A stretch of 64,000 nucleotides of DNA from positions 3,411,115-3,475,114 of the forward strand of contig JAMWFC010000051.1 of assembly GCA_027475525.1 (NCBI GenBank). Reading direction: 5' to 3'. The position numbers and the translations under genes are program-made. The notes under the pieces were generated by a model. The model was not told where the DNA came from and did not search any database. It was given only the letters and a program-made list of their open reading frames with translations. This DNA is from Macrolepiota albuminosa. Its lineage: Eukaryota; Basidiomycota; Agaricomycetes; Agaricales; Agaricaceae. Below, piece by piece: positions 1 through 64,000 of the stretch (position 1 is its first letter; each line of letters starts with the position of its first letter).

Positions 1-115
1 GCAAGACTTATCCATTCATCTCAATCACCCGTATCAGCCCCTCAGCGCACTCCACTCAGTTACTTTGAAGACCAAGAAGACTCAGGACTCATAGCGCTAG
101 CATAACGGCGGGAGG
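1..115 (+). other. 3' end of the internal region of element D, with polypurine tract
   Basis: This stretch lies just upstream of an LTR and ends in a purine-rich run (GGCGGGAGG, about 107-115) immediately before a TG. That is the expected arrangement of a polypurine tract primer next to a 3' LTR. No coding frame is recognisable. The rest of element D lies beyond the left edge of the window. The assignment rests on the downstream LTR call. Confidence 0.45.
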
Positions 116-921
116 TGACTCTGACCAAACCCCGATCAGTACTGGAAGGAGTTAGCAATTGGCGCTGTCAATCACCGAGGCACCTCAATCAGAAGTCTAA
201 AAGAATCAATGACGACAAGACAGGATACACGCAGACCCGACATTTAAATTTATCAAAAGATGGTACAATGTTTAGCGCCGGAATTAGCGCTCACGGCGTC
301 TGTCGAGGATTCCCCGACCATACCCCGGGACAGCATGGCCAATTAAATTACATCAAAAAGTGAGCAAACTCGTACCACTTCTAAGTAGTTTTAGAGTCGC
401 CGTTGGTCGCCGTCACCCATGTGCTGCAGGTCGCCGTTGACAGGTGGCCGTTAGCTACAGTCACGAAGAGAGGCGCTAATTGGTAGCGCCGTCAATGGAC
501 TTATTTTGGAAATAATGTAGCGCATAGTATAAAAACTAGCTACTTGCCATGTATATAGCAACGAATCGTAACCTCTTGAGCACCCAGTTACACTTAGCGT
601 TCAAATCGCGCTAGCGTTGCCTGACTTCGCCACCAAGTTCGGCGCTAGCTTCGTCTATCTCGTCTTCGTCGTTTACGGTGCCACCTACGGGCACACTACG
701 CTGCGCTATTCGTTTCTTTCTCTATAACTTCTCCTAAACTACGACGCTTACCACTTGCTAGGTAGCACCCGAGGCGCTATCGTCTAGCGCATCACCCTAT
801 CACCTCTGCTCGAGCACACCGGGACCCTGCCGGGACTCCTCACAAACCCGTACGCCAGGCGCTGGAGACGGCGTTGTACTGCGTATACGTCCAGCGCACC
901 CAACCACAGTTGGCGTCATCA
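116..921 (+). repeat. 3' LTR of a Ty3/Gypsy element (D) related to family A/C
   Basis: The segment begins TGACTCTG after a polypurine tract and ends GGCGTCATCA, the same terminus as the A and C LTRs. It has a TATA-like GTATAAAA near 527-536 and a GGGAC...GCCGGGACTCCTCA block near 820-842 that matches the A/C LTR downstream of their TATA box. Overall it is clearly divergent from those LTRs. It is followed by GCGGG, the same target tetranucleotide (GCGG) found beside A and C. The 5' boundary is inferred from the TG and the purine tract. It could also be a solo LTR. Confidence 0.6.
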
Positions 922-995
922 GCGGGTTTGATGTGTGTCTGAGACCGGCCCAGGTAGTTTGGCCCTTTGTACTTGTTCCGAGAAATGTTTGGGGG

Positions 996-1334
996 TCAAT
1001 CGGGGGCCTTGCGGGCTCGGACAGGCATGGGGGGTGTGGCTGTTGTTCCAGGGATGTCAGGCATTGAGTCGCTCCCCAGTGCCTGGAGGTGCACGGCGGT
1101 CAAGGGGTGGTCTTCGGGTCCCAGGAAGGTCATGGTAAGCGTCCTCCAATCAATGTTGGGGTTCGTGTCGCGTAGCCAGGGTAGTCCCAGCACCATTGGG
1201 GTCGATTCATGAAGTTGTGTGACCAGGAAGTTGGAAGTGAACTCATAGTTGTTGTCCAGAGTCACACGCCCTGAGTGAGACCTCTGGATGGGGCCAGAGG
1301 AGGAGGGGGTGCTGTTCAGGCATTGTCCATTCAC
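996..1334 (-). pseudogene. Retropepsin-like protease fragment of Gypsy element E
   Basis: The minus-strand reading frame contains LGLPWLRDTNPNIDW preceded by a beta-strand-like stretch. This is the characteristic C-terminal half of the aspartic protease domain in fungal Ty3/Gypsy polyproteins, where a hydrophobic stretch and LGLPWL precede the NPxIDW motif. The catalytic DSG/DTG segment is not seen and would lie upstream in a broken frame. It sits downstream, in minus orientation, of the gag remnant at 1400-2261. It is cut at 922 by the LTR of element D, so reverse transcriptase and integrase are not in view. Confidence 0.6.
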
Positions 1335-1399
1335 AGGAGCGGTTCCAGGGGTCTCTGGGGCTGTCCCCAGGTCTCAAAGGTGCTAGGAACGGAGTTAGC

Positions 1400-2261
1400 C
1401 CTATAGCAAGTCAACAAGCCTACCGTGCGGGCAGCGGGTTGATTGAATAGGCCTCCTATCAGGTTGAGGGACCGTAGTATGGCTGAGGTGTTTTATCGCT
1501 CTTTCCATTGTCGTTGCTCCGGAGTGAAGACCACGGGGGCTGCCAGGGCCAGTTCCGGAGGTTCCCGCTGGATATGAATCGAGTGGCCCAGGTCTGTGGG
1601 GTTGTTGAGGGGTCAAGGGGAGGGGAACACATGGACTTCGTCAAGCAGTTGCTGCAATTCTTTGTGGAGAATCATGTTGCATCTATACTTTATCATAGTC
1701 TGCTCCAGGAGTTCTCCTCGCATGAGGCGATCCCCGAATTCGACCAAGCAATGGGCCCAGTCCTCCGGAGTACCTGCAAAGTCATCATGTCTGAATTCTG
1801 TGAGTAGCGCCCTTGCCTGTTGCACAAAGTCCTCCGGTGAGATCCTGAGTGAGCGGAGCACTTTGTCCCATTGCTATTCATAGTCCTCAAGGTGTTGTCG
1901 TCCCATTGGTGAGGGAGGGGTCTGAGCGGGTGGGGCGGCGGTCAGGTAGTGTCAAGGAGGATAGTCATAGTTGAGAGGTCCCTGGGGTTGGGGGGCAGGG
2001 CACTGGTAACCGTAATAGAGGGTAGGTGCAAAGGGGCCCTCGCTGGGGGGTACCAGACAAGGTCCACTGGGAACTGGTGGTGTCTCCAGCAGGCTCCCGG
2101 GGATGCTCCGGTACGAGGGGACCTCCATGGGTTGCGCCATGGCTAGGTTGGGCGGAGGGGCCCAGCTGGCTGAGAGCCCCAGATCATAGAGAGATGGGTT
2201 AGAGGCCCAGTGGCGGTGGAGGTATTGGGGTTTGTACGGGAGAGGTGGATAGGTGGGGCGG
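1400..2261 (-). pseudogene. Broken gag of Gypsy element E
   Basis: Minus-strand fragments include a Pro/Tyr-rich N-terminal part (about 1952-2261) and a helical segment (about 1613-1861) with the RISPEDFVQQARALL and EDWAHCLVEFGDRL stretches. These resemble capsid-type gag proteins of agaricomycete Gypsy elements. Stop codons interrupt the frame between and after the pieces. The 5' end of this gag is cut at 2261 by insertion of element A, and the leader and LTR continue at 13990-14836. Family assignment is by overall resemblance and by the protease that follows it. Confidence 0.55.
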
Positions 2262-3208
2262 TGATAGGACCCTATACAGGTTAGGCGCATCAACGGCAGG
2301 CTCGGCACCGGCTCCGGAAACCTTGCCGCACTTGTTCCGAACTTAGCGCACGCGTTCTACCCATTTTAAGCCATTTCTGACGGCCGCGCACGGCAAGAAG
2401 CAGATCCAATCAATGATAGCGCCGACGGCAGCAAGAATGACAACTGACAGATGGCATCAGTCACTGACGACAGCGCTTAGCGAGAAGTTTGATGATCTAT
2501 CAAAAACTGACGGACAGCTTGGCGTTTGACCTTGGCGTCTGACACCGCTTACCGTCTCGATTTGGCGCCCAACGTCGCTTAGGTGTTCTGACAGACAGAA
2601 GGGTGATGGAGTGATGGTTTAGCTTCGCGATCTGTCGCCTGGCGTCGCTAAGGCTCTTGAATGGACGGTAGGGATCTGAAACCGTTGGAGCTACCCCTTT
2701 GAAATTTTCCAGTTTACCGCACTCTGGCGTCATTAGCCACTGGCGACGGCGAACTTATTGTAGTATAAAAGTACTTACCGACTTGTACATTGGACAGCAG
2801 ACGAATAGACCACAGTTTCCCCCACTTACTTCAGTCTCCTTTACGCTCAAGAGCTCATTTACGCTACGGTCGGCAACGTTGAACTCATCGGCAGTTACAG
2901 ACGTTCGCCAACACTCGACATACTCGCGCCTTGCAACTACGGCAGGCATTATCGACGCTTAGAACTTCGCTAAGCTTATCGTGCTCTTGCCGCTCACCCT
3001 TGCCGTGTTCACTTACCGCATTTCCTTAGGCGCTTTACCTTAGCGCTTGACACTTGCCGACCCCGTTACCGACTTTTATCCTTTTTCACAGACGCGTTCT
3101 CTGGGACCTGCCCGGGACTCCTCAATTACTTTTAGCGCGCCCAACGCACACTCTTGGTACGGTAACACAACTGTTACATTTGTTGCTGACCAAACTTTGG
3201 CGTCATCA
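2262..3208 (+). repeat. 5' LTR of element A (U3-R-U5)
   Basis: The LTR runs from TGATAGGACCC to GCGTCATCA (TG...CA ends), 947 bp, and repeats at 13042-13989. A TATAAAA box at 2764-2770 marks the U3 promoter. The sequence is dense in TTRSCG hexamers on both strands. Short open frames inside it are present in every LTR copy but show no protein-like features. Confidence 0.93.
2764..2770 (+). promoter_or_regulatory. TATA box of the element A sense promoter
   Basis: TATAAAA lies in the middle of the 5' LTR and is conserved at 28294-28300 in element C. It is the likely start-site determinant of the genomic RNA. In the 5' LTR of element B the sequence is joined directly to the gag leader at this motif by a deletion. 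Confidence 0.6.
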
Positions 3209-3352
3209 AATTGGAGCCCACCGCGAGGGATCTCTAGGGCAGAATTCCGCCAGAAACCCGTCTCCAGCGTAGGCGGGCGTCATCAAATTGGAGCCCACCG
3301 CGAGGGATCTCTAGGGCAGAATTCCGCCAGAAACCCGTCTCCAGCGTAGGCG
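3199..3352 (+). repeat. 77-bp tandem duplication over the LTR end and primer site
   Basis: Positions 3199-3275 are repeated exactly at 3276-3352. Element C has one copy at the equivalent place. The period of 77 recurs at seven other sites in this window, which points to unmerged contig overlap rather than biology. Confidence 0.9.
3212..3229 (+). other. Primer binding site candidate of element A
   Basis: TGGAGCCCACCGCGAGGG lies three bases after the LTR end. It would pair with a tRNA 3' end finishing in CCA (complement CCCTCGCGGTGGGCTCCA). The identical motif follows the 5' LTR of element C at 28742. I could not identify the tRNA from memory. In A the site is present twice because it lies in a 77-bp duplication. 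Confidence 0.6.
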
Positions 3353-3665
3353 CCGCCTGCTAGACCAGTCGGCAGAAGGCATAGCTCCTTCCCACCCATC
3401 AACTCCACAACCACCTGGTGCCTTACCGGGTCTCTCTCTCGCCCAGGAACTACAGAACGCCACTGTAGACGCTTTTCCTGATCTCTTCCCGCATTCCCTC
3501 GATTATAGTGCCGACGACCCCTTAGCGTCGCCCTTTACCGTACCGCAGTCAATCACTCCCATTACTCCGCTAACGCCTCTTTCTCAACTCATTTCGCTTA
3601 CCCCGTCGCCAATCTCCAGAACTCCTTCCCCACTACCGCTAACCGAACTCGCCAACACGGTCGCC

Positions 3666-6130
3666 ATGGAACAACAAGTCCAACGCATGCCGCCACGCAA
3701 CCACTTCTCGGCACCGAAATGGGACGAGACCAAGCCACGGGAGCTCTCCCAGTATTTTAAGGAGTTAGAGTATCTATTCAGGGATTGTAACATTACCGAC
3801 CACACGCAGATGAAGGAGTACGCGGCAAGATACGTATCGTACGACACGGCAGAGACTTGGACTGGTCTTTCCGAGTTTGCAGCGCTCGTTCCCGCCACGC
3901 CGACAGCTCCCGCCCAAGGCGCTTCGTATGAGGACTGGAAGACGGCAGTAATCCAGCTGTACCCTGGCGCTGAGGAGGCTACGCGATACACGGTAAACGA
4001 GTTGCAGAAATTAGTTCAGGAATCTTTCGACAACGGCACTTCTTCTCTTGGCGCATTCTCCACGTATTACCGCGAGTTCCAGAAAATCGCTAGGTGGCTT
4101 CTGCAGAACGGCAAGCTCTATATTAACGAGGAGCGTCGCCTATTTCAGCAGGGCATCCCGACTTCACTGTGGACTCGTATTGCCCGTCGCCTAGAGATAG
4201 TTCATCAGGCTCATCACCCAGACGAGCCCTATAACGTTGCCGACGTCTTTGAAGCCGGTAAATGGGTTCTCAAGGGAACGGACACTGGCGTTGGACTGCA
4301 ACGCGCTAGGATGAGCCCACCCCCTGAGCGAACTAACGGTATCATTCCCATCCCGCCTCCTGTTGCCGACTTCGTTAAGAAAGAGGAGCTCAATGCTGCT
4401 ATTACCGCCGCTGTCGCTTCCGCTATGACCGTATCGAAACCATGATTACCACCAACCTCACGGCTAACCGACCCGCTAACGTACCCGCACCTGGCCCTTG
4501 CCACTTCTGATCGAAACCATGATTACCACCAACCTCACGGCTAACCGACCCGCTAACGTACCCGCACCTGGCCCTTGCCACTTCTGTGGGGAAATTGGCC
4601 ATACTATGACTAGAGGACGCTGCGCTACCCTCGAGAATTACGTTCGCCAAGGTAGAATTCGAAGGGCTATCGACGGCAAGATAGTCCTCACTACTGGCGC
4701 CACCATCCCCAACTACCCAGACAAGAAGTCCTTCCAGGAGCGAGTTGATGAGTGGCATAGGCGCAACCCAGGACAAATCGTTACCGGCACGCTATCTGGC
4801 AACGCTAACCCCGACCCCGAGCAGGCGACCCAACAGCAGATGATTCACGAGGTCCTACATTTCGACAGCGTTGGCGACCACCCTACTTTCTCGCGGGAAG
4901 AGCGTATCGCCAAGCTCCAACAGGAGTTGGATTCGCTAAAGAACCAGGTTTTTGATGGGGTTGAAGTTAAGCAGCCCAAACAACCTCTTAAAGGATACAA
5001 GCCGATGCCTCCCGCTAGCAAGTTACCGACACCTGCTCCTGCCGCACCTCCTGCCACTGCCCCTGCTCCTGCTTCAGAACCATCGTCGACCGCTACCGCT
5101 CCCGAACCGCCTTTGCCGCCTCTCCATCCCTACTCAGGGATTCCCGACCGATATCATGCTCCCGCACAACGAAACTTTGCCGCCCCGAGAAACGTCCTGA
5201 GGGTGGCTACCGACCTACCGCGCCAATTTTCGACATAGAGAAATCTAACCACGTTTTTATCCCGAGAAACGTCCTGAGGGTGGCTACCGACCTACCGCGC
5301 CAATTTTCGACATAGAGAAATCTAACCACGTTTTTAACCGTATCATGAAAACTGCCGTTACCTTATCAGTAGAAGAGCTTTGTAGTATTGCTCCCGACGT
5401 CCGCAACCAAGTCAAGACGGCAGTCACTCCCCGACGACCCTTGGCGACAGCCGTTGCCGAGGTCGATGAACTCGACGACGCGCTTCCTGGTTTCTCTGTT
5501 ACCATCGACCCTCCCGACACTGAAGACACTCTTGCCGACCCCATCGCTAACGCCACCTCTGTGGACCCAGTGGAGACCTACCTTAGGTCTGTGGACCATG
5601 GAGAGGACCCAGCAATTCTTACCGTCGCTCAAGAATCGCACGCTATCCGCTCGGTAGCGCTAACTGTAGACAACAAGCACGAGGTAGAGGCAATCGTGGA
5701 TAGCGGGTCTCAGATCATTTCTATGGCAGCAGAAGTCGCTAACGATCTAGGCCTTATTTACGACCCTACCGTTATACTAAACATGCAGAGCGCTAACGGT
5801 ACGGTAGACAGATCCCTCGGCCTCGCCAAGAATGTGCCGTGCACCCTTGGCGACATTACCTTTTACCTCCAGATACACATTTTACGCTCCCCAGCATACG
5901 ACTTATTACTCGGCAGACCTTTTGACGTCTTGGCGCGATCAGTCGTCAAGACAGTTACCGACGAGGAAACGACCCTCACAATTAGCGACCCCAATTCCGG
6001 AATCCGACGAACGGTGCCAACGTTCCCTAGGGGACAACGAAAAGGCGCCCGCGCTAAGCCCCCGGAGTTTACCGACCAGCACGCCAACGAGCCTCCCCAC
6101 CGGTGTTTTCACAGACCATCGAGGAGGTGA
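3666..6130 (+). CDS. Gag-protease of element A (frame broken by assembly duplications)
   Basis: The start MEQQVQRMPP at 3666 has ATG in a GCCATGG context and is shared with C. The frame encodes a capsid-like gag with a zinc-knuckle-like CHFCGEIGHTMTRGRC near 4584-4631 (C-x2-C-x4-H-x6-C, longer in the last gap than the usual C-x2-C-x4-H-x4-C). A Pro/Ala-rich linker follows, then a retropepsin with catalytic IVDSGSQI near 5695 and LLLGRPF near 5910. It ends in HRPSRR and a stop at 6130. The frame shifts at 4433-4586 and 5184-5336 coincide with 77-bp duplications. The sister copy in C is intact apart from one such duplication. The product packages the RNA and matures the polyprotein. Confidence 0.85.
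4433..4586 (+). repeat. 77-bp tandem duplication within gag of A
   Basis: Positions 4433-4509 are repeated exactly at 4510-4586, just before the zinc knuckle. Because 77 is not a multiple of three, the gag frame shifts here. Element C has a single copy. Confidence 0.9.
5184..5336 (+). repeat. 77-bp-period tandem duplication at the gag/protease linker of A
   Basis: Positions 5184-5259 recur at 5261-5336. The first copy lacks one T that is present in element C (GCCGCTCCCGAG), so 76 bases match at a 77-base period. The duplication shifts the reading frame. Confidence 0.88.
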
Positions 6131-9100
6131 TTGGCGACGATCACGGAGATGTAGCGCTAACGCTGGAATTTGACCATTCAACTGGTCTTGTAACTGTTTT
6201 GTCTACTGCTTTTCTTGACCAAGACGTTTTAACTACTTTACCCACTACCGACGCAGAACCTTCCCAGAAAAACCAAAATATTACCGACTCCTCTCTTGCC
6301 TACTTGTACCTTACCGCTTCCGAGTCATTTCAAAATATTGCGTCTACCGATACTTATCTCACCACTCTTCCCGGAGCCTCGTCTCCTGCCGTTCTTGGAC
6401 TTGCCGCCCTCAGGCTACAGTTCCCCTTTCCACCTCTGTTTATAACCAGCTAACGCTCCCAAAAGGAAAGGGGTACAAGTTAAAAAGAAATATAAGCCAG
6501 TTGCGCTTAAAACAAAACCATCGCTACGCACTCTCCCGAGACGTTTAGAATCGAGCGCCAGATCATGGCGACCCTCTTGCCGACATGCCGACCTCCATCG
6601 CTACGCACTCTCCCGAGACGTTTAGAATCGAGCGCCAGATCATTGGCGACCCTCTTGCCGACATGCCGACCTTATCGCCGAATCCGCCACCCTTTCAGCC
6701 CACAGGACGTTTTACCGAGGAACGCCAGCAGCAGTTCGCCAAGGAGCACGACACAGGATTTTTGACCAAAGATGAGTTGAACGTCCTTACCGATCTTGTC
6801 GCTAAGCAAGACAAAGCCTTTGCTTGGGAGGACTCCAAACGCGGCAGTCTACGTACAGATTTCTTCCCGCCTGTCGTCATCCCGACCATCCCCACGTGCC
6901 GTGGACTGAGCACAACCGACCGTTACCGCCTGGGATCGAAGCCGAGGTCTGCCAGATCATTAGGACCAACACGTGCCGTGGACTGAGCACAACCGACCGT
7001 TACCGCCTGGGATCGAAGCCGAGGTCTGCCAGATCATTAGGACCAAGATACAGGCTGGCGTCTACGAGCCCTCCAATAGCTCTTACCGCTCCCGTTGGTT
7101 CTGCGTCCTCAAGAAGAACGGCAATCTGCGCATAGTCCACAGTCTCGAGCCGCTGAACAGAGTTACCATTCGACACTCTGGCGTACCGCCTTTCCCTGAC
7201 CACTTTGCCGAGTCCTTCGCCGGGCGCATTTGTGGCGCCACCCTTGATCTCTACGTTGGCTACGACGAGCGCTTGATTCACCCTTCTTCCCGCGACCTCA
7301 CTACGTTTCAAACTCCGTTTGGCGCACTGCGCCTAGTCACCTTGCCGATGGGCTGGACAAACTCAGTCCCTATATTCCACGACGACATTACTTTCATCCT
7401 CCAACCAGAGATACCGCATAACGTCCTTAGCTTCATCGACGACGTTGGCGTCAAAGGCCCCAAAGATTGGCGACTCGTGAACGGCTTACCGGCGACCCAT
7501 CCCGAGAACCCCAATATTCGCTTAGCGCTATGGGATTTTTTCTTGCTGCTCAATCGAGTTCTCCAACGCATGAAGTACAGCGGTGGTACCTTTAGCGGCC
7601 ACAAGCTCCTTCTTTGTGCGCCAAGGTTCAAAATACTTGGTCACATATGCACTCCCGACGGTCGCGTTCCCGACGAATCTCGCTTAGCACTCTTGGAGCG
7701 CTGGGGCCCTTGCCGCGACTTATCTGAAGTTCGCGCCTTTCTCGGTACCGTTGGCGTTCTCAGGATATTCGTCAAGAACTTTGCCCATCGCGCACATGCC
7801 CTTAACCGACTCACCCGCGCCAACGAGCCCTTCGAATTTGGGCCAGACCAGGTCACTGCCCAACGCGACTTAGTAAAAGCCCTACAAGACGCCAAACCCC
7901 TAGTTCCAATCGACTATACTTCTGCCGACCCGGTTATCTTGGCGGTGGATACCTCGTACATTGCCGTTGGCTATTTCCTGTGCCAGTGCCTTAGCGACAA
8001 TCGAAAACAGCGACGCTACAACCGCTTTGGGTCTATCACGCTAAACGACAGAGAGTCTCGCTACAGTCAGCCTAAGCTAGAGCTCTATGGACTCTTCAAA
8101 GCCTTCCGGTCGCTAAAGATGTATTTGATTGGCGTACGGAACCTTATCGTTGAAGTCGACGCTAGGTACATTAAAGGCATGCTGCAGAATCCCGATATCC
8201 AGCCATCCGCTAGCATGAATCGGTGGGTAGTCGCCATCCTCATGTTCCAAAAGGCATGCTGCAGAATCCCGATATCCAGCCATCCGCTAGCATGAATCGG
8301 TGGGTAGTCGCCATCCTCATGTTCCACTTTGAGTTGGTACACGTCAAGAGCTCTTTCCACGGACCAGATGGACTCTCTAGGCGACCACGGCAGCCTGGCG
8401 ACCCGGTAGTGGACCCTCAGGCTGATAGCGATTTCGAGGACTGGGTCGACCGACTACATGGTTTCGTGCACCTCATACAACAACCGATTCCCCTACTACG
8501 ACGGCAACAGCCTACCAGCATATTTTTGCATCCCATTGTCCCTTACCGCCCCGAGACCTTTAGCGCACCCCTCACATTCTACACGGCAAGCATCCTTGGA
8601 CAAGACTTGCCTCCAGTAAAAGTCGTACAGGAACCCCAGTCGCTAAGAGAAGACAGCAGAAACCTGACCTACGATGCCGTTCCCCGATCCGCCAAGGCAA
8701 AGGCGGAAGATAGTCGCTTGTTGGTAGTCGAGCAATGGATACAAGACCTTAAGCGACCCCCAGACCTTACCGACGAACAATACGCTACCTTTATCCGCTA
8801 TGCTACCCATTTCTTCTTTACCGACAACCGACTTTGGCGACGAAATCGAGATGGCGCCCACAAGCTGATCATCAAGCCAGAAGGTCGCTTACGAGTCTTG
8901 CGCGCTATGCATGACGAGCTAGGACATAGAGGTCTGTACGCTACCCGAGCTTCTCTGCTAGAACGCTTTTGGTGGCCACACGCTAGTGCCGACATCGCCT
9001 GGTACATTAGGACTTGCCACCTTTGCCAAATTCAACAGACACGCCAAGTACTCATACCGCCAACCGTTGCAACGCCAGCTCCCCTCTTCAGTAAAATCTA

Positions 9101-10079
9101 CGTCGACACCATGCACATGCCCAAATCTGGTCGCTATAAGTACATCATTCAAGGTCGATGCTCGCTAATCCACTGGCCTGAGTTTCGCATGCTTCAAAGA
9201 GAAAATACCGAGGCGGTCGCCAAGTGGCTATTTGAAGACGTCATCTGCCGGTGGGGAGCGCTAAGAGAAATCGTCACGGATAACGGTGCGCCCATCATCA
9301 AAGCGCTAACCTACCTCGCCAAGAAATACAACATTCACCACATTCGAGTATCTGGCTACAACAAGCGCGCCAATGGCCTGGTAGAGAGACCCCACTTTGA
9401 CGTTCGGCAAGCACTCTTCAAGGCAGTCGATGGCGACGAGTCTCGTTGGAGCGAAGCAACCTATTCAGTGTTCTGGTCGGAAAGAGTTACTATTCGTAAG
9501 CGCATGGGTTGCTCTCCCTATTACGCGGCTACTGGCACCCATCCTTTACTCCCTGCCGACATCATAGAAGCGACCTACCTTCAGCCAGCTCCCAACAGCA
9601 TCTTAGCGACTACCGATCTTATCGCCAGACGAGCTATTGATCTCCAGCGAAGGAAAGAAGATTTAGAGCGACTCCACGAGGCAGTCTTTAGCGCACGTCG
9701 CCAAGCAGCCCTACGATTCGAAACCGAGCATAGCGCCACTATCAAAGATTACAACTTCCCGAGGGGTGCGCTAGTACTTATGCGCAACTCCAAAATCGAA
9801 ACCTCTTACAACAAGAAAATGCGCCCGCGCTATCTTGGACCTTTGGTAGTTATCTCTCGTAACCGTGGAGGCGCTTACGTGCTCTGTGAATTAGATGGTT
9901 CAGTACTACATCGACCTGTTGCCGCTTTTCGCCTATTGCCGTATCTCGCTAGGGAACAAATCGACTTGCCGTTTGAAGCGCTAGATATCGACACCGCCAA
10001 GCTTAGAGAACTTGAAGAAACCGAATTATTGGACGATGATGACTTGCCGACTTTAGTTGAAGAAGAAGAAATTGACTAG
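6103..10079 (+). CDS. Pol of element A: reverse transcriptase, RNase H, integrase
   Basis: The frame is -1 relative to gag-protease and overlaps its last 28 bases. Reverse transcriptase spans about 7050-7650, with a conserved LDLYVGYDE aspartate near 7252 and the active-site FIDDV near 7436. RNase H follows with AVDTSYIAVG near 7945. Integrase has an H-H-C-C zinc module (HDELGH near 8911, CHLC near 9017), core residues in YVDTMH, IVTDNG and LVERPH, and a GPL-type C-terminal module. Breaks at 6453, 6518-6672, 6893-7046 and 8173-8326 match 77-bp duplications or single missing bases relative to the open 1249-codon frame in C. Codon content is strongly shaped by TTRSCG motifs. Confidence 0.88.
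6518..6672 (+). repeat. 77-bp-period tandem duplication in the pol N-terminus of A
   Basis: The segment 6518-6594 recurs at 6595-6672. The first copy misses one T (CATGGCG versus CATTGGCG), and 6521 and 6598 are exactly 77 apart. Element C has one copy. Confidence 0.85.
6893..7046 (+). repeat. 77-bp tandem duplication before the RT domain of A
   Basis: Positions 6893-6969 are repeated exactly at 6970-7046, disrupting the pol frame just before the reverse transcriptase domain. Element C has one copy. Confidence 0.9.
8173..8326 (+). repeat. 77-bp tandem duplication after RNase H of A
   Basis: Positions 8173-8249 are repeated exactly at 8250-8326. This splits the pol frame into two long open pieces. 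Element C has one copy. Confidence 0.9.
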
Positions 10080-10497
10080 AAAAGACTATATACTGATAAG
10101 CTTTCATTTTCTATTACTTATCTTACTTATCTTTCTTGCCGTCACTTATATACTATATTCAACAGACATTTCTTTACGTAGTCAAGTCGCAGCGCTAGCG
10201 TGTCGCCAACGCTTAGCGCCTTGCGCAACTCTCGCCAAGGGTTTTTCGCCATGATGAATTACTGAGCGTTTCCCTTGTCCTCAAAATTTGTCTAAGTCCC
10301 TCACCTACAACTCCTCTTACTAAACCTACCTTAGAATACTTGCCGCTTGCGTTCTCTTGGCTTTCTTGGCCCTGTACTAACTTAGACTATGGAACTTATC
10401 TGTTCACTTCAAAACGAAACGACAAAAAGTGTATAAAAACGGGCGGCAACCAAAAACAAAATATTTACAAAAGCGGCCTATCTACGCTAAGGTCCGC
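10080..10497. other. Convergent spacer between pol and the antisense gene of A
   Basis: This 418-bp spacer separates the pol stop from the stop of the opposing gene. It is T-rich just after pol, with repeated TTACTTAT-like stretches, and could hold polyadenylation signals for both strands. No protein-like frame is evident. Confidence 0.5.
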
Positions 10498-12872
10498 TCA
10501 CTCGCTATCGTCATCTAACGGCAGGGAATCGTCCGATACAGGCAGGGAAGAGTCTCGAAGCGGCAAGAGGTCGCCCGGCAGGATGTTGTTGGCGGTTTGC
10601 CAATCCATAGCGGCTTGGCAATCGTCCTGGTAGTCGCGAAGAACGCGGAGGCTGCGGCCCAGGTTGGAGTAGCGCAGTCGTAGCGCCATAAGCTGCCCCC
10701 GGACTCGTTCCCGTTCTCGCTCCATTACCGCCTCCATCGTTGCCGCCCTCCTCGAGAACCTCTCCAACATGTCCCGCGGGTTGAGCGCCACCACCGGGTA
10801 TACGAGGTCTTGCCCCAGCCAGTTGAAGGCGTCGCCAGTGACCGTCGGTTGCGGCTGGGGAGTCCAGGCTGGATTGACCCTGGCGACCACAGGGCGCCGC
10901 GGTTCCAGTCCGGCAACGTCCTCTGGGTCTGAGACCTCCCAAGGGGCGACGTTGCCGTAAGGCGGTAGCCAGCGCCAGGCTGGCTCCTCTTGAGCAACTT
11001 CTGCCGTTCCCGGCCCTTCGCCTGCCACAACCTCGTCGCCTTCCGGTTGCGTCGCCAGGGTTTCTTCTTCACCCTGGGCGTCCTCATCTCCTCCCGCTAC
11101 GGCTCCCTCTGCCTTCTCCCTGTCCTCCATCTCCACGTCTGCAGGGGCCTCTTCCCGCTCCTCTTGTGGCGCCAAGTCGCCAACTTCCTCCCGCTCTCCC
11201 ACCTCCTCCTCCTCGCCAAGGGACCTCGCCGCCAAGTGGATAGGCGATAAGAGGCTACTTGGGCCTGCCTCGGGATCTTGAGGGGGCAGGCGACTCGCCG
11301 CTAACGCCTTCTCCAAATCTTCCATCTCGGTGTCGCGAGGGGCTGGCGAGGGGGAAGGCGAAGAAACTACCCGAGGTCGCTTGGCCTTGCCCTTCCCCTT
11401 GCTTGGGGAAGGGGCTGGCCTTTTCTCTGGGACCGAAGTCCCTTGGCGGTCACCAGCGCCTCGATTGCCGACTGTTTCCGTCCCATCTCCTTGGCGTGTC
11501 GGCAACGCCAAGGAGGCACGTCCAATAACTGCCATACCACCGGCAGCAACCTTCCTCTTTTGCCCCTCCACGAACTCCCTGGCCCTCCTCACCAAAACCG
11601 CGCGCGAAAAAGTCTTCTCGACCAGGGCGTCTGGCGCGCCGCCACGCTCCCGACTCTTGGCCCCATCGATAGTACAGGCGCGCTTGAGGGCGCCACAACG
11701 ATAACACGGCTGGGCCCCAGTCGGGAACCAGCAGCCTTCTGGGTCGTTGTCCGCCCAGCATTTGTCGCACTAGCGCTAAGAGTTAGCCAAAAACTAAAAG
11801 AGACAGAAAAATTACTTACCGCCCCCCGCGCCTCCTTAAAGGCTTGCCGTGTCGCCAGGGAAACCGTCTTTTTCCCCTTCATCTCTTCCATAACGACCCC
11901 GGCCTCCTGCCCCTCGTCAAGGACCGCCTCCTCCCGACGCGGCAAAAGCAAACTTTTCAGTTCCTTGTCGTCGAAGGAACTTTGCGTTGGCGCCTGCAGG
12001 CATAGGTTAGTAAACACCGCCTAGGTCCAAAAGGAAGACTTACCGCGTACTGGGGAGCCTTTCCCTTGCGAGGCTTGGAAACAGTGGTTAGCGTGGCGCG
12101 GCAGCGGCAAGAGCAAAAACTCACTTTCTTCAAAGCCTTACCCGGCTTTACTGGGGAGCCCTTCCTGCTAGCCGGCAGTGCTGGGCTCTGTGCACTGCCG
12201 GCGCGAGAAACCTTGGCGACTGGCGCCTTCCCAGCGGCAACGTCCTCCATCTCTGCCGCCAAGGCGGCCACTCTCTCTCGCTCCTCTAGCGCCCTGGTGA
12301 TCTCACGGGCGTCCTGAGAAATCTCCTCCTGCCTTGCCGCGACCTCCTCCGCAACCTGCATGCGCGCCAAAGGCGCCAACACCTCTTGTTTACTGTGTGG
12401 TGACAAGTCAGACCAAAGCTAAGTCAAAAGAATGGGTTAGGAATACTCACTCTGCCGCTGGCGCGCTTACCGTCATCGGCAAGGCACCAGACAGAATGTC
12501 CTCCAACTCGTCCTCGATCGTTGGGACGGGAGGAGGCGCCTGGAAACGCGATCAGCTAGCGACACGGCAAGAACTGGAGGTACTTACAAAACGAGAAAAA
12601 GGCGCTAGCCACTCCGCGCCACGATGATCCAGGTACCGCGAACGGCACCACTCTCGAACCTCTATTTCACGATCCCAGCCCACGCCAAGAACGCGCACCT
12701 CCAACCACCGCTCGTACAGCTTCATAACGGCAACCACCAAATTTACTGGCGCGTCGGCGCCAACGCCATCGATCCGCTTGAGGAAGTTGTTTGCCTTCTC
12801 AATGTAGGCCGAGGCTGCGTCTTGAGCCTCACGGGATGGGACAGGGGGCGGAGTTGGAATTCGGAAAGACAT
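10498..12872 (-). CDS. Antisense six-exon gene of element A, zinc-cluster-like protein
   Basis: On the strand opposite to gag-pol I can join six exons with canonical GT-AG introns, all in phase 0: 12872-12588, 12539-12471, 12418-12125, 12073-12044, 11993-11820 and 11769-10498. The product is 707 residues. It begins MSFRIPTPPPVPS, has a basic/Ser-Pro-rich region, and at residues 285-316 carries six cysteines spaced C-x2-C-x8-C-x8-C-x2-C-x6-C. This is close to the fungal Zn(II)2Cys6 pattern but with a longer first loop. A KGKGKAKRPR-type basic stretch, long acidic segments and a C-terminal Arg-rich helical region follow. Function is unknown; DNA binding is inference. Introns on this strand are invisible to sense-strand splicing, which explains why they survive retrotransposition. 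Copies occur in B (broken) and C (intact). Confidence 0.82.
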
Positions 12873-12937
12873 TTTAATATTATGGAGCGCCAGGTAAAAA
12901 TGGGGAGAAGAAACGAAGTCCTCACTCATGCGCCAGG

Positions 12938-12946
12938 ACTATAAAC
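12938..12946 (-). promoter_or_regulatory. Conserved TATA-like motif upstream of the antisense gene (A)
   Basis: GTTTATAGTCCTGG on the minus strand lies about 70 bases upstream of the antisense ATG. The same motif occurs at nearly the same distance in B (18870-18877) and C (about 38140-38148), although flanking bases differ. It lies outside the LTR, so the gene probably has its own promoter. Confidence 0.45.
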
Positions 12947-13030
12947 AAAATCTCAAGAACGCACGGACCACCTGTCACAAAAGCGGTAACGGTAGCCTTA
13001 TTTGGTGACTGAGGACAGTCAATTTTTCAG

Positions 13031-13041
13031 TTGGGGGGAGA
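13031..13041 (+). other. Polypurine tract of element A
   Basis: TTGGGGGGAGA immediately precedes the TG of the 3' LTR, as expected for the plus-strand primer. The same tract is present in C (38231-38242). A one-base variant, TTGGAGGGAGA, is seen in B read on its own strand. Confidence 0.75.
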
Positions 13042-13989
13042 TGATAGGACCCTATACAGGTTAGGCGCATCAACGGCAGGCTCGGCACCGGCTCCGGAAA
13101 CCTTGCCGCACTTGTTCCGAACTTAGCGCACGCGTTCTACCCATTTTAAGCCATTTCTGACGGCCGCGCACGGCAAGAAGCAGATCCAATCAATGATAGC
13201 GCCGACGGCAGCAAGAATGACAACTGACAGATGGCATCAGTCACTGACGACAGCGCTTAGCGAGAAGTTTGATGATCTATCAAAAACTGACGGACAGCTT
13301 GGCGTTTGACCTTGGCGTCTGACACCGCTTACCGTCTCGATTTGGCGCCCAACGTCGCTTAGGTGTTCTGACAGACAGAAGGGTGATGGAGTGATGGTTT
13401 AGCTTCGCGATCTGTCGCCTGGCGTCGCTAAGGCTCTTGAATGGACGGTAGGGATCTGAAACCGTTGGAGCTACCCCTTTGAAATTTTCCAGTTTACCGC
13501 ACTCTGGCGTCATTAGCCACTGGCGACGGCGAACTTATTGTAGTATAAAAGTACTTACCGACTTGTACATTGGACAGCAGACGAATAGACCACAGTTTCC
13601 CCCACTTACTTCAGTCTCCTTTACGCTCAAGAGCTCATTTACGCTACGGTCGGCAACGTTGAACTCATCGGCAGTTACAGACGTTCGCCAACACTCGACA
13701 TACTCGCGCCTTGCAACTACGGCAGGCATTATCGACGCTTAGAACTTCGCTAAGCTTATCGTGCTCTTGCCGCTCACCCTTGCCGTGTTCACTTACCGCA
13801 TTTCCTTAGGCGCTTTACCTTAGCGCTTGACACTTGCCGACCCCGTTACCGACTTTTATCCTTTTTCACAGACGCGTTCTCTGGGACCTGCCCGGGACTC
13901 CTCAATTACTTTTAGCGCGCCCAACGCACACTCTTGGTACGGTAACACAACTGTTACATTTGTTGCTGACCAAACTTTTGGCGTCATCA
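13042..13989 (+). repeat. 3' LTR of element A
   Basis: This 948-bp copy matches 2262-3208 line by line, with one extra base in the CAAACTTTTGGCG run near the end. It is followed by the target duplication GCGG at 13990-13993. Confidence 0.93.
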
Positions 13990-14836
13990 GCGGGGGCTCT
14001 GTGCAGAGTAGTGATCAGGGACCGGGCACCCGTAAGGGTTGGTCTGGTAGCCCATGAGGTAGTAGGTATGAGTATATATAGCCATCAAGAACAGTGTAAG
14101 GAGGGAGTCTTGATATTATGTCAGGTTCCGCTGAGTCGGGGGCTTTCCGGGAAAGCAACGCCCTTACAAGGTGGACTTGATCTACAGATACTTGAGTGTC
14201 TGGAACTCCGGGGCTAGGACTCTGGAGTTCAAGACATGAATAGAGGTGATCTTGGAAGAGGGGACTTGATCTGGGGGTTTTGAGTTTCGGGTAGCTGAGG
14301 GTTGGGTGGGGGTCGAGTCATGAACCGGAGGTTCTAAGACGAGACCGAGTTAGCAAATTACAAGTTGCGAAGTACGTACCAAACTTTAAAGCACACGGTT
14401 ATTCAAGCGTGCCAGTCAGTGCATACCAGTCAAGCAGAGGCACGCAACAATTCAAGTTAATATCAAGACTAGCAAATACAACGGGGAACTACGCTATAAG
14501 TACTATAGGATCGGGTCTCAGAGTTCCAGGGTGTCTGGGATGGGTTCTGGGAGTTATTGAGTAGCGGGCAGGGACTGTATACTTGGATCGCACGTGTAGA
14601 GAGCGCAATCAATTGGCATGGAGGAAGCTGTGATGCGTGATGCATGATGGCTGGAAGTGAGTCACGTGATCCAATTGTTGATCGGGGCTGGTGTTAGCTG
14701 ATGGCAGCCCTTGATGCGTGTGATGGCAGTGTCGGTAGTCGTGATGGCAGAGCGTGTCCTGTGGGGTCGGAGGGAGGGTCCCAGATGGTGTTCCGGGGGT
14801 GTCCCAGGGTGGATCCGGAGGGGAGGGGTCGTGACA
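13990..14836 (-). mobile_element. 5' LTR and leader of Gypsy element E
   Basis: Read on the minus strand, this begins TGTCACGACCCC at 14836, a typical Gypsy LTR start. It contains a TATATATA stretch near 14076-14084 and leads toward the gag remnant that resumes at 2261 on the other side of element A. The LTR end and primer site are not certain: a TGGGCTACCAGACC stretch near 14040-14055 is one candidate primer site. To the right it abuts the reverse transcriptase region of element F, so E was inserted into F. Confidence 0.55.
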
Positions 14837-17114
14837 GACTGGTTCGATACATAGCTGTCTTCTTGCCTGCACTCGCAAAACACATATCGGTATTGACCCC
14901 CCTGATGAAAAAGGAGTTTAACGTTGCCTTGCCTCCATAGACATCGGAACATCAGAGAGCCTTTGACGGTATCAAACAACTAGTTGTAGGACGGGACTGC
15001 TTGACAACCATCAATCACCAAAATCCGCAAGACAATAAAATCTTCATAACATGCGATGCTAGTAAGCGGAGGACGGGAGCCGTACTGGCTTTTGGAAAGA
15101 CATGGCAATCAGCCCGGCCTGTTGCGTTCAATTCCTGGCAGTTGACAGCTGCAGAAAAGAACTACTCTACACATGAACATGAACTGCTGGCTATTGTGTG
15201 AGCATTGCACAAATGGAGAACTGACTTATTGGGGTCACATTTCAAAGTGTATACGGACCACAAAACATTGAAAAATTTTGAGTCTCAGCATGAATTATCG
15301 ACGTGTCAAGCACGATGGATGGAATTTTTGGTGCAGTACAATTATACAATCAATTATATAAAAGGTGAAGAAAACACGGTCGCAGGTGCACTTTCACGCT
15401 TCCCTGAGGTGGATGTTGAGGTTGAGGCAGTATTGACCTTTGAAGCAGAGGCAGACATAGTCCTCGTGCTTAAGAAAGGATATGAGATTGATGAATACAC
15501 CAAGAGAATTCTGCTGGATATGCAGAAAGGAATGCTGGCTCCAGGAATAGAGATGAGAAATGGGCTACTCTATGTGAGTGAACGGTTGATCATGCCTAAT
15601 TATTGTGGGTTGCGCGAGGAGTTATTCCGGATTACATATGATGAGCTTGGTCACTTCAGCGCAGACAAGACCTACACGTCATTGAGACACTCATATTACT
15701 GGCCAAATATGAGACGGGACTTAATAAAGGGATACATACCCTCTTGTATGGACTGCCAAAGAAACAAGTCAAACACCGCAAAGCTAGTAGGGCCACTGCA
15801 CTCCTTGCCTATCCTGGACTGTCATTTTGGATCAGTGACGCTTGACTTTGTTGGTCCCTTGCCTGTGGATGATGGTTTTGACGAATTTTGTTTTATGACT
15901 GTAACGGAGTCATCCGTGTTACAAGCGTCAACGACGCTATAATTGTTTAATAGAGTATTACGTAAGATAACATCTTGTTTTCACTCTAAGTACTAGTCAA
16001 ATCCGATACTGTGGTCTGATTTAGCACTTGTGTGATACACACAAGATAGTTCTAACTTGTAACTCAGGTTACAATGACGTGTCACGCTGGTGCGGAAATC
16101 TGTATCTCTCCATGTAAAACGATGCAAACAGGAGAAGAATTTGCCAACATATTTTTCCATGACTGGTACTGCAAAAATGGATTGCCATACAAGATCATAA
16201 CGGATCGAGATACCTTGTTTACATCTGGGTTTTGGAAAGCCCTGATGAAATTAACTGGTGTCAAACACAAAATGTCTATATCTTTTCACTCACAGACCGA
16301 TGGCACTTTGGAGCGATCTAACAAGACTATAGTGCAATGTATTCGTTTTCACGTGGATCGACTACAGACAGGTTGGGTTAAGGCCTTGCCACATATTAAA
16401 TTCGGTATAATGAATATCATTAATGCATTTATGGGATATTCCCCTTTTCAATTAAAATCAGGTTTTTTGCTGTGAGTTCTGCCTCCGTTATACCCCCCTC
16501 CCCCAATTGACACTCCGACGGAGGACCTGGCATTGCGTGTCTTGATGGAAATTGAGAGTAATTTCTTGGATGCCATAGACAACTTGATCTCTGCAAAAAT
16601 TGACCAGGCTCATCATGCAAACAAGCAACGTGCTCCTGAAATTCCTTACAAAGTGGGAGACATGGTCATGCTTTCCACTGCGAATCGACAATGAGAGTAC
16701 ATGCAAAAACGGGATGGATGTGTAGCTAAGTTCATGCTGAGACAAGATGGCCCCTTTGCAGTGCTTGAGGCTTTCCCCGACTCGTCCAAATACGTGTTGG
16801 ACCTGCCAAAATCCATGAATATTGTCAATAAATTTCATGCAAGCTTATTGTCACCATTTATTCCAAATGACAACTCCTTGTTCCCTTCACATTGCTTGGA
16901 GATGCCTGGCCCAGTAGTCACAGAGGATGGGCAGGAGGAGCACTTTATAGATTGTATTCTTGATGAACAACGATGGGGCTGTGGACTACAATATCTCGTG
17001 CATTGGTGTGGCTATAGTCCTGACCATGACAAGTGGAAGAGCAGTAAAGAAATGGAGGACACCGTGGCGTTAGATGATTGGGAGAAGAGAAAGGAAAGGT
17101 TGCGAGAGCAATGA
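14837..17114 (+). pseudogene. Pol remnant of chromodomain Ty3/Gypsy element F
   Basis: In order this shows the end of the reverse transcriptase, RNase H (FITCDASKRRTGAV and the TDHKTLKNF motif), the integrase zinc module (YDELGHFSADKTY...CMDCQ), integrase core residues (LDFVGPLP, IITDRDTLF, TDGTLERS) and a C-terminal chromodomain (YLVHWCGYSPDHDKW near 17000). Stops near 14938, 15199, 16473 and 16692 and an insertion at about 15917-16073 inactivate it. Several stops are readable as C-to-T or G-to-A changes. The 5' half of the element was displaced by element E and lies outside the window or is lost. Confidence 0.88.
15917..16073. mobile_element. 157-bp insertion in the integrase of F, possibly a small solo LTR
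   Basis: The integrase frame of F is continuous up to about 15910 and resumes near 16075. The intervening 157 bp start TGTTACAAG and end CAGGTTACA, with TG...CA termini and short inverted similarity (TTACAAG and CTTGTAAC). Flanking bases (ATCCG and ATGAC) are not a clean duplication. A solo LTR or a short non-autonomous element fits best. Confidence 0.4.
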
Positions 17115-17135
17115 ATTTTTCAGAACATGGGAGAG

Positions 17136-17403
17136 TGTAAGCATGAGGCTTACTCAAACTGCTCAATTACTGTTCTCGCATCCTGTCACAGATATCCCGT
17201 CATGGAGCATGTGATGGACGTTATCGGATAGATCCTGAGGGGCTTATGATTGAGAGGCTCCAATCAAAAACCTTAATTCAAAGGATATTTAGACATTGTT
17301 CATGTATTTTTGAGACTAACTTACTTTTCTCCACAAATTCAATCTTTGTTCCATTCTGTTGTTTTGCTTTCTCTAAGTGAAGCAGAACTTACATTCACTT
17401 ACA
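17136..17403 (+). repeat. 3' LTR of element F
   Basis: A purine tract (CATGGGAGAG) precedes TGTAAGCATGAGGCTTAC, and the segment ends CACTTACA, giving inverted TGTAAG/CTTACA ends. It lies directly after the F pol stop. About 268 bp. Confidence 0.65.
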
Positions 17404-17418
17404 CTTTTTTTTTGAAAG

Positions 17419-17657
17419 TGTAAGCATACCGCTTACTACCATGGCGAGATGGAGGGCGACAATTAGGGATTAGGGGTCTTGATTGGTAAATAGGGGTTCA
17501 ATCAAGAGGTTATTGTGAACCTTAAATCTGGTATGGAAATCACACATATATAGGAGATGGATGGTAGAAGTAGATTTCATTCCCCTTTACGAATCATATT
17601 GCATTCCAATTATCAGAGACTGTCTTAAGTGAAGTCAGACTTGATCGTCTGCTTATA
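17419..17657 (+). repeat. Second, divergent LTR of the F type
   Basis: It starts TGTAAGCATACCGCTTAC, like the LTR of F, and ends GCTTATA followed by a T-run, as the first does. It contains a TATATA stretch near 17547. It is probably a solo LTR of a related family inserted next to the F LTR; the exact end is uncertain. Confidence 0.5.
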
Positions 17658-17787
17658 CTTTTTTTTTAATTGCAAACGGCGATACAAGATTCATGTTCTA
17701 CCATCTATCCATAGTGTCAGGGGACTCCTCATTTCTTCCTTTTCTCACTCCTTATCTCTTCACTCTCCTTCCATTCATTCTCTTATT
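17658..17787. other. Short T/C-rich unassigned stretch before the gap
   Basis: A pyrimidine-rich sequence ends at the run of N. No gene or repeat boundary is recognised. Confidence 0.5.
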
Positions 17788-17887
17788 NNNNNNNNNNNNN
17801 NNNNNNNNNNNNNNNNNNNNNNNNNNNNNNNNNNNNNNNNNNNNNNNNNNNNNNNNNNNNNNNNNNNNNNNNNNNNNNNNNNNNNNN
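17788..17887. other. Assembly gap of exactly 100 N
   Basis: One hundred consecutive N, a common placeholder for a gap of unknown length. The sequences on the two sides belong to different repeats, so an unknown amount of retroelement sequence is missing. Confidence 0.98.
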
Positions 17888-17961
17888 CGCGCCCAACGCA
17901 AACTCTTGGTACGGTAACACTTAAGTTACATTTGTTGCTGACCAAACTTTGGGCGTCATCA
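17888..17961 (+). repeat. 3' tip of a plus-strand A/C-type LTR
   Basis: The 74 bp CGCGCCCAACGCAAACTCTT...GCGTCATCA match the last part of the A/C LTR in plus orientation and then stop abruptly. The next bases belong to the minus-strand LTR of B. The rest of this element must lie in the gap. Confidence 0.75.
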
Positions 17962-18773
17962 ACGTGCCTATGAAAAATAAGGTAAAGTCAGAAAAGGGTC
18001 GGCAAGTGTCAAGCGCTAAGGTAAAAGCACCTATGGAGGAGGCGGTAAGTGAACACGGCAAGGTAAGTGGCAAAAACATGGTACCCTTAGCAAAGTCTAA
18101 GCGACGTTAATGCCTGCCATAGCTGCAAGGTGCGAGTTTGTCAAGAGCTAGTGATAGTCTGCAACTGCCAATGACTTCAACATTGCTGACCGTAAATGAG
18201 ATTTAGACCGTAAGGGAGACTGGAGTAAGGGGAGCAGGAAACTCTGTTATCTGATGATGTATGTACAAGTCGGTAAGTACTTTTATACTACAAGGAGTTC
18301 ACCATCGCCAGTGACTGATAATGCCAAAGTGCGGTAAACTAGAAAATTTTATAGGGGTAGCTCCAATGGTTTCAGATCCCTACCATCCATTCAAGACCCT
18401 TAGCGGCGCCAGGAAGCAGATCGCAATGCTAAACCATCAATCTATCACCCTTCTGTCTGTCAAAATACCTAAGCGATGTCAGGCGCCAGATCGAGGTGCT
18501 AAGCGGTGTCAGACGCCAAGGTCAAACGCCAAGCTGTCCGTCAGTTTTTGATAGATCATCAGTCTTCAAGCGCTGTCGTCAGTGACTGATGCCATCTGTC
18601 AGTTGTCATTCTTGCTGCCATCAGCGCTATCATTGATCAGATCTGCTTCTTGCCATACGTGGCTGTCAAATATTGCCAAAATTGGTTAATTAGTGTGTGC
18701 TAAGGTATCCTGAGCCGGTGCCGCATTGCCATAGCCTGCCGTTGATGCGCTGATCCTGTATGGGGTCCTATCA
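17962..18773 (-). repeat. 3' LTR of element B, truncated
   Basis: On the minus strand it begins TGATAGGACCCCATACAGG at 18773 and follows the A/C LTR until the TTTTTCACAGACGCG block. About 130 bp of the end are lost at the junction with the plus-strand LTR tip at 17961. A TATA-like TATAAAAG is visible near 18280-18290. Confidence 0.82.
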
Positions 18774-18943
18774 TCTCCCTCCAACTGAAAAATTGACTGT
18801 TCTCAGTCACCAAATAAGGCTACCATTACTGTTTTTGTGACATGTGGCCCGTGCGTTCTTCAAACTTCGTTTATAGTCCTGGTGCATGAGTTTGGACTTC
18901 ATCTCTCTTCCCCTGATTTTATCTGGCGCTCATCCCAATTGAA

Positions 18944-21366
18944 ATGTCTTTCCGTATTCCAACTCCGCCCCCTGTTCCATCACGTGAGGCCCAAGACACG
19001 GCCCATGCTTATATTGCCAAGGCAAATAATTTCCTCAAGCGAATCGATGGCGTTGGCATAGACGTGCCTGTAAATTTGGTGGTTGCCGTTATGAAACTAT
19101 ACGAGCGGTGGCTGGAGGTGTGCGTTCTTGGTGTGGGCTGGGATTGTGAGATAGAGGTTTGGGAGTGGTGCTGGTCGTGGTACCTGGATCATCGTGGTGT
19201 GGAGTAGTTAGCGCCCTTTGCTCATTTTGTAAGTACCTCCAGTTCTTGCTGTGTTGCTAGCTGATCGAGTTGCCAGGCGCCTCCTTTCATCCCCACTATC
19301 GAGGACGAGCTGGAGGACATTCTGTCCGGTGCCTTGCTGATGATGGTAAGTGTGCCTGCAACAGAGTGAGTATTCCTAACCCATTCTTTTAACTTAGCTT
19401 TGGTCTGATTTGTCGCCCCACAGTAAACAGGAGGTATTGGTGCCCCTCACTCACATGCAGGTAAACGAGGAGATTGCGGCAATGTGAGAGGAGGTTTCCC
19501 ATGACTCTTGAGAGATTATGAGGGCACTAGAGGAGTGGGAAAGAGCAGCAGCATTGGCGGCAGAGATGGAGGAGATTGCTGAGGGGAAGGCACCTGCCGC
19601 CGAGAGGCAGGCAGGAACAGAAGGGTCTGGTAAGGGTGGTCGTGCTGGCAGCACTTTGAGCCCAGTGTTGCTGGCTAGCAAGTCGGGCTTGCCGAGGAAG
19701 CTGGCAGGTGCTTCCAAATGCAAGGTAAGTGCTGATTTTGCTTGCCATTGCCGATGGTTGCTAATGACATTTGCAGAGTTGCAAGGCAGCTCCTCAATAT
19801 GCAGTGAGTGGTATTTTCTTTAGAATTGGTCTGGAATTACTAAGTCTTTGTAGGCGCCAACACAAAGTTCCTTTGACGACAAGGAGCTGAAAAGTTTGCT
19901 TTTGCCGCGTCGGGAGGAGGCCGTTCTTGACAAGGGGCAAGAGGCCGGGGTCATGATGGAGGAGATGAAGGAGAAGAAGACTGTTTCCCTGGCGACCCGG
20001 CAGGCTTTTAAGAAGGCACAGGGAGCGGTAAGTAACTTTTCTGTCTTTTTGAGTCTCTTGCTAACTCTTAGCGCTAGTGTGACAAGTGCTGGGCAGACAA
20101 CGACCCAGAAGGCTGTTGGTTCCCAACTGGAGCCCAGCCGTGTTATTGCTGTAGTGCCTTGAAACGCACTTGTACCATCGACGGGGCCAAGAGTCGCAAG
20201 CATGGCGGCGTGCCAGATGCTCTTGTTGAGAAAACATTTTCCCATGCTGTTCTGGTAAGGAGGGCTAGGGAGTTTGTAGAGGGGCAGAGGAAGAAGGTTG
20301 CCACTGGAGGAATGGCGGCTGTGGGACAGGCCTCCTTGGCGTTGCTGATGCGCCAAGAAGATGGGTCAGAAACTGTCAGAAATCGAGGTGCCAGCAAGCG
20401 CCAAGGGACTTCGGTCCCAGAAAAATGACAAGCCCCTTCCCCAAGCAAAGGGAAGGGCAAAGCCAAGCAACCTTGCATAGTATTGTCACCCTCCCTGAGG
20501 ACACCGAGATGGCGGATTTGGAGAAGGCCTTAGCAGTGAGTCGCCTGCCTTTTCAAACTTCTGGGGCAGGTCCAAGTGGCCTTTTGTCGCCTATCCACTT
20601 GGCGGTGAGGTCCCTTGGCAAAAAACAGGAGTTGGGAGAGCAGGAAGCGGTTGGCAACTCGGTGCCTCAAGAGGAGCAGGAAGAGGTCCCCACAGATATT
20701 GAGATGAGGGATGGGTCCGGGGAGAAGGCAGAGGTAGCGGCTATGGGAGGAGATGAAGACGCCAAGGGTAAGGAAGAAGAGACCTTGGCGACACAGCGCA
20801 AAGGTGATGAGGAGGAGGCACCAGCAAAGGAGTCAGTAGTGGAGGAAGGGGAGGGAGCTGCAGGAGTGGCTAGAGAGGAGCCAGAGTGGCGCTGGCTACT
20901 GCCTTATGGTAACGTTGTCCCCTGGAAGGTGTCAGACCCTGAGGACATTGCCAGATTGGAACCAAGGCGCCCTGTAATCGCTAGGGTTAATCCTGCCTGG
21001 ACTCCCTAGCTGGAACTGACGGTTACTGGTGACACCTTCCAGTGGCTGGGGCAAGACCTCGTCTACCTGGTCATAGCGCTCAATCCTCACAACATGTTGG
21101 AGCGGTATTCAAGGAGGGCGGCAACGATGGAGGCGACAATGGGGTGGGAGCAGGAATGAGTACAGGGCCAGCTCATGGCACTTCACTTGCACTATTCCAA
21201 CTTGAGTCGCAGCCTACATGTTCTGCTCAATTACCAAGATGATTGCCAAGCCGCCATGAATTGGCAAACCACCAACAATATCCTACCGGGCAACCTCCTA
21301 CCTCTTCGCGAGTCCTCCCTGCCAGTTTCTGATGACTCCTTGCCAATGGACAATGTTAGCGAGTAA
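18944..21366 (+). pseudogene. Broken copy of the antisense gene in element B
   Basis: It starts MSFRIPTPPPVPS at 18944 and keeps the same exon layout as A and C (exon 1 is again 285 nt, 18944-19228, followed by GTAAGT). Premature stops include TAG at 19205 (Trp codon in A and C), TGA near 19484, TGA near 20425 and TAG near 21007, all explicable by C-to-T or G-to-A changes. The six cysteines remain near 20080-20180. It shows that the gene was part of the family before A, B and C diverged. Confidence 0.82.
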
Positions 21367-21792
21367 ACAGACCTTAGCGTAGATAGGCCGTTTATGTATA
21401 TTTTTCTTGTTACCGTTCGCATGCATATATATTTTGCCGCCTCCTTGCCAAGTGAAAGGATTAGTCCTGTAGTCTAAGTTAGCGCAACAGCACAGAGCAA
21501 AGAAAGTAAAGCAAAGAGAAAGCAAGTGGCAAGCATTCTAAGGTAGGTTTTAGCAAGAGGAATAGTAGGTGAGGGACTTGGTCAAATTTTGAGGAAAAGG
21601 GAAACACTCAGTAAATCATCATAGCAAAAAACCCTTGGTGAGAGTTGCACAGTGCGCTAAGCATTAGCAACACGCTAGCGCTGCAGCTTGACTATGTAAG
21701 AAAATGTCTGTTGGATATAGTATAGTAAGTATCGGCCAGAAAGATAGGTAAGATAAGTAATAGAAAAAGAGAGCTTATCAATATAGTCTTTT

Positions 21793-24700
21793 CTAATCAT
21801 TTTCTTCTTCTTCTACCAAAGTCGGCAAATCATCATTGTCCAATAAGTCAGTTTCTTCCAGTTCTCTAAGTTTGGCGGTGTCAATATCTAGCGCTTCCAG
21901 CGGCAAGTCAACTTGTTCCCTGGTGAGATATGGTAACAGGCAAAATGTGGCAACAGGTTGATGCAATACTGAACCATCTAATTCACAGAGCACGTAAGCA
22001 CCTCCACGGTTACAAGAAATGACTACCAAAGGTCCCAAATAGCGCAGTTGCATTTTCTTGTTATATGAGGTCTCAATTTTGGAGTTGTGCATAAGCACTA
22101 GCGCTCCTCTCAGGAAGTTGTAATCCTTGATAGTAGCACTATGCTCTGTTTTGAATCGCAGGGCTGCTTGGCGGCGGGCACTAAAGACTACCTCGTGGAG
22201 TCGCTCCAAATCTTCTCTCCTTTGTTGGAGATCAATAGCTTGTCTGGCAATCAGATTGGTAGTTGCTAAGATGCTGTTGGGTGCTGGCTGAAAGTAGGTT
22301 GCTTCTACAATGTCAGCAGGGAGTAAAGGATGGGTGCCAGTAGCCGCATAATAGGGAGAACAACCCATGAGCTTACGAATAGTAACTCTCTCTGACCAAA
22401 ATACTGAATATGTTGCCTCACTCCAATGAGACTCATCGCCATCAACTGCCTTGAAGAGTGCTTGCCGAACGTCAAAGTGTGGTCTCTCTACCAGGCCATT
22501 GGCACGTTTGTTGTAGCCAGATACTCGAATGTGATGGATGTTGTATTTCTTGGTGAGATGGGTTAGCGCTTTAATAATTGGCGCACCATTGTCCATGACA
22601 ATTTCTCTTAGCACTCCCCAATGGCAAATGACATCCTCAAACAGCCACTTGGCGACCGCCTCCATATTTTCTCTTTGAAGCATTCAAAATTCAGGCCAGT
22701 GGATTAGTGAGCAACGACCTTGAATAATGTACTTGTAGCAACCAGATTTGGGCATATGCATGGTATTGACATAGATTTTGCTGAATAGGGGAGCTGGCAT
22801 TGCAACAGTGGGCGGGATAAGCACTTGGCATGTTTGTTGAATTTGGCAGAGGTGGCAAGTCCTAATGTACCAGGTGATGTCAGCACTAGCGTGTGGCCAC
22901 CAGAATCGTTCTAAAAGAGAGGCTCAGGTAGCATACAGACCTCTATGTCCTAGCTTGTCATGCATGGCGTGCAGGACACGTAAGCGACTTTCTGGCTTGA
23001 TGATCAGCTTGTGAGCACCATCTCGATGTTGTCGCCAAAGGCAGTTGTTGGTAAAGAAGAAACGGGTAGCGTATCGGATAAAGGTTGCAAATTGTTCATT
23101 GGTAAGGCCTGCCAGTTGCTTGAGGTCTTGTATCCATTGTTCAACTATTAACAGGCAACTGTCTTCCACCTTTGCCTTAGCGGATCGGAAAACGGCATCG
23201 TAGGTCAGGTTTCTGCTGTCTTCTCTTAGTGGATGGGGTTCTTGTACGACTTTTACTGGAGGTGAGTTTTGGCCTTGGATGCTTGCTGTGTAGAAGGTTA
23301 GGGGTGCGCTAAAGGTCTCAGGGTGGTAAGGGACAAGGGGATGTAAAAGGATACTGGTAGGCTGTTGCCGTCGTAATAAGGAAATTGGCTGTTGTATGAG
23401 GTGCACAAAACCATGTAATCAGTCAATCCAGTCCTCGAAATCGCTATCCACCTGTGGATCCACTGCCGGGTTGCCAGGCTGCTGTGGTCGCCTAGAGAGT
23501 CCATCTGGTCCGTGGAAAGAGCTCTTGACATGGACCAATTCAAAGTGAAACATGAGAATAGCGACTACCCACCAATTCATACTAGCGGATGGCTGGATGT
23601 CAGGATTCTGCAGCATGCCTTTGATTTACCTAGCGTCAACTTCCACAATAAGGTTCCACACGCCAATCAAATATATCTTTAGCAACCAAAAGGCTTTGAA
23701 GAGTCCATAAAGCTCTAGTTTAGGCTGACTGTAGCGAGATTCTCTGTTGTTTAGTGTGATAGACCCAAAGCAGTTGTAGCATTGCTGTTTCTGATTATTG
23801 CTAAGGCACTGGCACAGGAAGTAGCCAACAGCAATGTACAAAGTATCCACCGCCAAGATAACAGGGTCGGCAGAGGCATAGTCAATGGGAACCAAGGGCT
23901 TAGTGTCTTGTAGGGCTTTTACTAAGTCTCGTTGTGCAGTGACCTGGTCTGGCCCAAATTCAAAGGGCTCGTTGGCGTGGGTGAGTCGGTTAAGGGCATG
24001 TGCACAATGGGCAAAGTTCTTAACGAATATCCTGAGAACACCAACGGTACCAAGAAAGGCACAAACTTTAGATAAGTCGCGGCAAGGACCCCATCACTCC
24101 AGGAGCGCTAAGCGAGACTCGTTGGGAACACGTCCGTCAGGAGTGCAGATGTGACCAAGTATTTTGAACCTTGGCATGCAAAGGAGGAGCTTATGGCTGC
24201 TAAAGATTCCACTGCTATACTTCATATGTTGGAGAACTCGGTTAAGCAGCTAGAAAAACTCCCATAATGCTAAGCAAATGTTGGCATTGTTGGGATGGGT
24301 CGCCAATAAGCCGTTTACGAGTTGCCAGTCTTTGGGGCCTTTGACGCCAATGTCATCAATGAAGCTAAGAACGTTATGTGGAATCTCAGGTTAGAGGATG
24401 AAAGTGATGTTGTCATGGAATATAGGGACTGAGTTTGTCCAGCCCATCAGTAAAGTGACTAGGTGCAACGCACCAAATGGAGTTTGAAAAGTAGTGAGGT
24501 CCTGGGAAGAAGGGTGTATCAGGCATTCATTGTAGCCAATGTAGAGGTCAAGGGTGGCACCACAAATACACCTGGCAAAGGACTCGGCAATGTGGTCAGG
24601 GAAAGGCGGTACACCAGAGTGTCATATTGTAACCCTATTTAGTGGTTCAAGGCTGTGGACTATGCCCAGATTACCATTCTTTTTGAGGACACAAAACCAT

Positions 24701-25542
24701 CAGGAGCGGTAAGAACTGGTGGAGGGCTCATAGATGCCAGCCTTAATCTTGGTCCTTATAATTTGGCAGACCTCAGCTTCTATTCCAGGCGGTAATGGTC
24801 GGTTGTGCTCAGTCCATGGCACGTGAGGAATGGTCAGGATTACAACAGGCAGAAAGAAGTCTGTATGAAGGCTGCCACGTTCCGAGTCCTCCCAAGCAAA
24901 GGCTTTATTTTGCTTAGCAACGAGATTGGTAAGGACATTCAACTCATCTTTGGTCAAAAACCCTGTGTTATGCTCCTTGGCGAATTGTTGCTGGTGTTCT
25001 GTGGTAAAACGTCCTGTGGGCTGAAAGGGTGGCAGATTTGGTGATAAGGCTGGCATGTCGGCAAGAGGGTTGCCAATGATCTGGCGCTCGATTCTAAACG
25101 TCTCAGAAGAGTGCGTAGCAACAGGTTTTGTTTTGAGTGTGACTGGCTTATATTTCTTTTTGACTTGAACCCCTTTCCTTTTGGGAGCGTTAGCTTGGTT
25201 ATATACAGAGGTGGAAAGGGGAACTGTAGCCTGAGGAGCGGCAAGTCTGAGAATGGCAGGAGACGAGGCTCCAGGAAGGGTAGTGAGATATGTATTGGTA
25301 GACGCAATATTTTGGAACGATTCTGAAGCAGTAAGGTACAAGTATGCTAGAGCGGAGTTGGTAATGTTTTGATTTTTCTGGGAAAGCTCAGCGTTGTTAG
25401 TGAATCAAGGAATTAAAACTTCTTCCTCAAGAAAAGCGGTAGACACGATATTTACAAGACCAGTATCATGGTCATATTCAAGTGTTAGCGCCACATCTCC
25501 ATGATCATCACCAATCACCTCCTCGATGGTTTGTGAAAACAC
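21793..25542 (-). pseudogene. Decayed pol of element B
   Basis: Minus-strand fragments match pol of A and C: integrase (21793-22683, 22924-23406), RNase H (23626-23895) and the pol N-terminus to the start of RT (24700-25341). Stops and frameshifts lie between them. Typical replacements relative to C are Arg to His/Gln/Cys and Ala to Val/Thr, as expected from loss of CpG. The GTG TTT TCA start of the -1 frame is still readable at 25540-25542. Confidence 0.85.
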
Positions 25543-27791
25543 CTGTGGGGTCGTTCATTGGCGTGTTGGTTGGTAAATTCCGGGGGCTTAGCACGGGCGC
25601 CTTTTCATTGTCCTCTAGAGAACATTGGCACCGTTTGTTGGATTCCGGAATTGGGGTTGCTAATGGTTAGAGTTGTCTCATAGTCAGTAACGGTCTTGAC
25701 AACTGATTGCGCCAAGATGTCGAAGGGTCTGCTGAGTAGTAAATCGTATGCTGGGAATCGCAAAATGTGTATTTGAAGGTAAAAAGTAATGTTGCCAAGA
25801 GCACAAGGCACATTCTTAGCGAGACCTAGAGATCTGTCTACCATGCTATTAGCGCTTTGCATATTTAGTATAACTGTAGGGTCATAAATAAGGCCCAGAT
25901 CGTTAGCAACTTCCGCTGCCATGGAAATAATTTGAGAACCGCTATCCACGATCGCCTCCACCTCGTGCTTGTTGTCTACAGTTAGCGTGACTGAGCGAAT
26001 GACATGTGATTCTTGGGTGACGATAAGGATTGCTGGGTCTTCTCCATATTCTACCAACCTAAGATAGGTTTCTACCAGGTCCACAGAGGTGGTGTTAGCG
26101 ACGGTGTCAGCAGGAGATTCATCAGTGTTAGGAGAGTCAATGGTAACAGAAAAACCAGGAAGCGCATCGTCAAGTTCATCGACCTTGGCAATGGCTGTTG
26201 CCAAGGGTCGTTGGGGAGTGACTGCAGTCTTGACTTGGTTGCGGACGTCTGGGGCAATACTACAAAGTTCTTCAACTGATAAAGTGATGGCGGTTTTCAT
26301 GATGCGGCTGAAGACATGGTTTGATTTTTCTATGTCAAATATTGGCGCAGTAGGTCGGTAAACACCTTTGGGACGCTTCTCAGGAGCGGCAAAATTTTGT
26401 TGTGCGGGAGCATGATATCAGTCAGGAATTCCTGAATAAGGGTGGAGAGGCGGCAAAGGTGGCTCAGGAGCAGCAGAGGACGAAGATGGTTCCGAAGTTG
26501 TAACTGGGGGTGCGGCAGGAGCAGGAGTTGGTAACTTGCTAGCGGGAGGCATTGGCTTATATCCTTTGAGAGGTTGTTTAGGCTGCTTAACTTCAACTCC
26601 ATCAAAAACCTGATTCTTAAGCAAATCCAATTCTTGCTGTAGCTTAGCAATTTGTTCTTCCCATGAGAAAGTAGGGTGGTCGCCAATGCTGTCGAAGTGT
26701 AAGACCTCGTGAATCATTTGCTGTTGAGTCGCCTGCTCAGGGTTGGGATTGGCGTTGCCGGAAAGCGTGCCAGTGATGATTTGCCCTGGATTGTGCCTAT
26801 GCCATTCATCAACCCGCTCCTGAAAGGACTTCTTGTCCGGGTAGTTGGGGATGGTGGTGCCAGTGGTTAGGACTATCTTGCCATCGATAGCCCTTCAAAT
26901 TCTTCCTTGCCGAATATAATTTTCTAGAGTCGTGCAGCATCCTCTGGTCATTGTATGGTCAATTTCCCCACAGAAGTGGCAAGGGCCAGACGTGGGTGTA
27001 TTAGCAGGTCAGTTAGCAGTGAGGTTGGTTGTGATCATGATTTCAATTCGAGTCATGGCAGAAGTGACAGCGGTGGTAATGGCAGCATTGAGCTCCTCTT
27101 TCTTAACGAAGTTGGTAGCAGGAGGCGGAATGGGAATAATACCATTGGTTCACTCAGGGGGTGGGCTTGTCCTAGCACGTTGTATACCAACGCCAGTGTC
27201 CGTTCCCTTGAGAACCCATTTACTGGCTTCAAAGACGTCGGCAACGTTATATGGCTCCTCTGGGTGATGGGCCTGCTAGACAATTTCTAGGCGACGAGCA
27301 ATACGAGTCCACAATGAAGTCGGGATGCCCTGTTAGAATAGGCGACGTTCCTCGTTGATATAGAGCTTGCCGTTCTGCACAAGCCATCTAGTGATTTTCT
27401 GGAATTTGCAGTAATAAGTAGAGAACGCGCCAAGCGAAGATGTGCCATTGTTGAATGATTCCTGTACTAATTTCTGCAACTCGTTTACCATGTATCAAGT
27501 AGCCTCTTCAGCGCCAGGGTACAACTGGATTACTGCCGTCTTCCAGCCTTCATATGAGGTGCCTTGGGCTGGAACTGGTGGTGCGGCAGGAACAAAGGTG
27601 GCAAACTCAGCAAGACCTGTCCATGTTTCTGCTGTGTCATATGACACATATCTTGCCGCGTATTCCTTCATCTGCATGTGGTTGGTAATTCCACAATCCC
27701 TGAATAAATATTCTAATTCCTTGAAATACTGAGAGAGCTCCCATGGCTTGGACTTGTCCCATTTCGGTGCCGAGAAGTGATTACGTGGCGG
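25515..27791 (-). pseudogene. Decayed gag-protease of element B, 3' part
   Basis: The minus strand encodes the protease (IVDSGSQIISM near 25940), the gag linker and capsid-like parts with scattered stops. The N-terminal 25 or so codons lie at 39190-39217 because element C was inserted within the codons for PRNHFSAPKW. The break at 27791/39190 carries the 4-bp duplication GCGG. Confidence 0.83.
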
Positions 27792-28738
27792 TGATAGGAC
27801 CCTATACAGGTTAGGCGCATCAACGGCAGGCTCGGCACCGGCTCCAGAAACCTTGCCGCACTCGTTCCGAACTTAGCGCACGTGTTCTACCCATTTTAAG
27901 CCATTCCCGACGGCCGCGCACGGCAAGAAGCAGATCCGATCAATGATAGCGCCGACAGCAGCAGGAATGACAACTGACAGATGGCATCAGTCACTGACAA
28001 CAGCGCTTAGCGAGAAGCTTGATGATCTATCAAAAACTGACGGACAGCTTGGCGTTTGACCTTGGCGTCTGACATCGCTTAGCGCCTCGATTTGGCGCCT
28101 GACACCGCTTAGGTGCTCTGACAGACAGAAGGGTGATGGAGTGATGGTTTAGCTTCGCGATCTGTCGCCTGGCGTCGCTAAGGCTCTTGAATGGGCGGTA
28201 GGGATCTGAAACCGTTGGAGCTACCCCTTTGAAATTTTCCAGTTTACCGCACTCTGGCGTCATTAGCCACTGGCGACGGCGAACTCATTGTAGTATAAAA
28301 GTACTTACCGACTTGTACATAGGACAAGAAACGAATAGACCAGAGTTTCCCCCTTTACTTCAGTCTCCCTTACGCTCAAGAGCTCATTTACGCTACGGTC
28401 GGCAACGTCAAACTCATCGGCAGTTGCAGACGTTTGCCAATACTCGACATACTCGCGCCTTGCAACTACGACAGGCATTATCGACGCTTAGATTTCGCTA
28501 AGCATATCGTGCTCTTGCCGCTCACATTGCCGTGTTCACTTACCGCATTTTCCTTAGGCGCTTTACCTTAGCGCTTGACACTTGCCGACCCCGTTACCGA
28601 CTTTTACCCTTTTTCACAGACGCGTTCTCTGGGACCTGCCCGGGACTCCTCATATTACTTTTAGCGCGCCCAACGCACACTCTTGGTACGGTAACACTTT
28701 TGTTACATTTGTTACTGACCAAACTTTGGGCGTCATCA
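27792..28738 (+). repeat. 5' LTR of element C
   Basis: TGATAGGACCC...GCGTCATCA, 947 bp, with TATAAAA at 28294-28300. By eye I count 21 TTRSCG hexamers on the two strands together. Confidence 0.94.
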
Positions 28739-28741
28739 AAT

Positions 28742-28759
28742 TGGAGCCCACCGCGAGGG
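28742..28759 (+). other. Primer binding site candidate of element C
   Basis: TGGAGCCCACCGCGAGGG, identical to the site in A, three bases after the LTR. The 362-bp leader from here to the gag ATG at 29122 holds no recognised gene. Confidence 0.62.
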
Positions 28760-29121
28760 TTCTCTAGGGCAGAATTCCGCCAGAAACCCGTCTCCAGCGT
28801 AGGCGCCGCCTGCTAGACCAGTCGGCAGAAGGCATAGCTCCTTCCCACCCATCAACCCCACAACCACCTGGTGCCTTACCGGGTCTTTCTCTAGCCCAGG
28901 AACTACAGAACGCCACTGTAGACGCTTTTCCTGATCTCTTCCCGCATTCCCTCGATTATAGTGCCGACGACCCCTTAGCGTCGCCCTTTGCCTTACCGCA
29001 ATCAGTCACTCCCATCACTCCTTTAACACCGCTTTCTCAATTCGCCATTTCTCTTACCCCGTCGCCAATCTCTAGAATCCCTTCCCCACTACCGCTAACC
29101 GAACTCGTTACCACCGTCGCC

Positions 29122-31508
29122 ATGGAACAACAAGTCCAACGCATGCCGCCACGCAACCACTTCTCGGCACCAAAATGGGACGAGACCAAGCCACGGGAGC
29201 TCTCCCAGTATTTTAAGGAGTTGGAGTATTTATTCAGGGATTGTAACATTACCGACCACACGCAGATGAAGGAGTATGCGGCAAGATACGTGTCATATGA
29301 CACGGCAGAGACGTGGACAGGTCTTACCGAGTTTGCCGCCTTTGTTCCTGCCGCCCCGCCAGCTCCAGCTCAAGGCGCTTCATACGAGGACTGGAAGACG
29401 GCAGTAATCCAGCTGTACCCTGGCGCAGAGGAGGCTACCCGATACACGGTAAACGAGCTCCAGAAACTAGTACAGGAATCATTCGACAGTGGCACATCAT
29501 CTCTTGGCGCGTTCTCTACGTATTACCGCGAGTTCCAGAAAATCGCTAGGTGGCTTCTGCAGAACGGCAAGCTCTATATTAACGAGGAACGTCGCCTATT
29601 TCAGCAAGGCATCCCGACGTCTCTGTGGACTCGTATTGCTCGTCGCCTAGAGATAGTTCATCAGGCCCATCACCCTGACGAGCCCTATAACGTTGCCGAC
29701 GTCTTTGAAGCCGGTAAATGGGTTCTCAAGGGAACGGACACTGGCGTTGGACTGCAACGCGCTAGGACGAGCCCACCACCTGAGCGAACTAACGGTATCA
29801 TTCCCATCCCGCCTCCTGTTGCCGACTTCGTTAAGAAAGAAGAACTCAATGCTGCTATTACCGCGGCTGTTGCTTCCGCTATGACGCGTATTGAAACCAT
29901 GATCACCACCAACCTCACTAACCGACCCGCTAACGTACCCGCGCCTGGCCCTTGCCACTTCTGTGGGGAAATTGGCCACACCATGACTAGAGGACGCTGC
30001 GCGACTTTAGAGAACTACATTCGGCAAGGGAGAATTCGACGGGCTATCGACGGCAAGATAGTCCTCACCACTGGCGCCATCATTCCCAACTACCCAGACA
30101 AGAAGTCCTTCCAGGAGCGAGTTGATGAGTGGCATAGGCGCAACCCAGGACAGATCGTTACCGGCACGCTTTCCGGCAACGCTAACCCCGACCCTGACCA
30201 GGCAACTCAGCAGCAAATGATCCACAAGGTCTTACACTTCGACAGCGTTGGCGACCGCCCTACCTTCTCGCGGGAAGAGCGAATCGCTAAGCTGCAACAG
30301 GAGTTGGATTCGCTTAAGAATCAGGTTTTTGATGGGGTTGAAGTTAAGCAGCCTAAACAGCCTCTTAAAGGATATAAGCCGATGCCTCCCGCTAGCAAAT
30401 TACCGACGCCTGCTCCTGCCGCACCGCCTGCTACTGCCCCTGCTGCCACTCCAGAACCATCGTCGTCCGCTACCGCTCCCGAACCGCCTTTGCCGCCTCT
30501 CCATCCCTATTCAGGGATTCCCGACCGTTATCACGCTCCCGCACAACGAAACTTTGCCGCTCCCGAGAAACGTCCTGAGGGTGGCTACCGACCTACCGCG
30601 CCAATTTTCGACATAGAGAAATCTAACCACGTTTTTAACCGTATCATGAAAACCGCCGTCACCTTGTCAGTAGAAGAACTTTGTAGTATTGCTCCCGACG
30701 TCCGCAACCAGGTCAAGACAGCAGTTACTCCTCGACGACCCTTGGCGACAGCTGTTGCCGAGGTTGATGAACTCGATGATGCGCTTCCTGGTTTCTCTGT
30801 TACCATCGACTCTCCCGACACCGATGAACCTCTTGCCGACTCCATCGCTAACGCCACCTCTGTGGACCCAGTGGAGACCTACCTTAGGTCTGTGGACCAT
30901 GGAGAGGACCCCGCCATCCTTACCGTCGCTCAAGAATCGCACGCTATTCGCTCAGTAGCGCTAACCGTAGACAACAAGCACGAGGTAGAGGCAATCGTGG
31001 ATAGCGGGTCTCAAATCATTTCTATGGCAGCTGAAGTCGCTAACGATCTAGGCCTTATTTACGACCCTACCGTTATACTAAACATGCAGAGCGCTAACGG
31101 TACGGTAGACAGATCCCTCGGCCTCGCCAAGAATGTGCCATGCACCCTTGGCGACATCACCTTTTATCTTCAGATACACATTTTGACAGATCCCTCGGCC
31201 TCGCCAAGAATGTGCCATGCACCCTTGGCGACATCACCTTTTATCTTCAGATACACATTTTGCGATCACCAGCATACGACTTACTACTCGGCAGACCCTT
31301 CGACGTCTTGGCGCGATCAGTCGTCAAGACAGTTACCGACGAGGAAACGACCCTCACAATTAGCGACCCTAATTCCGGAATCCGACGAACGGTGCCAACG
31401 TTCCCTAGGGGACAACGAAAAGGCGCCCTCGCTAAGCCACCGGAGTTTACTGACCAGCACGCCAACGAACGACCCCATAGGTGTTTTCACAAACCATCGA
31501 GGAGGTGA
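29122..31508 (+). CDS. Gag-protease of element C
   Basis: It starts MEQQVQRMPP at 29122. The zinc-knuckle-like CHFCGEIGHTMTRGRC lies near residue 277 and the protease DSG aspartate near residue 627 (IVDSGSQI), followed by LLLGRPF. The frame is open to 31185, where a 77-bp duplication shifts it. With one copy ignored, it continues in the frame seen at 31263-31508 and ends HKPSRR-stop. Gag forms the particle and binds RNA; the aspartic protease matures the polyprotein. Pol lies in the -1 frame with a 28-base overlap. Confidence 0.88.
31108..31262 (+). repeat. 77-bp-period tandem duplication in the protease of C
   Basis: Positions 31108-31185 recur at 31185-31262 (period 77, 78 matching bases). 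Element A has one copy at the equivalent position, around 5803-5885. It is the only break in the gag-protease frame of C. Confidence 0.9.
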
Positions 31509-34500
31509 TTGGCGACGATCACGGAGATGTGGCGCTAACACTGGAATATGACCATTCAACTGGTCTTGTAAATATTATATCTACCGCTTGTCTTGACGAT
31601 GAAGTTTTGCTTTCCTCTACCGCTACCGACGCCGAGACTTCCCAGAAAAATCAAAACATTACCGACTCCTCTCTTGCCTACTTGTACCTTACCACTTCTG
31701 AATCATTTCAAAATATTGCGTCTACCGATACGTATCTCACTACCCTTCCCGGAGCCTCGTCTCCTGCCGTTCTTGGACTTGCCGCTCCTCAGGCTACAGT
31801 TCCCCTTTCCACCTCTGTTTATAACCAGGCTAACGCTCCTAAAAGGAAAGGGGTTCAAGTTAAAAAGAAATATAAGCCAGTTGCGCTTAAAACAAAACCC
31901 GTCGCTACGCACTCTCCCGAGACTTTTAGAATCGAGCGCCAGATCATTGGCGACCCTCTTGCCGACATGCCGGCCTTATCACCGAATCCGCCACCCTTTC
32001 AGCCCACAGGACGTTTTACCGAGGAACGCCAGCAGCAGTTCGCCAAGGAGCACGACACAGGATTTTTGACCAAAGATGAGTTGAACGTCCTTACCGATCT
32101 TGTCGCTAAGCAAGACAAAGCCTTTGCTTGGGAGGACTCGGAACACGGCAGCCTCCGCACAGATTTCTTCCCGCCTGTCGTAATCCCGACCATCCCTCAC
32201 ATACCGTGGACTGAGCACAACCGACCGTTACTGCCTGGGATCGAAGCCGAGGTCTGCCAGATTATTAGGACCAAGATACAGGCTGGCGTCTACGAACCCT
32301 CCAATAGTTCTTACCGCTCCCGTTGGTTCTGTGTCCTCAAAAAGAACGGCAATCTACGCATAGTCCACAGTCTTGAACCACTGAATAGAGTCACCATACG
32401 ACACTCTGGCGTACCGCCTTTCCCTGATCACGTTGCCGAGTCCTTTGCCGGGCGCATTTGTGGCGCCACCCTTGACCTCTATGTTGGCTACGACGAACGC
32501 TTAATCCACCCTTCTTCCCGCGACCTCACTACGTTTCAAACTCTGTTTGGCGCACTCCGCCTAGTTACCTTGCCGATGGGCTGGACAAACTCAGTCCCCA
32601 TATTCCATGACGACATCACTTTCATCCTCCAACCCGAGATACCGCATAACGTCCTTAGCTTCATCGACGACGTTGGCGTCAAAGGCCCCAAAGACTGGCG
32701 ACTCGTAAACGGCTTACCGGCAACCCATCCCGAGAACCCCAATATTCGCTTAGCGCTATGGGACTTTTTCCAGTTGCTCAACCGAGTTCTCCAACGTATG
32801 AAGTATAGCGGTGGGACTTTTAGCGGCCACAAACTCCTCCTATGCGCGCCAAGGTTCAAAATACTTGGTCACATCTGCACTCCCGACGGACGCGTTCCCG
32901 ACGAATCTCGCTTAGCACTCTTGGAGCGCTGGGGTCCTTGCCGCGACTTATCTGAAGTTCGCGCCTTTCTTGGTACCGTTGGCGTTCTCAGGATATTCGT
33001 CAAGAACTTTGCCCATTGCGCACATGCCCTTAACCGACTCACCCGCGCCAACGAGCCCTTCGAATTTGGGCCAGACCAGGTTACCGCACAACGAGACTTA
33101 GTAAAAGCTCTACAAGACGCCAAACCCCTAGTCCCCATCAATTATACCTCTGCCGACCCTGTTATCTTGGCGGTGGATACCTCGTACATTGCCGTTGGCT
33201 ACTTCCTGTGCCAGTGCCTTAGCGACAATCGGAAACAGCAACGCTACAACCGCTTTGGGTCCATCACGCTAAACGACCGGGAATCTCGCTACAGTCAGCC
33301 TAAGCTAGAGCTCTATGGGCTTTTCAAAACCTTCCGGTCGCTAAAGATGTATTTGATTGGCGTGCGCAACCTTATTGTTGAAGTCGACGCTAGGTACATC
33401 AAAGGCATGCTGCAGAATCCCAACATCCAGCCATCCGCTAGCATGAACCGGTGGGTAGTCGCCATCCTCATGTTTCACTTTGAGTTGGTACACGTCAAGA
33501 GCTCTTTCCACGGACCAGATGGACTTTCTAGGCGACCACAGCAGCCTGGCGACCCGGCAGTGGACCCACAGGCTGATAGCAATTTCGAGGACTGGATCGA
33601 CCGACTACATGGTTTCGTGCACCTCATTCAACAGCCAATTCCCTTACTACGACGGCAACAGCCTGCCAGCATCCTTCTACATCCCATCGTCCCTTACCGC
33701 CCCGAGACCTTTAGCGCACCCCTCACATTCTACACGGCAAGCATCCTTGGACAAGACTTGCCTCCCGTAAAAATCGTACAGGAACCCCAGTCGCTAAGAG
33801 AAGACAGCAAAAACCTGACCTACGATGCCGTTCCCCGATCCGCCAAGGCAAAGGCGGAAGACAGTCGCCTGTTAATAGTTGAACAATGGCTACAAGACCT
33901 TAAGCGACCCACAGACCTTACCGACGAACAATACGCTACTTTTATCCGATATGCTACCCATTTCTTCTTTACCGACAACAGACTTTGGCGACGAAATCGA
34001 GATGGCGCTCACAAGCTGATCATCAAGCCAGAAGGTTGCTTACGAGTCTTGCGCGCTATGCATGACGAGCTAGGTCATAGAGGTCTGTACGCTACCCGAG
34101 CTTCTCTGCTAGAACGATTCTGGTGGCCACAAGCTAGTGCCGACATCGCCTGGTACATCAGGACTTGCCACCTCTGCCAAATTCAACAAACACGCCAAGT
34201 ACTCATACCGCCAACCGTTGCAACGCCAGCTCCCCTCTTCAGCAAAATCTACGTCGACACCATGCATATGCCCAAATCTGGTCGCTATAAGTACATCATT
34301 CAAGGTCGTTGCTCGCTAATCCACTGGCCTGAGTTTCGCATGCTTCAAAGAGAAAATACCGAGGCGGTCGCCAAGTGGCTATTTGAAGACGTCATCTGCC
34401 GGTGGGGAGCGCTAAGAGAAATCGTCACGGATAACGGTGCGCCCATCATCAAAGCGCTAACTTACCTCGCCAAGAAATACAATATTCACCACATTCGAGT

Positions 34501-35230
34501 ATCTGGCTACAACAAGCGCGCCAATGGCCTGGTAGAGAGACCACACTTTGACGTTCGGCAAGCGCTCTTTAAGGCAGTTGATGGCGACGAGTCTTGTTGG
34601 AGTGAGGCAACGTATTCAGTGTTCTGGTCAGAGAGGGTTACCATTCGTAAGCGCATGGGTTGCTCTCCCTATTACACGGCTACTGGCACCCATCCTTTAC
34701 TCCCTGCTGACATCATAGAAGCGACCTACCTTCAGCCAGCACCCAACAGCATCTTAGCGACTACCGACCTGATCGCCAGACGAGCCATAGACCTCCAACG
34801 AAGGAAAGAAGATTTAGAGCGACTCCACGAGGTAGTCTTTAGCGCCCGTCGCCAAACAGCTCTACGATTCGAGACCGAGCATAGCGCTACCATTAAAGAT
34901 TACAACTTCCCGAGGGGCGCGCTAGTGCTCATGCGCAACTCCAAAATCGAAACTTCATACAACAAGAAAATGCGCCCGCGCTATCTAGGACCTTTGGTAG
35001 TTATCTCTCGTAACCGTGGAGGCGCTTACGTGCTCTGTGAATTAGATGGTTCAGTACTGCATCGACCGGTTGCCGCTTTTCGCCTATTGCCATACCTCGC
35101 CAGAGAACACATTGACTTGCCGCTTGAAGCGCTAGATATCGACACCGCCAAGCTTAGGGAACTTGAAGAAACAGAATTACTGGACGATGATGACTTACCG
35201 ACTCTAGTTGAAGAAGAAGAACCAGATTAG
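31481..35230 (+). CDS. Pol of element C: reverse transcriptase, RNase H, integrase
   Basis: A continuous frame of about 1249 codons begins with GTG directly after an in-frame TAG (31478-31480), so it is probably reached by frameshifting rather than by an AUG. Domains: a linker of about 250 residues; RT (about 280-430) with Asp332 (LDLYVGYDE) and FIDDV (Asp396-Asp397); RNase H with Asp566 (AVDTSYIAVG); integrase zinc module (His861, His866, Cys896, Cys899) and catalytic Asp926, Asp984 and Glu1019, the last two 35 residues apart as in the D,D35E family; C-terminal GPL-type module; acidic tail. No chromodomain. All catalytic residues are present, so the element may be active. Confidence 0.93.
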   Translation: MFSQTIEEVIGDDHGDVALTLEYDHSTGLVNIISTACLDDEVLLSSTATDAETSQKNQNITDSSLAYLYLTTSESFQNIASTDTYLTTLPGASSPAVLGLAAPQATVPLSTSVYNQANAPKRKGVQVKKKYKPVALKTKPVATHSPETFRIERQIIGDPLADMPALSPNPPPFQPTGRFTEERQQQFAKEHDTGFLTKDELNVLTDLVAKQDKAFAWEDSEHGSLRTDFFPPVVIPTIPHIPWTEHNRPLLPGIEAEVCQIIRTKIQAGVYEPSNSSYRSRWFCVLKKNGNLRIVHSLEPLNRVTIRHSGVPPFPDHVAESFAGRICGATLDLYVGYDERLIHPSSRDLTTFQTLFGALRLVTLPMGWTNSVPIFHDDITFILQPEIPHNVLSFIDDVGVKGPKDWRLVNGLPATHPENPNIRLALWDFFQLLNRVLQRMKYSGGTFSGHKLLLCAPRFKILGHICTPDGRVPDESRLALLERWGPCRDLSEVRAFLGTVGVLRIFVKNFAHCAHALNRLTRANEPFEFGPDQVTAQRDLVKALQDAKPLVPINYTSADPVILAVDTSYIAVGYFLCQCLSDNRKQQRYNRFGSITLNDRESRYSQPKLELYGLFKTFRSLKMYLIGVRNLIVEVDARYIKGMLQNPNIQPSASMNRWVVAILMFHFELVHVKSSFHGPDGLSRRPQQPGDPAVDPQADSNFEDWIDRLHGFVHLIQQPIPLLRRQQPASILLHPIVPYRPETFSAPLTFYTASILGQDLPPVKIVQEPQSLREDSKNLTYDAVPRSAKAKAEDSRLLIVEQWLQDLKRPTDLTDEQYATFIRYATHFFFTDNRLWRRNRDGAHKLIIKPEGCLRVLRAMHDELGHRGLYATRASLLERFWWPQASADIAWYIRTCHLCQIQQTRQVLIPPTVATPAPLFSKIYVDTMHMPKSGRYKYIIQGRCSLIHWPEFRMLQRENTEAVAKWLFEDVICRWGALREIVTDNGAPIIKALTYLAKKYNIHHIRVSGYNKRANGLVERPHFDVRQALFKAVDGDESCWSEATYSVFWSERVTIRKRMGCSPYYTATGTHPLLPADIIEATYLQPAPNSILATTDLIARRAIDLQRRKEDLERLHEVVFSARRQTALRFETEHSATIKDYNFPRGALVLMRNSKIETSYNKKMRPRYLGPLVVISRNRGGAYVLCELDGSVLHRPVAAFRLLPYLAREHIDLPLEALDIDTAKLRELEETELLDDDDLPTLVEEEEPD

Positions 35231-35675
35231 AAAAGACTATATATTGATAAGCTCTTTCTTTCTATTACTTACCTTACTTATCTTTCTTGCCGATACTTAC
35301 TGTACTATATTCCACAGACAATTCCTTACGTAGTTAAGCCGCAGCGCTAGCGTGTCGCCAACGCTTAGCGCCCTGCGCAACTCTCGCCAAGGGTTTTTTG
35401 CTATGATGATCTACTGAGTGTTTCCCTTTTCCTCAAAATTTGTCTAAGTCCCTCACCTACTTCTCCTCTTGCTGGCACTTACTTTAACAAATGCTTGCCG
35501 CTCGTCTTCCCGTTACCTTACTTAACTTACCCTGTGATGGTTCGCTAACTCAGACTAGACTTAATTCCTCCACGCGGTAGGGAACAGCAAAAATATATCA
35601 AAAAAAAAAAAAAAAAAACGGGGCGCCAACAAAATATGTACGAAAAGAAAACGGCCTATCTACGCTAAGGTCCGT
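35231..35675. other. Convergent spacer of element C with a 19-A run
   Basis: This lies between the pol stop and the antisense-gene stop. It contains an A-run at 35600-35618, absent from A. It may hold polyadenylation signals for both strands. No coding signal. Confidence 0.5.
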
Positions 35676-38073
35676 TCACTCACTATCATCCTCCATCGGC
35701 AACGAGTCGTCGGAGACCGGCAAAGAAGAGTCGCGTAGAGGTAGGAGGTCGCCAGGCAAAATGTTGTTGGCGGTCTGCCAATCCATGGCGGCTTGGCAAT
35801 CCGCCTGGTAGTCTCGAAGAACGCTAAGGCTACGACCAAGATTGGAGTAGCGCAACCTTAGGGCCATTAGCTGACCCCGGACACGTTCCCGCTCCCAACC
35901 CATTGCTGCCTCCATCGTTGCCGCCCTACTTGAGAACCTCTCCAGCATCTCCTGCGGGTTAAGTGCCACCACCGGGTACACGAGGTCTTGTCCCAGCCAG
36001 TGGAACGCGTTGCCTGTAACCGTTGGCTGCGGCTGAGGGGTCCAGGCAGGATTAATCCTGGCGACCACGGGACGCCTGGGCTCCAACCCGGCAACGTCCT
36101 CGGGGTCAGAGACGTCCCAGGGGGCAACGTTACCGTAGGGAGGCAGCCAGCGCCACTCTGGCTCCTCCCTGGCAACTTCTGCCGCTCCCTCACCTTCTCC
36201 CACTACTGCCTCCTTGGCGGGGGCCTCCTCCTCGTCGCCTTCGTGCTGGGTCGCCAAGGTCTCGTCTGGCTCCCCCTCCGCGTCCTCGTCACCCGCCATT
36301 GCCGGGGGGCTTCCTTCTCCCCTTGTTGTCGCCACTGCCGGTTCCGCCTCTTGGGGCTCTTCCCTTGGCGGCGGGTCCATTACCGCGTCGTCTTCGTCGG
36401 CGGTTGGCAGAGAAGCCCCTCTCAGGTGGATTGGGGAGAGCAACTTGCTGGGCCCGGCTTCGGTGTCCCTTGGCGGTAGGCGACTAGCGGCAAGCGCTTT
36501 CTCCAGATCCTCCATCTCCACGTCCTCGGGGGTAGGGGGGGGAGACTCCACTACGCGCGCGCGCTTAGCCTTGCCCTTCCCTTTGGCGGGCGAGGAGACT
36601 TGTCGTTTCGAAGGGACCGTAGTCCCTTGGCGCTCTCCGGCGCCACGGTTACCGACTGTTGCGGATTCGTCCCCTTGACGCGTCGGCAGCGCCAGGGAAC
36701 TCTTGCTGATTGTGGCCGCGTCGCCAGCGGCCTGCTTCTTCCTCTCCTCCTCAACGAACTCCCGCGCTCTCTTGACCAAGACGGCACGCTTAAAGGTCCG
36801 CTCCACTACCGCGTCGGGAGCCCCACCGCGTTCACGACTCTTGGCGCCGTCCAAAGTGCAAGCTCGTTTTAGCGTCCCGCACCGGTAACAGGGCTGGCCA
36901 CCGGTGGGGTACCAACACCCCTCTGGGTCGTTGTCGGCCCAGCACTTGTCGCACTACAGAAGTGTTAACAGACGCGGTAAGAAGAGCTACAACACTTACC
37001 GCTCCTTGGGAGTCCTTGAACTCCCGTCTTGCCGCCGGACTTGCCGTCTTCTTGTCCTTCATCTCCGGCAAGACCACCCCCGCCTCCATTCCTCCATCCA
37101 AAACCGCCTCATCTCGTCGTGCCACCAACAAACCCTTCAGCTCTGCGTCGCTAAAGGAAGTTTGCGTTGGCGCCTGTCAAATGGTTGGTTAGCAAGGAAA
37201 GTACCTTGGCGCAACGAACTTACCGTGTAACGAGGGGCGGCAGCCTTACGAGACTGAGAGTGGGATAAGCAGAAGTCGCCAGCGGTAAGAACCCTCAAAC
37301 TTACCTTCTTTTTCAAAGTCTTGCCAGGCTTGACCGGAGAGCCCGATTTGCTTGCCGGCAGTGCTGGGCTCTGGGCACTACCGGCGCGGGAATCCTTCAT
37401 ATCAGGCATCTGCCTCCTGGCAACTGGCGACTTCTCGCTAGCAACCAGGGAATCGCCAGCGACCTCTCGCTCCTCCAACGCCTTGGTTCTCTCCTTGGCG
37501 TCACGGGAGGCCTCTTCTAGCACGCTCTCGCGAATTGCCGCCATCTCGGCATCCACCTGCAAATTGGCAAGAGGCGCTAACACCTCTTGTTTGCTATGGG
37601 GAGACAGATCAGACCACAGCTAAGTTAGAGATCAAAAATCAGAGATACTTACTCAGGCACGGGAGCGCTTACCGTCATTGGCAAGGCGCCAGAGAGGATG
37701 TCCTCCAATTCGTCCTCAATGGTCGGGACAGGAGGAGGCGCCTAGGGACTAATCAGCTAGCAACACGGCAAGGACTAAAACCACTTACAAAACGAGAAAA
37801 TGGCGCTAACCAGTCGGCGCCACGATTGTCGACGTACCGCGCCCGGCACCACTCCCGCACTTCAATTTCTCTGTCCCAGCCGACGCCAAGGACGCGAACT
37901 TCGTACCAGCGCTCCAACAACTTCATCACGGCAACGACCAAGTTTGGAGGCGCCTCCGCGCCCACACCCTCGATGCGCCTAATGAAGTTGTTGGCCTTGT
38001 CAATATAGGCGGAGGCGGCGTCTTGAGCCTCGCGAGATGGGACGGGGGGCGGAGTTGGAATTCGGAAAGACAT
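35676..38073 (-). CDS. Antisense six-exon gene of element C, zinc-cluster-like protein
   Basis: Six exons can be joined with GT-AG introns of 46-53 nt, all phase 0: 38073-37789, 37741-37673, 37619-37305, 37253-37224, 37173-37000 and 36953-35676. The product is 716 residues with no internal stop. Cysteines at 292, 295, 304, 313, 316 and 323 repeat the spacing in A. A CPxKGKGKAKRAR-like basic stretch, an acidic middle and a conserved C-terminal block (WRWLPPYGNVAPW, then an Arg-rich helix) follow. Exon 1 differs from A at about 12 of 95 residues, mostly conservatively, while RT/RNase H differs at about 2 percent. Preservation of frame, splice sites and cysteines implies selection on the protein. 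The role is unknown; sequence-specific DNA binding to the element's own repeats is my hypothesis. Confidence 0.85.
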
Positions 38074-38139
38074 ATTTTTTTAATAGAGCGCCAGGTAAAG
38101 ATGTGGAAGAGAGACGAAGTCCAAACTCATGCGCCAGGA

Positions 38140-38148
38140 CTATAAACC
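38140..38148 (-). promoter_or_regulatory. Conserved TATA-like motif upstream of the antisense gene (C)
   Basis: GGTTTATAGTCCTGG on the minus strand lies about 70 bases before the ATG at 38073, as in A and B. Confidence 0.45.
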
Positions 38149-38230
38149 AAATCTCAAGAACGCACGGGCCACTTGTCACAAAAACGGTAACGGTAGCCTT
38201 ATTTGGTGACTGAGGACAGTCAATTTTTCA

Positions 38231-38242
38231 GTTGGGGGGAGA
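38231..38242 (+). other. Polypurine tract of element C
   Basis: TTGGGGGGAGA precedes the TGATAGG start of the 3' LTR. Confidence 0.75.
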
Positions 38243-39189
38243 TGATAGGACCCTATACAGGTTAGGCGCATCAACGGCAGGCTCGGCACCGGCTCCGGAA
38301 ACCTTGCCGCACTCGTTCCGAACTTAGCGCACGCGTTCTACCCATTTTAAGCCATTTCCGACGGCCACGCACGGCAAGAAGCAGATCCGATCAATGATAG
38401 CGCCGACGGCAGCAGGAATGACAACTGACAGATGGCATCAGTCACTGACAACAGCGCTTAGCGAGAAGCTTGATGATCTATCAAAAACTGACGGACAGCT
38501 TGGCGTTTGACCTTGGCGTCTGACATCGCTTAGCGCCTCGATTTGGCGCCTGACACCGCTTAGGTGCTCTGACGGACAGAAGGGTGATGGAGTGATGGTT
38601 TAGCTTCGCGATCTGTCGCCTGGCGTCGCTAAGGCTCTTGAATGGGCGGTAGGGATCTGAAACCGTTGGAGCTACCCCTTTGAAATTTTCCAGTTTACCG
38701 CACTCTGGCGTCATTAGCCACTGGCGACGGCGAACTCATTGTAGTATAAAAGTACTTACCGACTTGTACATAGGACAAGAAACAAATAGACCAGAGTTTC
38801 CCCCTTTACTTCAGTCTCCCTTACGCTCAAGAGCTCATTTACGCTACGGTCGGCAACGTCAAACTCATCGGCAGTTGCAGACGTTCGCCAATACTCGACA
38901 TACTCGCGCCTTGCAACTACGGCAGGCATTATCGACGCTTAGATTTCGCTAAGCATATCGTGCTCTTGCCGCTCACATTGCCGTGTTCACTTACCGCATT
39001 TTCCTTAGGCGCTTTACCTTAGCGCTTGACACTTGCCGACCCTGTTACCGACTTTTACCCTTTTTCACAGACGCGTTCTCTGGGACCTGCCCGGGACTCC
39101 TCATATTACTTTTAGCGCGCCCAACGCACACTCTTGGTACGGTAACACTTTTGTTACATTTGTTACTGACCAAACTTTGGGCGTCATCA
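38243..39189 (+). repeat. 3' LTR of element C
   Basis: 947 bp, same ends as the 5' copy. Differences from 27792-28738 are transitions such as CCAG/CCGG, CGTG/CGCG, GACAG/GACGG and TTTG/TTCG. Confidence 0.94.
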
Positions 39190-39534
39190 GCGGCATGTGC
39201 TAAACTTGTTGTTCCATGGCGACTGTGGTGCTGAGTTCAGTTAGTGGATGTGGGGAAGGAGTTCTAGAGATTGGCGACAGGGTAAGAGAAATGGCGAGTT
39301 GTGAAAGAGGTGTTAGAGGAGTAATGGGGGTAACAGGTTGCGGTATGGCAAGCGGCAATGCTAAGAGGTCGTCAGCACTAAAATCAAGAGAACATGGGAA
39401 GAGATCAGGAAATTTGTCTACAGTGGCGTTCTGTAGTTCCTGCACGAAAGAGAGACCCGGTAAGGCACCAGGTGGTTGTGGAGTTGATGGGTGGGAAGGA
39501 GCTATGCCTTTTGCCGACTGCTCTAGCAGACGGC
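39190..39534 (-). pseudogene. Gag start and leader of element B
   Basis: The minus strand shows the gag start MEQQV at 39217 followed by an in-frame stop (Gln codon in A/C to TAG by C-to-T after a shared context) and, upstream, the leader matching 28810-29121 of C. The leader is open over a frame of about 80 codons in B, but in A and C it lies upstream of the ATG, so I do not call it a gene. Confidence 0.7.
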
Positions 39535-40034
39535 GCTTTTATACTACAAGGAGTTCACCCTCACCAGTGACTAATAATGCCAAAGTGCGGTAAACTAGAA
39601 AATTTTATAGGGGTAGCTCCAATGGTTTCAGATCCCTACCATCCATTCAAGACCCTTAGCGGCGCCAGGCGGCAGATCGCAATGCTAAACCATCAATCCA
39701 TCACCCTTCTGTCTGTCAAAATACCTAAGCAATGGCAGGCGCCAGATTGAGGCGCTAAGCGGTGTCAGATGCCAAGGTCAAACGCCAAGCTGTCTGTCAG
39801 TTTTTGATAGATCATCAGTCTTCTTTCCAAGTGCTGTCATCAGTGACTGATGCCATCTGTCAGTTGTCATTCTTGCTGCCGTCAGTGCTATCATTGATCG
39901 GATCTGCTTTTTGCTGTATGCGGCTGTCAAATATTGCCAAAATTGGTTAATTAGCGTGCATTAAGGTATCCTGAGCTGGTGCCACATTGCTGTAGCCTGC
40001 TGTTGATGCGCTAATCCTGTATGGGGTCCTATCA
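39535..40034 (-). repeat. 5' LTR of element B, R-U5 and primer site deleted
   Basis: On the minus strand it begins TGATAGGACCCCATACAGG at 40034 and runs to the TATAAAAG box at about 39535. There it joins directly to the leader sequence (CGCCGTCTGCTAGAGC). Compared with C, everything from just after the TATA box through the LTR end and primer site is missing. Confidence 0.78.
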
Positions 40035-41869
40035 GTGGTTTTTCTAGCTTCTGCTATTAATGATCCTTTACACCAGGACTCATCCGAGTGTGAATGCAGC
40101 GACTGCATGAGAATAGAAAGAGAATCAGGGTGCTCACATCCAAATTTGTGTTTCAAGAGAGCGGGCACCATGCTCGATACCCTCCCAGAAAAATGGGATC
40201 CTAGGAGAAGTCCCAACGAGGACCAACCAGATGTGGAGGAAGGGGGGGAAGCTCCAGAGGAGGCCCCTAAAGTCTCTGTTTTCAACCCCAACACCATGAC
40301 CAAGAGCTACATAGCTGATGCGTTTAGAATTTTCATGTCAGGACCAAAGTGTAATAACCTATACCCACATACCCAAATGGGTTACATGAATGAACAGATG
40401 TGAGCCTCTATCAGCGGAAAGTACTGGTCAGAAATAGAGGGGAACTCCCAAGAAGATGATTTTGTATCTAATTTTGTAGGTGTCGGGATGGCTCTGTCAG
40501 GAAGAGAAGACATAAGTGAGAGTGCAAAGTGGTTCAACATAGGCCACAACACAAAGGTATCAGCGTCCCTGATAGCGATAATCCTGACCTCAATTAAATG
40601 CAGCATAAATACGCCCCTAACAATTTACATAAGATCCGGTATGGTTCTGGATTTGCTAACAAAAGATATGGAAAAAATGGAAGACGAAGGGTTCTATGGC
40701 ATCCAAGATGCAGGGCTCCTGCGAACATTAGTTGGGCAGCTGAGGATGCACAGGGCCAGTATTGCTCTCTACAACTTAACAGACGAGCTCATCTTCCAAC
40801 AAGAGACCTTAGCAAGATCCCTGGCTACAAATGCCCTGACCAGAGATAGGATCATGACCCTCCCCCCCATCCCAGAGGAACTCCACCTGACCGGAGCGCG
40901 CCTATCCAGCATGACACAAGCACTTGCATATAAAACAATCAAAAGCATGACTGAGTGTCCGGAGAGACCTAGGACCCAGAAAATGTTGAAAGACATAATG
41001 CAGCACATTAAAAACTCAGAAGGGAGAATGGTGGAAGGAAAGACCATCTGGAAAGGGATCAGGAACAAAGACTTCTCTAAAAAAGTGAAGATTTTTTTAT
41101 GGAAACTGACGCACGATGCGTATAAAGTGGGCCAGTACTGGGACAGGCCTACAATGAACCAGGAACTTAAGAGTCGAGCATTTTGCAAACACAACAATAA
41201 CATTGACTCAATGGACTATATCTTGACTAAGTGCGTGAGCCCAGAGCAGGACATAGTGTGGAACCTGGCGAGCAATATGTGGAAAAGAAAATCAGGAGAA
41301 CCTCTAGGACCCCAGACCCCCACGACTATCATTGGCAGTACGGTTCGGAAAGTAGAGTCTACAGACAAGGTTAAAGTGGCAGGTCTAACCAGACTACTAA
41401 GGATTCTGATAGTTGAATCAGCCTACCTGATTTGAGTAATGAGATGTGAAAGGGTAATAAGCAAAGACGACTCACCACTTGACCCAAGAGAGGTCTCTGG
41501 GAGGTGGCTCAAACAAATAAGTAACAGAGCGGCTCTTGATAGAAAAACTGTTGTCCCAAAGTCCCCGAAGAAAGCTCAGATCGAAGCCACCATAAAAGAG
41601 ACATGGACAGAGACTGGGCTTGGGAATGAATCCTCATACATCCAAGAGGATGGACAGAGTGGGGTTTTAGTGAGTAGTGGGCTCAGCGATGCAGGAGTGG
41701 GTTAAACCATAATGCTGGGCTCGTAGTCCCACACATGTGTGTAAGTGGCATTTCCTCATGGAACATATAAGCTGACCATAAATGGAACTTGGTTGAAAAC
41801 CCAGGTATTCAGCGCAGCAGGTGGGAGGAGGACGACTATGGCGTTGTTGTCCCACTGTGAACGCTACTC

Positions 41870-41902
<33 letters not shown>
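40035..41902 (+). pseudogene. 3' part of a non-LTR retrotransposon with RNase H and poly(A) tail
   Basis: One frame with two clear stops (near 40401 and 41433) contains a C-x2-C...GC-HP-x3-C segment, a decayed RNase H-like region (GMVLDLLTKDMEKMEDEGF...) and a C-terminal region typical of fungal LINE-type polyproteins (FLWKLTHDAYKVGQYW, then weak Cys/His positions and W-x-LA). It ends with 32 consecutive A at 41871-41902, the signature of target-primed reverse transcription. The RT domain is absent, so the copy is 5'-truncated or cut by element B. Several key residues of RNase H (for example the TDGS aspartate) are not recognisable, so it is a fossil. Confidence 0.72.
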
Positions 41903-41904
<2 letters not shown>

Positions 41905-42516
41905 CATTGAGTGAAGAGGCCTGAGTAGTTGGGAGCCCAAGTGGTTGAGAGGTGAAGAAGTGTGACGGTATGAAGGTAGGGGTTCGACAGTACGTAGAGA
42001 GGTACAAAAGAGGTTGGAAGGTAAATCATAAATCTCGAGAGGTAAATCGGAAATCTCGGGAGGTAAATCGTTTTGGGAAATAGAAGCACGACCGTCCAAC
42101 CTCCAGTCATTTTAGGGGGGTTTCTGTCAACACAAATAACCCCCCGAAGATGCCATCAAGAAGCACGAAGTGTGCTGCCTTAGGTGGACTATAGGACTGA
42201 CTACAGTCTGTGATTAATATTGTATAGGATCGGATTTCAACAGGCTAATCTATGCTTGTGGTGCACAAGGGATAATGGACCAGCTGTGGATACCAATGAT
42301 GATGTCGAGGCGGGGACAAGTGCATCTAGTGTCCATATATGGTCACTAAGTAGGCTTCCGTACAGTGCGTGTATTCGGGGGTAAGGACGTTTTGATCACA
42401 GGTGCTTCCATATGATGACACATTTTTGTGCATGACGACTCTTGCACAGCCAATAACAAAGTTCCACTTTCAGTCTAATTCAACATAAAAGCCTTAGAGG
42501 ACAACTGGATAAGCTC
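41903..42516. other. Intergenic, with a short AT/G-rich tandem repeat
   Basis: No gene seen. Around 42020-42072 the unit GGTAAATCxxAAATCTCGxGA occurs about three times. The region separates the retroelement pile from the gene-bearing segment. Confidence 0.5.
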
Positions 42517-43543
42517 ATGTCGTACACCATACGCAAAATCAACAATCCCACTCGTAATTATTGACTATACGTCCACATGAGAATTCACGTTGACAATCTT
42601 GTTACGTTTGCACATCTACAGATGAACAGATCGAGGAGCTAAGGGCGGTATTTGACGCTGCGTTTGCCACAGGTATGTCACTCACAACCACCGATCGTTT
42701 AGGACTCCATATTTTTCGCCTTTTCCCTCAGAACACGCCTTCAAATGTATCGTCGGGCCTGATCACTTCGATAAACTCCTCCAGATCCTGAATCGCTCGC
42801 AGATCGTGGCTGGGGCGTTGGGTGGAGATATTTTTGTTGCCGAAGATAATAATAATAAGAAGATTGTCGGGGGCATCATCTGGTACGACGGTGATCGAGG
42901 ACAATACGACAGGTATAGTTAATTGTCTTTGCATTTACTCATATGTTCTGATACGGTGCCACCTGGCCACACCTAGCGAAGACCAGCGCAAGCAGGCATT
43001 GATACCACTGATGGAGAGTTTTCCCAGAGACGTGAAGGAATGGTATCTGAATGTGCGAGTTTATTTTACTAGCTCACAAACTAATTGCGGCCTGGACTGA
43101 TGTCGAATATCCCGCAAGTGCGCTCCTAAAATGGAAAGGTTCAAAAAAGCGACCTTTGGGGACCTTGAGAAGACGGATCGGTACCTTCAGCGAGTTGGCG
43201 TTCATCCTTCCTGGCAAGGAAGGGGAGTAGGAACTGCATTGATTGAGTATGGTCGAGAAAAGGTAGGAATAGGACGAGACTTTGATAGACTCCGACTGAC
43301 ATCGTTCCTTTGGGATGCAGACAGATGGACACAGTATCGCGTTACAGGCCGTGGAACCATCAAATGTGAGTCTGGTCTGCAGCACAAGGGCTTAATTACG
43401 TTTGTTGAGTTCGTCACACGTAGGTTGGCTATTATGAGTATATAGGCTTCAAGAACAAGGGTCACATTGACGTTGAAGCACTGCATGGAAACTTCACTGT
43501 CACAGGACTTCTTTGGCAGCCTATAGATGCATCCGCTGCATGA
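42517..43543 (+). CDS. GNAT-family N-acetyltransferase, seven exons
   Basis: I join exons 42517-42553, 42622-42672, 42732-42912, 42977-43052, 43119-43262, 43321-43365 and 43424-43543 with GT-AG introns, giving 217 residues. The protein starts MSYTIRKINNPTHEQIEEL. It contains the acetyl-CoA-binding motif A (VGVHPSWQGRGVGTALIEYG, with the Q-x-x-G-x-G core) and a motif B-like VGYYEYIGFKNKG near the end. GNAT enzymes transfer acetyl groups from acetyl-CoA to amines; the substrate cannot be inferred. The short fourth intron (43053-43118, GTGCGA donor, CAAG acceptor) is the least certain junction. All phases are consistent and no stop is present. Confidence 0.83.
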
Positions 43544-43823
43544 TAAATGCATCATTGTCACCTCTAGTCGTCACATTGTTATATCAAATTTCCGCTACTT
43601 TAGTGGGCTGGCCTGTCCGTTACGAGGGCGCGAGAGAGGGACAGGGTGTGCCACAGTCTTTGGATGTGGTGGCTGTGCAATCACAGAAATATCTTCACAA
43701 CAGCCACCTGCTATCCCTTTTTCACCGCCCTTCCGTGCTCGTTCTGTTTGTGAATTGATTTTCTTAACGTAATACTTCGTATTCAAGTGTTTCTTACTGT
43801 TTAAATCATGTTCATACTTACGG
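43544..43823. other. Short intergenic region
   Basis: No gene or repeat is recognised. Confidence 0.5.
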
Positions 43824-44690
43824 TTGACCCTCACACGAAGGTATCACCAGACTTCAGAACAGATGAATATAGGTTCACCAGAGAAGCTTTTGCTCACAGG
43901 GGAGAAGGAATGTCAGATGAACAGGCAGCAGAACATTTATCTAATTAAGGTTAGAGCTCTCGAACATAGGAAAGCGGCCTGGGAAGCAGAGCAAGAAGAA
44001 AGAGAAGTGGAGGGGAGAGCAGACTGGGGCCACAGCAGAGATGACGCACCACGGCGTGTGACAGACAACGTCACTCTGCAATCTAGACATTCAAGGAATC
44101 ACTCCCCCAATAGCAAGGAGAAAGCCCCAAATTTAGTGGCAGGGATGCCTGTTTCCAATGTCATTTAATATTGGCCCATGTGTTTTGCTATAAAGAAACT
44201 GAGGGAGCACAAGTATATTGAACTTAAGTTATTTCATGCTGGAAGGTAGAGCAGAAGCAGCAAAAAATAAATCTGTCTCTTCAAGTGAAATCTTTACTCT
44301 GGCCAAGGAAGATGACTTACTTTCTCTGAAGCCAGTGATCAATTTCATAGGGTCAAAGGAGAAAGCAACACAGGACAAAGATCTAGCATGGGATCAGGTG
44401 TGTGTCGCATTTACCAACTTCTTTGAGCACATTGTCTAGGAAAGCTGGCCTGTAAATATGATAGATGCCCTTCTTCTGCTTAATCAATCATAACCTTTGC
44501 AATGATGGATCCAACAGATTGAAGGTGCTTATTCTATACCAAGCAAGGGTGAGGAGAGAATGGCACCAGCAGGTAAAGAATCTTCTCAAAGCTGGAATTT
44601 TCCACATAGGCCTCATAGGCAACAAAGTCTTAAGGACTCTAAAGGATCAAGTTTATGATGCAAAGAGGAGTACCATCATATGATACACAA
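43824..44690 (+). pseudogene. Fragments of an uncharacterised basidiomycete ORF, probably element-derived
   Basis: Three reading-frame pieces (43824-44168, 44218-44439, 44465-44683) include a charged Glu/Arg-rich helix (KAAWEAEQEEREVEGR), a KLREHKYIEL segment and a VRREWHQQV segment. I recognise this order from a family of conserved, uncharacterised agaricomycete proteins that are often found near retroelements; that link is memory, not shown here. Stops and frameshifts separate the pieces, so this copy looks dead. Confidence 0.4.
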
Positions 44691-45603
44691 TTAAAACTTC
44701 TTACATTGAACTCCAGTTCCCCATGTGAATTAAGTTGAGATTTCATTGTCACTTGCCTGTGCTGACCCTGACCTTCTTCACACACATCTGAGATGTCCTT
44801 TTGTTAATGACTTAGAGAAGGAAAATCTTCAATAAAATGCCATTTTGTAAAAATATACAGTAAGTTTCTACAGGTGGTTGTAAGTAATATATATAACATG
44901 TAACAGGAATAATACACTCATTCTAAGTTATTTCAAAATAATATGAAAGACTAAGAGTGGCTGTATATATGTTTAGATTATCTAAATGAAAATAATTAAG
45001 GTTTGGACATGAACAAATACCAATTGTGAGCCACAGTAGTGGTGAAAAGAGAGGGATCTAGAAATGGTAACAGATAAGATTAAGTGGTTGATAATGCACC
45101 TGGTTTCCAGTGTCCTCAACCTTACCTTGGCTTATAGATATATGGGAGACATTGCAGAATCGAACAACAAACAACAATGTAAGAAATCCGATGGCTGGGA
45201 CTCGAGACTTGTAGGAGTTAAAGGAAGACCTACATAGGAGTCGTTGCATTGTCCTCTCAAATTCGCCAATCCACGAACATACGATATTCATCCCCATCAT
45301 TTCGCACTTGCAGGCACAGTCAACGCGTTGCGTCAGTGTTGGTACACGTGAGGCTTCGAGGACTTGTATTTTCACCGCACCTTATCATTGACTTGCAAGA
45401 ATCCCACAGGTGTGGTCACTTGCCTTATCTCCATTCTACGATTCAGAACACATGGTCGGTAGATAAGTAATCCTGTGCCCCATCCTTCAAATCACGCTGC
45501 ATGGTGGAAACTTACCGTGTGGTGTACGTTCTAGAATAGGTCCCTGAGAGCTTGAAAAGAACAGCTTCTTTGACCACGGTTATCTTCCGAGCAGCGTTGT
45601 ATC
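44691..45603. other. Intergenic, A/T-rich
   Basis: About 0.9 kb without a convincing gene. The last 60 bases before 45604 presumably hold the 5' leader of the Atg22-like gene. Confidence 0.5.
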
Positions 45604-47951
45604 ATGTCGACCAATCTGTCTCCCGAGGTACTTGCTACACAGCTTGTCAATGAAAGTGATAGGGAACTGGTTGTAGAAGGACCACTACCCGTTGTGGAAC
45701 CCTCAACGTCAACTTTGGGCTCTTTAACTGGTAGACAGGAGCCGGTGGTTAGTAGACGGGAGCTGTGGAGCTATTATCGTGAGTGCGGGACGCGTTTCTC
45801 CGGCACAGTCACTGAAAAGAATGAGCAGTATACTACAATGGTGACAACGTATGCGTCTCAATTCAATAGTCTTTTGAATTCTGACTGATTAGCGTAGGGC
45901 GTCGGACCCATGAATTATGCCATGACTCTCTTCCAATCATTGGCGTTTTCTGCTGGTTACGACCCAAGCAAGGGACCTGGCTCATCTTGTGATACAGATA
46001 ACGCGTCAGGTCAATGTGTTCTTCCTTGGGCTGGAGGAACCAAAACTGTTTCGAGTGTTGTCTTGGTTGCAAATGGAGTCAGCTTCGCTGTACATACCTT
46101 TTTTTCATCTCCTCCTCCTAGTTTTTACCTCGAGCCAAGTTATGACTCTGATATTCACCACTATCGGTTCAGCGGCGGATTACGGTACTGTTGGTCGATG
46201 GTTGCTTTTTTCCCTCACTGTCATATGTTGGGCCGCTCAATATTCTACGATGAGTCTTACCGGTGCGTTAAAACCAAACACAAGATTCGATCGATTTGTT
46301 CGCTCACTGGAACATAGAGCCCTCGAGGTGGAGTATAGCAATGGCTCTGTATATGATTGGTTTCATCACCTACGGTGCAACTCTTGTATTCTACGCCGCC
46401 GCCTTTCCTCGCCTCGCGCGCAATACGGCTCGTGCGAGAGAGCTAAGGGAAAAGTATGAATCTGGAGAGATGTCTAAAGAAGAGTATGACTTGGAAGAAT
46501 GTCTTGAGAAGAACCATATAAGTAACATCAGTACGGTGAGTGTCCCTGACATTCAAATTTCTCTTTTCTTGATTAACCATCTGACAGACTCACAGCAACG
46601 TAGGATACATCGGGACACTTTGCATCAACCTCTCTGTTCTTATACCTTTGAGGAATGATCCAAAATCCGACAATTATGCCCTCCTTTTGTACGCTAGCTT
46701 GCGCGAAGATGGCAGCGCTAAAATTAATACCCCTTCTACAGAACGAACACTTACTGGGTTGCACTTGGTATATGGTGGTGTAAGTTAACTTAATCCTTCG
46801 ACGAACTCTAACTTAACCCTGCTCAGTCATCTTCCAACAACCTCGTCCTGGTCCTCCCCTTCCCAAGGGAGAAAGCTACTTGACCATCGGCTGGAAACAA
46901 GTGAGTCTTGACTACTCCGTCGATTTATGTTGGATGTCTTCTGACGAGCCCTTTCATCTAGATCTGGCTTGCTATTAAACAATACAAGAAGCTGCCTTAC
47001 ACGTTCATGTACCTCTTCGCGTTTTTCCTCCTTGCTGATGTATGTATTTATTCAGTCATCTCAGTGACGTGATATTGATCTACTTTAGGGTCTAAACACT
47101 ACCACAAGTCTCGTCGGAATATGTCAGAATGACAAATTTTCATTCAGTTTCCTTCAAAACACGTATTTGGGTCTCGCACAAGCTATCACATCTATGATGG
47201 CTACACTTGGATATTGGTATATACAGAAGTACTGGAAGTTTCGCACGAAGACGATGGTTGGTTTTTTGTTTATTACCTTGTGCGTCAACTCTCAAGCGTC
47301 TTAGTTTGTCGTGACAAATATCGTGACCGTTTTGATTCCTTTGTGGGGTATGATTGGTATTTGGACCACGAAATTTGGGTGCGCACACTACTCTTCCTGA
47401 CCGCCTCAGTTCTAAGCTGCTCCAGATTTCACAATGCATGGGAATTTTGGTAAGCAACCTCTGTCAAAGTTCCATGATTATACCCCTTCTTCACGAAGCC
47501 CACTTTCCCTTGTTGGCAGGGCATACAACATTGTTTTCGGACTCTTCCAAGCTCCATATTATGCATTCTCACAGACGATGATGGCTGAGCTATCTCCTCC
47601 GGGCTTCGACAACATGGCAAGCAACCTTCCTCTATTTGGCAATTCACAGCCTTTGCTCACAGTCTTTTTGTCCTTTTGCTTACAAAGTTCTTCGGTCTCT
47701 TCGGTCTTTCAAATCGCGCATCCTCGGTGATCGGGCCAAACGTTATCCAAGCCATTATTGACGCTACAGGTAGTAATTGGATGGGGTTTCCGTTCCTCTT
47801 CGCGTTGTGTGCTTGTGCATCCCTTGTCATCTGGTTCGGAGTTGATGTGGCGAAGGGAAGGAATGATGCTGTCGCATGGGCTCAGAAGGTTCGTGCGGGG
47901 GGAGAGCATCCAATGTGGGTTGGCGAGGGAGTTGCAAGAAAGGCGTTGTGA
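45604..47951 (+). CDS. ATG22: Atg22-like vacuolar amino-acid exporter, multi-exon
   Basis: The start MSTNLSPEVLATQL is at 45604. Conserved parts in order: RELWSYY, then a 20-nt microexon (45829-45848) supplying YYNGDN, GVGPMNYAMTLFQSLAFSAG from 45898, GSAADYGTVGRWLLF, membrane segments, a cytosolic loop rich in Glu/Arg (about 46400-46520), TKFGFHNAWEFW-type motifs near 47440, FQAPYYAFSQTMMAELSPPG, FFGLFGLSNRASSVIGPN and a final helix before GEHPMWVGEGVARKAL-stop. This is the Atg22 family, MFS-like proteins of the vacuole membrane that release amino acids after autophagic breakdown. At least nine introns are needed. The junction around 46090-46138 did not join in frame with a canonical GT-AG pair in my hands, so a sequence error or an unusual splice site is possible. 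Confidence 0.82.
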
Positions 47952-48171
47952 TTCAGGATGAGTCATGGCTTGTTTGAGATTGACCCCCAAGTTGGGAATG
48001 TTGTACATTAGTAAGTCAATGCGCTCTGCGCTTTCAAGGCATGTGATTGGTATCTGTGCCATATATTCTGGAATAGGTGTTCTGATGGTCGAGGCAGTGT
48101 ACTTGTTAGGGGGTGATAAGAATGCCGCGCCTCCTGATCAAGACACTTACTTCCCCTTCATAGTGTTCAAC

Positions 48172-49778
48172 ATGGTGCTGTCTCGCACTGACTCGTACCT
48201 CTCAGACATGTCGTTTGCGTCCTCTTTGTCGCAGTCCGACACAATATCTGGATCATCAACTAGTGCAGTTTTTGTTTCAGGTCCAGGGGCGCTGACCGGG
48301 AAAGCGGTCAGGGCGCTGGGCGTAGCAACGCTTAGAGGGTTCGGACGCCTCGTCATGGCCCGGCACTGGGCCACCGTGGTGCATGCTTTCCCTCACTCGG
48401 ACCAGCAGGCACAGAAGATCCGACATATAGATGATATCTATGATGACCTATTGGAATTTTCCCGGTGCGTCACTCCTAAATATCTCTGTCGTTGATGAGA
48501 GCTCGAGCGGATATTTAAACATAAATTCAAAGGCCCGGAATGTATGGCCATGATATCAACACCAGGTCAATGGGGCTAATTTTAGCACAAATTGGCACTG
48601 GTCAGACACGTTTTTTGATTAGGGCCCTGGCGCGTTGGCATTCTGTTGAATTGCATATTCTGATGTCCGGTATACTCACACAGCTTGCGCATGCTTGGTA
48701 AGGGACCAGCTTGAGATTATAGTCTGTCCAAGGTATGAGTACTCACTTTAACAACATAGGAATCCACTCTTACGTGGCGTCTTTTCGTCACCTCTTACAC
48801 GTTCGGACACCGATGATCCATCAGATAAATGGAAAGTCGAGAACCAAGCTCTGTTGTTGGTATTATTCTTCTCCAAGGTCGTACGAAGTAGCGCTTCGGC
48901 TTGTCGTGTAGTCCTCGATGTTGGCTATCTGGACGTCCTCGTATCCCTACTACATTATTATGTTCGTTCCGACTATAACCTGTACCTTGCATGTAATGCG
49001 TCGTTGCTGGATATTACAGGATATGAAGAAACCCGCTTTCGTGTCGCGAGTCATCCTATTGTTGCGCTATGGCCGACTGGCTATAAGTGCGACCTCTTCC
49101 CTTTCAAGGCTCGACGTGAGGCTTTACTTCTCGGACCTGATTCGGACTTGGCCTTTGTTGAACGTTCTCCCTTCTCTGGAATATCTCTGTGAGCTCGCAT
49201 GTTTGCTGCAGTTGACTGAAGGCTCAATCGATGTGCCACAGTGTCGAACTATGTAGTCAACCAAGTATCTCAGATATCAACCCTGACGAGCTGCTGAATA
49301 TCTTGGTTTTCCATGTCACGCATGATCAGGCGCTCCGTGTCTTTCTCGCCCGTAACTCGTACAAGGAGAAGCTCTCGCTTCTATCCAAATTGTTCTCATG
49401 TCTTTCTGAATCATTGTAGGTTTTGCTATTTCGGTGTCTCATTAAGTCTGAACCGTTGTTTTCAGGAGACTAGAGGTAGAATCACCTTGGGAGAACATTT
49501 TGTGGCGCTATCAATTTTCCTTCTCTCTGTATTTCATTGCAGCGATCTCGCGGGGCAGCCCTGAGAACAAACGAGTCCTCCTTCACGCTGGGGCAGCGAA
49601 GTATCTCGTCGATTCCCTTCGTGTGGTGATGCCTAATGCACACAAATTCGCAATAGACCTGATTCGAGAGCATGGATTGTTCGGGCTGGTGAGACTCGGT
49701 TCTATGCCTGATCCACCGATGCAGCAGTCGCTATTTTCTGCTATTTCTGCACTTTTAGGCAAGACATCTGACGACTAG
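48172..49778 (+). CDS. Unrecognised multi-exon protein
   Basis: The first exon starts MVLSRTDSYLSDMSFASSLS, contains a Ser-rich head and continues to EFSR before a GTGCGT donor near 48463. A middle exon (about 48570-48702, GTGQTRFLIRALARWHSV...HAW) joins at TG|G to an exon from about 48760 (NPLLRGVFSSPLTRSD...). The last exon begins after a CAG near 49546 (AISRGSPENKRVLLHAGAAK) and stops at 49778. The helical, Leu-rich pieces suggest an alpha-solenoid (armadillo-like) fold, but I recognise no family. The exon borders between 48960 and 49540 are uncertain. The start could lie further upstream. Confidence 0.55.
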
Positions 49779-50333
49779 CGAAGTATCTATGAAGCAGTGT
49801 GCTGGCTACTTTCTTTTTACGAAACACGATGACAGTGCTCCATAGGACGAATCTAACCATCGCCAGTCTAGTTGACTGTATACCCTTCTTTTCTTTTTGT
49901 GATACCCCACGTTTACCCCTGTGACGTACTCTTTGTAGCTGGTACTATACTCTTTTCAGAAACTGCCATACAAATATATACATACTGTACGCCTTGAGCA
50001 TCTTTGACCAGAACCCGAACTGCCTTGTGCTGGCGCTAACTATACTGAGTCCCTGTCTTGATTGCATACGGAGTCGGGTTGGCACGTGGATAGGAATCGT
50101 GATGTGTGAGTGGCTTCCGCCCAGATTTGGACTGTTTCCAGAACGCAAAACATGCCGAGAACTGTAGTGGGTCGCCTCATTGCATCTAATCACAGGTTCG
50201 GTCTTGTTTATACCTTCGATAATCGGCTTAAACTGACAGCGCGTTTGGTCTGTCCTGAACCCTTCTTGTCATTACGTCCATCATCGTTGACTGGTCATCT
50301 CGTCGTCAGGCCTCTGTTCGTTAAATCGATACG
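49779..50333. other. Intergenic region
   Basis: About 550 bp with no convincing gene. It probably contains the 3' end of the upstream gene and the promoter of the NADAR gene. Confidence 0.5.
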
Positions 50334-52664
50334 ATGGGGATCACACCATCTTCACCGGTACCTAAAAGAGCTCATTCACGCAAAAGAAAGCATCGGGGCT
50401 ACTCTGATAATGATGCTGCCATGAGTCATGTACTGCACAGACAAGGACAGCCACATCGCAGGCGAAGAGCTACATCTACCCACGGCCAAGCGTTTGAACC
50501 AAATCGTGCGCCAATGTCGCCATATAACTACAATCCAGACATGGGATACCGATATAGCCAAGGGCCTCATTATACTCCTGTTATTCCTTTGGAATCCAGA
50601 AAGCTAGTGCCATCGATTCAGCGCCGATATCCAGAGCCTGTCATCCCAGTGCTGCAGTCACAGACACTCAATCCGACCCCACATACTCCTGTTATCCCTT
50701 CGATCCTAGGACATGTCACGGAACCCGGACCTCATGTTCAAACACCTGGACATCTGGCCGGAATGCCACTGCAGCAGCCAAATACTCCAGTACAAGATGT
50801 CGGGTTACAAACACAAACAGCGCCCCTGAAGCAACGATCGACAAGGCGACGTCGCAAACGGAATTCACTTGTATCTGAAGTTACTATGGGAGACGGAGAA
50901 CACAGTAAGCTCATTTCTGACGACTGTCCTCGGATATATCCATAGCTTTTGAAATCTGCAGCATCGTCAACGCAGAGACGTATACGGTCGCATGTTTCAA
51001 GAAGGCCATCCCAAACTACCCCATTATCCGATATGCGCACACAATCACCGCAAGATCAACACCAATATCCATTACTACGCGCGTCTTCGGTAGCAAACAC
51101 AAGCAAGCGACCTGTTATCAATGATTACGAAGATGAGACCGAAAATTTCGCTAAAGGCAACGAAGAGGAGAGTTTGGATGTTGCTTCTGGTCCCAGTCGA
51201 CGCATAAATCGAGTTCAGACGCCCTATTACCGTCCGCGATCATTACAACTTAGTAACGAAAACTCACCTGCCTCATCACATTCAGCGGAATTATCAGTGC
51301 AGCTTTCTGAGATGCCAAGTCAATTCAGTAACACTCACCCACTCCCTTCGAGTGTGAACCAAGGTTCGATTCGGGATCGTGCACGGTCGATATCGTCGTA
51401 TACAACTACTACAGATATGTATGCTTCTCGCACAGTACCCCCAACGACGCCTACAAATGCGCAAACAATCCATACTGCTCCGTCTAGGCTGTCATACCAG
51501 GAAAACCAACTGGAGCGCAATCCCCTCCCTCCGCCTCCTGTTGACATCTTTGAGCTTCCAGAGTGGCAGCACTTGCGATATCTCCTCGAGATTCCACCCA
51601 AGCGGGACAACATTGGCCAGGTTAACATTGCAATTGGCGAGACTTCCCCTATCCATTCTGTATCGACTGGATCTCCGACACAGAAGCAGAAGAAGGGGTT
51701 GTTTCGTGTTTTTAGCTTGAAGAAGTCTGCACCGTCTGCACCGTCTCCGGCACGGAAAGAGTCAACGCGAAGTCCGGGGCCTCCCCATCGTTCGACAGCA
51801 GAGACTGCTGTGGCTCTGCTATCACGACTCGCCCCATATGTCGTAGTGAACACCACACCTCAACAGCGTAGCATGGGACAGATGAGTCAAGATAACTCTC
51901 AAGCGCATGTGGTGAATCGGAACTCGCTGAATGTTTCTGCTCCACATCCGCAAACAGCATATCGGATTCCTGTACCAAGTATACCAGTGATGACTCCGCA
52001 ATTCCCAGGCCCACCCCCCACCGTTCCAACAAACACACCGCCTTATTCCAATAGTACTGGACTTTCTGATCATTATCCTCACATACCTCCAGCGCAAGTT
52101 CAAACCCAACCTGAGCCAGAAGCACAGCCCCAACGCATCATATTCGACGTTAACTCTGGGAAACCATTTTTTCTCATGCATTCCCCATGGCCAGTCGTGT
52201 ACGAGGACGAGGAGTACCCGTCCACCGCACACCTGCTCGAGGCACTCAAGTTTCTTCCTAAATATCCGGAGATCGCACAGCAGATACGCCTGACCAAGGA
52301 GCATCGCGACGTACAAAAAATTTCCGCTGAAAATGCTGCCTTAGTCGATTCTGCATTTACTGCTGCTGTAGTTGAAAACGTACGCCTCTTCCTTTGCTTT
52401 TACGTTTCTACCCGCAACTAAACCTTTTGTAAATCCTATATGCTACAGGTTCATAAAGTCGTAAGCCTTAAATTCCAACAACACGCGGATCTGAGGCATT
52501 ACTTGTGTAATCTGGATGATGGTACCCAGATTATATATAATGATCCCTTGGATTCGTTTTGGGGCATTGGGTTTGATGGGAAAGGGATGAATGAGCTAGG
52601 AAAGGTGTTGCAGCGCGTTATGAAGGAGTTGAAACCGAAGAGACCTCCAAGACGAGCGACTTGA
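50334..52664 (+). CDS. NADAR-domain protein with long disordered N-terminus
   Basis: Three exons, 50334-50904, 50962-52379 and 52449-52664, give 734 residues with consistent phases. The N-terminus MGITPSSP fits an N-myristoylation signal. About 550 residues rich in Pro, Ser, Gln and Arg follow. The C-terminal NADAR (DUF1768/YbiA-like) domain starts near RIIFDVNSGKPFFLMHSPWP and contains VVYEDEEYPSTAHLLEALKF and, in exon 3, DSFWGIGFDGKGMNELGKVL. NADAR proteins are N-glycosidases acting on ADP-ribose-linked substrates; bacterial members paired with DarT-type enzymes remove ADP-ribose from guanine in DNA. The fungal substrate is unknown. A shorter paralogue lies 955 bp downstream. Confidence 0.85.
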
Positions 52665-53619
52665 GAGGAAATTCGTTTCTGTTCTGTGTGTTTTGAGTGT
52701 GTCGGTCATGTATAATGTAATTCAACTATGATCAGGAAAACTTGTAATTCATTTCCGAGTCTGCGCAGCTGGGATTTCTTCTCACCCATCGTGAAATAGA
52801 AAGGTACGCGAATGGCTATACTATGACTTCCTTTTTAGTTCGGAGTCCCCTCTGAGTCTGACAATAAAATGTCTGCCACGCCCAGCATCTTAAAGCACTC
52901 CAAATAATGCATACAAGATAATAAATCAGCCTAACGGGGTGAGGCAAGGCGGAGTTTAAACTTCTTTAGCTCCTCTTCAAAGCTGAAGGGGTTAAGACCG
53001 CGTCACCATAACCTAGAAAGGTATAGTCCAGCCAGGTAACCGATATGTCAATCAACTGTGTGCCTAATAGCCGAGTTCCAATGAAAGCTAATGACGTCGT
53101 CCGAGGTCAACCTGCGTTTTCTTCGATACAGTCACAACAGTAACGGTCGTTGGTATATCGTATCCATTGAGCCCTAACACACCAAATACCGAACGTAACT
53201 CATGCACCTTGTCTAGGCATGTATTCGTATCCCGCCTCATTTTGTTGACATCTATAATCACTTATCATTACTTATCACAGGCTTGCAGTCCATGCACATG
53301 ATATCCTTGACCAATGATAAAGCGAGTCAGCAGATATACGATTGCCATGCATGGGCTACCTTGTCGTGTGAACATTGTCGTGATATAGAAATCCTAACGG
53401 TAATCTCAGCGCGATTTCAGAGTCTTGTGCTATCACATTCTCCTCAAATTAGCATTTCTTCTTCTCACCTCTGACAAGGCTGGGTTTTTCTTAATGACAT
53501 TGAGAAAACCCTGTGAAAACATGATTAGATGATCTCTGCCACTCTGGGATATTAAAACGTCGCTTGCTCTTTACACTCTACCTCAACTTTCGACGTTCGT
53601 ACGAGATTTTCTTATTGCT
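52665..53619. other. Spacer between the two NADAR genes
   Basis: About 950 bp without a gene I can support. No repeat is recognised. The promoter of the second NADAR gene is expected at its right end. Confidence 0.5.
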
Positions 53620-54600
53620 ATGTCGATCAACCCTCAGAAACAAGATATGGAAGGGCAACCCACGAAGAGGAAATGGGTCGCTTCAGTAAAGGATCTTTTC
53701 AAGAAGCCCGGCAATCTTACTTCATCGTCTTCTCAAAGCTCATTGGAGGGACCAAGTGCAACTGCAATCAATGCCCCCAAGGGCACAGATGTTTCATCAG
53801 GTACAGTTGAGCAGTAGATCTGTATTCGCTACCACTGAATGTTCCTGCTCTACCCTTTGTAAACAGTATACCGGATCCCTGTACCAAATATGCCAGTGAT
53901 GACTTCGAAACTCCAAGATTCACCCCCCACCGTTCCAACAAACACATCGCCTTATTCCGGTAGTCCTCCTGTTACTGGACTTTCTGATCATAGTCCAGCG
54001 CAAGGTCAAACCCAATCTCAGCCAGAAGTTCAACCCCACCGCATCATCTTCGACGATAAGTCTGGGAATCCATTTTTCCTCGTGCATTCTCCATGGCCAG
54101 TCATGTACGAGGACGAGGAGTATCCGTCCACCGCACATCTGCTCGAGGCGCTCAAATTTCTTCCTAAATATCCCGGGATCGCACAGCGGATTGGCCTGAC
54201 CAAGGCGCATCGCGACATCCAAAGGATTTCCGCTGAAAATGCTGCCTTAGTCGATCCTGCCTTTACTGCTGACATAGTTGAAAACGTAAGCCTCTCCTCT
54301 CGCTTTTCTGTTTCCATGCGCATCTAAAGTATTTAAAAATCCTATATACTACAGGTATATAAAGTCGTAAAGCTCAAGTTTGAACAACACGCGGATCTGA
54401 GGTATTATATGAGTTATCAGGTTGATAGTGACACTCAGTTTATATATAATGATCCCTCGGATTCGTTTTGGGGCGTTGGGGTTGATGGGAAAGGGATGAA
54501 TGAGCTGGGAAAGGTGTTGCAGCGCATTAACAAGGAGTTGAAGTATAGGCTGCCCCCAGATCTTAATCGAACGAAGAAAGGTGGATTATTTAGTGTATAA
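53620..54600 (+). CDS. NADAR-domain protein, short tandem paralogue
   Basis: Exons 53620-53800, 53867-54285 and 54355-54600 give 281 residues. A short Lys/Ser-rich head (MSINPQKQDMEG..., KRKWVASVKDLFKKPG) replaces the long N-terminus of the neighbour. From YRIPVPNMPVM onward the two proteins align closely, including VMYEDEEYPSTAHLLEALKF and DSFWGVGVDGKGMNELGKVL. The intron before the last exon is at the identical place in both, just after the VEN codons. The C-terminal tail differs. A tandem duplication with later divergence of the head is the simplest reading. The domain residues appear intact. Confidence 0.85.
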
Positions 54601-55316
54601 CAACATTTACGCAAGACGATTTCGTACCTGGGGGAAAGGTAGTTGGAACTCCAATTGATTTGTAAAATCTATGCTATATCAACTGAAAAACATATGATAG
54701 ATTATGTCGTATAACGACGACAGTGATTTAATGATAGATGATTTTGAAGCAGAAACGTACAAATGCCCTACTTCATTCGTGGTTAATCGGCCATTTCTTC
54801 GAACTTGTTTGAATGTCTTTGAGTGTGTCAGTTCTTGTATAACGCTATTCAACTCTGATTGAAGCTTAATCCTGATATCCTGTCTGCACGGAGGGACACG
54901 GAGAACGGGAAGCTGATACCAGACTTTGCTACGCGTCCTAGACGTTTACAGTCGCCGTGTCCCTTAAATATGTTTCTATAGCTCGTTCCGCATTCACGTG
55001 CACGAGACTGAGTACACTTTGGCCTTACCTAGCGTACTCGTGTATTACCGTGACAGGTTGATCCTTCGATAAAAACCTCACATCCTCTATTAATATTGTT
55101 TTTATAACTTTGTCGAATAATCATTGACAGGGAAGACATTTCATATTTAGTGCAAAGACAGGAGGGTATTGAAAAGAATGACAGAAAATCGAGCAACATC
55201 TGTTAATCGGTATAGTTGAGATTATAAGAGAATTGCATTCATGCATCTGCGGGTCTGGATCGGATGCATTTTCTCTTTACTGATATCACTGTCCTGTTCA
55301 TTGAAGATCCTGAGGG

Positions 55317-55475
55317 AGCCTCCACATCTGATATTATTCTTGTTCAGAGGCGCTCGACGAGTCTCCATGTTCAAGGACACTTTTATCTGCCGAAGCCTCC
55401 ACATCTGATATTATTCTTGTTCAGAGGCGCTCGACGAGTCTCCATGTTCAAGGACACTTTTATCTGCCGAAGCCT
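55317..55475 (+). repeat. 77-bp-period tandem duplication in an intergenic region
   Basis: Positions 55317-55398 recur at 55394-55475 (period 77, 82 matching bases). It has the same period as the duplications in A and C but lies in unrelated sequence. Confidence 0.88.
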
Positions 55476-55767
55476 TAGTTGAAGCGTGTTTCGTTTCGTG
55501 TTATATCTGACGCAGCATTATGGAGAACGATGATGTATTCGTGTGTACAGTAGATTATCAATATAAGTATCTGGAGTCAAATATCGAAGGATGATATGAC
55601 TCCAGGGTGCGACAGAGTATTTATAGACGTATATATATATATATCATTATAATGTAATAAACGCATAACAATGAAATAAGAGAAACATACGTGAATATTC
55701 GGGTTAAATCCCCGATTTCACGAGGCCAATGAGGGCGACTATCTGAGTGAATTTCACGTGATTCCTC

Positions 55768-55829
55768 ACCTAGAGAGCAATCCGAGACCTGTCGAGTAAG
55801 ACATCCACCTCAGCGATTGCTCTCTAGGT
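55768..55829. repeat. 15-bp perfect inverted repeat
   Basis: ACCTAGAGAGCAATC at 55768-55782 is the reverse complement of GATTGCTCTCTAGGT at 55815-55829, with 32 bases between. It lies 120 bp upstream of the gag ATG of the tyrosine-recombinase element and may be a terminal or internal structural repeat of that element. Confidence 0.7.
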
Positions 55830-55948
55830 AGGTTACTTGTCAATTACAGAATACATCTCACCAATTGGTCTCTAGTTATCAATTTAGTTACATCTTCGCG
55901 CTACTATATCTCGCTACGCGAATCGTTCCTTCATCCCTCAATAAACCT

Positions 55949-57319
55949 ATGAGTTCACATGGAAAACAAAAAGAACAGCCTTCTGAGTCGTCTGGGAGCC
56001 AGACCGAAGTTAGCAGAACGGATAGGAACACACCACCGTCTGACATCCCGACAACCGACAGAGAGCAGTCGCTCATCCAGCATCTCGAATCCGTCATCGA
56101 CGACTTCAGACGTAGGCGAAAGACAAAGGTCGCCGCCATCACACAAATTTTCGAAGTCATCAACCAATCTGGAGCAGGAGAGGATCACCGACGCGACGCT
56201 ATCTCGAATTACCTTACCTTACTCGACACCGTTGAGGAAAAGGAAAAACAATGAGGAGAACGTGCTGCTCACAGAGAGGAGGTGCAAAGGCTACAAGCCG
56301 ACGAGCAATCTGCTGGATCGCATCGACATGAGAATGAACGAGGAAGTGATGCAGGAGACAAAGATAACGAGACCCCGAATGAAGAGCTCCCCTTCCAGTC
56401 CGCTCACAGAGATCGACCACACCGAAGATCCCAAAGCAACCTCAGCGAGAGCTCCTCCGACTCCGACACATCGCAGAGGTCTCAATCTGATGAGAGTAAG
56501 CCGAAGACAAAGAAGCGAAAAATTGAAGAAAGAGAGTTACCTTGGTACGCAGAAGAAAAGCTTGCTCGAGAGGTTGAAGATCCCAGATGCTTCGAGAATC
56601 GAAAACTCCTGCAACTCTACCTCCGAGGTACTGCCGACGTCAAAAAATATATCTCAGTATCCAAAACAGCTCCCTGCAACTTCCCTGGATCGGAGTGGGA
56701 CAAACTCATTAAGGGAGAACTCGCCGATTTCGATGCAATCTACAGCGCAATACACCACATTGGTGCACCCAAGGAGAATAGAGGGCGAATTGGAGACAGA
56801 GAGATTATTTTTGGACAAAGCGAACCCATCCGTAAAGTCGAAGATCATGGACAGTGGACGGTTGCAGCCAATTTATACGGAGAGGCCCTCAGTTTCGCTT
56901 GGCCTTGTCGCAAAACTGAATGGGGAGAACACTACAGGTACATCGTCGGACTCTTCTCTGCCAAACCTACAACATTACACACCTGTGTCATCAAATACGA
57001 AAAGGCAGTTTGAGCCCGAGTTGGAGCTGGGACAAGAATGCTGCTCACTGACAGGAGAGCCTTCGATGACTTGCGAGACGCAATACTCGACGCCAGCGGA
57101 ATCAATCACTGCGGAGCGCAAAACAAAAAGGGTGGGAACAAAATGTCCATCAATCGATCAGGGCCCAACACCAGAGGAGCTGGAAGAGCAATATGCAGGC
57201 GTTGGAACACCCCAGCAGGATGTCCATTCGAAAGCAACTCGTGTTTCTGGAGACATGCCTGTAGACAATGCGGAGGAAGTCATCCCAAAACGAGCTGCAC
57301 TCAAAAAATCTCAAACTGA
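55949..57319 (+). pseudogene. Gag-like protein of the DIRS-type element
   Basis: One frame starting MSSHGKQKEQPSESSG carries a Ser/Arg-rich head, a conserved core (LPWYAEEKLAREVEDPRC, then LQLYLRGTADVKKYI and EWDKLIKGELADFD) and a C-terminal zinc segment near 57190-57300 with Cys/His spacing CRRW-x4-GCPF-x4-SCFWRHACRQCGGSH. Two TGA codons (56252 and 57011) interrupt it; both could derive from CGA by C-to-T. The gene overlaps another long open frame throughout. Confidence 0.65.
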
Positions 57320-59157
57320 GATTTTAAAAGGTAACGTTCCTAAATACCTCCGCTATAACTATTACAACCCTGCTGTGAACCTTCCGATTACACTCATTCA
57401 ATGGTCAATCTCGGCAAAACCGTTACCTATCCCATCTCAAAACAAACTTAATAATACACGAGTTACAAAAACCCTTCAAGAGCATTCAGATCTCTTTAAA
57501 ATTGTCACGCCTATTAAAGTTCACGCATTCGAAGAGCTTGTACGCACCCATCCTAATCGCCCGTTTGTTGACTCGGTCATCAGGAGCCTAAAAAATGGTT
57601 TTTGGCCTTATGCCAACACAAAACCTTTCACATATCCATTGACCTGTGACATGTCCCTTGCTCCGCCTGACAACGAACATGAGGTCAGCTTTATTCGCTC
57701 TCAAAAGGATACAGAGGTGGCATCTGGAAGATTTTCTCAAGACTTCGGAGATCGATTGTTCGATGGAATGTATAGTTCACCGATACATGCTGTGCCAAAA
57801 CCTAAATCAACAGATCTACGACTAGTAACTAATCAATCTGCGGGTCCTTATTCTCTGAATTCTATGATTGCGTACAATGATATTTGCGGGTTTCCGATGG
57901 ACAACATGCGTCATCTAGGCGAACTCTTGTTATGGCTACGCAGCACATCTAACCAACCACTTGTCATGTGGAAATCGGACGTTATGAACGCATACCGCCT
58001 CATCCCAATGCACCCGAGATGGCAGATAAAGCAAATCGTTACAGTGGATGGGCATCGCTATGTTGATTGATGCAATTGCTTTGGAGGGCGAGTGTCACTA
58101 AACTGCTGGGGTGCGTTCAACAGTCTTGTAACCTGGTCCGCAAAGGACTCGTATGAGGTTGACGACCCTTTGTGTTTCAATGACGATACTTATGGCGTTA
58201 ATGCTGCCGATGACACAAAGTATTATGAACCGTACAGTCGATGGCTCCCTCATAGTCAAGCTAACTTACTCACCTTATGGGACAAGCTGGGTATACCACA
58301 CACACAAAGAGAAGAAACAAGTTCATGGGACACCTCTTACAATCATCGGGATTCACGTTGACCCAAATGCGATGACCATGACCCTACCACCCGACGCCAA
58401 AAATGACCTAGTGCGAGAAATGTATCGCTTCGCAGCTTATCATAAGAAGAAATCAACACATCATACCAAGCGAGCATGGCAGAGGCTTGCAGGATGGGTT
58501 AACTGGGGATTAAACGTTTTTCCTCTACTCGCTCCGAGCTTATCTAACATTTATGCGAAGCTCGCGACAATCCCTGACAACCCCGATGCACGTGTCTGGT
58601 GCAACAAAGAGATTAGGGCTGATCTCATTTGGGGAGCCCAACACATCGAGGAATCAAATGGGGTTTACATCTTGGACTCCAAGGCTTGGAGTCCTGATGA
58701 AGCTGATATCATCATCGAATGCGATGCCTGCCCCTCTGGCATGGCATTTTGGTATCCCAAGACAAAAAAGGCTTTTTTCTGCGCAACTCGGAGTGACATG
58801 CCATCAGACCTCATCTTCTTCCTTGAAGCCTTGACCGTCACAAGTACATTGTCACATGCAACCAGAGACACTACCGGTTCGAAACGCATACTCATCTATT
58901 CCGACAACTCCAATACAATAGACATCTTCAACTCCTTACACGCGCAGCCCCTTTACAATGATCTCCTAAAAGCAGCGGTGGATGTGATCATCGAAGGAAA
59001 TCATAAACTTAAGGTACTACATATCCCGGGTGCCCAGAATGTCTGCGCCGACCTCCTGTCTCGGAAGAAGTTTGACGAAGCTCGTAGCCTTTTTCCTACC
59101 CTCGAAATAACCGACTTTCTACCCCCTCACGAGCTGCTGGGGGAAGCCCAAAAATGA
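57320..59157 (+). pseudogene. Reverse transcriptase-RNase H of the DIRS-type element
   Basis: The RT region includes SPIHAVPKPKSTDLRLVTNQ, WKSDVMNAYRLIPMHP (first catalytic Asp), CFGG and CFNDDTYGVN (the active-site DD box in the usual place of YVDD). RNase H follows with IIECDACPSGMAFW and YSDNSNTIDIFN. The frame has TGA at 58068 where Trp is expected and a shift near 58310-58320. The upstream boundary is unclear because the same frame is open back to 55959 over the gag gene. It ends in TGA overlapping the ATG of the recombinase. Confidence 0.78.
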
Positions 59158-60155
59158 TTACCCCTACAGTGAGACCAAGGCAACCACACCGCGTGGCTTG
59201 GTCTCGAGAGCGCTTGATACATGAGCGCTCTATCACACTTGGTTATTCCATCAACGACTCAACTTATAAATGTTATGGGTCCGCCCTGAACTCTTATTTA
59301 AATTTCGTCAAAATACACAATCTCAGCACTACACCGACTGCAGACACCCTTTCCCTATACATTGCTTATATGTCCCATCATATCGACCCCAAATCCATAT
59401 CATCCTACCTTTCAGGTATATGCAACCAGCTCGAAATCTATTTTCCCGATGTTCGTAGCACCAGAAACTCTGCTTTGGTCAAGAAAACACTCTCAGGGTC
59501 TAAAAAGAGATTCTCATCTGCGGCTACACGCAAGGCTGCACTGACTCTAGACGTTATATCACGCATCGTCAATATTTATCCATCTAATCCATCTCACGAC
59601 GACACCCTCTTCCTCGCAATGCTTACGACTGGTTTTTTCGCACTACTACGCCTCGGGGAAATGGCTATCCCAGACGACGTCAGCCTACGCGATTACAGAA
59701 AAATCACTGTGGCCTCCTCGGTGTCCGTGTCCAGCAACGAATTCTCATTCTTCTTACCTACTCACAAAGCCGATGCCTTCTTTGAAGGTAACCGCGTCCT
59801 AGTCCGCAAACAACGCTGTAACCCCAACCCACATGCCTGCTTTGTCAAGTATTGGACAAGCAGGCACCACCGTTTCCCTCTACGCAGAGAGTTATGGCTC
59901 ATGGCCAACGGTCAACCCCCTCCTCGAGCATTCTTCATAAATCACCTCCATGCTTTTTTCGACAACACTGTCGCTGGCCAATCCCTGCGAAGTGGTGGTG
60001 CAACATTTCTTGCAGAGTCCGGAGTCGCCCCTCATCTAATACAGGCTACGGGCAGATGGGCTACAGACTCATTCCAGAGGTACATACGGAAACACCCCAT
60101 TGTGCTTCACGCCCTTGCGCTCAGCAGACGTGTCGACAATACCGATCCCTGTTGA
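59154..60155 (+). CDS. Tyrosine recombinase of the DIRS-type element
   Basis: A 333-residue open frame starts within ATGA, four bases before the end of the RNase H frame. It has a helical core-binding N-terminus (SYLNFVKIHNLSTTPTADTL) and a catalytic domain with Arg in ALLRLGEM, SLRSGGATFLAESGV, GRWATDSF and the nucleophile Tyr in FQRYIRKHP. Such enzymes integrate the circular DNA of DIRS elements without target duplication. All expected residues except the His of the HxxR box (Gln here) are present; Gln is, as far as I recall, common in fungal DIRS recombinases. Confidence 0.86.
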   Translation: MITPTVRPRQPHRVAWSRERLIHERSITLGYSINDSTYKCYGSALNSYLNFVKIHNLSTTPTADTLSLYIAYMSHHIDPKSISSYLSGICNQLEIYFPDVRSTRNSALVKKTLSGSKKRFSSAATRKAALTLDVISRIVNIYPSNPSHDDTLFLAMLTTGFFALLRLGEMAIPDDVSLRDYRKITVASSVSVSSNEFSFFLPTHKADAFFEGNRVLVRKQRCNPNPHACFVKYWTSRHHRFPLRRELWLMANGQPPPRAFFINHLHAFFDNTVAGQSLRSGGATFLAESGVAPHLIQATGRWATDSFQRYIRKHPIVLHALALSRRVDNTDPC

Positions 60156-60657
60156 GCAGACACCAATGCGCACAGCAGGTGTGTGCCAACCTTTTGTCTT
60201 TCCTGACCCGAACATCCCAATGCGCTCAGCAGGTATGTTTCGAGTTGAAGTTACAGTACAATCTGACCTATCATCGAACAGGTGATGATCTCTTGCCCCA
60301 CTGCACTCTTACCGCTGCACGTAGCAGGTACTAGACTTGCAGTAGATGTTGTTTTCACGCAAACTCAGTCTTGCGCATAGCTACTGCAGTACTTTGTTGT
60401 GTTAATATATATCATTTTTCCATTGCCCTGCTCACCGCCAATCGCTCACACGTGAGCTCAACGGTTCCCCTCCAATAGGGTATAGCCGTCACATTAGCAG
60501 GCGCAATATCATTCCTGACCGAGACTGGCTCAACGAGCCCTCTCGGAAGACCCGGTATAAAAATATTCTTTGTCATCAGACAATAAGCGGTTAAGCAGCT
60601 CATTGGGATGTAAAAATGATGTTATAAGTGAACAGCCGAAGCTACGCGTCATGTTCC
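60156..60657. other. Tail region after the recombinase with short imperfect repeats
   Basis: Two near-identical pieces, CCAATGCGCACAGCAGGTGTG (about 60163-60183) and CCAATGCGCTCAGCAGGTATG (about 60217-60237), lie just after the recombinase stop, with a weaker third (CACTGCACTC...TAGCAGGTAC). They may be part of the split repeats of the element. No gene is seen. Confidence 0.4.
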
Positions 60658-63600
60658 TCAACAATATCTCGTTGATGGTAGCGGCTTGACTTGAGAAAAC
60701 GCGTCCTCAGGATATTGAGAGCTCCTTTTACCATGCATACTCAGGACCAGTGTTTCAATAAGGCCTTGAGGGGGAATAGCCTCTGTAACGGTTTTGAAAG
60801 TCGTAGTATTGAGTACAGCCACAGGGGACCCCCCCACCTCCTGTGGATGTAAAGTAGGTCCTGAGGGGAAAGTCGCCACTACCCGCAGCAGCGATAGATG
60901 ACCGGCAGGGGCAAGGCTATTTGGAAGGGCCCTCAAGGTATCCAAAAGGTCGTCGGATAGCCGGGTTTCACGTTCACTATCCATCTGATCAATCCACGTT
61001 AGATACTCTCGACAGAAATATCAGACCATGACATACTTCATTCCGATAAAATAAGTTTTCTATAGTGAGATGCTCATATTCTGACCAAAGCTCATCCGGG
61101 CTCAGTGCTTTGGCACTCCAAGGAGGCGCCTAAGAATAAAAATAATTTCAGGAAAACAGGGAACGGTGAACTTATGGAGGGGACATACTCCATCTTGAGT
61201 GAATTCACGTTCATTATCCAGGTACACATAGGCCGGTGAGGCTACTGAATTGCGCTCTGAGGTCCGAAGCATGACCCACATATATCCTTCGCAGCGTTTC
61301 AGCACGAAGATCAAGTCTGCCTCACATTCAGGAGGACAAAGACAGAAGACCCCTGGACGTTCGTGTCGCAGCCAAGTGAGTACATCCTCAGCAGAACATG
61401 CCGAATAACCAAGAGGAGGAGCATCAGGAAGGAGGGCAGACAGAGTGATCATCATCTCTTCAGTAACACCGTGTTCGTCTTTCTTCAGTTTAACCAGCTG
61501 TGTGGGATACTTTCTAGTCGTTGTTAACCACAAAAGAGGCGTAAGGACTTCAAAAATATCAGAAAAGGAATGATTGTCCACGCTCTTGAGTACATGGGCC
61601 AAGTACAGGGCGATATAACTTGCAGGTGTATAAGCATCACCGTTAGCCCAGTGGCCGCAAACATAGAAGCAGAAATCGTTGAACGAAGTCAGCGATCGCG
61701 GTCTTTCTTGGTAAGGAGACCTGTCCGAAAGCCATACGGCAGCAGCAATGAGGGGCCCTGGTTGGTCCAGTGATATCTGGCTCATATCCCTGTCTTTAAA
61801 TTCACCAATTCCAGAACTGACGAGATCCACTCTGCCAATCCCAAAGCATGGTGGATGCTTTCCGGTTATGAGGTAGTGCATGATGACTTCATGGGTCGTT
61901 GACCGAACATGCGGGTGACCTGATAAACCATAAAAATGTCGAAACAATTGAGAGTCCGTACAAGAATGAGTGGCCCACATCCTTACCCTGCACAACTTCC
62001 CCCATGTTATAGAAGGGTGGATCAACTGTGCTTGGGCCTTCTTCGATGATATGGTCTCCTGCGTCGAGCGCGATATATCCAATGAGCTTTTTAATGTAGT
62101 TATTAAGAACACCGTGAGGATGTGCTACTCCGTCCATGAGTAGCACGGCTACGAGACTCGCAGTTTAGCCGGTGTCTATGATGATGACATGAGAACTTGT
62201 AACGATGGGTGGAAGGTGCTTGCCTTGGCCTACACCAATCCCAGATACGACTGAATAAAGCGTTCGCTTTTGGTGACTGCGTGAGAGAAGGGGGAAGAAA
62301 AGAGAGAACATATCTCTTTTGTGTCTCTGGGTTATCAAATGTCCCTGTGTCTGAAGTCCATCTCCATGAAGACCATTCAGGTGATGTTTGAGGAAAGTCG
62401 CTCATGGGAATATTCGTCCCAGCCACGACAAACGTAATGTCAAGCGAAACAAGACGGTCTCTCCAGGTACGAATTATTTCCTTAAGAGCGGGATAGCGGT
62501 CTCGATCGTCGGGCTGTGAAAACCAGATCTCTCGAATGCCCACATTTGCCTCATCAATGACAAGGAAAAACCCGTCTGTTTTTGCCGATTCAGGCATTAG
62601 ACTTTGGATGTCCTTCATAACTCTTGTTAATTCATCATCTATAAACTCCTGTGATTTTGTATCGATTGAGATCAAGATATCTCGAAAAGGGTCAGAATAG
62701 TCTATCATATAGCATGCCAGTTGTGCAAGAAGCCAACGACGTTTTTGTACCTCCCCGATCTCCCCATCAGCGCTGCAAATCTTCAAAAAGTCTCTGAAAA
62801 TCAAAAGATGGGCCAAGAGGACGGCTAAAAATTGGCGAGCAGCAACCTCCCTGTTTTTCGCCAAGATGGGTTCAAATGCCAGGGAAGACCTATGCGGAAG
62901 ATGTCGCACGAGGTCTCCGTCGCTAAAAATACGTCGATCGAGGGTCGTGTCAAGTGCACGGGCTTCTCCTTCATCTGCATGACAGGTAACATAAATTCCC
63001 CAGTGCTGGCAAAGACCTTCATAGAGTAAACGAGTCTTTCCAGTAGCTGATGCATTCACTAAGAACCTGTGCTGCGATTTGAGCTTCACAGGTCTTTGAT
63101 ATTCCGGAGAAGTACATACATATTCTGACCCTTGCGGAATAGCTGCTGGATGCGCTCCTGAAGGGCAGGATGTCTCTGAAAAGTTCCCAGCTCGTGAAAA
63201 AGCATCGATGGTGGTCTGCGCTTTCCTGACAAAGAACGCAGGTCGATCGTCCTGATATCGAACGTGGCATCTGCATGTTCCTTTTCTAACGTCCATAGGA
63301 CGTGTTTGGCCTTACCATGAGTGAGGTTCTTCAAATTTGAGGCTATTCTTGCAAGAATCACGGGTCGCGTGTCATGAAGGGAAAGCAATGGCTCTACTCC
63401 CTTGGGGCGGGAGAAGTCTATCGAAAAATATTCTACACTATCGGGACAATCCAAAGAATATAGATAGACGTACCAAGACAGATTTCCCAAAGCTTTCGAA
63501 AATCTCCTGAGAGTTTCGCCTCCTCGATATATTGGAAAAGTTTTGAATATCTGTACAACAAGCTGGCGAAGGACTCTGGAGAGCCGAGTGTACCTTGATT

Positions 63601-63720
63601 GTCTTTGACGGAGTCTGGACACAGTTGCGAGAGGAATCGTGCAGCATTATCGCAATCATCAGGGTTTGTGTAAGGACGAGGCATATGCAGGCACTGAGCT
63701 GAAGTCAATGGGAAAGCCAA
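60658..63720 (-). CDS. Crinkler-like P-loop NTPase with a possible nuclease-like C-terminal region
   Basis: Read on the minus strand, the first exon starts at 63720. GT-AG introns at about 63473-63418 and 63115-63072 join the N-terminal region to an NTPase core with a Walker A-like motif (NASATGKTR, near 63055) and a Walker B-like motif (FFLVIDEANV, near 62565). Later exons (about 62150-61102, then 60984-60658) hold a region with ADLIFVLKR and WVMLRTSE that may be a degenerate PD-(D/E)XK nuclease fold, and a final LLRVVATFPSG block. This order is familiar from Crinkler/CR-type effectors of agaricomycetes. Exon borders after 62200 are not settled. The consensus Walker A glycine is replaced and the nuclease motif is weak. 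The cellular role is unknown. Confidence 0.65.
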
Positions 63721-64000
63721 TCCAGTTCAATTGTGTGACTGTGTCATGAATCGACCCCAACTGGGGCTTATTTGTATCCCTTCTCCTGTTTCTCGTCTCG
63801 TCTTGTAAGTTTACAGGAAGGAGGCACGGAAGGAATGTGAGACACGTTTGGGATGAGTGTTGTTAATAATAGAAGTTAGAAATAACTCAGAAGCGACCAA
63901 GTAATGGTAAGCGACTATATTCAGATATCTACCTGTTAATAATAGAAGTTAGAAATAACTAGGTAGATATAATCAGTAACTGAGTAGTGATTTTAATATA
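63721..64000. other. Right edge with a 27-bp direct repeat and inverted arms
   Basis: TGTTAATAATAGAAGTTAGA plus seven more bases occurs at 63861-63887 and 63934-63960 (period 73). The second copy is flanked by the inverted arms ATATCTACCT and AGGTAGATAT. No gene is seen; the left part presumably contains the promoter of the NTPase gene. Confidence 0.55.

Follow-up and report, generated by a model that had tools for sequence, protein, structure and literature searches.

HBZ of HTLV-1 is an antisense nuclear regulator expressed from the 3' end of a retroelement; it is a bZIP protein with a spliced form and fewer introns than the gene described below, and we know of no self-label motif spread over the genome in its case. 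VANDAL elements are plant DNA transposons of the Mutator-like type. Zn(II)2Cys6 proteins space their six cysteines as C-x2-C-x6-C-x5-12-C-x2-C-x6-8-C, and those of the Gal4 type usually have a first loop of x6 that carries basic residues. Antisense retroviral genes including HBZ are also named in the description of the plant Gypsy element Retand, where antisense ORFs lie between pol and the 3' LTR and 97% of the clusters have TRP28 (PMC11963269). These ORFs match the remark in our first-pass annotation, made from the sequence without database searches, that antisense ORFs are known in some plant Gypsy elements. The Retand proteins are predicted to bind DNA and were suggested to regulate transposition, and the main text of that paper contains neither the word "intron" nor the word "zinc" (PMC11963269). 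Among DNA transposons, VANC21 is reported to bind the motif YAGTATTAY and to hypomethylate its own family (PMC5735166), and homing endonuclease genes lying antisense in nuclear rDNA group I introns are reported to contain spliceosomal introns (PMC9548176). No fungal counterpart of the gene presented here was apparent by title among the literature matches listed, which mostly came from outside subscription journals.

We analyzed a window of 64,000 nt, the whole stretch of Macrolepiota albuminosa DNA considered here, which contains three related LTR retrotransposons (A, B and C) with a gene on their antisense strand. In elements A and C this gene sits between pol and the 3' LTR, the place of the Retand accessory genes (Table 1). 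C has the LTRs, polypurine tract and short target duplication of a Ty3/Gypsy element (the tract and the 4-bp GCGG duplication read by eye), its two LTRs show about 10 differences over some 947 bp (~1%, by eye), and it interrupts the gag of element B, which is older and inverted. Pfam searches of its gag-pol recovered protease, RNase H and integrase zinc-binding domains, in that order, together with a DUF4100 match in gag, which like the short introns of the antisense gene fits a fungal source, while RVT_1 and the rve core were not listed at E<=10; a reverse-transcriptase-like FIDD motif is visible by eye in the pol ORF (31967-35230), pointing to a divergent reverse transcriptase.

Joining the exons of C at the five introns proposed by the first-pass annotation gave 2151 nt up to the stop, a product of 716 aa, every intron being GT-AG and falling between codons (phase 0). 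The gene of A has the same six exons and an open 707-aa product, with GT-AG, phase 0 introns of 48, 52, 51, 50 and 50 nt, and both proteins contain the cysteine spacing C-x2-C-x8-C-x8-C-x2-C-x6-C. Re-splicing thus reproduced the claims made for A and C. The further claim that B has the same six-exon gene stood in part: B has the same exon set, yet with stops and a shifted frame, and its antisense gene is a decayed copy.

Table 1 Features of the window, with positions counted from its first nucleotide
Feature	Position	Strand	Evidence
LTR of a family D element (its antisense gene, locus L079, is outside the window, to the left)	1..1095	+	sequence match; LTR end by eye
Antisense gene of A, 707 aa	10498..12872	-	splicing, sequence match
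Decayed antisense gene of B, first to last matched exon	18944..21363	+	exon matches
Element C, Ty3/Gypsy-like LTR retrotransposon, ~11.4 kb	27792..39189	+	LTR alignment, gag/pol domains
TTRSCG hexamers in C, 195 sites (26.5 expected)	27793..39188	both strands	dinucleotide expectation
5' LTR of C, TGATAG...CATCA	27792..28738	+	LTR alignment
gag-protease ORF of C, 809 aa; 77-bp tandem duplication at 31108	29122..31551	+	ORF, Pfam
pol ORF of C; RNase H and integrase zinc-binding matched	31967..35230	+	ORF, Pfam
Antisense gene of C, six exons, 716 aa	35676..38073	-	splicing, dN/dS
Exon 6 of C gene: cysteine cluster (36953-36858), predicted helix, basic and acidic stretches, conserved C-terminal region	35676..36953	-	splicing, dN/dS, structure prediction
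Intron 5 of C gene, 46 nt	36954..36999	-	splicing
Exon 5 of C gene	37000..37173	-	splicing
Intron 4 of C gene, 50 nt	37174..37223	-	splicing
Exon 4 of C gene	37224..37253	-	splicing
Intron 3 of C gene, 51 nt	37254..37304	-	splicing
Exon 3 of C gene	37305..37619	-	splicing
Intron 2 of C gene, 53 nt	37620..37672	-	splicing
Exon 2 of C gene	37673..37741	-	splicing
Intron 1 of C gene, 47 nt	37742..37788	-	splicing
Exon 1 of C gene, 95 aa, strongly conserved, predicted helical (low confidence)	37789..38073	-	splicing, structure prediction
TATA-like box GTTTATAG, ~70 nt upstream of ATG	38140..38147	-	in 24 aligned copies
Polypurine tract adjoining 3' LTR of C (role inferred)	38232..38242	+	sequence, LTR alignment
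3' LTR of C	38243..39189	+	LTR alignment

Element B occupies 18250-27791 and 39190-40034 on either side of C. Compared with C over 4058 bp of the pol region, its commonest changes are C>T and G>A (306 of 504 differences), and 170 of 283 CpGs of C read TG or CA in B, a pattern resembling that seen after CpG methylation or a RIP-like process. Elsewhere in the window, positions 1-2245 hold the family D LTR and, after it, a gag-like frame of another element in inverted orientation (by eye), an ORF at 15319-15942 encodes an integrase zinc-binding domain from a distant Gypsy element, sharing 35% identity with the pol of C over 75 aa, and 51952-54542 contains direct repeats with a spacing of about 1.9 kb and 79-89% identity that overlap ORFs lacking a Pfam match.

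Comparisons among copies have to be read against a peculiarity of the assembly. A scan of periods 15-400 over the window and loci L039-L081 returned 33 tandem duplications, every one with a period of exactly 77 bp, located in the window at 3199, 4433, 5184, 6518, 6893, 8173, 31108 and 55317 and present in 20 of the loci L039-L081, with one duplication outside annotated elements. The number 77 is a common assembly word size, and the duplications probably arose where the assembler joined contigs and left k-mer overlaps in place; nearby frame breaks, apparent recombinants and copy mosaics are therefore not interpreted. This applies to the divergences of pol and the antisense gene, which are uncorrelated in the same 21 copies (r 0.06), with exon types occurring in all four combinations: shuffling of modules or recombination between elements would be an unsafe conclusion, since repeats may have been joined into chimeras, as the duplications suggest. 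The greater diversity of the antisense pool relative to the pol pool (pS 0.51 vs 0.24) may hold nonetheless.

We then compared the gene across 48 sequences, consisting of the three window elements, five loci found by DNA match (three duplicates dropped) and 40 loci picked for spread from 150 scored exon-1 matches. Parsing succeeded for 47 of them, and 31 of the 47 were intact, a label that required five canonical introns and more than 600 aa of product but no ATG; L072 (623 aa) passed both tests and was excluded by hand for an early stop. Thirty intact copies begin with ATG and one, L078, with ATC, and a 77-bp duplication lies inside the fetched piece of 8 of the 16 excluded copies. The first-pass annotation had named dN/dS near 1 across copies as a result that would speak against the gene, and the outcome was the opposite: the pairwise Nei-Gojobori median over 26 representatives was 0.147 (325 pairs, which are not independent), as against 1.55 and 1.78 in the other two reading frames of the same alignments. 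Constraint was strongest in the six-cysteine region (0.029), exon 2 (0.041) and exon 1 (0.074), and weakest in exon 4 (0.386) and exon 3 (0.277). Removing the copies seen with a 77-bp duplication left the values at 0.146 overall and 0.029 for the cysteines (18 representatives, 153 pairs; the scan behind this set left out L005 and L006), and the window pair A and C alone gave 0.112 at a dS of 1.42.

Intron and exon lengths carry a signature of splicing. Among the 31 intact copies the introns are 46-59 nt long and each intron occurs in all three lengths modulo 3, and exon 3 has seven different lengths, each a multiple of 3; every copy offers one candidate donor, so the frame of exon 3 is not a choice made by our script. 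Intron divergence (K 0.375 in 60 sampled pairs) is below synonymous divergence (dS 0.93), which may reflect constraint or an alignment effect. Judged by these substitution and length patterns, the antisense gene is a selected part of the retrotransposon, and we regard its structure and its conservation as close to certain.

The gene is also closely associated with pol in the assembly (100 Mb, 129 contigs). From 150 scored pol matches we took the 40 on contigs C1-C77; in 38 of the 40 an exact cysteine motif lies antisense 1.6-2.3 kb downstream of the match, compared with 0 of 120 shifted places, and one of the two remaining matches has exon 1 nearby. Within the copy sample, a pol end in the expected orientation was present in 43 of the 48 sequences. 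Genome-wide there are 319 exact codon matches to the family C cysteine motif and 277 exact matches to a 19-base promoter-core pattern, reversed control patterns giving 0 in both cases. Both figures include some double counts owing to 77-bp duplications, and the family C gene has about 300 copies. The TATA-like box GTTTATAG was found in all 24 copies aligned. Its position between the polypurine tract and the gene makes an internal promoter, rather than one in the LTR, the likely arrangement, and GTTTATAG is the likely antisense core promoter.

These observations bear on two readings that deny the gene a role in the element. Spliceosomal introns and a transcription-factor-like layout look host-like, as they would if a captured host gene were carried as a passenger and selected for the host, but some 300 copies, linkage to pol in 38 of 40 cases, constraint across element copies and a counterpart in family D (below) make this very improbable. 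Even less credible is an artefact of assembly or annotation: the uniform 77-bp period suggests that k-mer overlaps stayed uncollapsed where contigs were joined, yet no such duplication falls within the antisense gene of A or C, the dN/dS is the same without the affected copies, and the 319 motif copies are spread genome-wide.

To which class the protein belongs is less clear-cut. All six cysteines are kept in all 31 intact copies, arranged in two C-x2-C halves as in Zn(II)2Cys6 proteins and followed by a predicted helix, and the protein has basic and acidic stretches as factors of this family (PF00172) do. Unlike these factors, it has a first loop of x8 in 31 of 31 copies, with acidic residues, and places the cluster in mid-protein. 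The whole 716-aa protein matched no Pfam family at E<=10, neither PF00172 nor the TRP28 domain (PF04195), and the sole match of a 53-aa cysteine piece was a weak one to Anti-TRAP (E 0.49). A PDB sequence search with the antisense protein gave no match, a Foldseek search of the cysteine piece against PDB gave no significant fold match (best E 3.4), and exon 1 found no relative in a single scan of viral contigs. Predicted structures were of low confidence, with pLDDT 57.9 for exon 1 alone and 56.7 for the cysteine piece (A and C), tentatively indicating a helix only. What survives of the "Zn(II)2Cys6-like" label in the first-pass annotation is therefore the six strongly constrained cysteines; the missing profile match, the x8 loop and its acidic residues do not fit it, and we do not claim membership in the family, given the absent profile match and the different spacing.

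A homologue of the gene occurs in a second Gypsy family, D, one of whose LTRs opens the window. At L079 the family D antisense gene is 38-55% identical to that of C at the amino-acid level in the matched exons, namely 38% in exon 1, 50% in exon 5, 55% in the cysteine region and 39% in the C-terminal region; in the same comparison exons 2 to 4 gave no match. By eye, intron 5 and the acceptor of intron 4 are at the same place as in C, and the donor of intron 1 lies 9 nt further on. With a homologous gene and shared intron places in D, the gene itself and some or all of its introns are older than the separation of C and D. The D cysteine motif has 157 exact codon matches genome-wide, and the pol of D is 78.6% (tblastn) or 82% (codon alignment) identical to that of C. 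One further family D copy, L081, has a divergent cysteine region; we considered it as the source of a third motif and rejected it, as it carries the D word TAGCGC (6 vs 0.8 expected) described below.

The second feature that sets these elements apart is a dispersed hexamer, TTRSCG, which together with the gene in a second family is new in this analysis. Against a dinucleotide expectation, it occurs 195 times in C (26.5 expected), 196 times in A (28.2) and 72 times even in decayed B (12.3), compared with 23 vs 25.3 in the flanking 45-64 kb and 1 vs 3.7 in the unenriched 14-18 kb stretch. Across 45 family loci, some of them near-identical, we counted 2572 sites in 178,545 bp. In C there is about one site per 60 bp, distributed over gag, pol, the gap, the exons and introns of the antisense gene and the LTRs; exon 2 and intron 2, both short, have no site. 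Both orientations are used (gag-pro 23+/20-, pol 28+/24-), the LTRs having 16 in one and 5 or 6 in the other.

We asked how far composition alone accounts for the hexamer by shuffling synonymous codons. The observed numbers were far above the shuffles in gag-pro (43 vs 8.4, z 14), pol (52 vs 9.3, z 16) and antisense exon 6 (20 vs 4.4, z 8); the count in antisense exon 1 (3) lay inside the shuffle range. A by-product of mutation or composition, with the antisense gene an accessory gene of no known use, would be in keeping with the CpG present in every enriched word and with the C>T decay at CpG in the old copy B. It does not readily explain why strong enrichment is confined to 4 of the 16 TTNNCG words (42-53 sites each vs 5-7 expected), why both orientations are used, why the shuffles fall short in gag-pro and pol, or why the pol of D favors other words, and we hold it to be unlikely. 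Within family C, changes that preserve the motif are enriched, the pair counts being not independent and the pol piece having no case at position 4. Retention of pol motifs from A to C was not significantly higher than that of other CpG hexamers (24/25 vs 168/213 identical, p 0.057). The motif CpGs of B were not protected from decay (26/64 kept vs 72/219, p 0.30), a null result that gives no support to lasting methylation protection of motif CpGs.

In family D the favored word is a different one, most clearly in pol. TTRSCG is near shuffle level in the first and second parts of the D pol (8 vs 5.0 and 5 vs 3.1), while TAGCGC (12 vs 1.7 and 6 vs 1.5) and AGCGCC (10 vs 2.1 and 8 vs 2.0) exceed the shuffles in both. 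Just 3 of the 52 TTRSCG sites of the C pol are kept in D; the loss of 49 is expected of any hexamer, because only 10.8% of all hexamers are identical between the two pol sequences. The motif change from C to D is incomplete outside pol: TTRSCG is still mildly raised in the body of L079 (21 vs 9.3), the antisense-gene region (16 vs 6.4) and the LTR (6 vs 2.4), and in the antisense-gene region AGCGCC is raised (12 vs 2.6) and TAGCGC is absent from the top words. The two motifs overlap partly (TTAGCG, TAGCGC), and GCGCTA is raised in C as a whole (32 vs 7.1), though in the C pol it stays within the shuffles (4 vs 1.4, shuffle maximum 5).

The structure of the gene, the selection acting on its protein, the link to pol, the older homologue in a second family and the family-specific, both-strand motif, each established at the level of sequence, suggest the following model. 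A Ty3/Gypsy-like element would carry an accessory gene on its antisense strand. A TATA promoter belonging to this gene, immediately internal to the 3' LTR, would drive transcription toward pol, and the transcript would be spliced by the host and translated. The introns would survive retrotransposition because the genomic RNA is the opposite strand. The protein would enter the nucleus, bind DNA through its cysteine cluster and recognize the dispersed motif of its own family, TTRSCG in C and TAGCGC/AGCGCC in D, and by coating the element it might keep chromatin open or the LTR active. Once bound, it could open chromatin, block methylation or activate the LTR; the analogy to VANC21 favors anti-silencing or activation. 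We assign a probability of roughly 0.4 to this reading as a whole, in which the antisense gene encodes a nuclear, DNA-binding, VANC-like regulator of self-recognition that reads the family motif, and consider the binding and regulatory role of the protein tentative at somewhat less than even odds. A nuclear protein that reads a word would explain why constraint peaks at the cysteine cluster, why the word covers the element without regard to strand, and why protein and favored word differ jointly between families, a pairing compared in two families (C and D).

The gene anatomy and the selection on it would be explained equally well if the antisense protein were an accessory regulator of the LTR promoter, gag or copy number, in the manner of HBZ in HTLV-1 or of the role proposed for the TRP28 proteins of Retand, and the motif were read by something else such as gag, integrase or a host factor. 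DNA-binding-like antisense proteins at the same place in Retand point the same way (PMC11963269), as does the incomplete motif change of D outside pol, and gag could be the reader, the D gag lying outside our comparison. Against this division of labor, the antisense protein has diverged to 38-55% identity between C and D, compared with 79-82% for pol, and the favored motif has changed with it, as a co-changing pair would; we judge it a real possibility, well short of even odds. Returning to the word-reading antisense protein, its furthest extension is a self-labelling retrotransposon, with the hexamer placed across nearly all its parts and read by the spliced antisense protein, so that access to expression or protection from silencing would be limited to the family, and label and protein would turn over together at family splits. 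This extension is rather doubtful on present sequence evidence. If it is true, selection on a short DNA word would extend to synonymous sites throughout the coding sequence.

Introns are normally lost by retrotransposition, and here a five-intron gene has been kept by its antisense placement, with about 300 copies available for study. It shares this outcome with the homing endonuclease genes of nuclear rDNA, where an antisense gene in a mobile element likewise keeps spliceosomal introns, in an unrelated element and for an unrelated protein (PMC9548176). The resemblance to Retand as described extends to the Ty3/Gypsy class, a long stretch separating pol from the 3' LTR, and antisense coding sequence common across families; unlike Retand, the present elements have five spliceosomal introns, a six-cysteine cluster and a dispersed hexamer, where about half of the Retand elements have tandem-repeat arrays (PMC11963269). 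VANDAL motifs are described as mainly non-coding and often as tandem repeats in the same orientation, an arrangement absent here, where the words are dispersed in both orientations over coding sequence and LTRs; for VANC, moreover, binding and demethylation were measured (PMC5735166). Nevertheless, as in VANC/VANDAL, a transposon that encodes its own protein carries a dense, short, family-specific motif, and related families differ in that motif (PMC5735166), even though the change in D is incomplete outside pol. An element-wide word that differs in a sister family with a mostly common pol thus offers, by comparison with VANDAL, a direct test of self-recognition in a retrotransposon.
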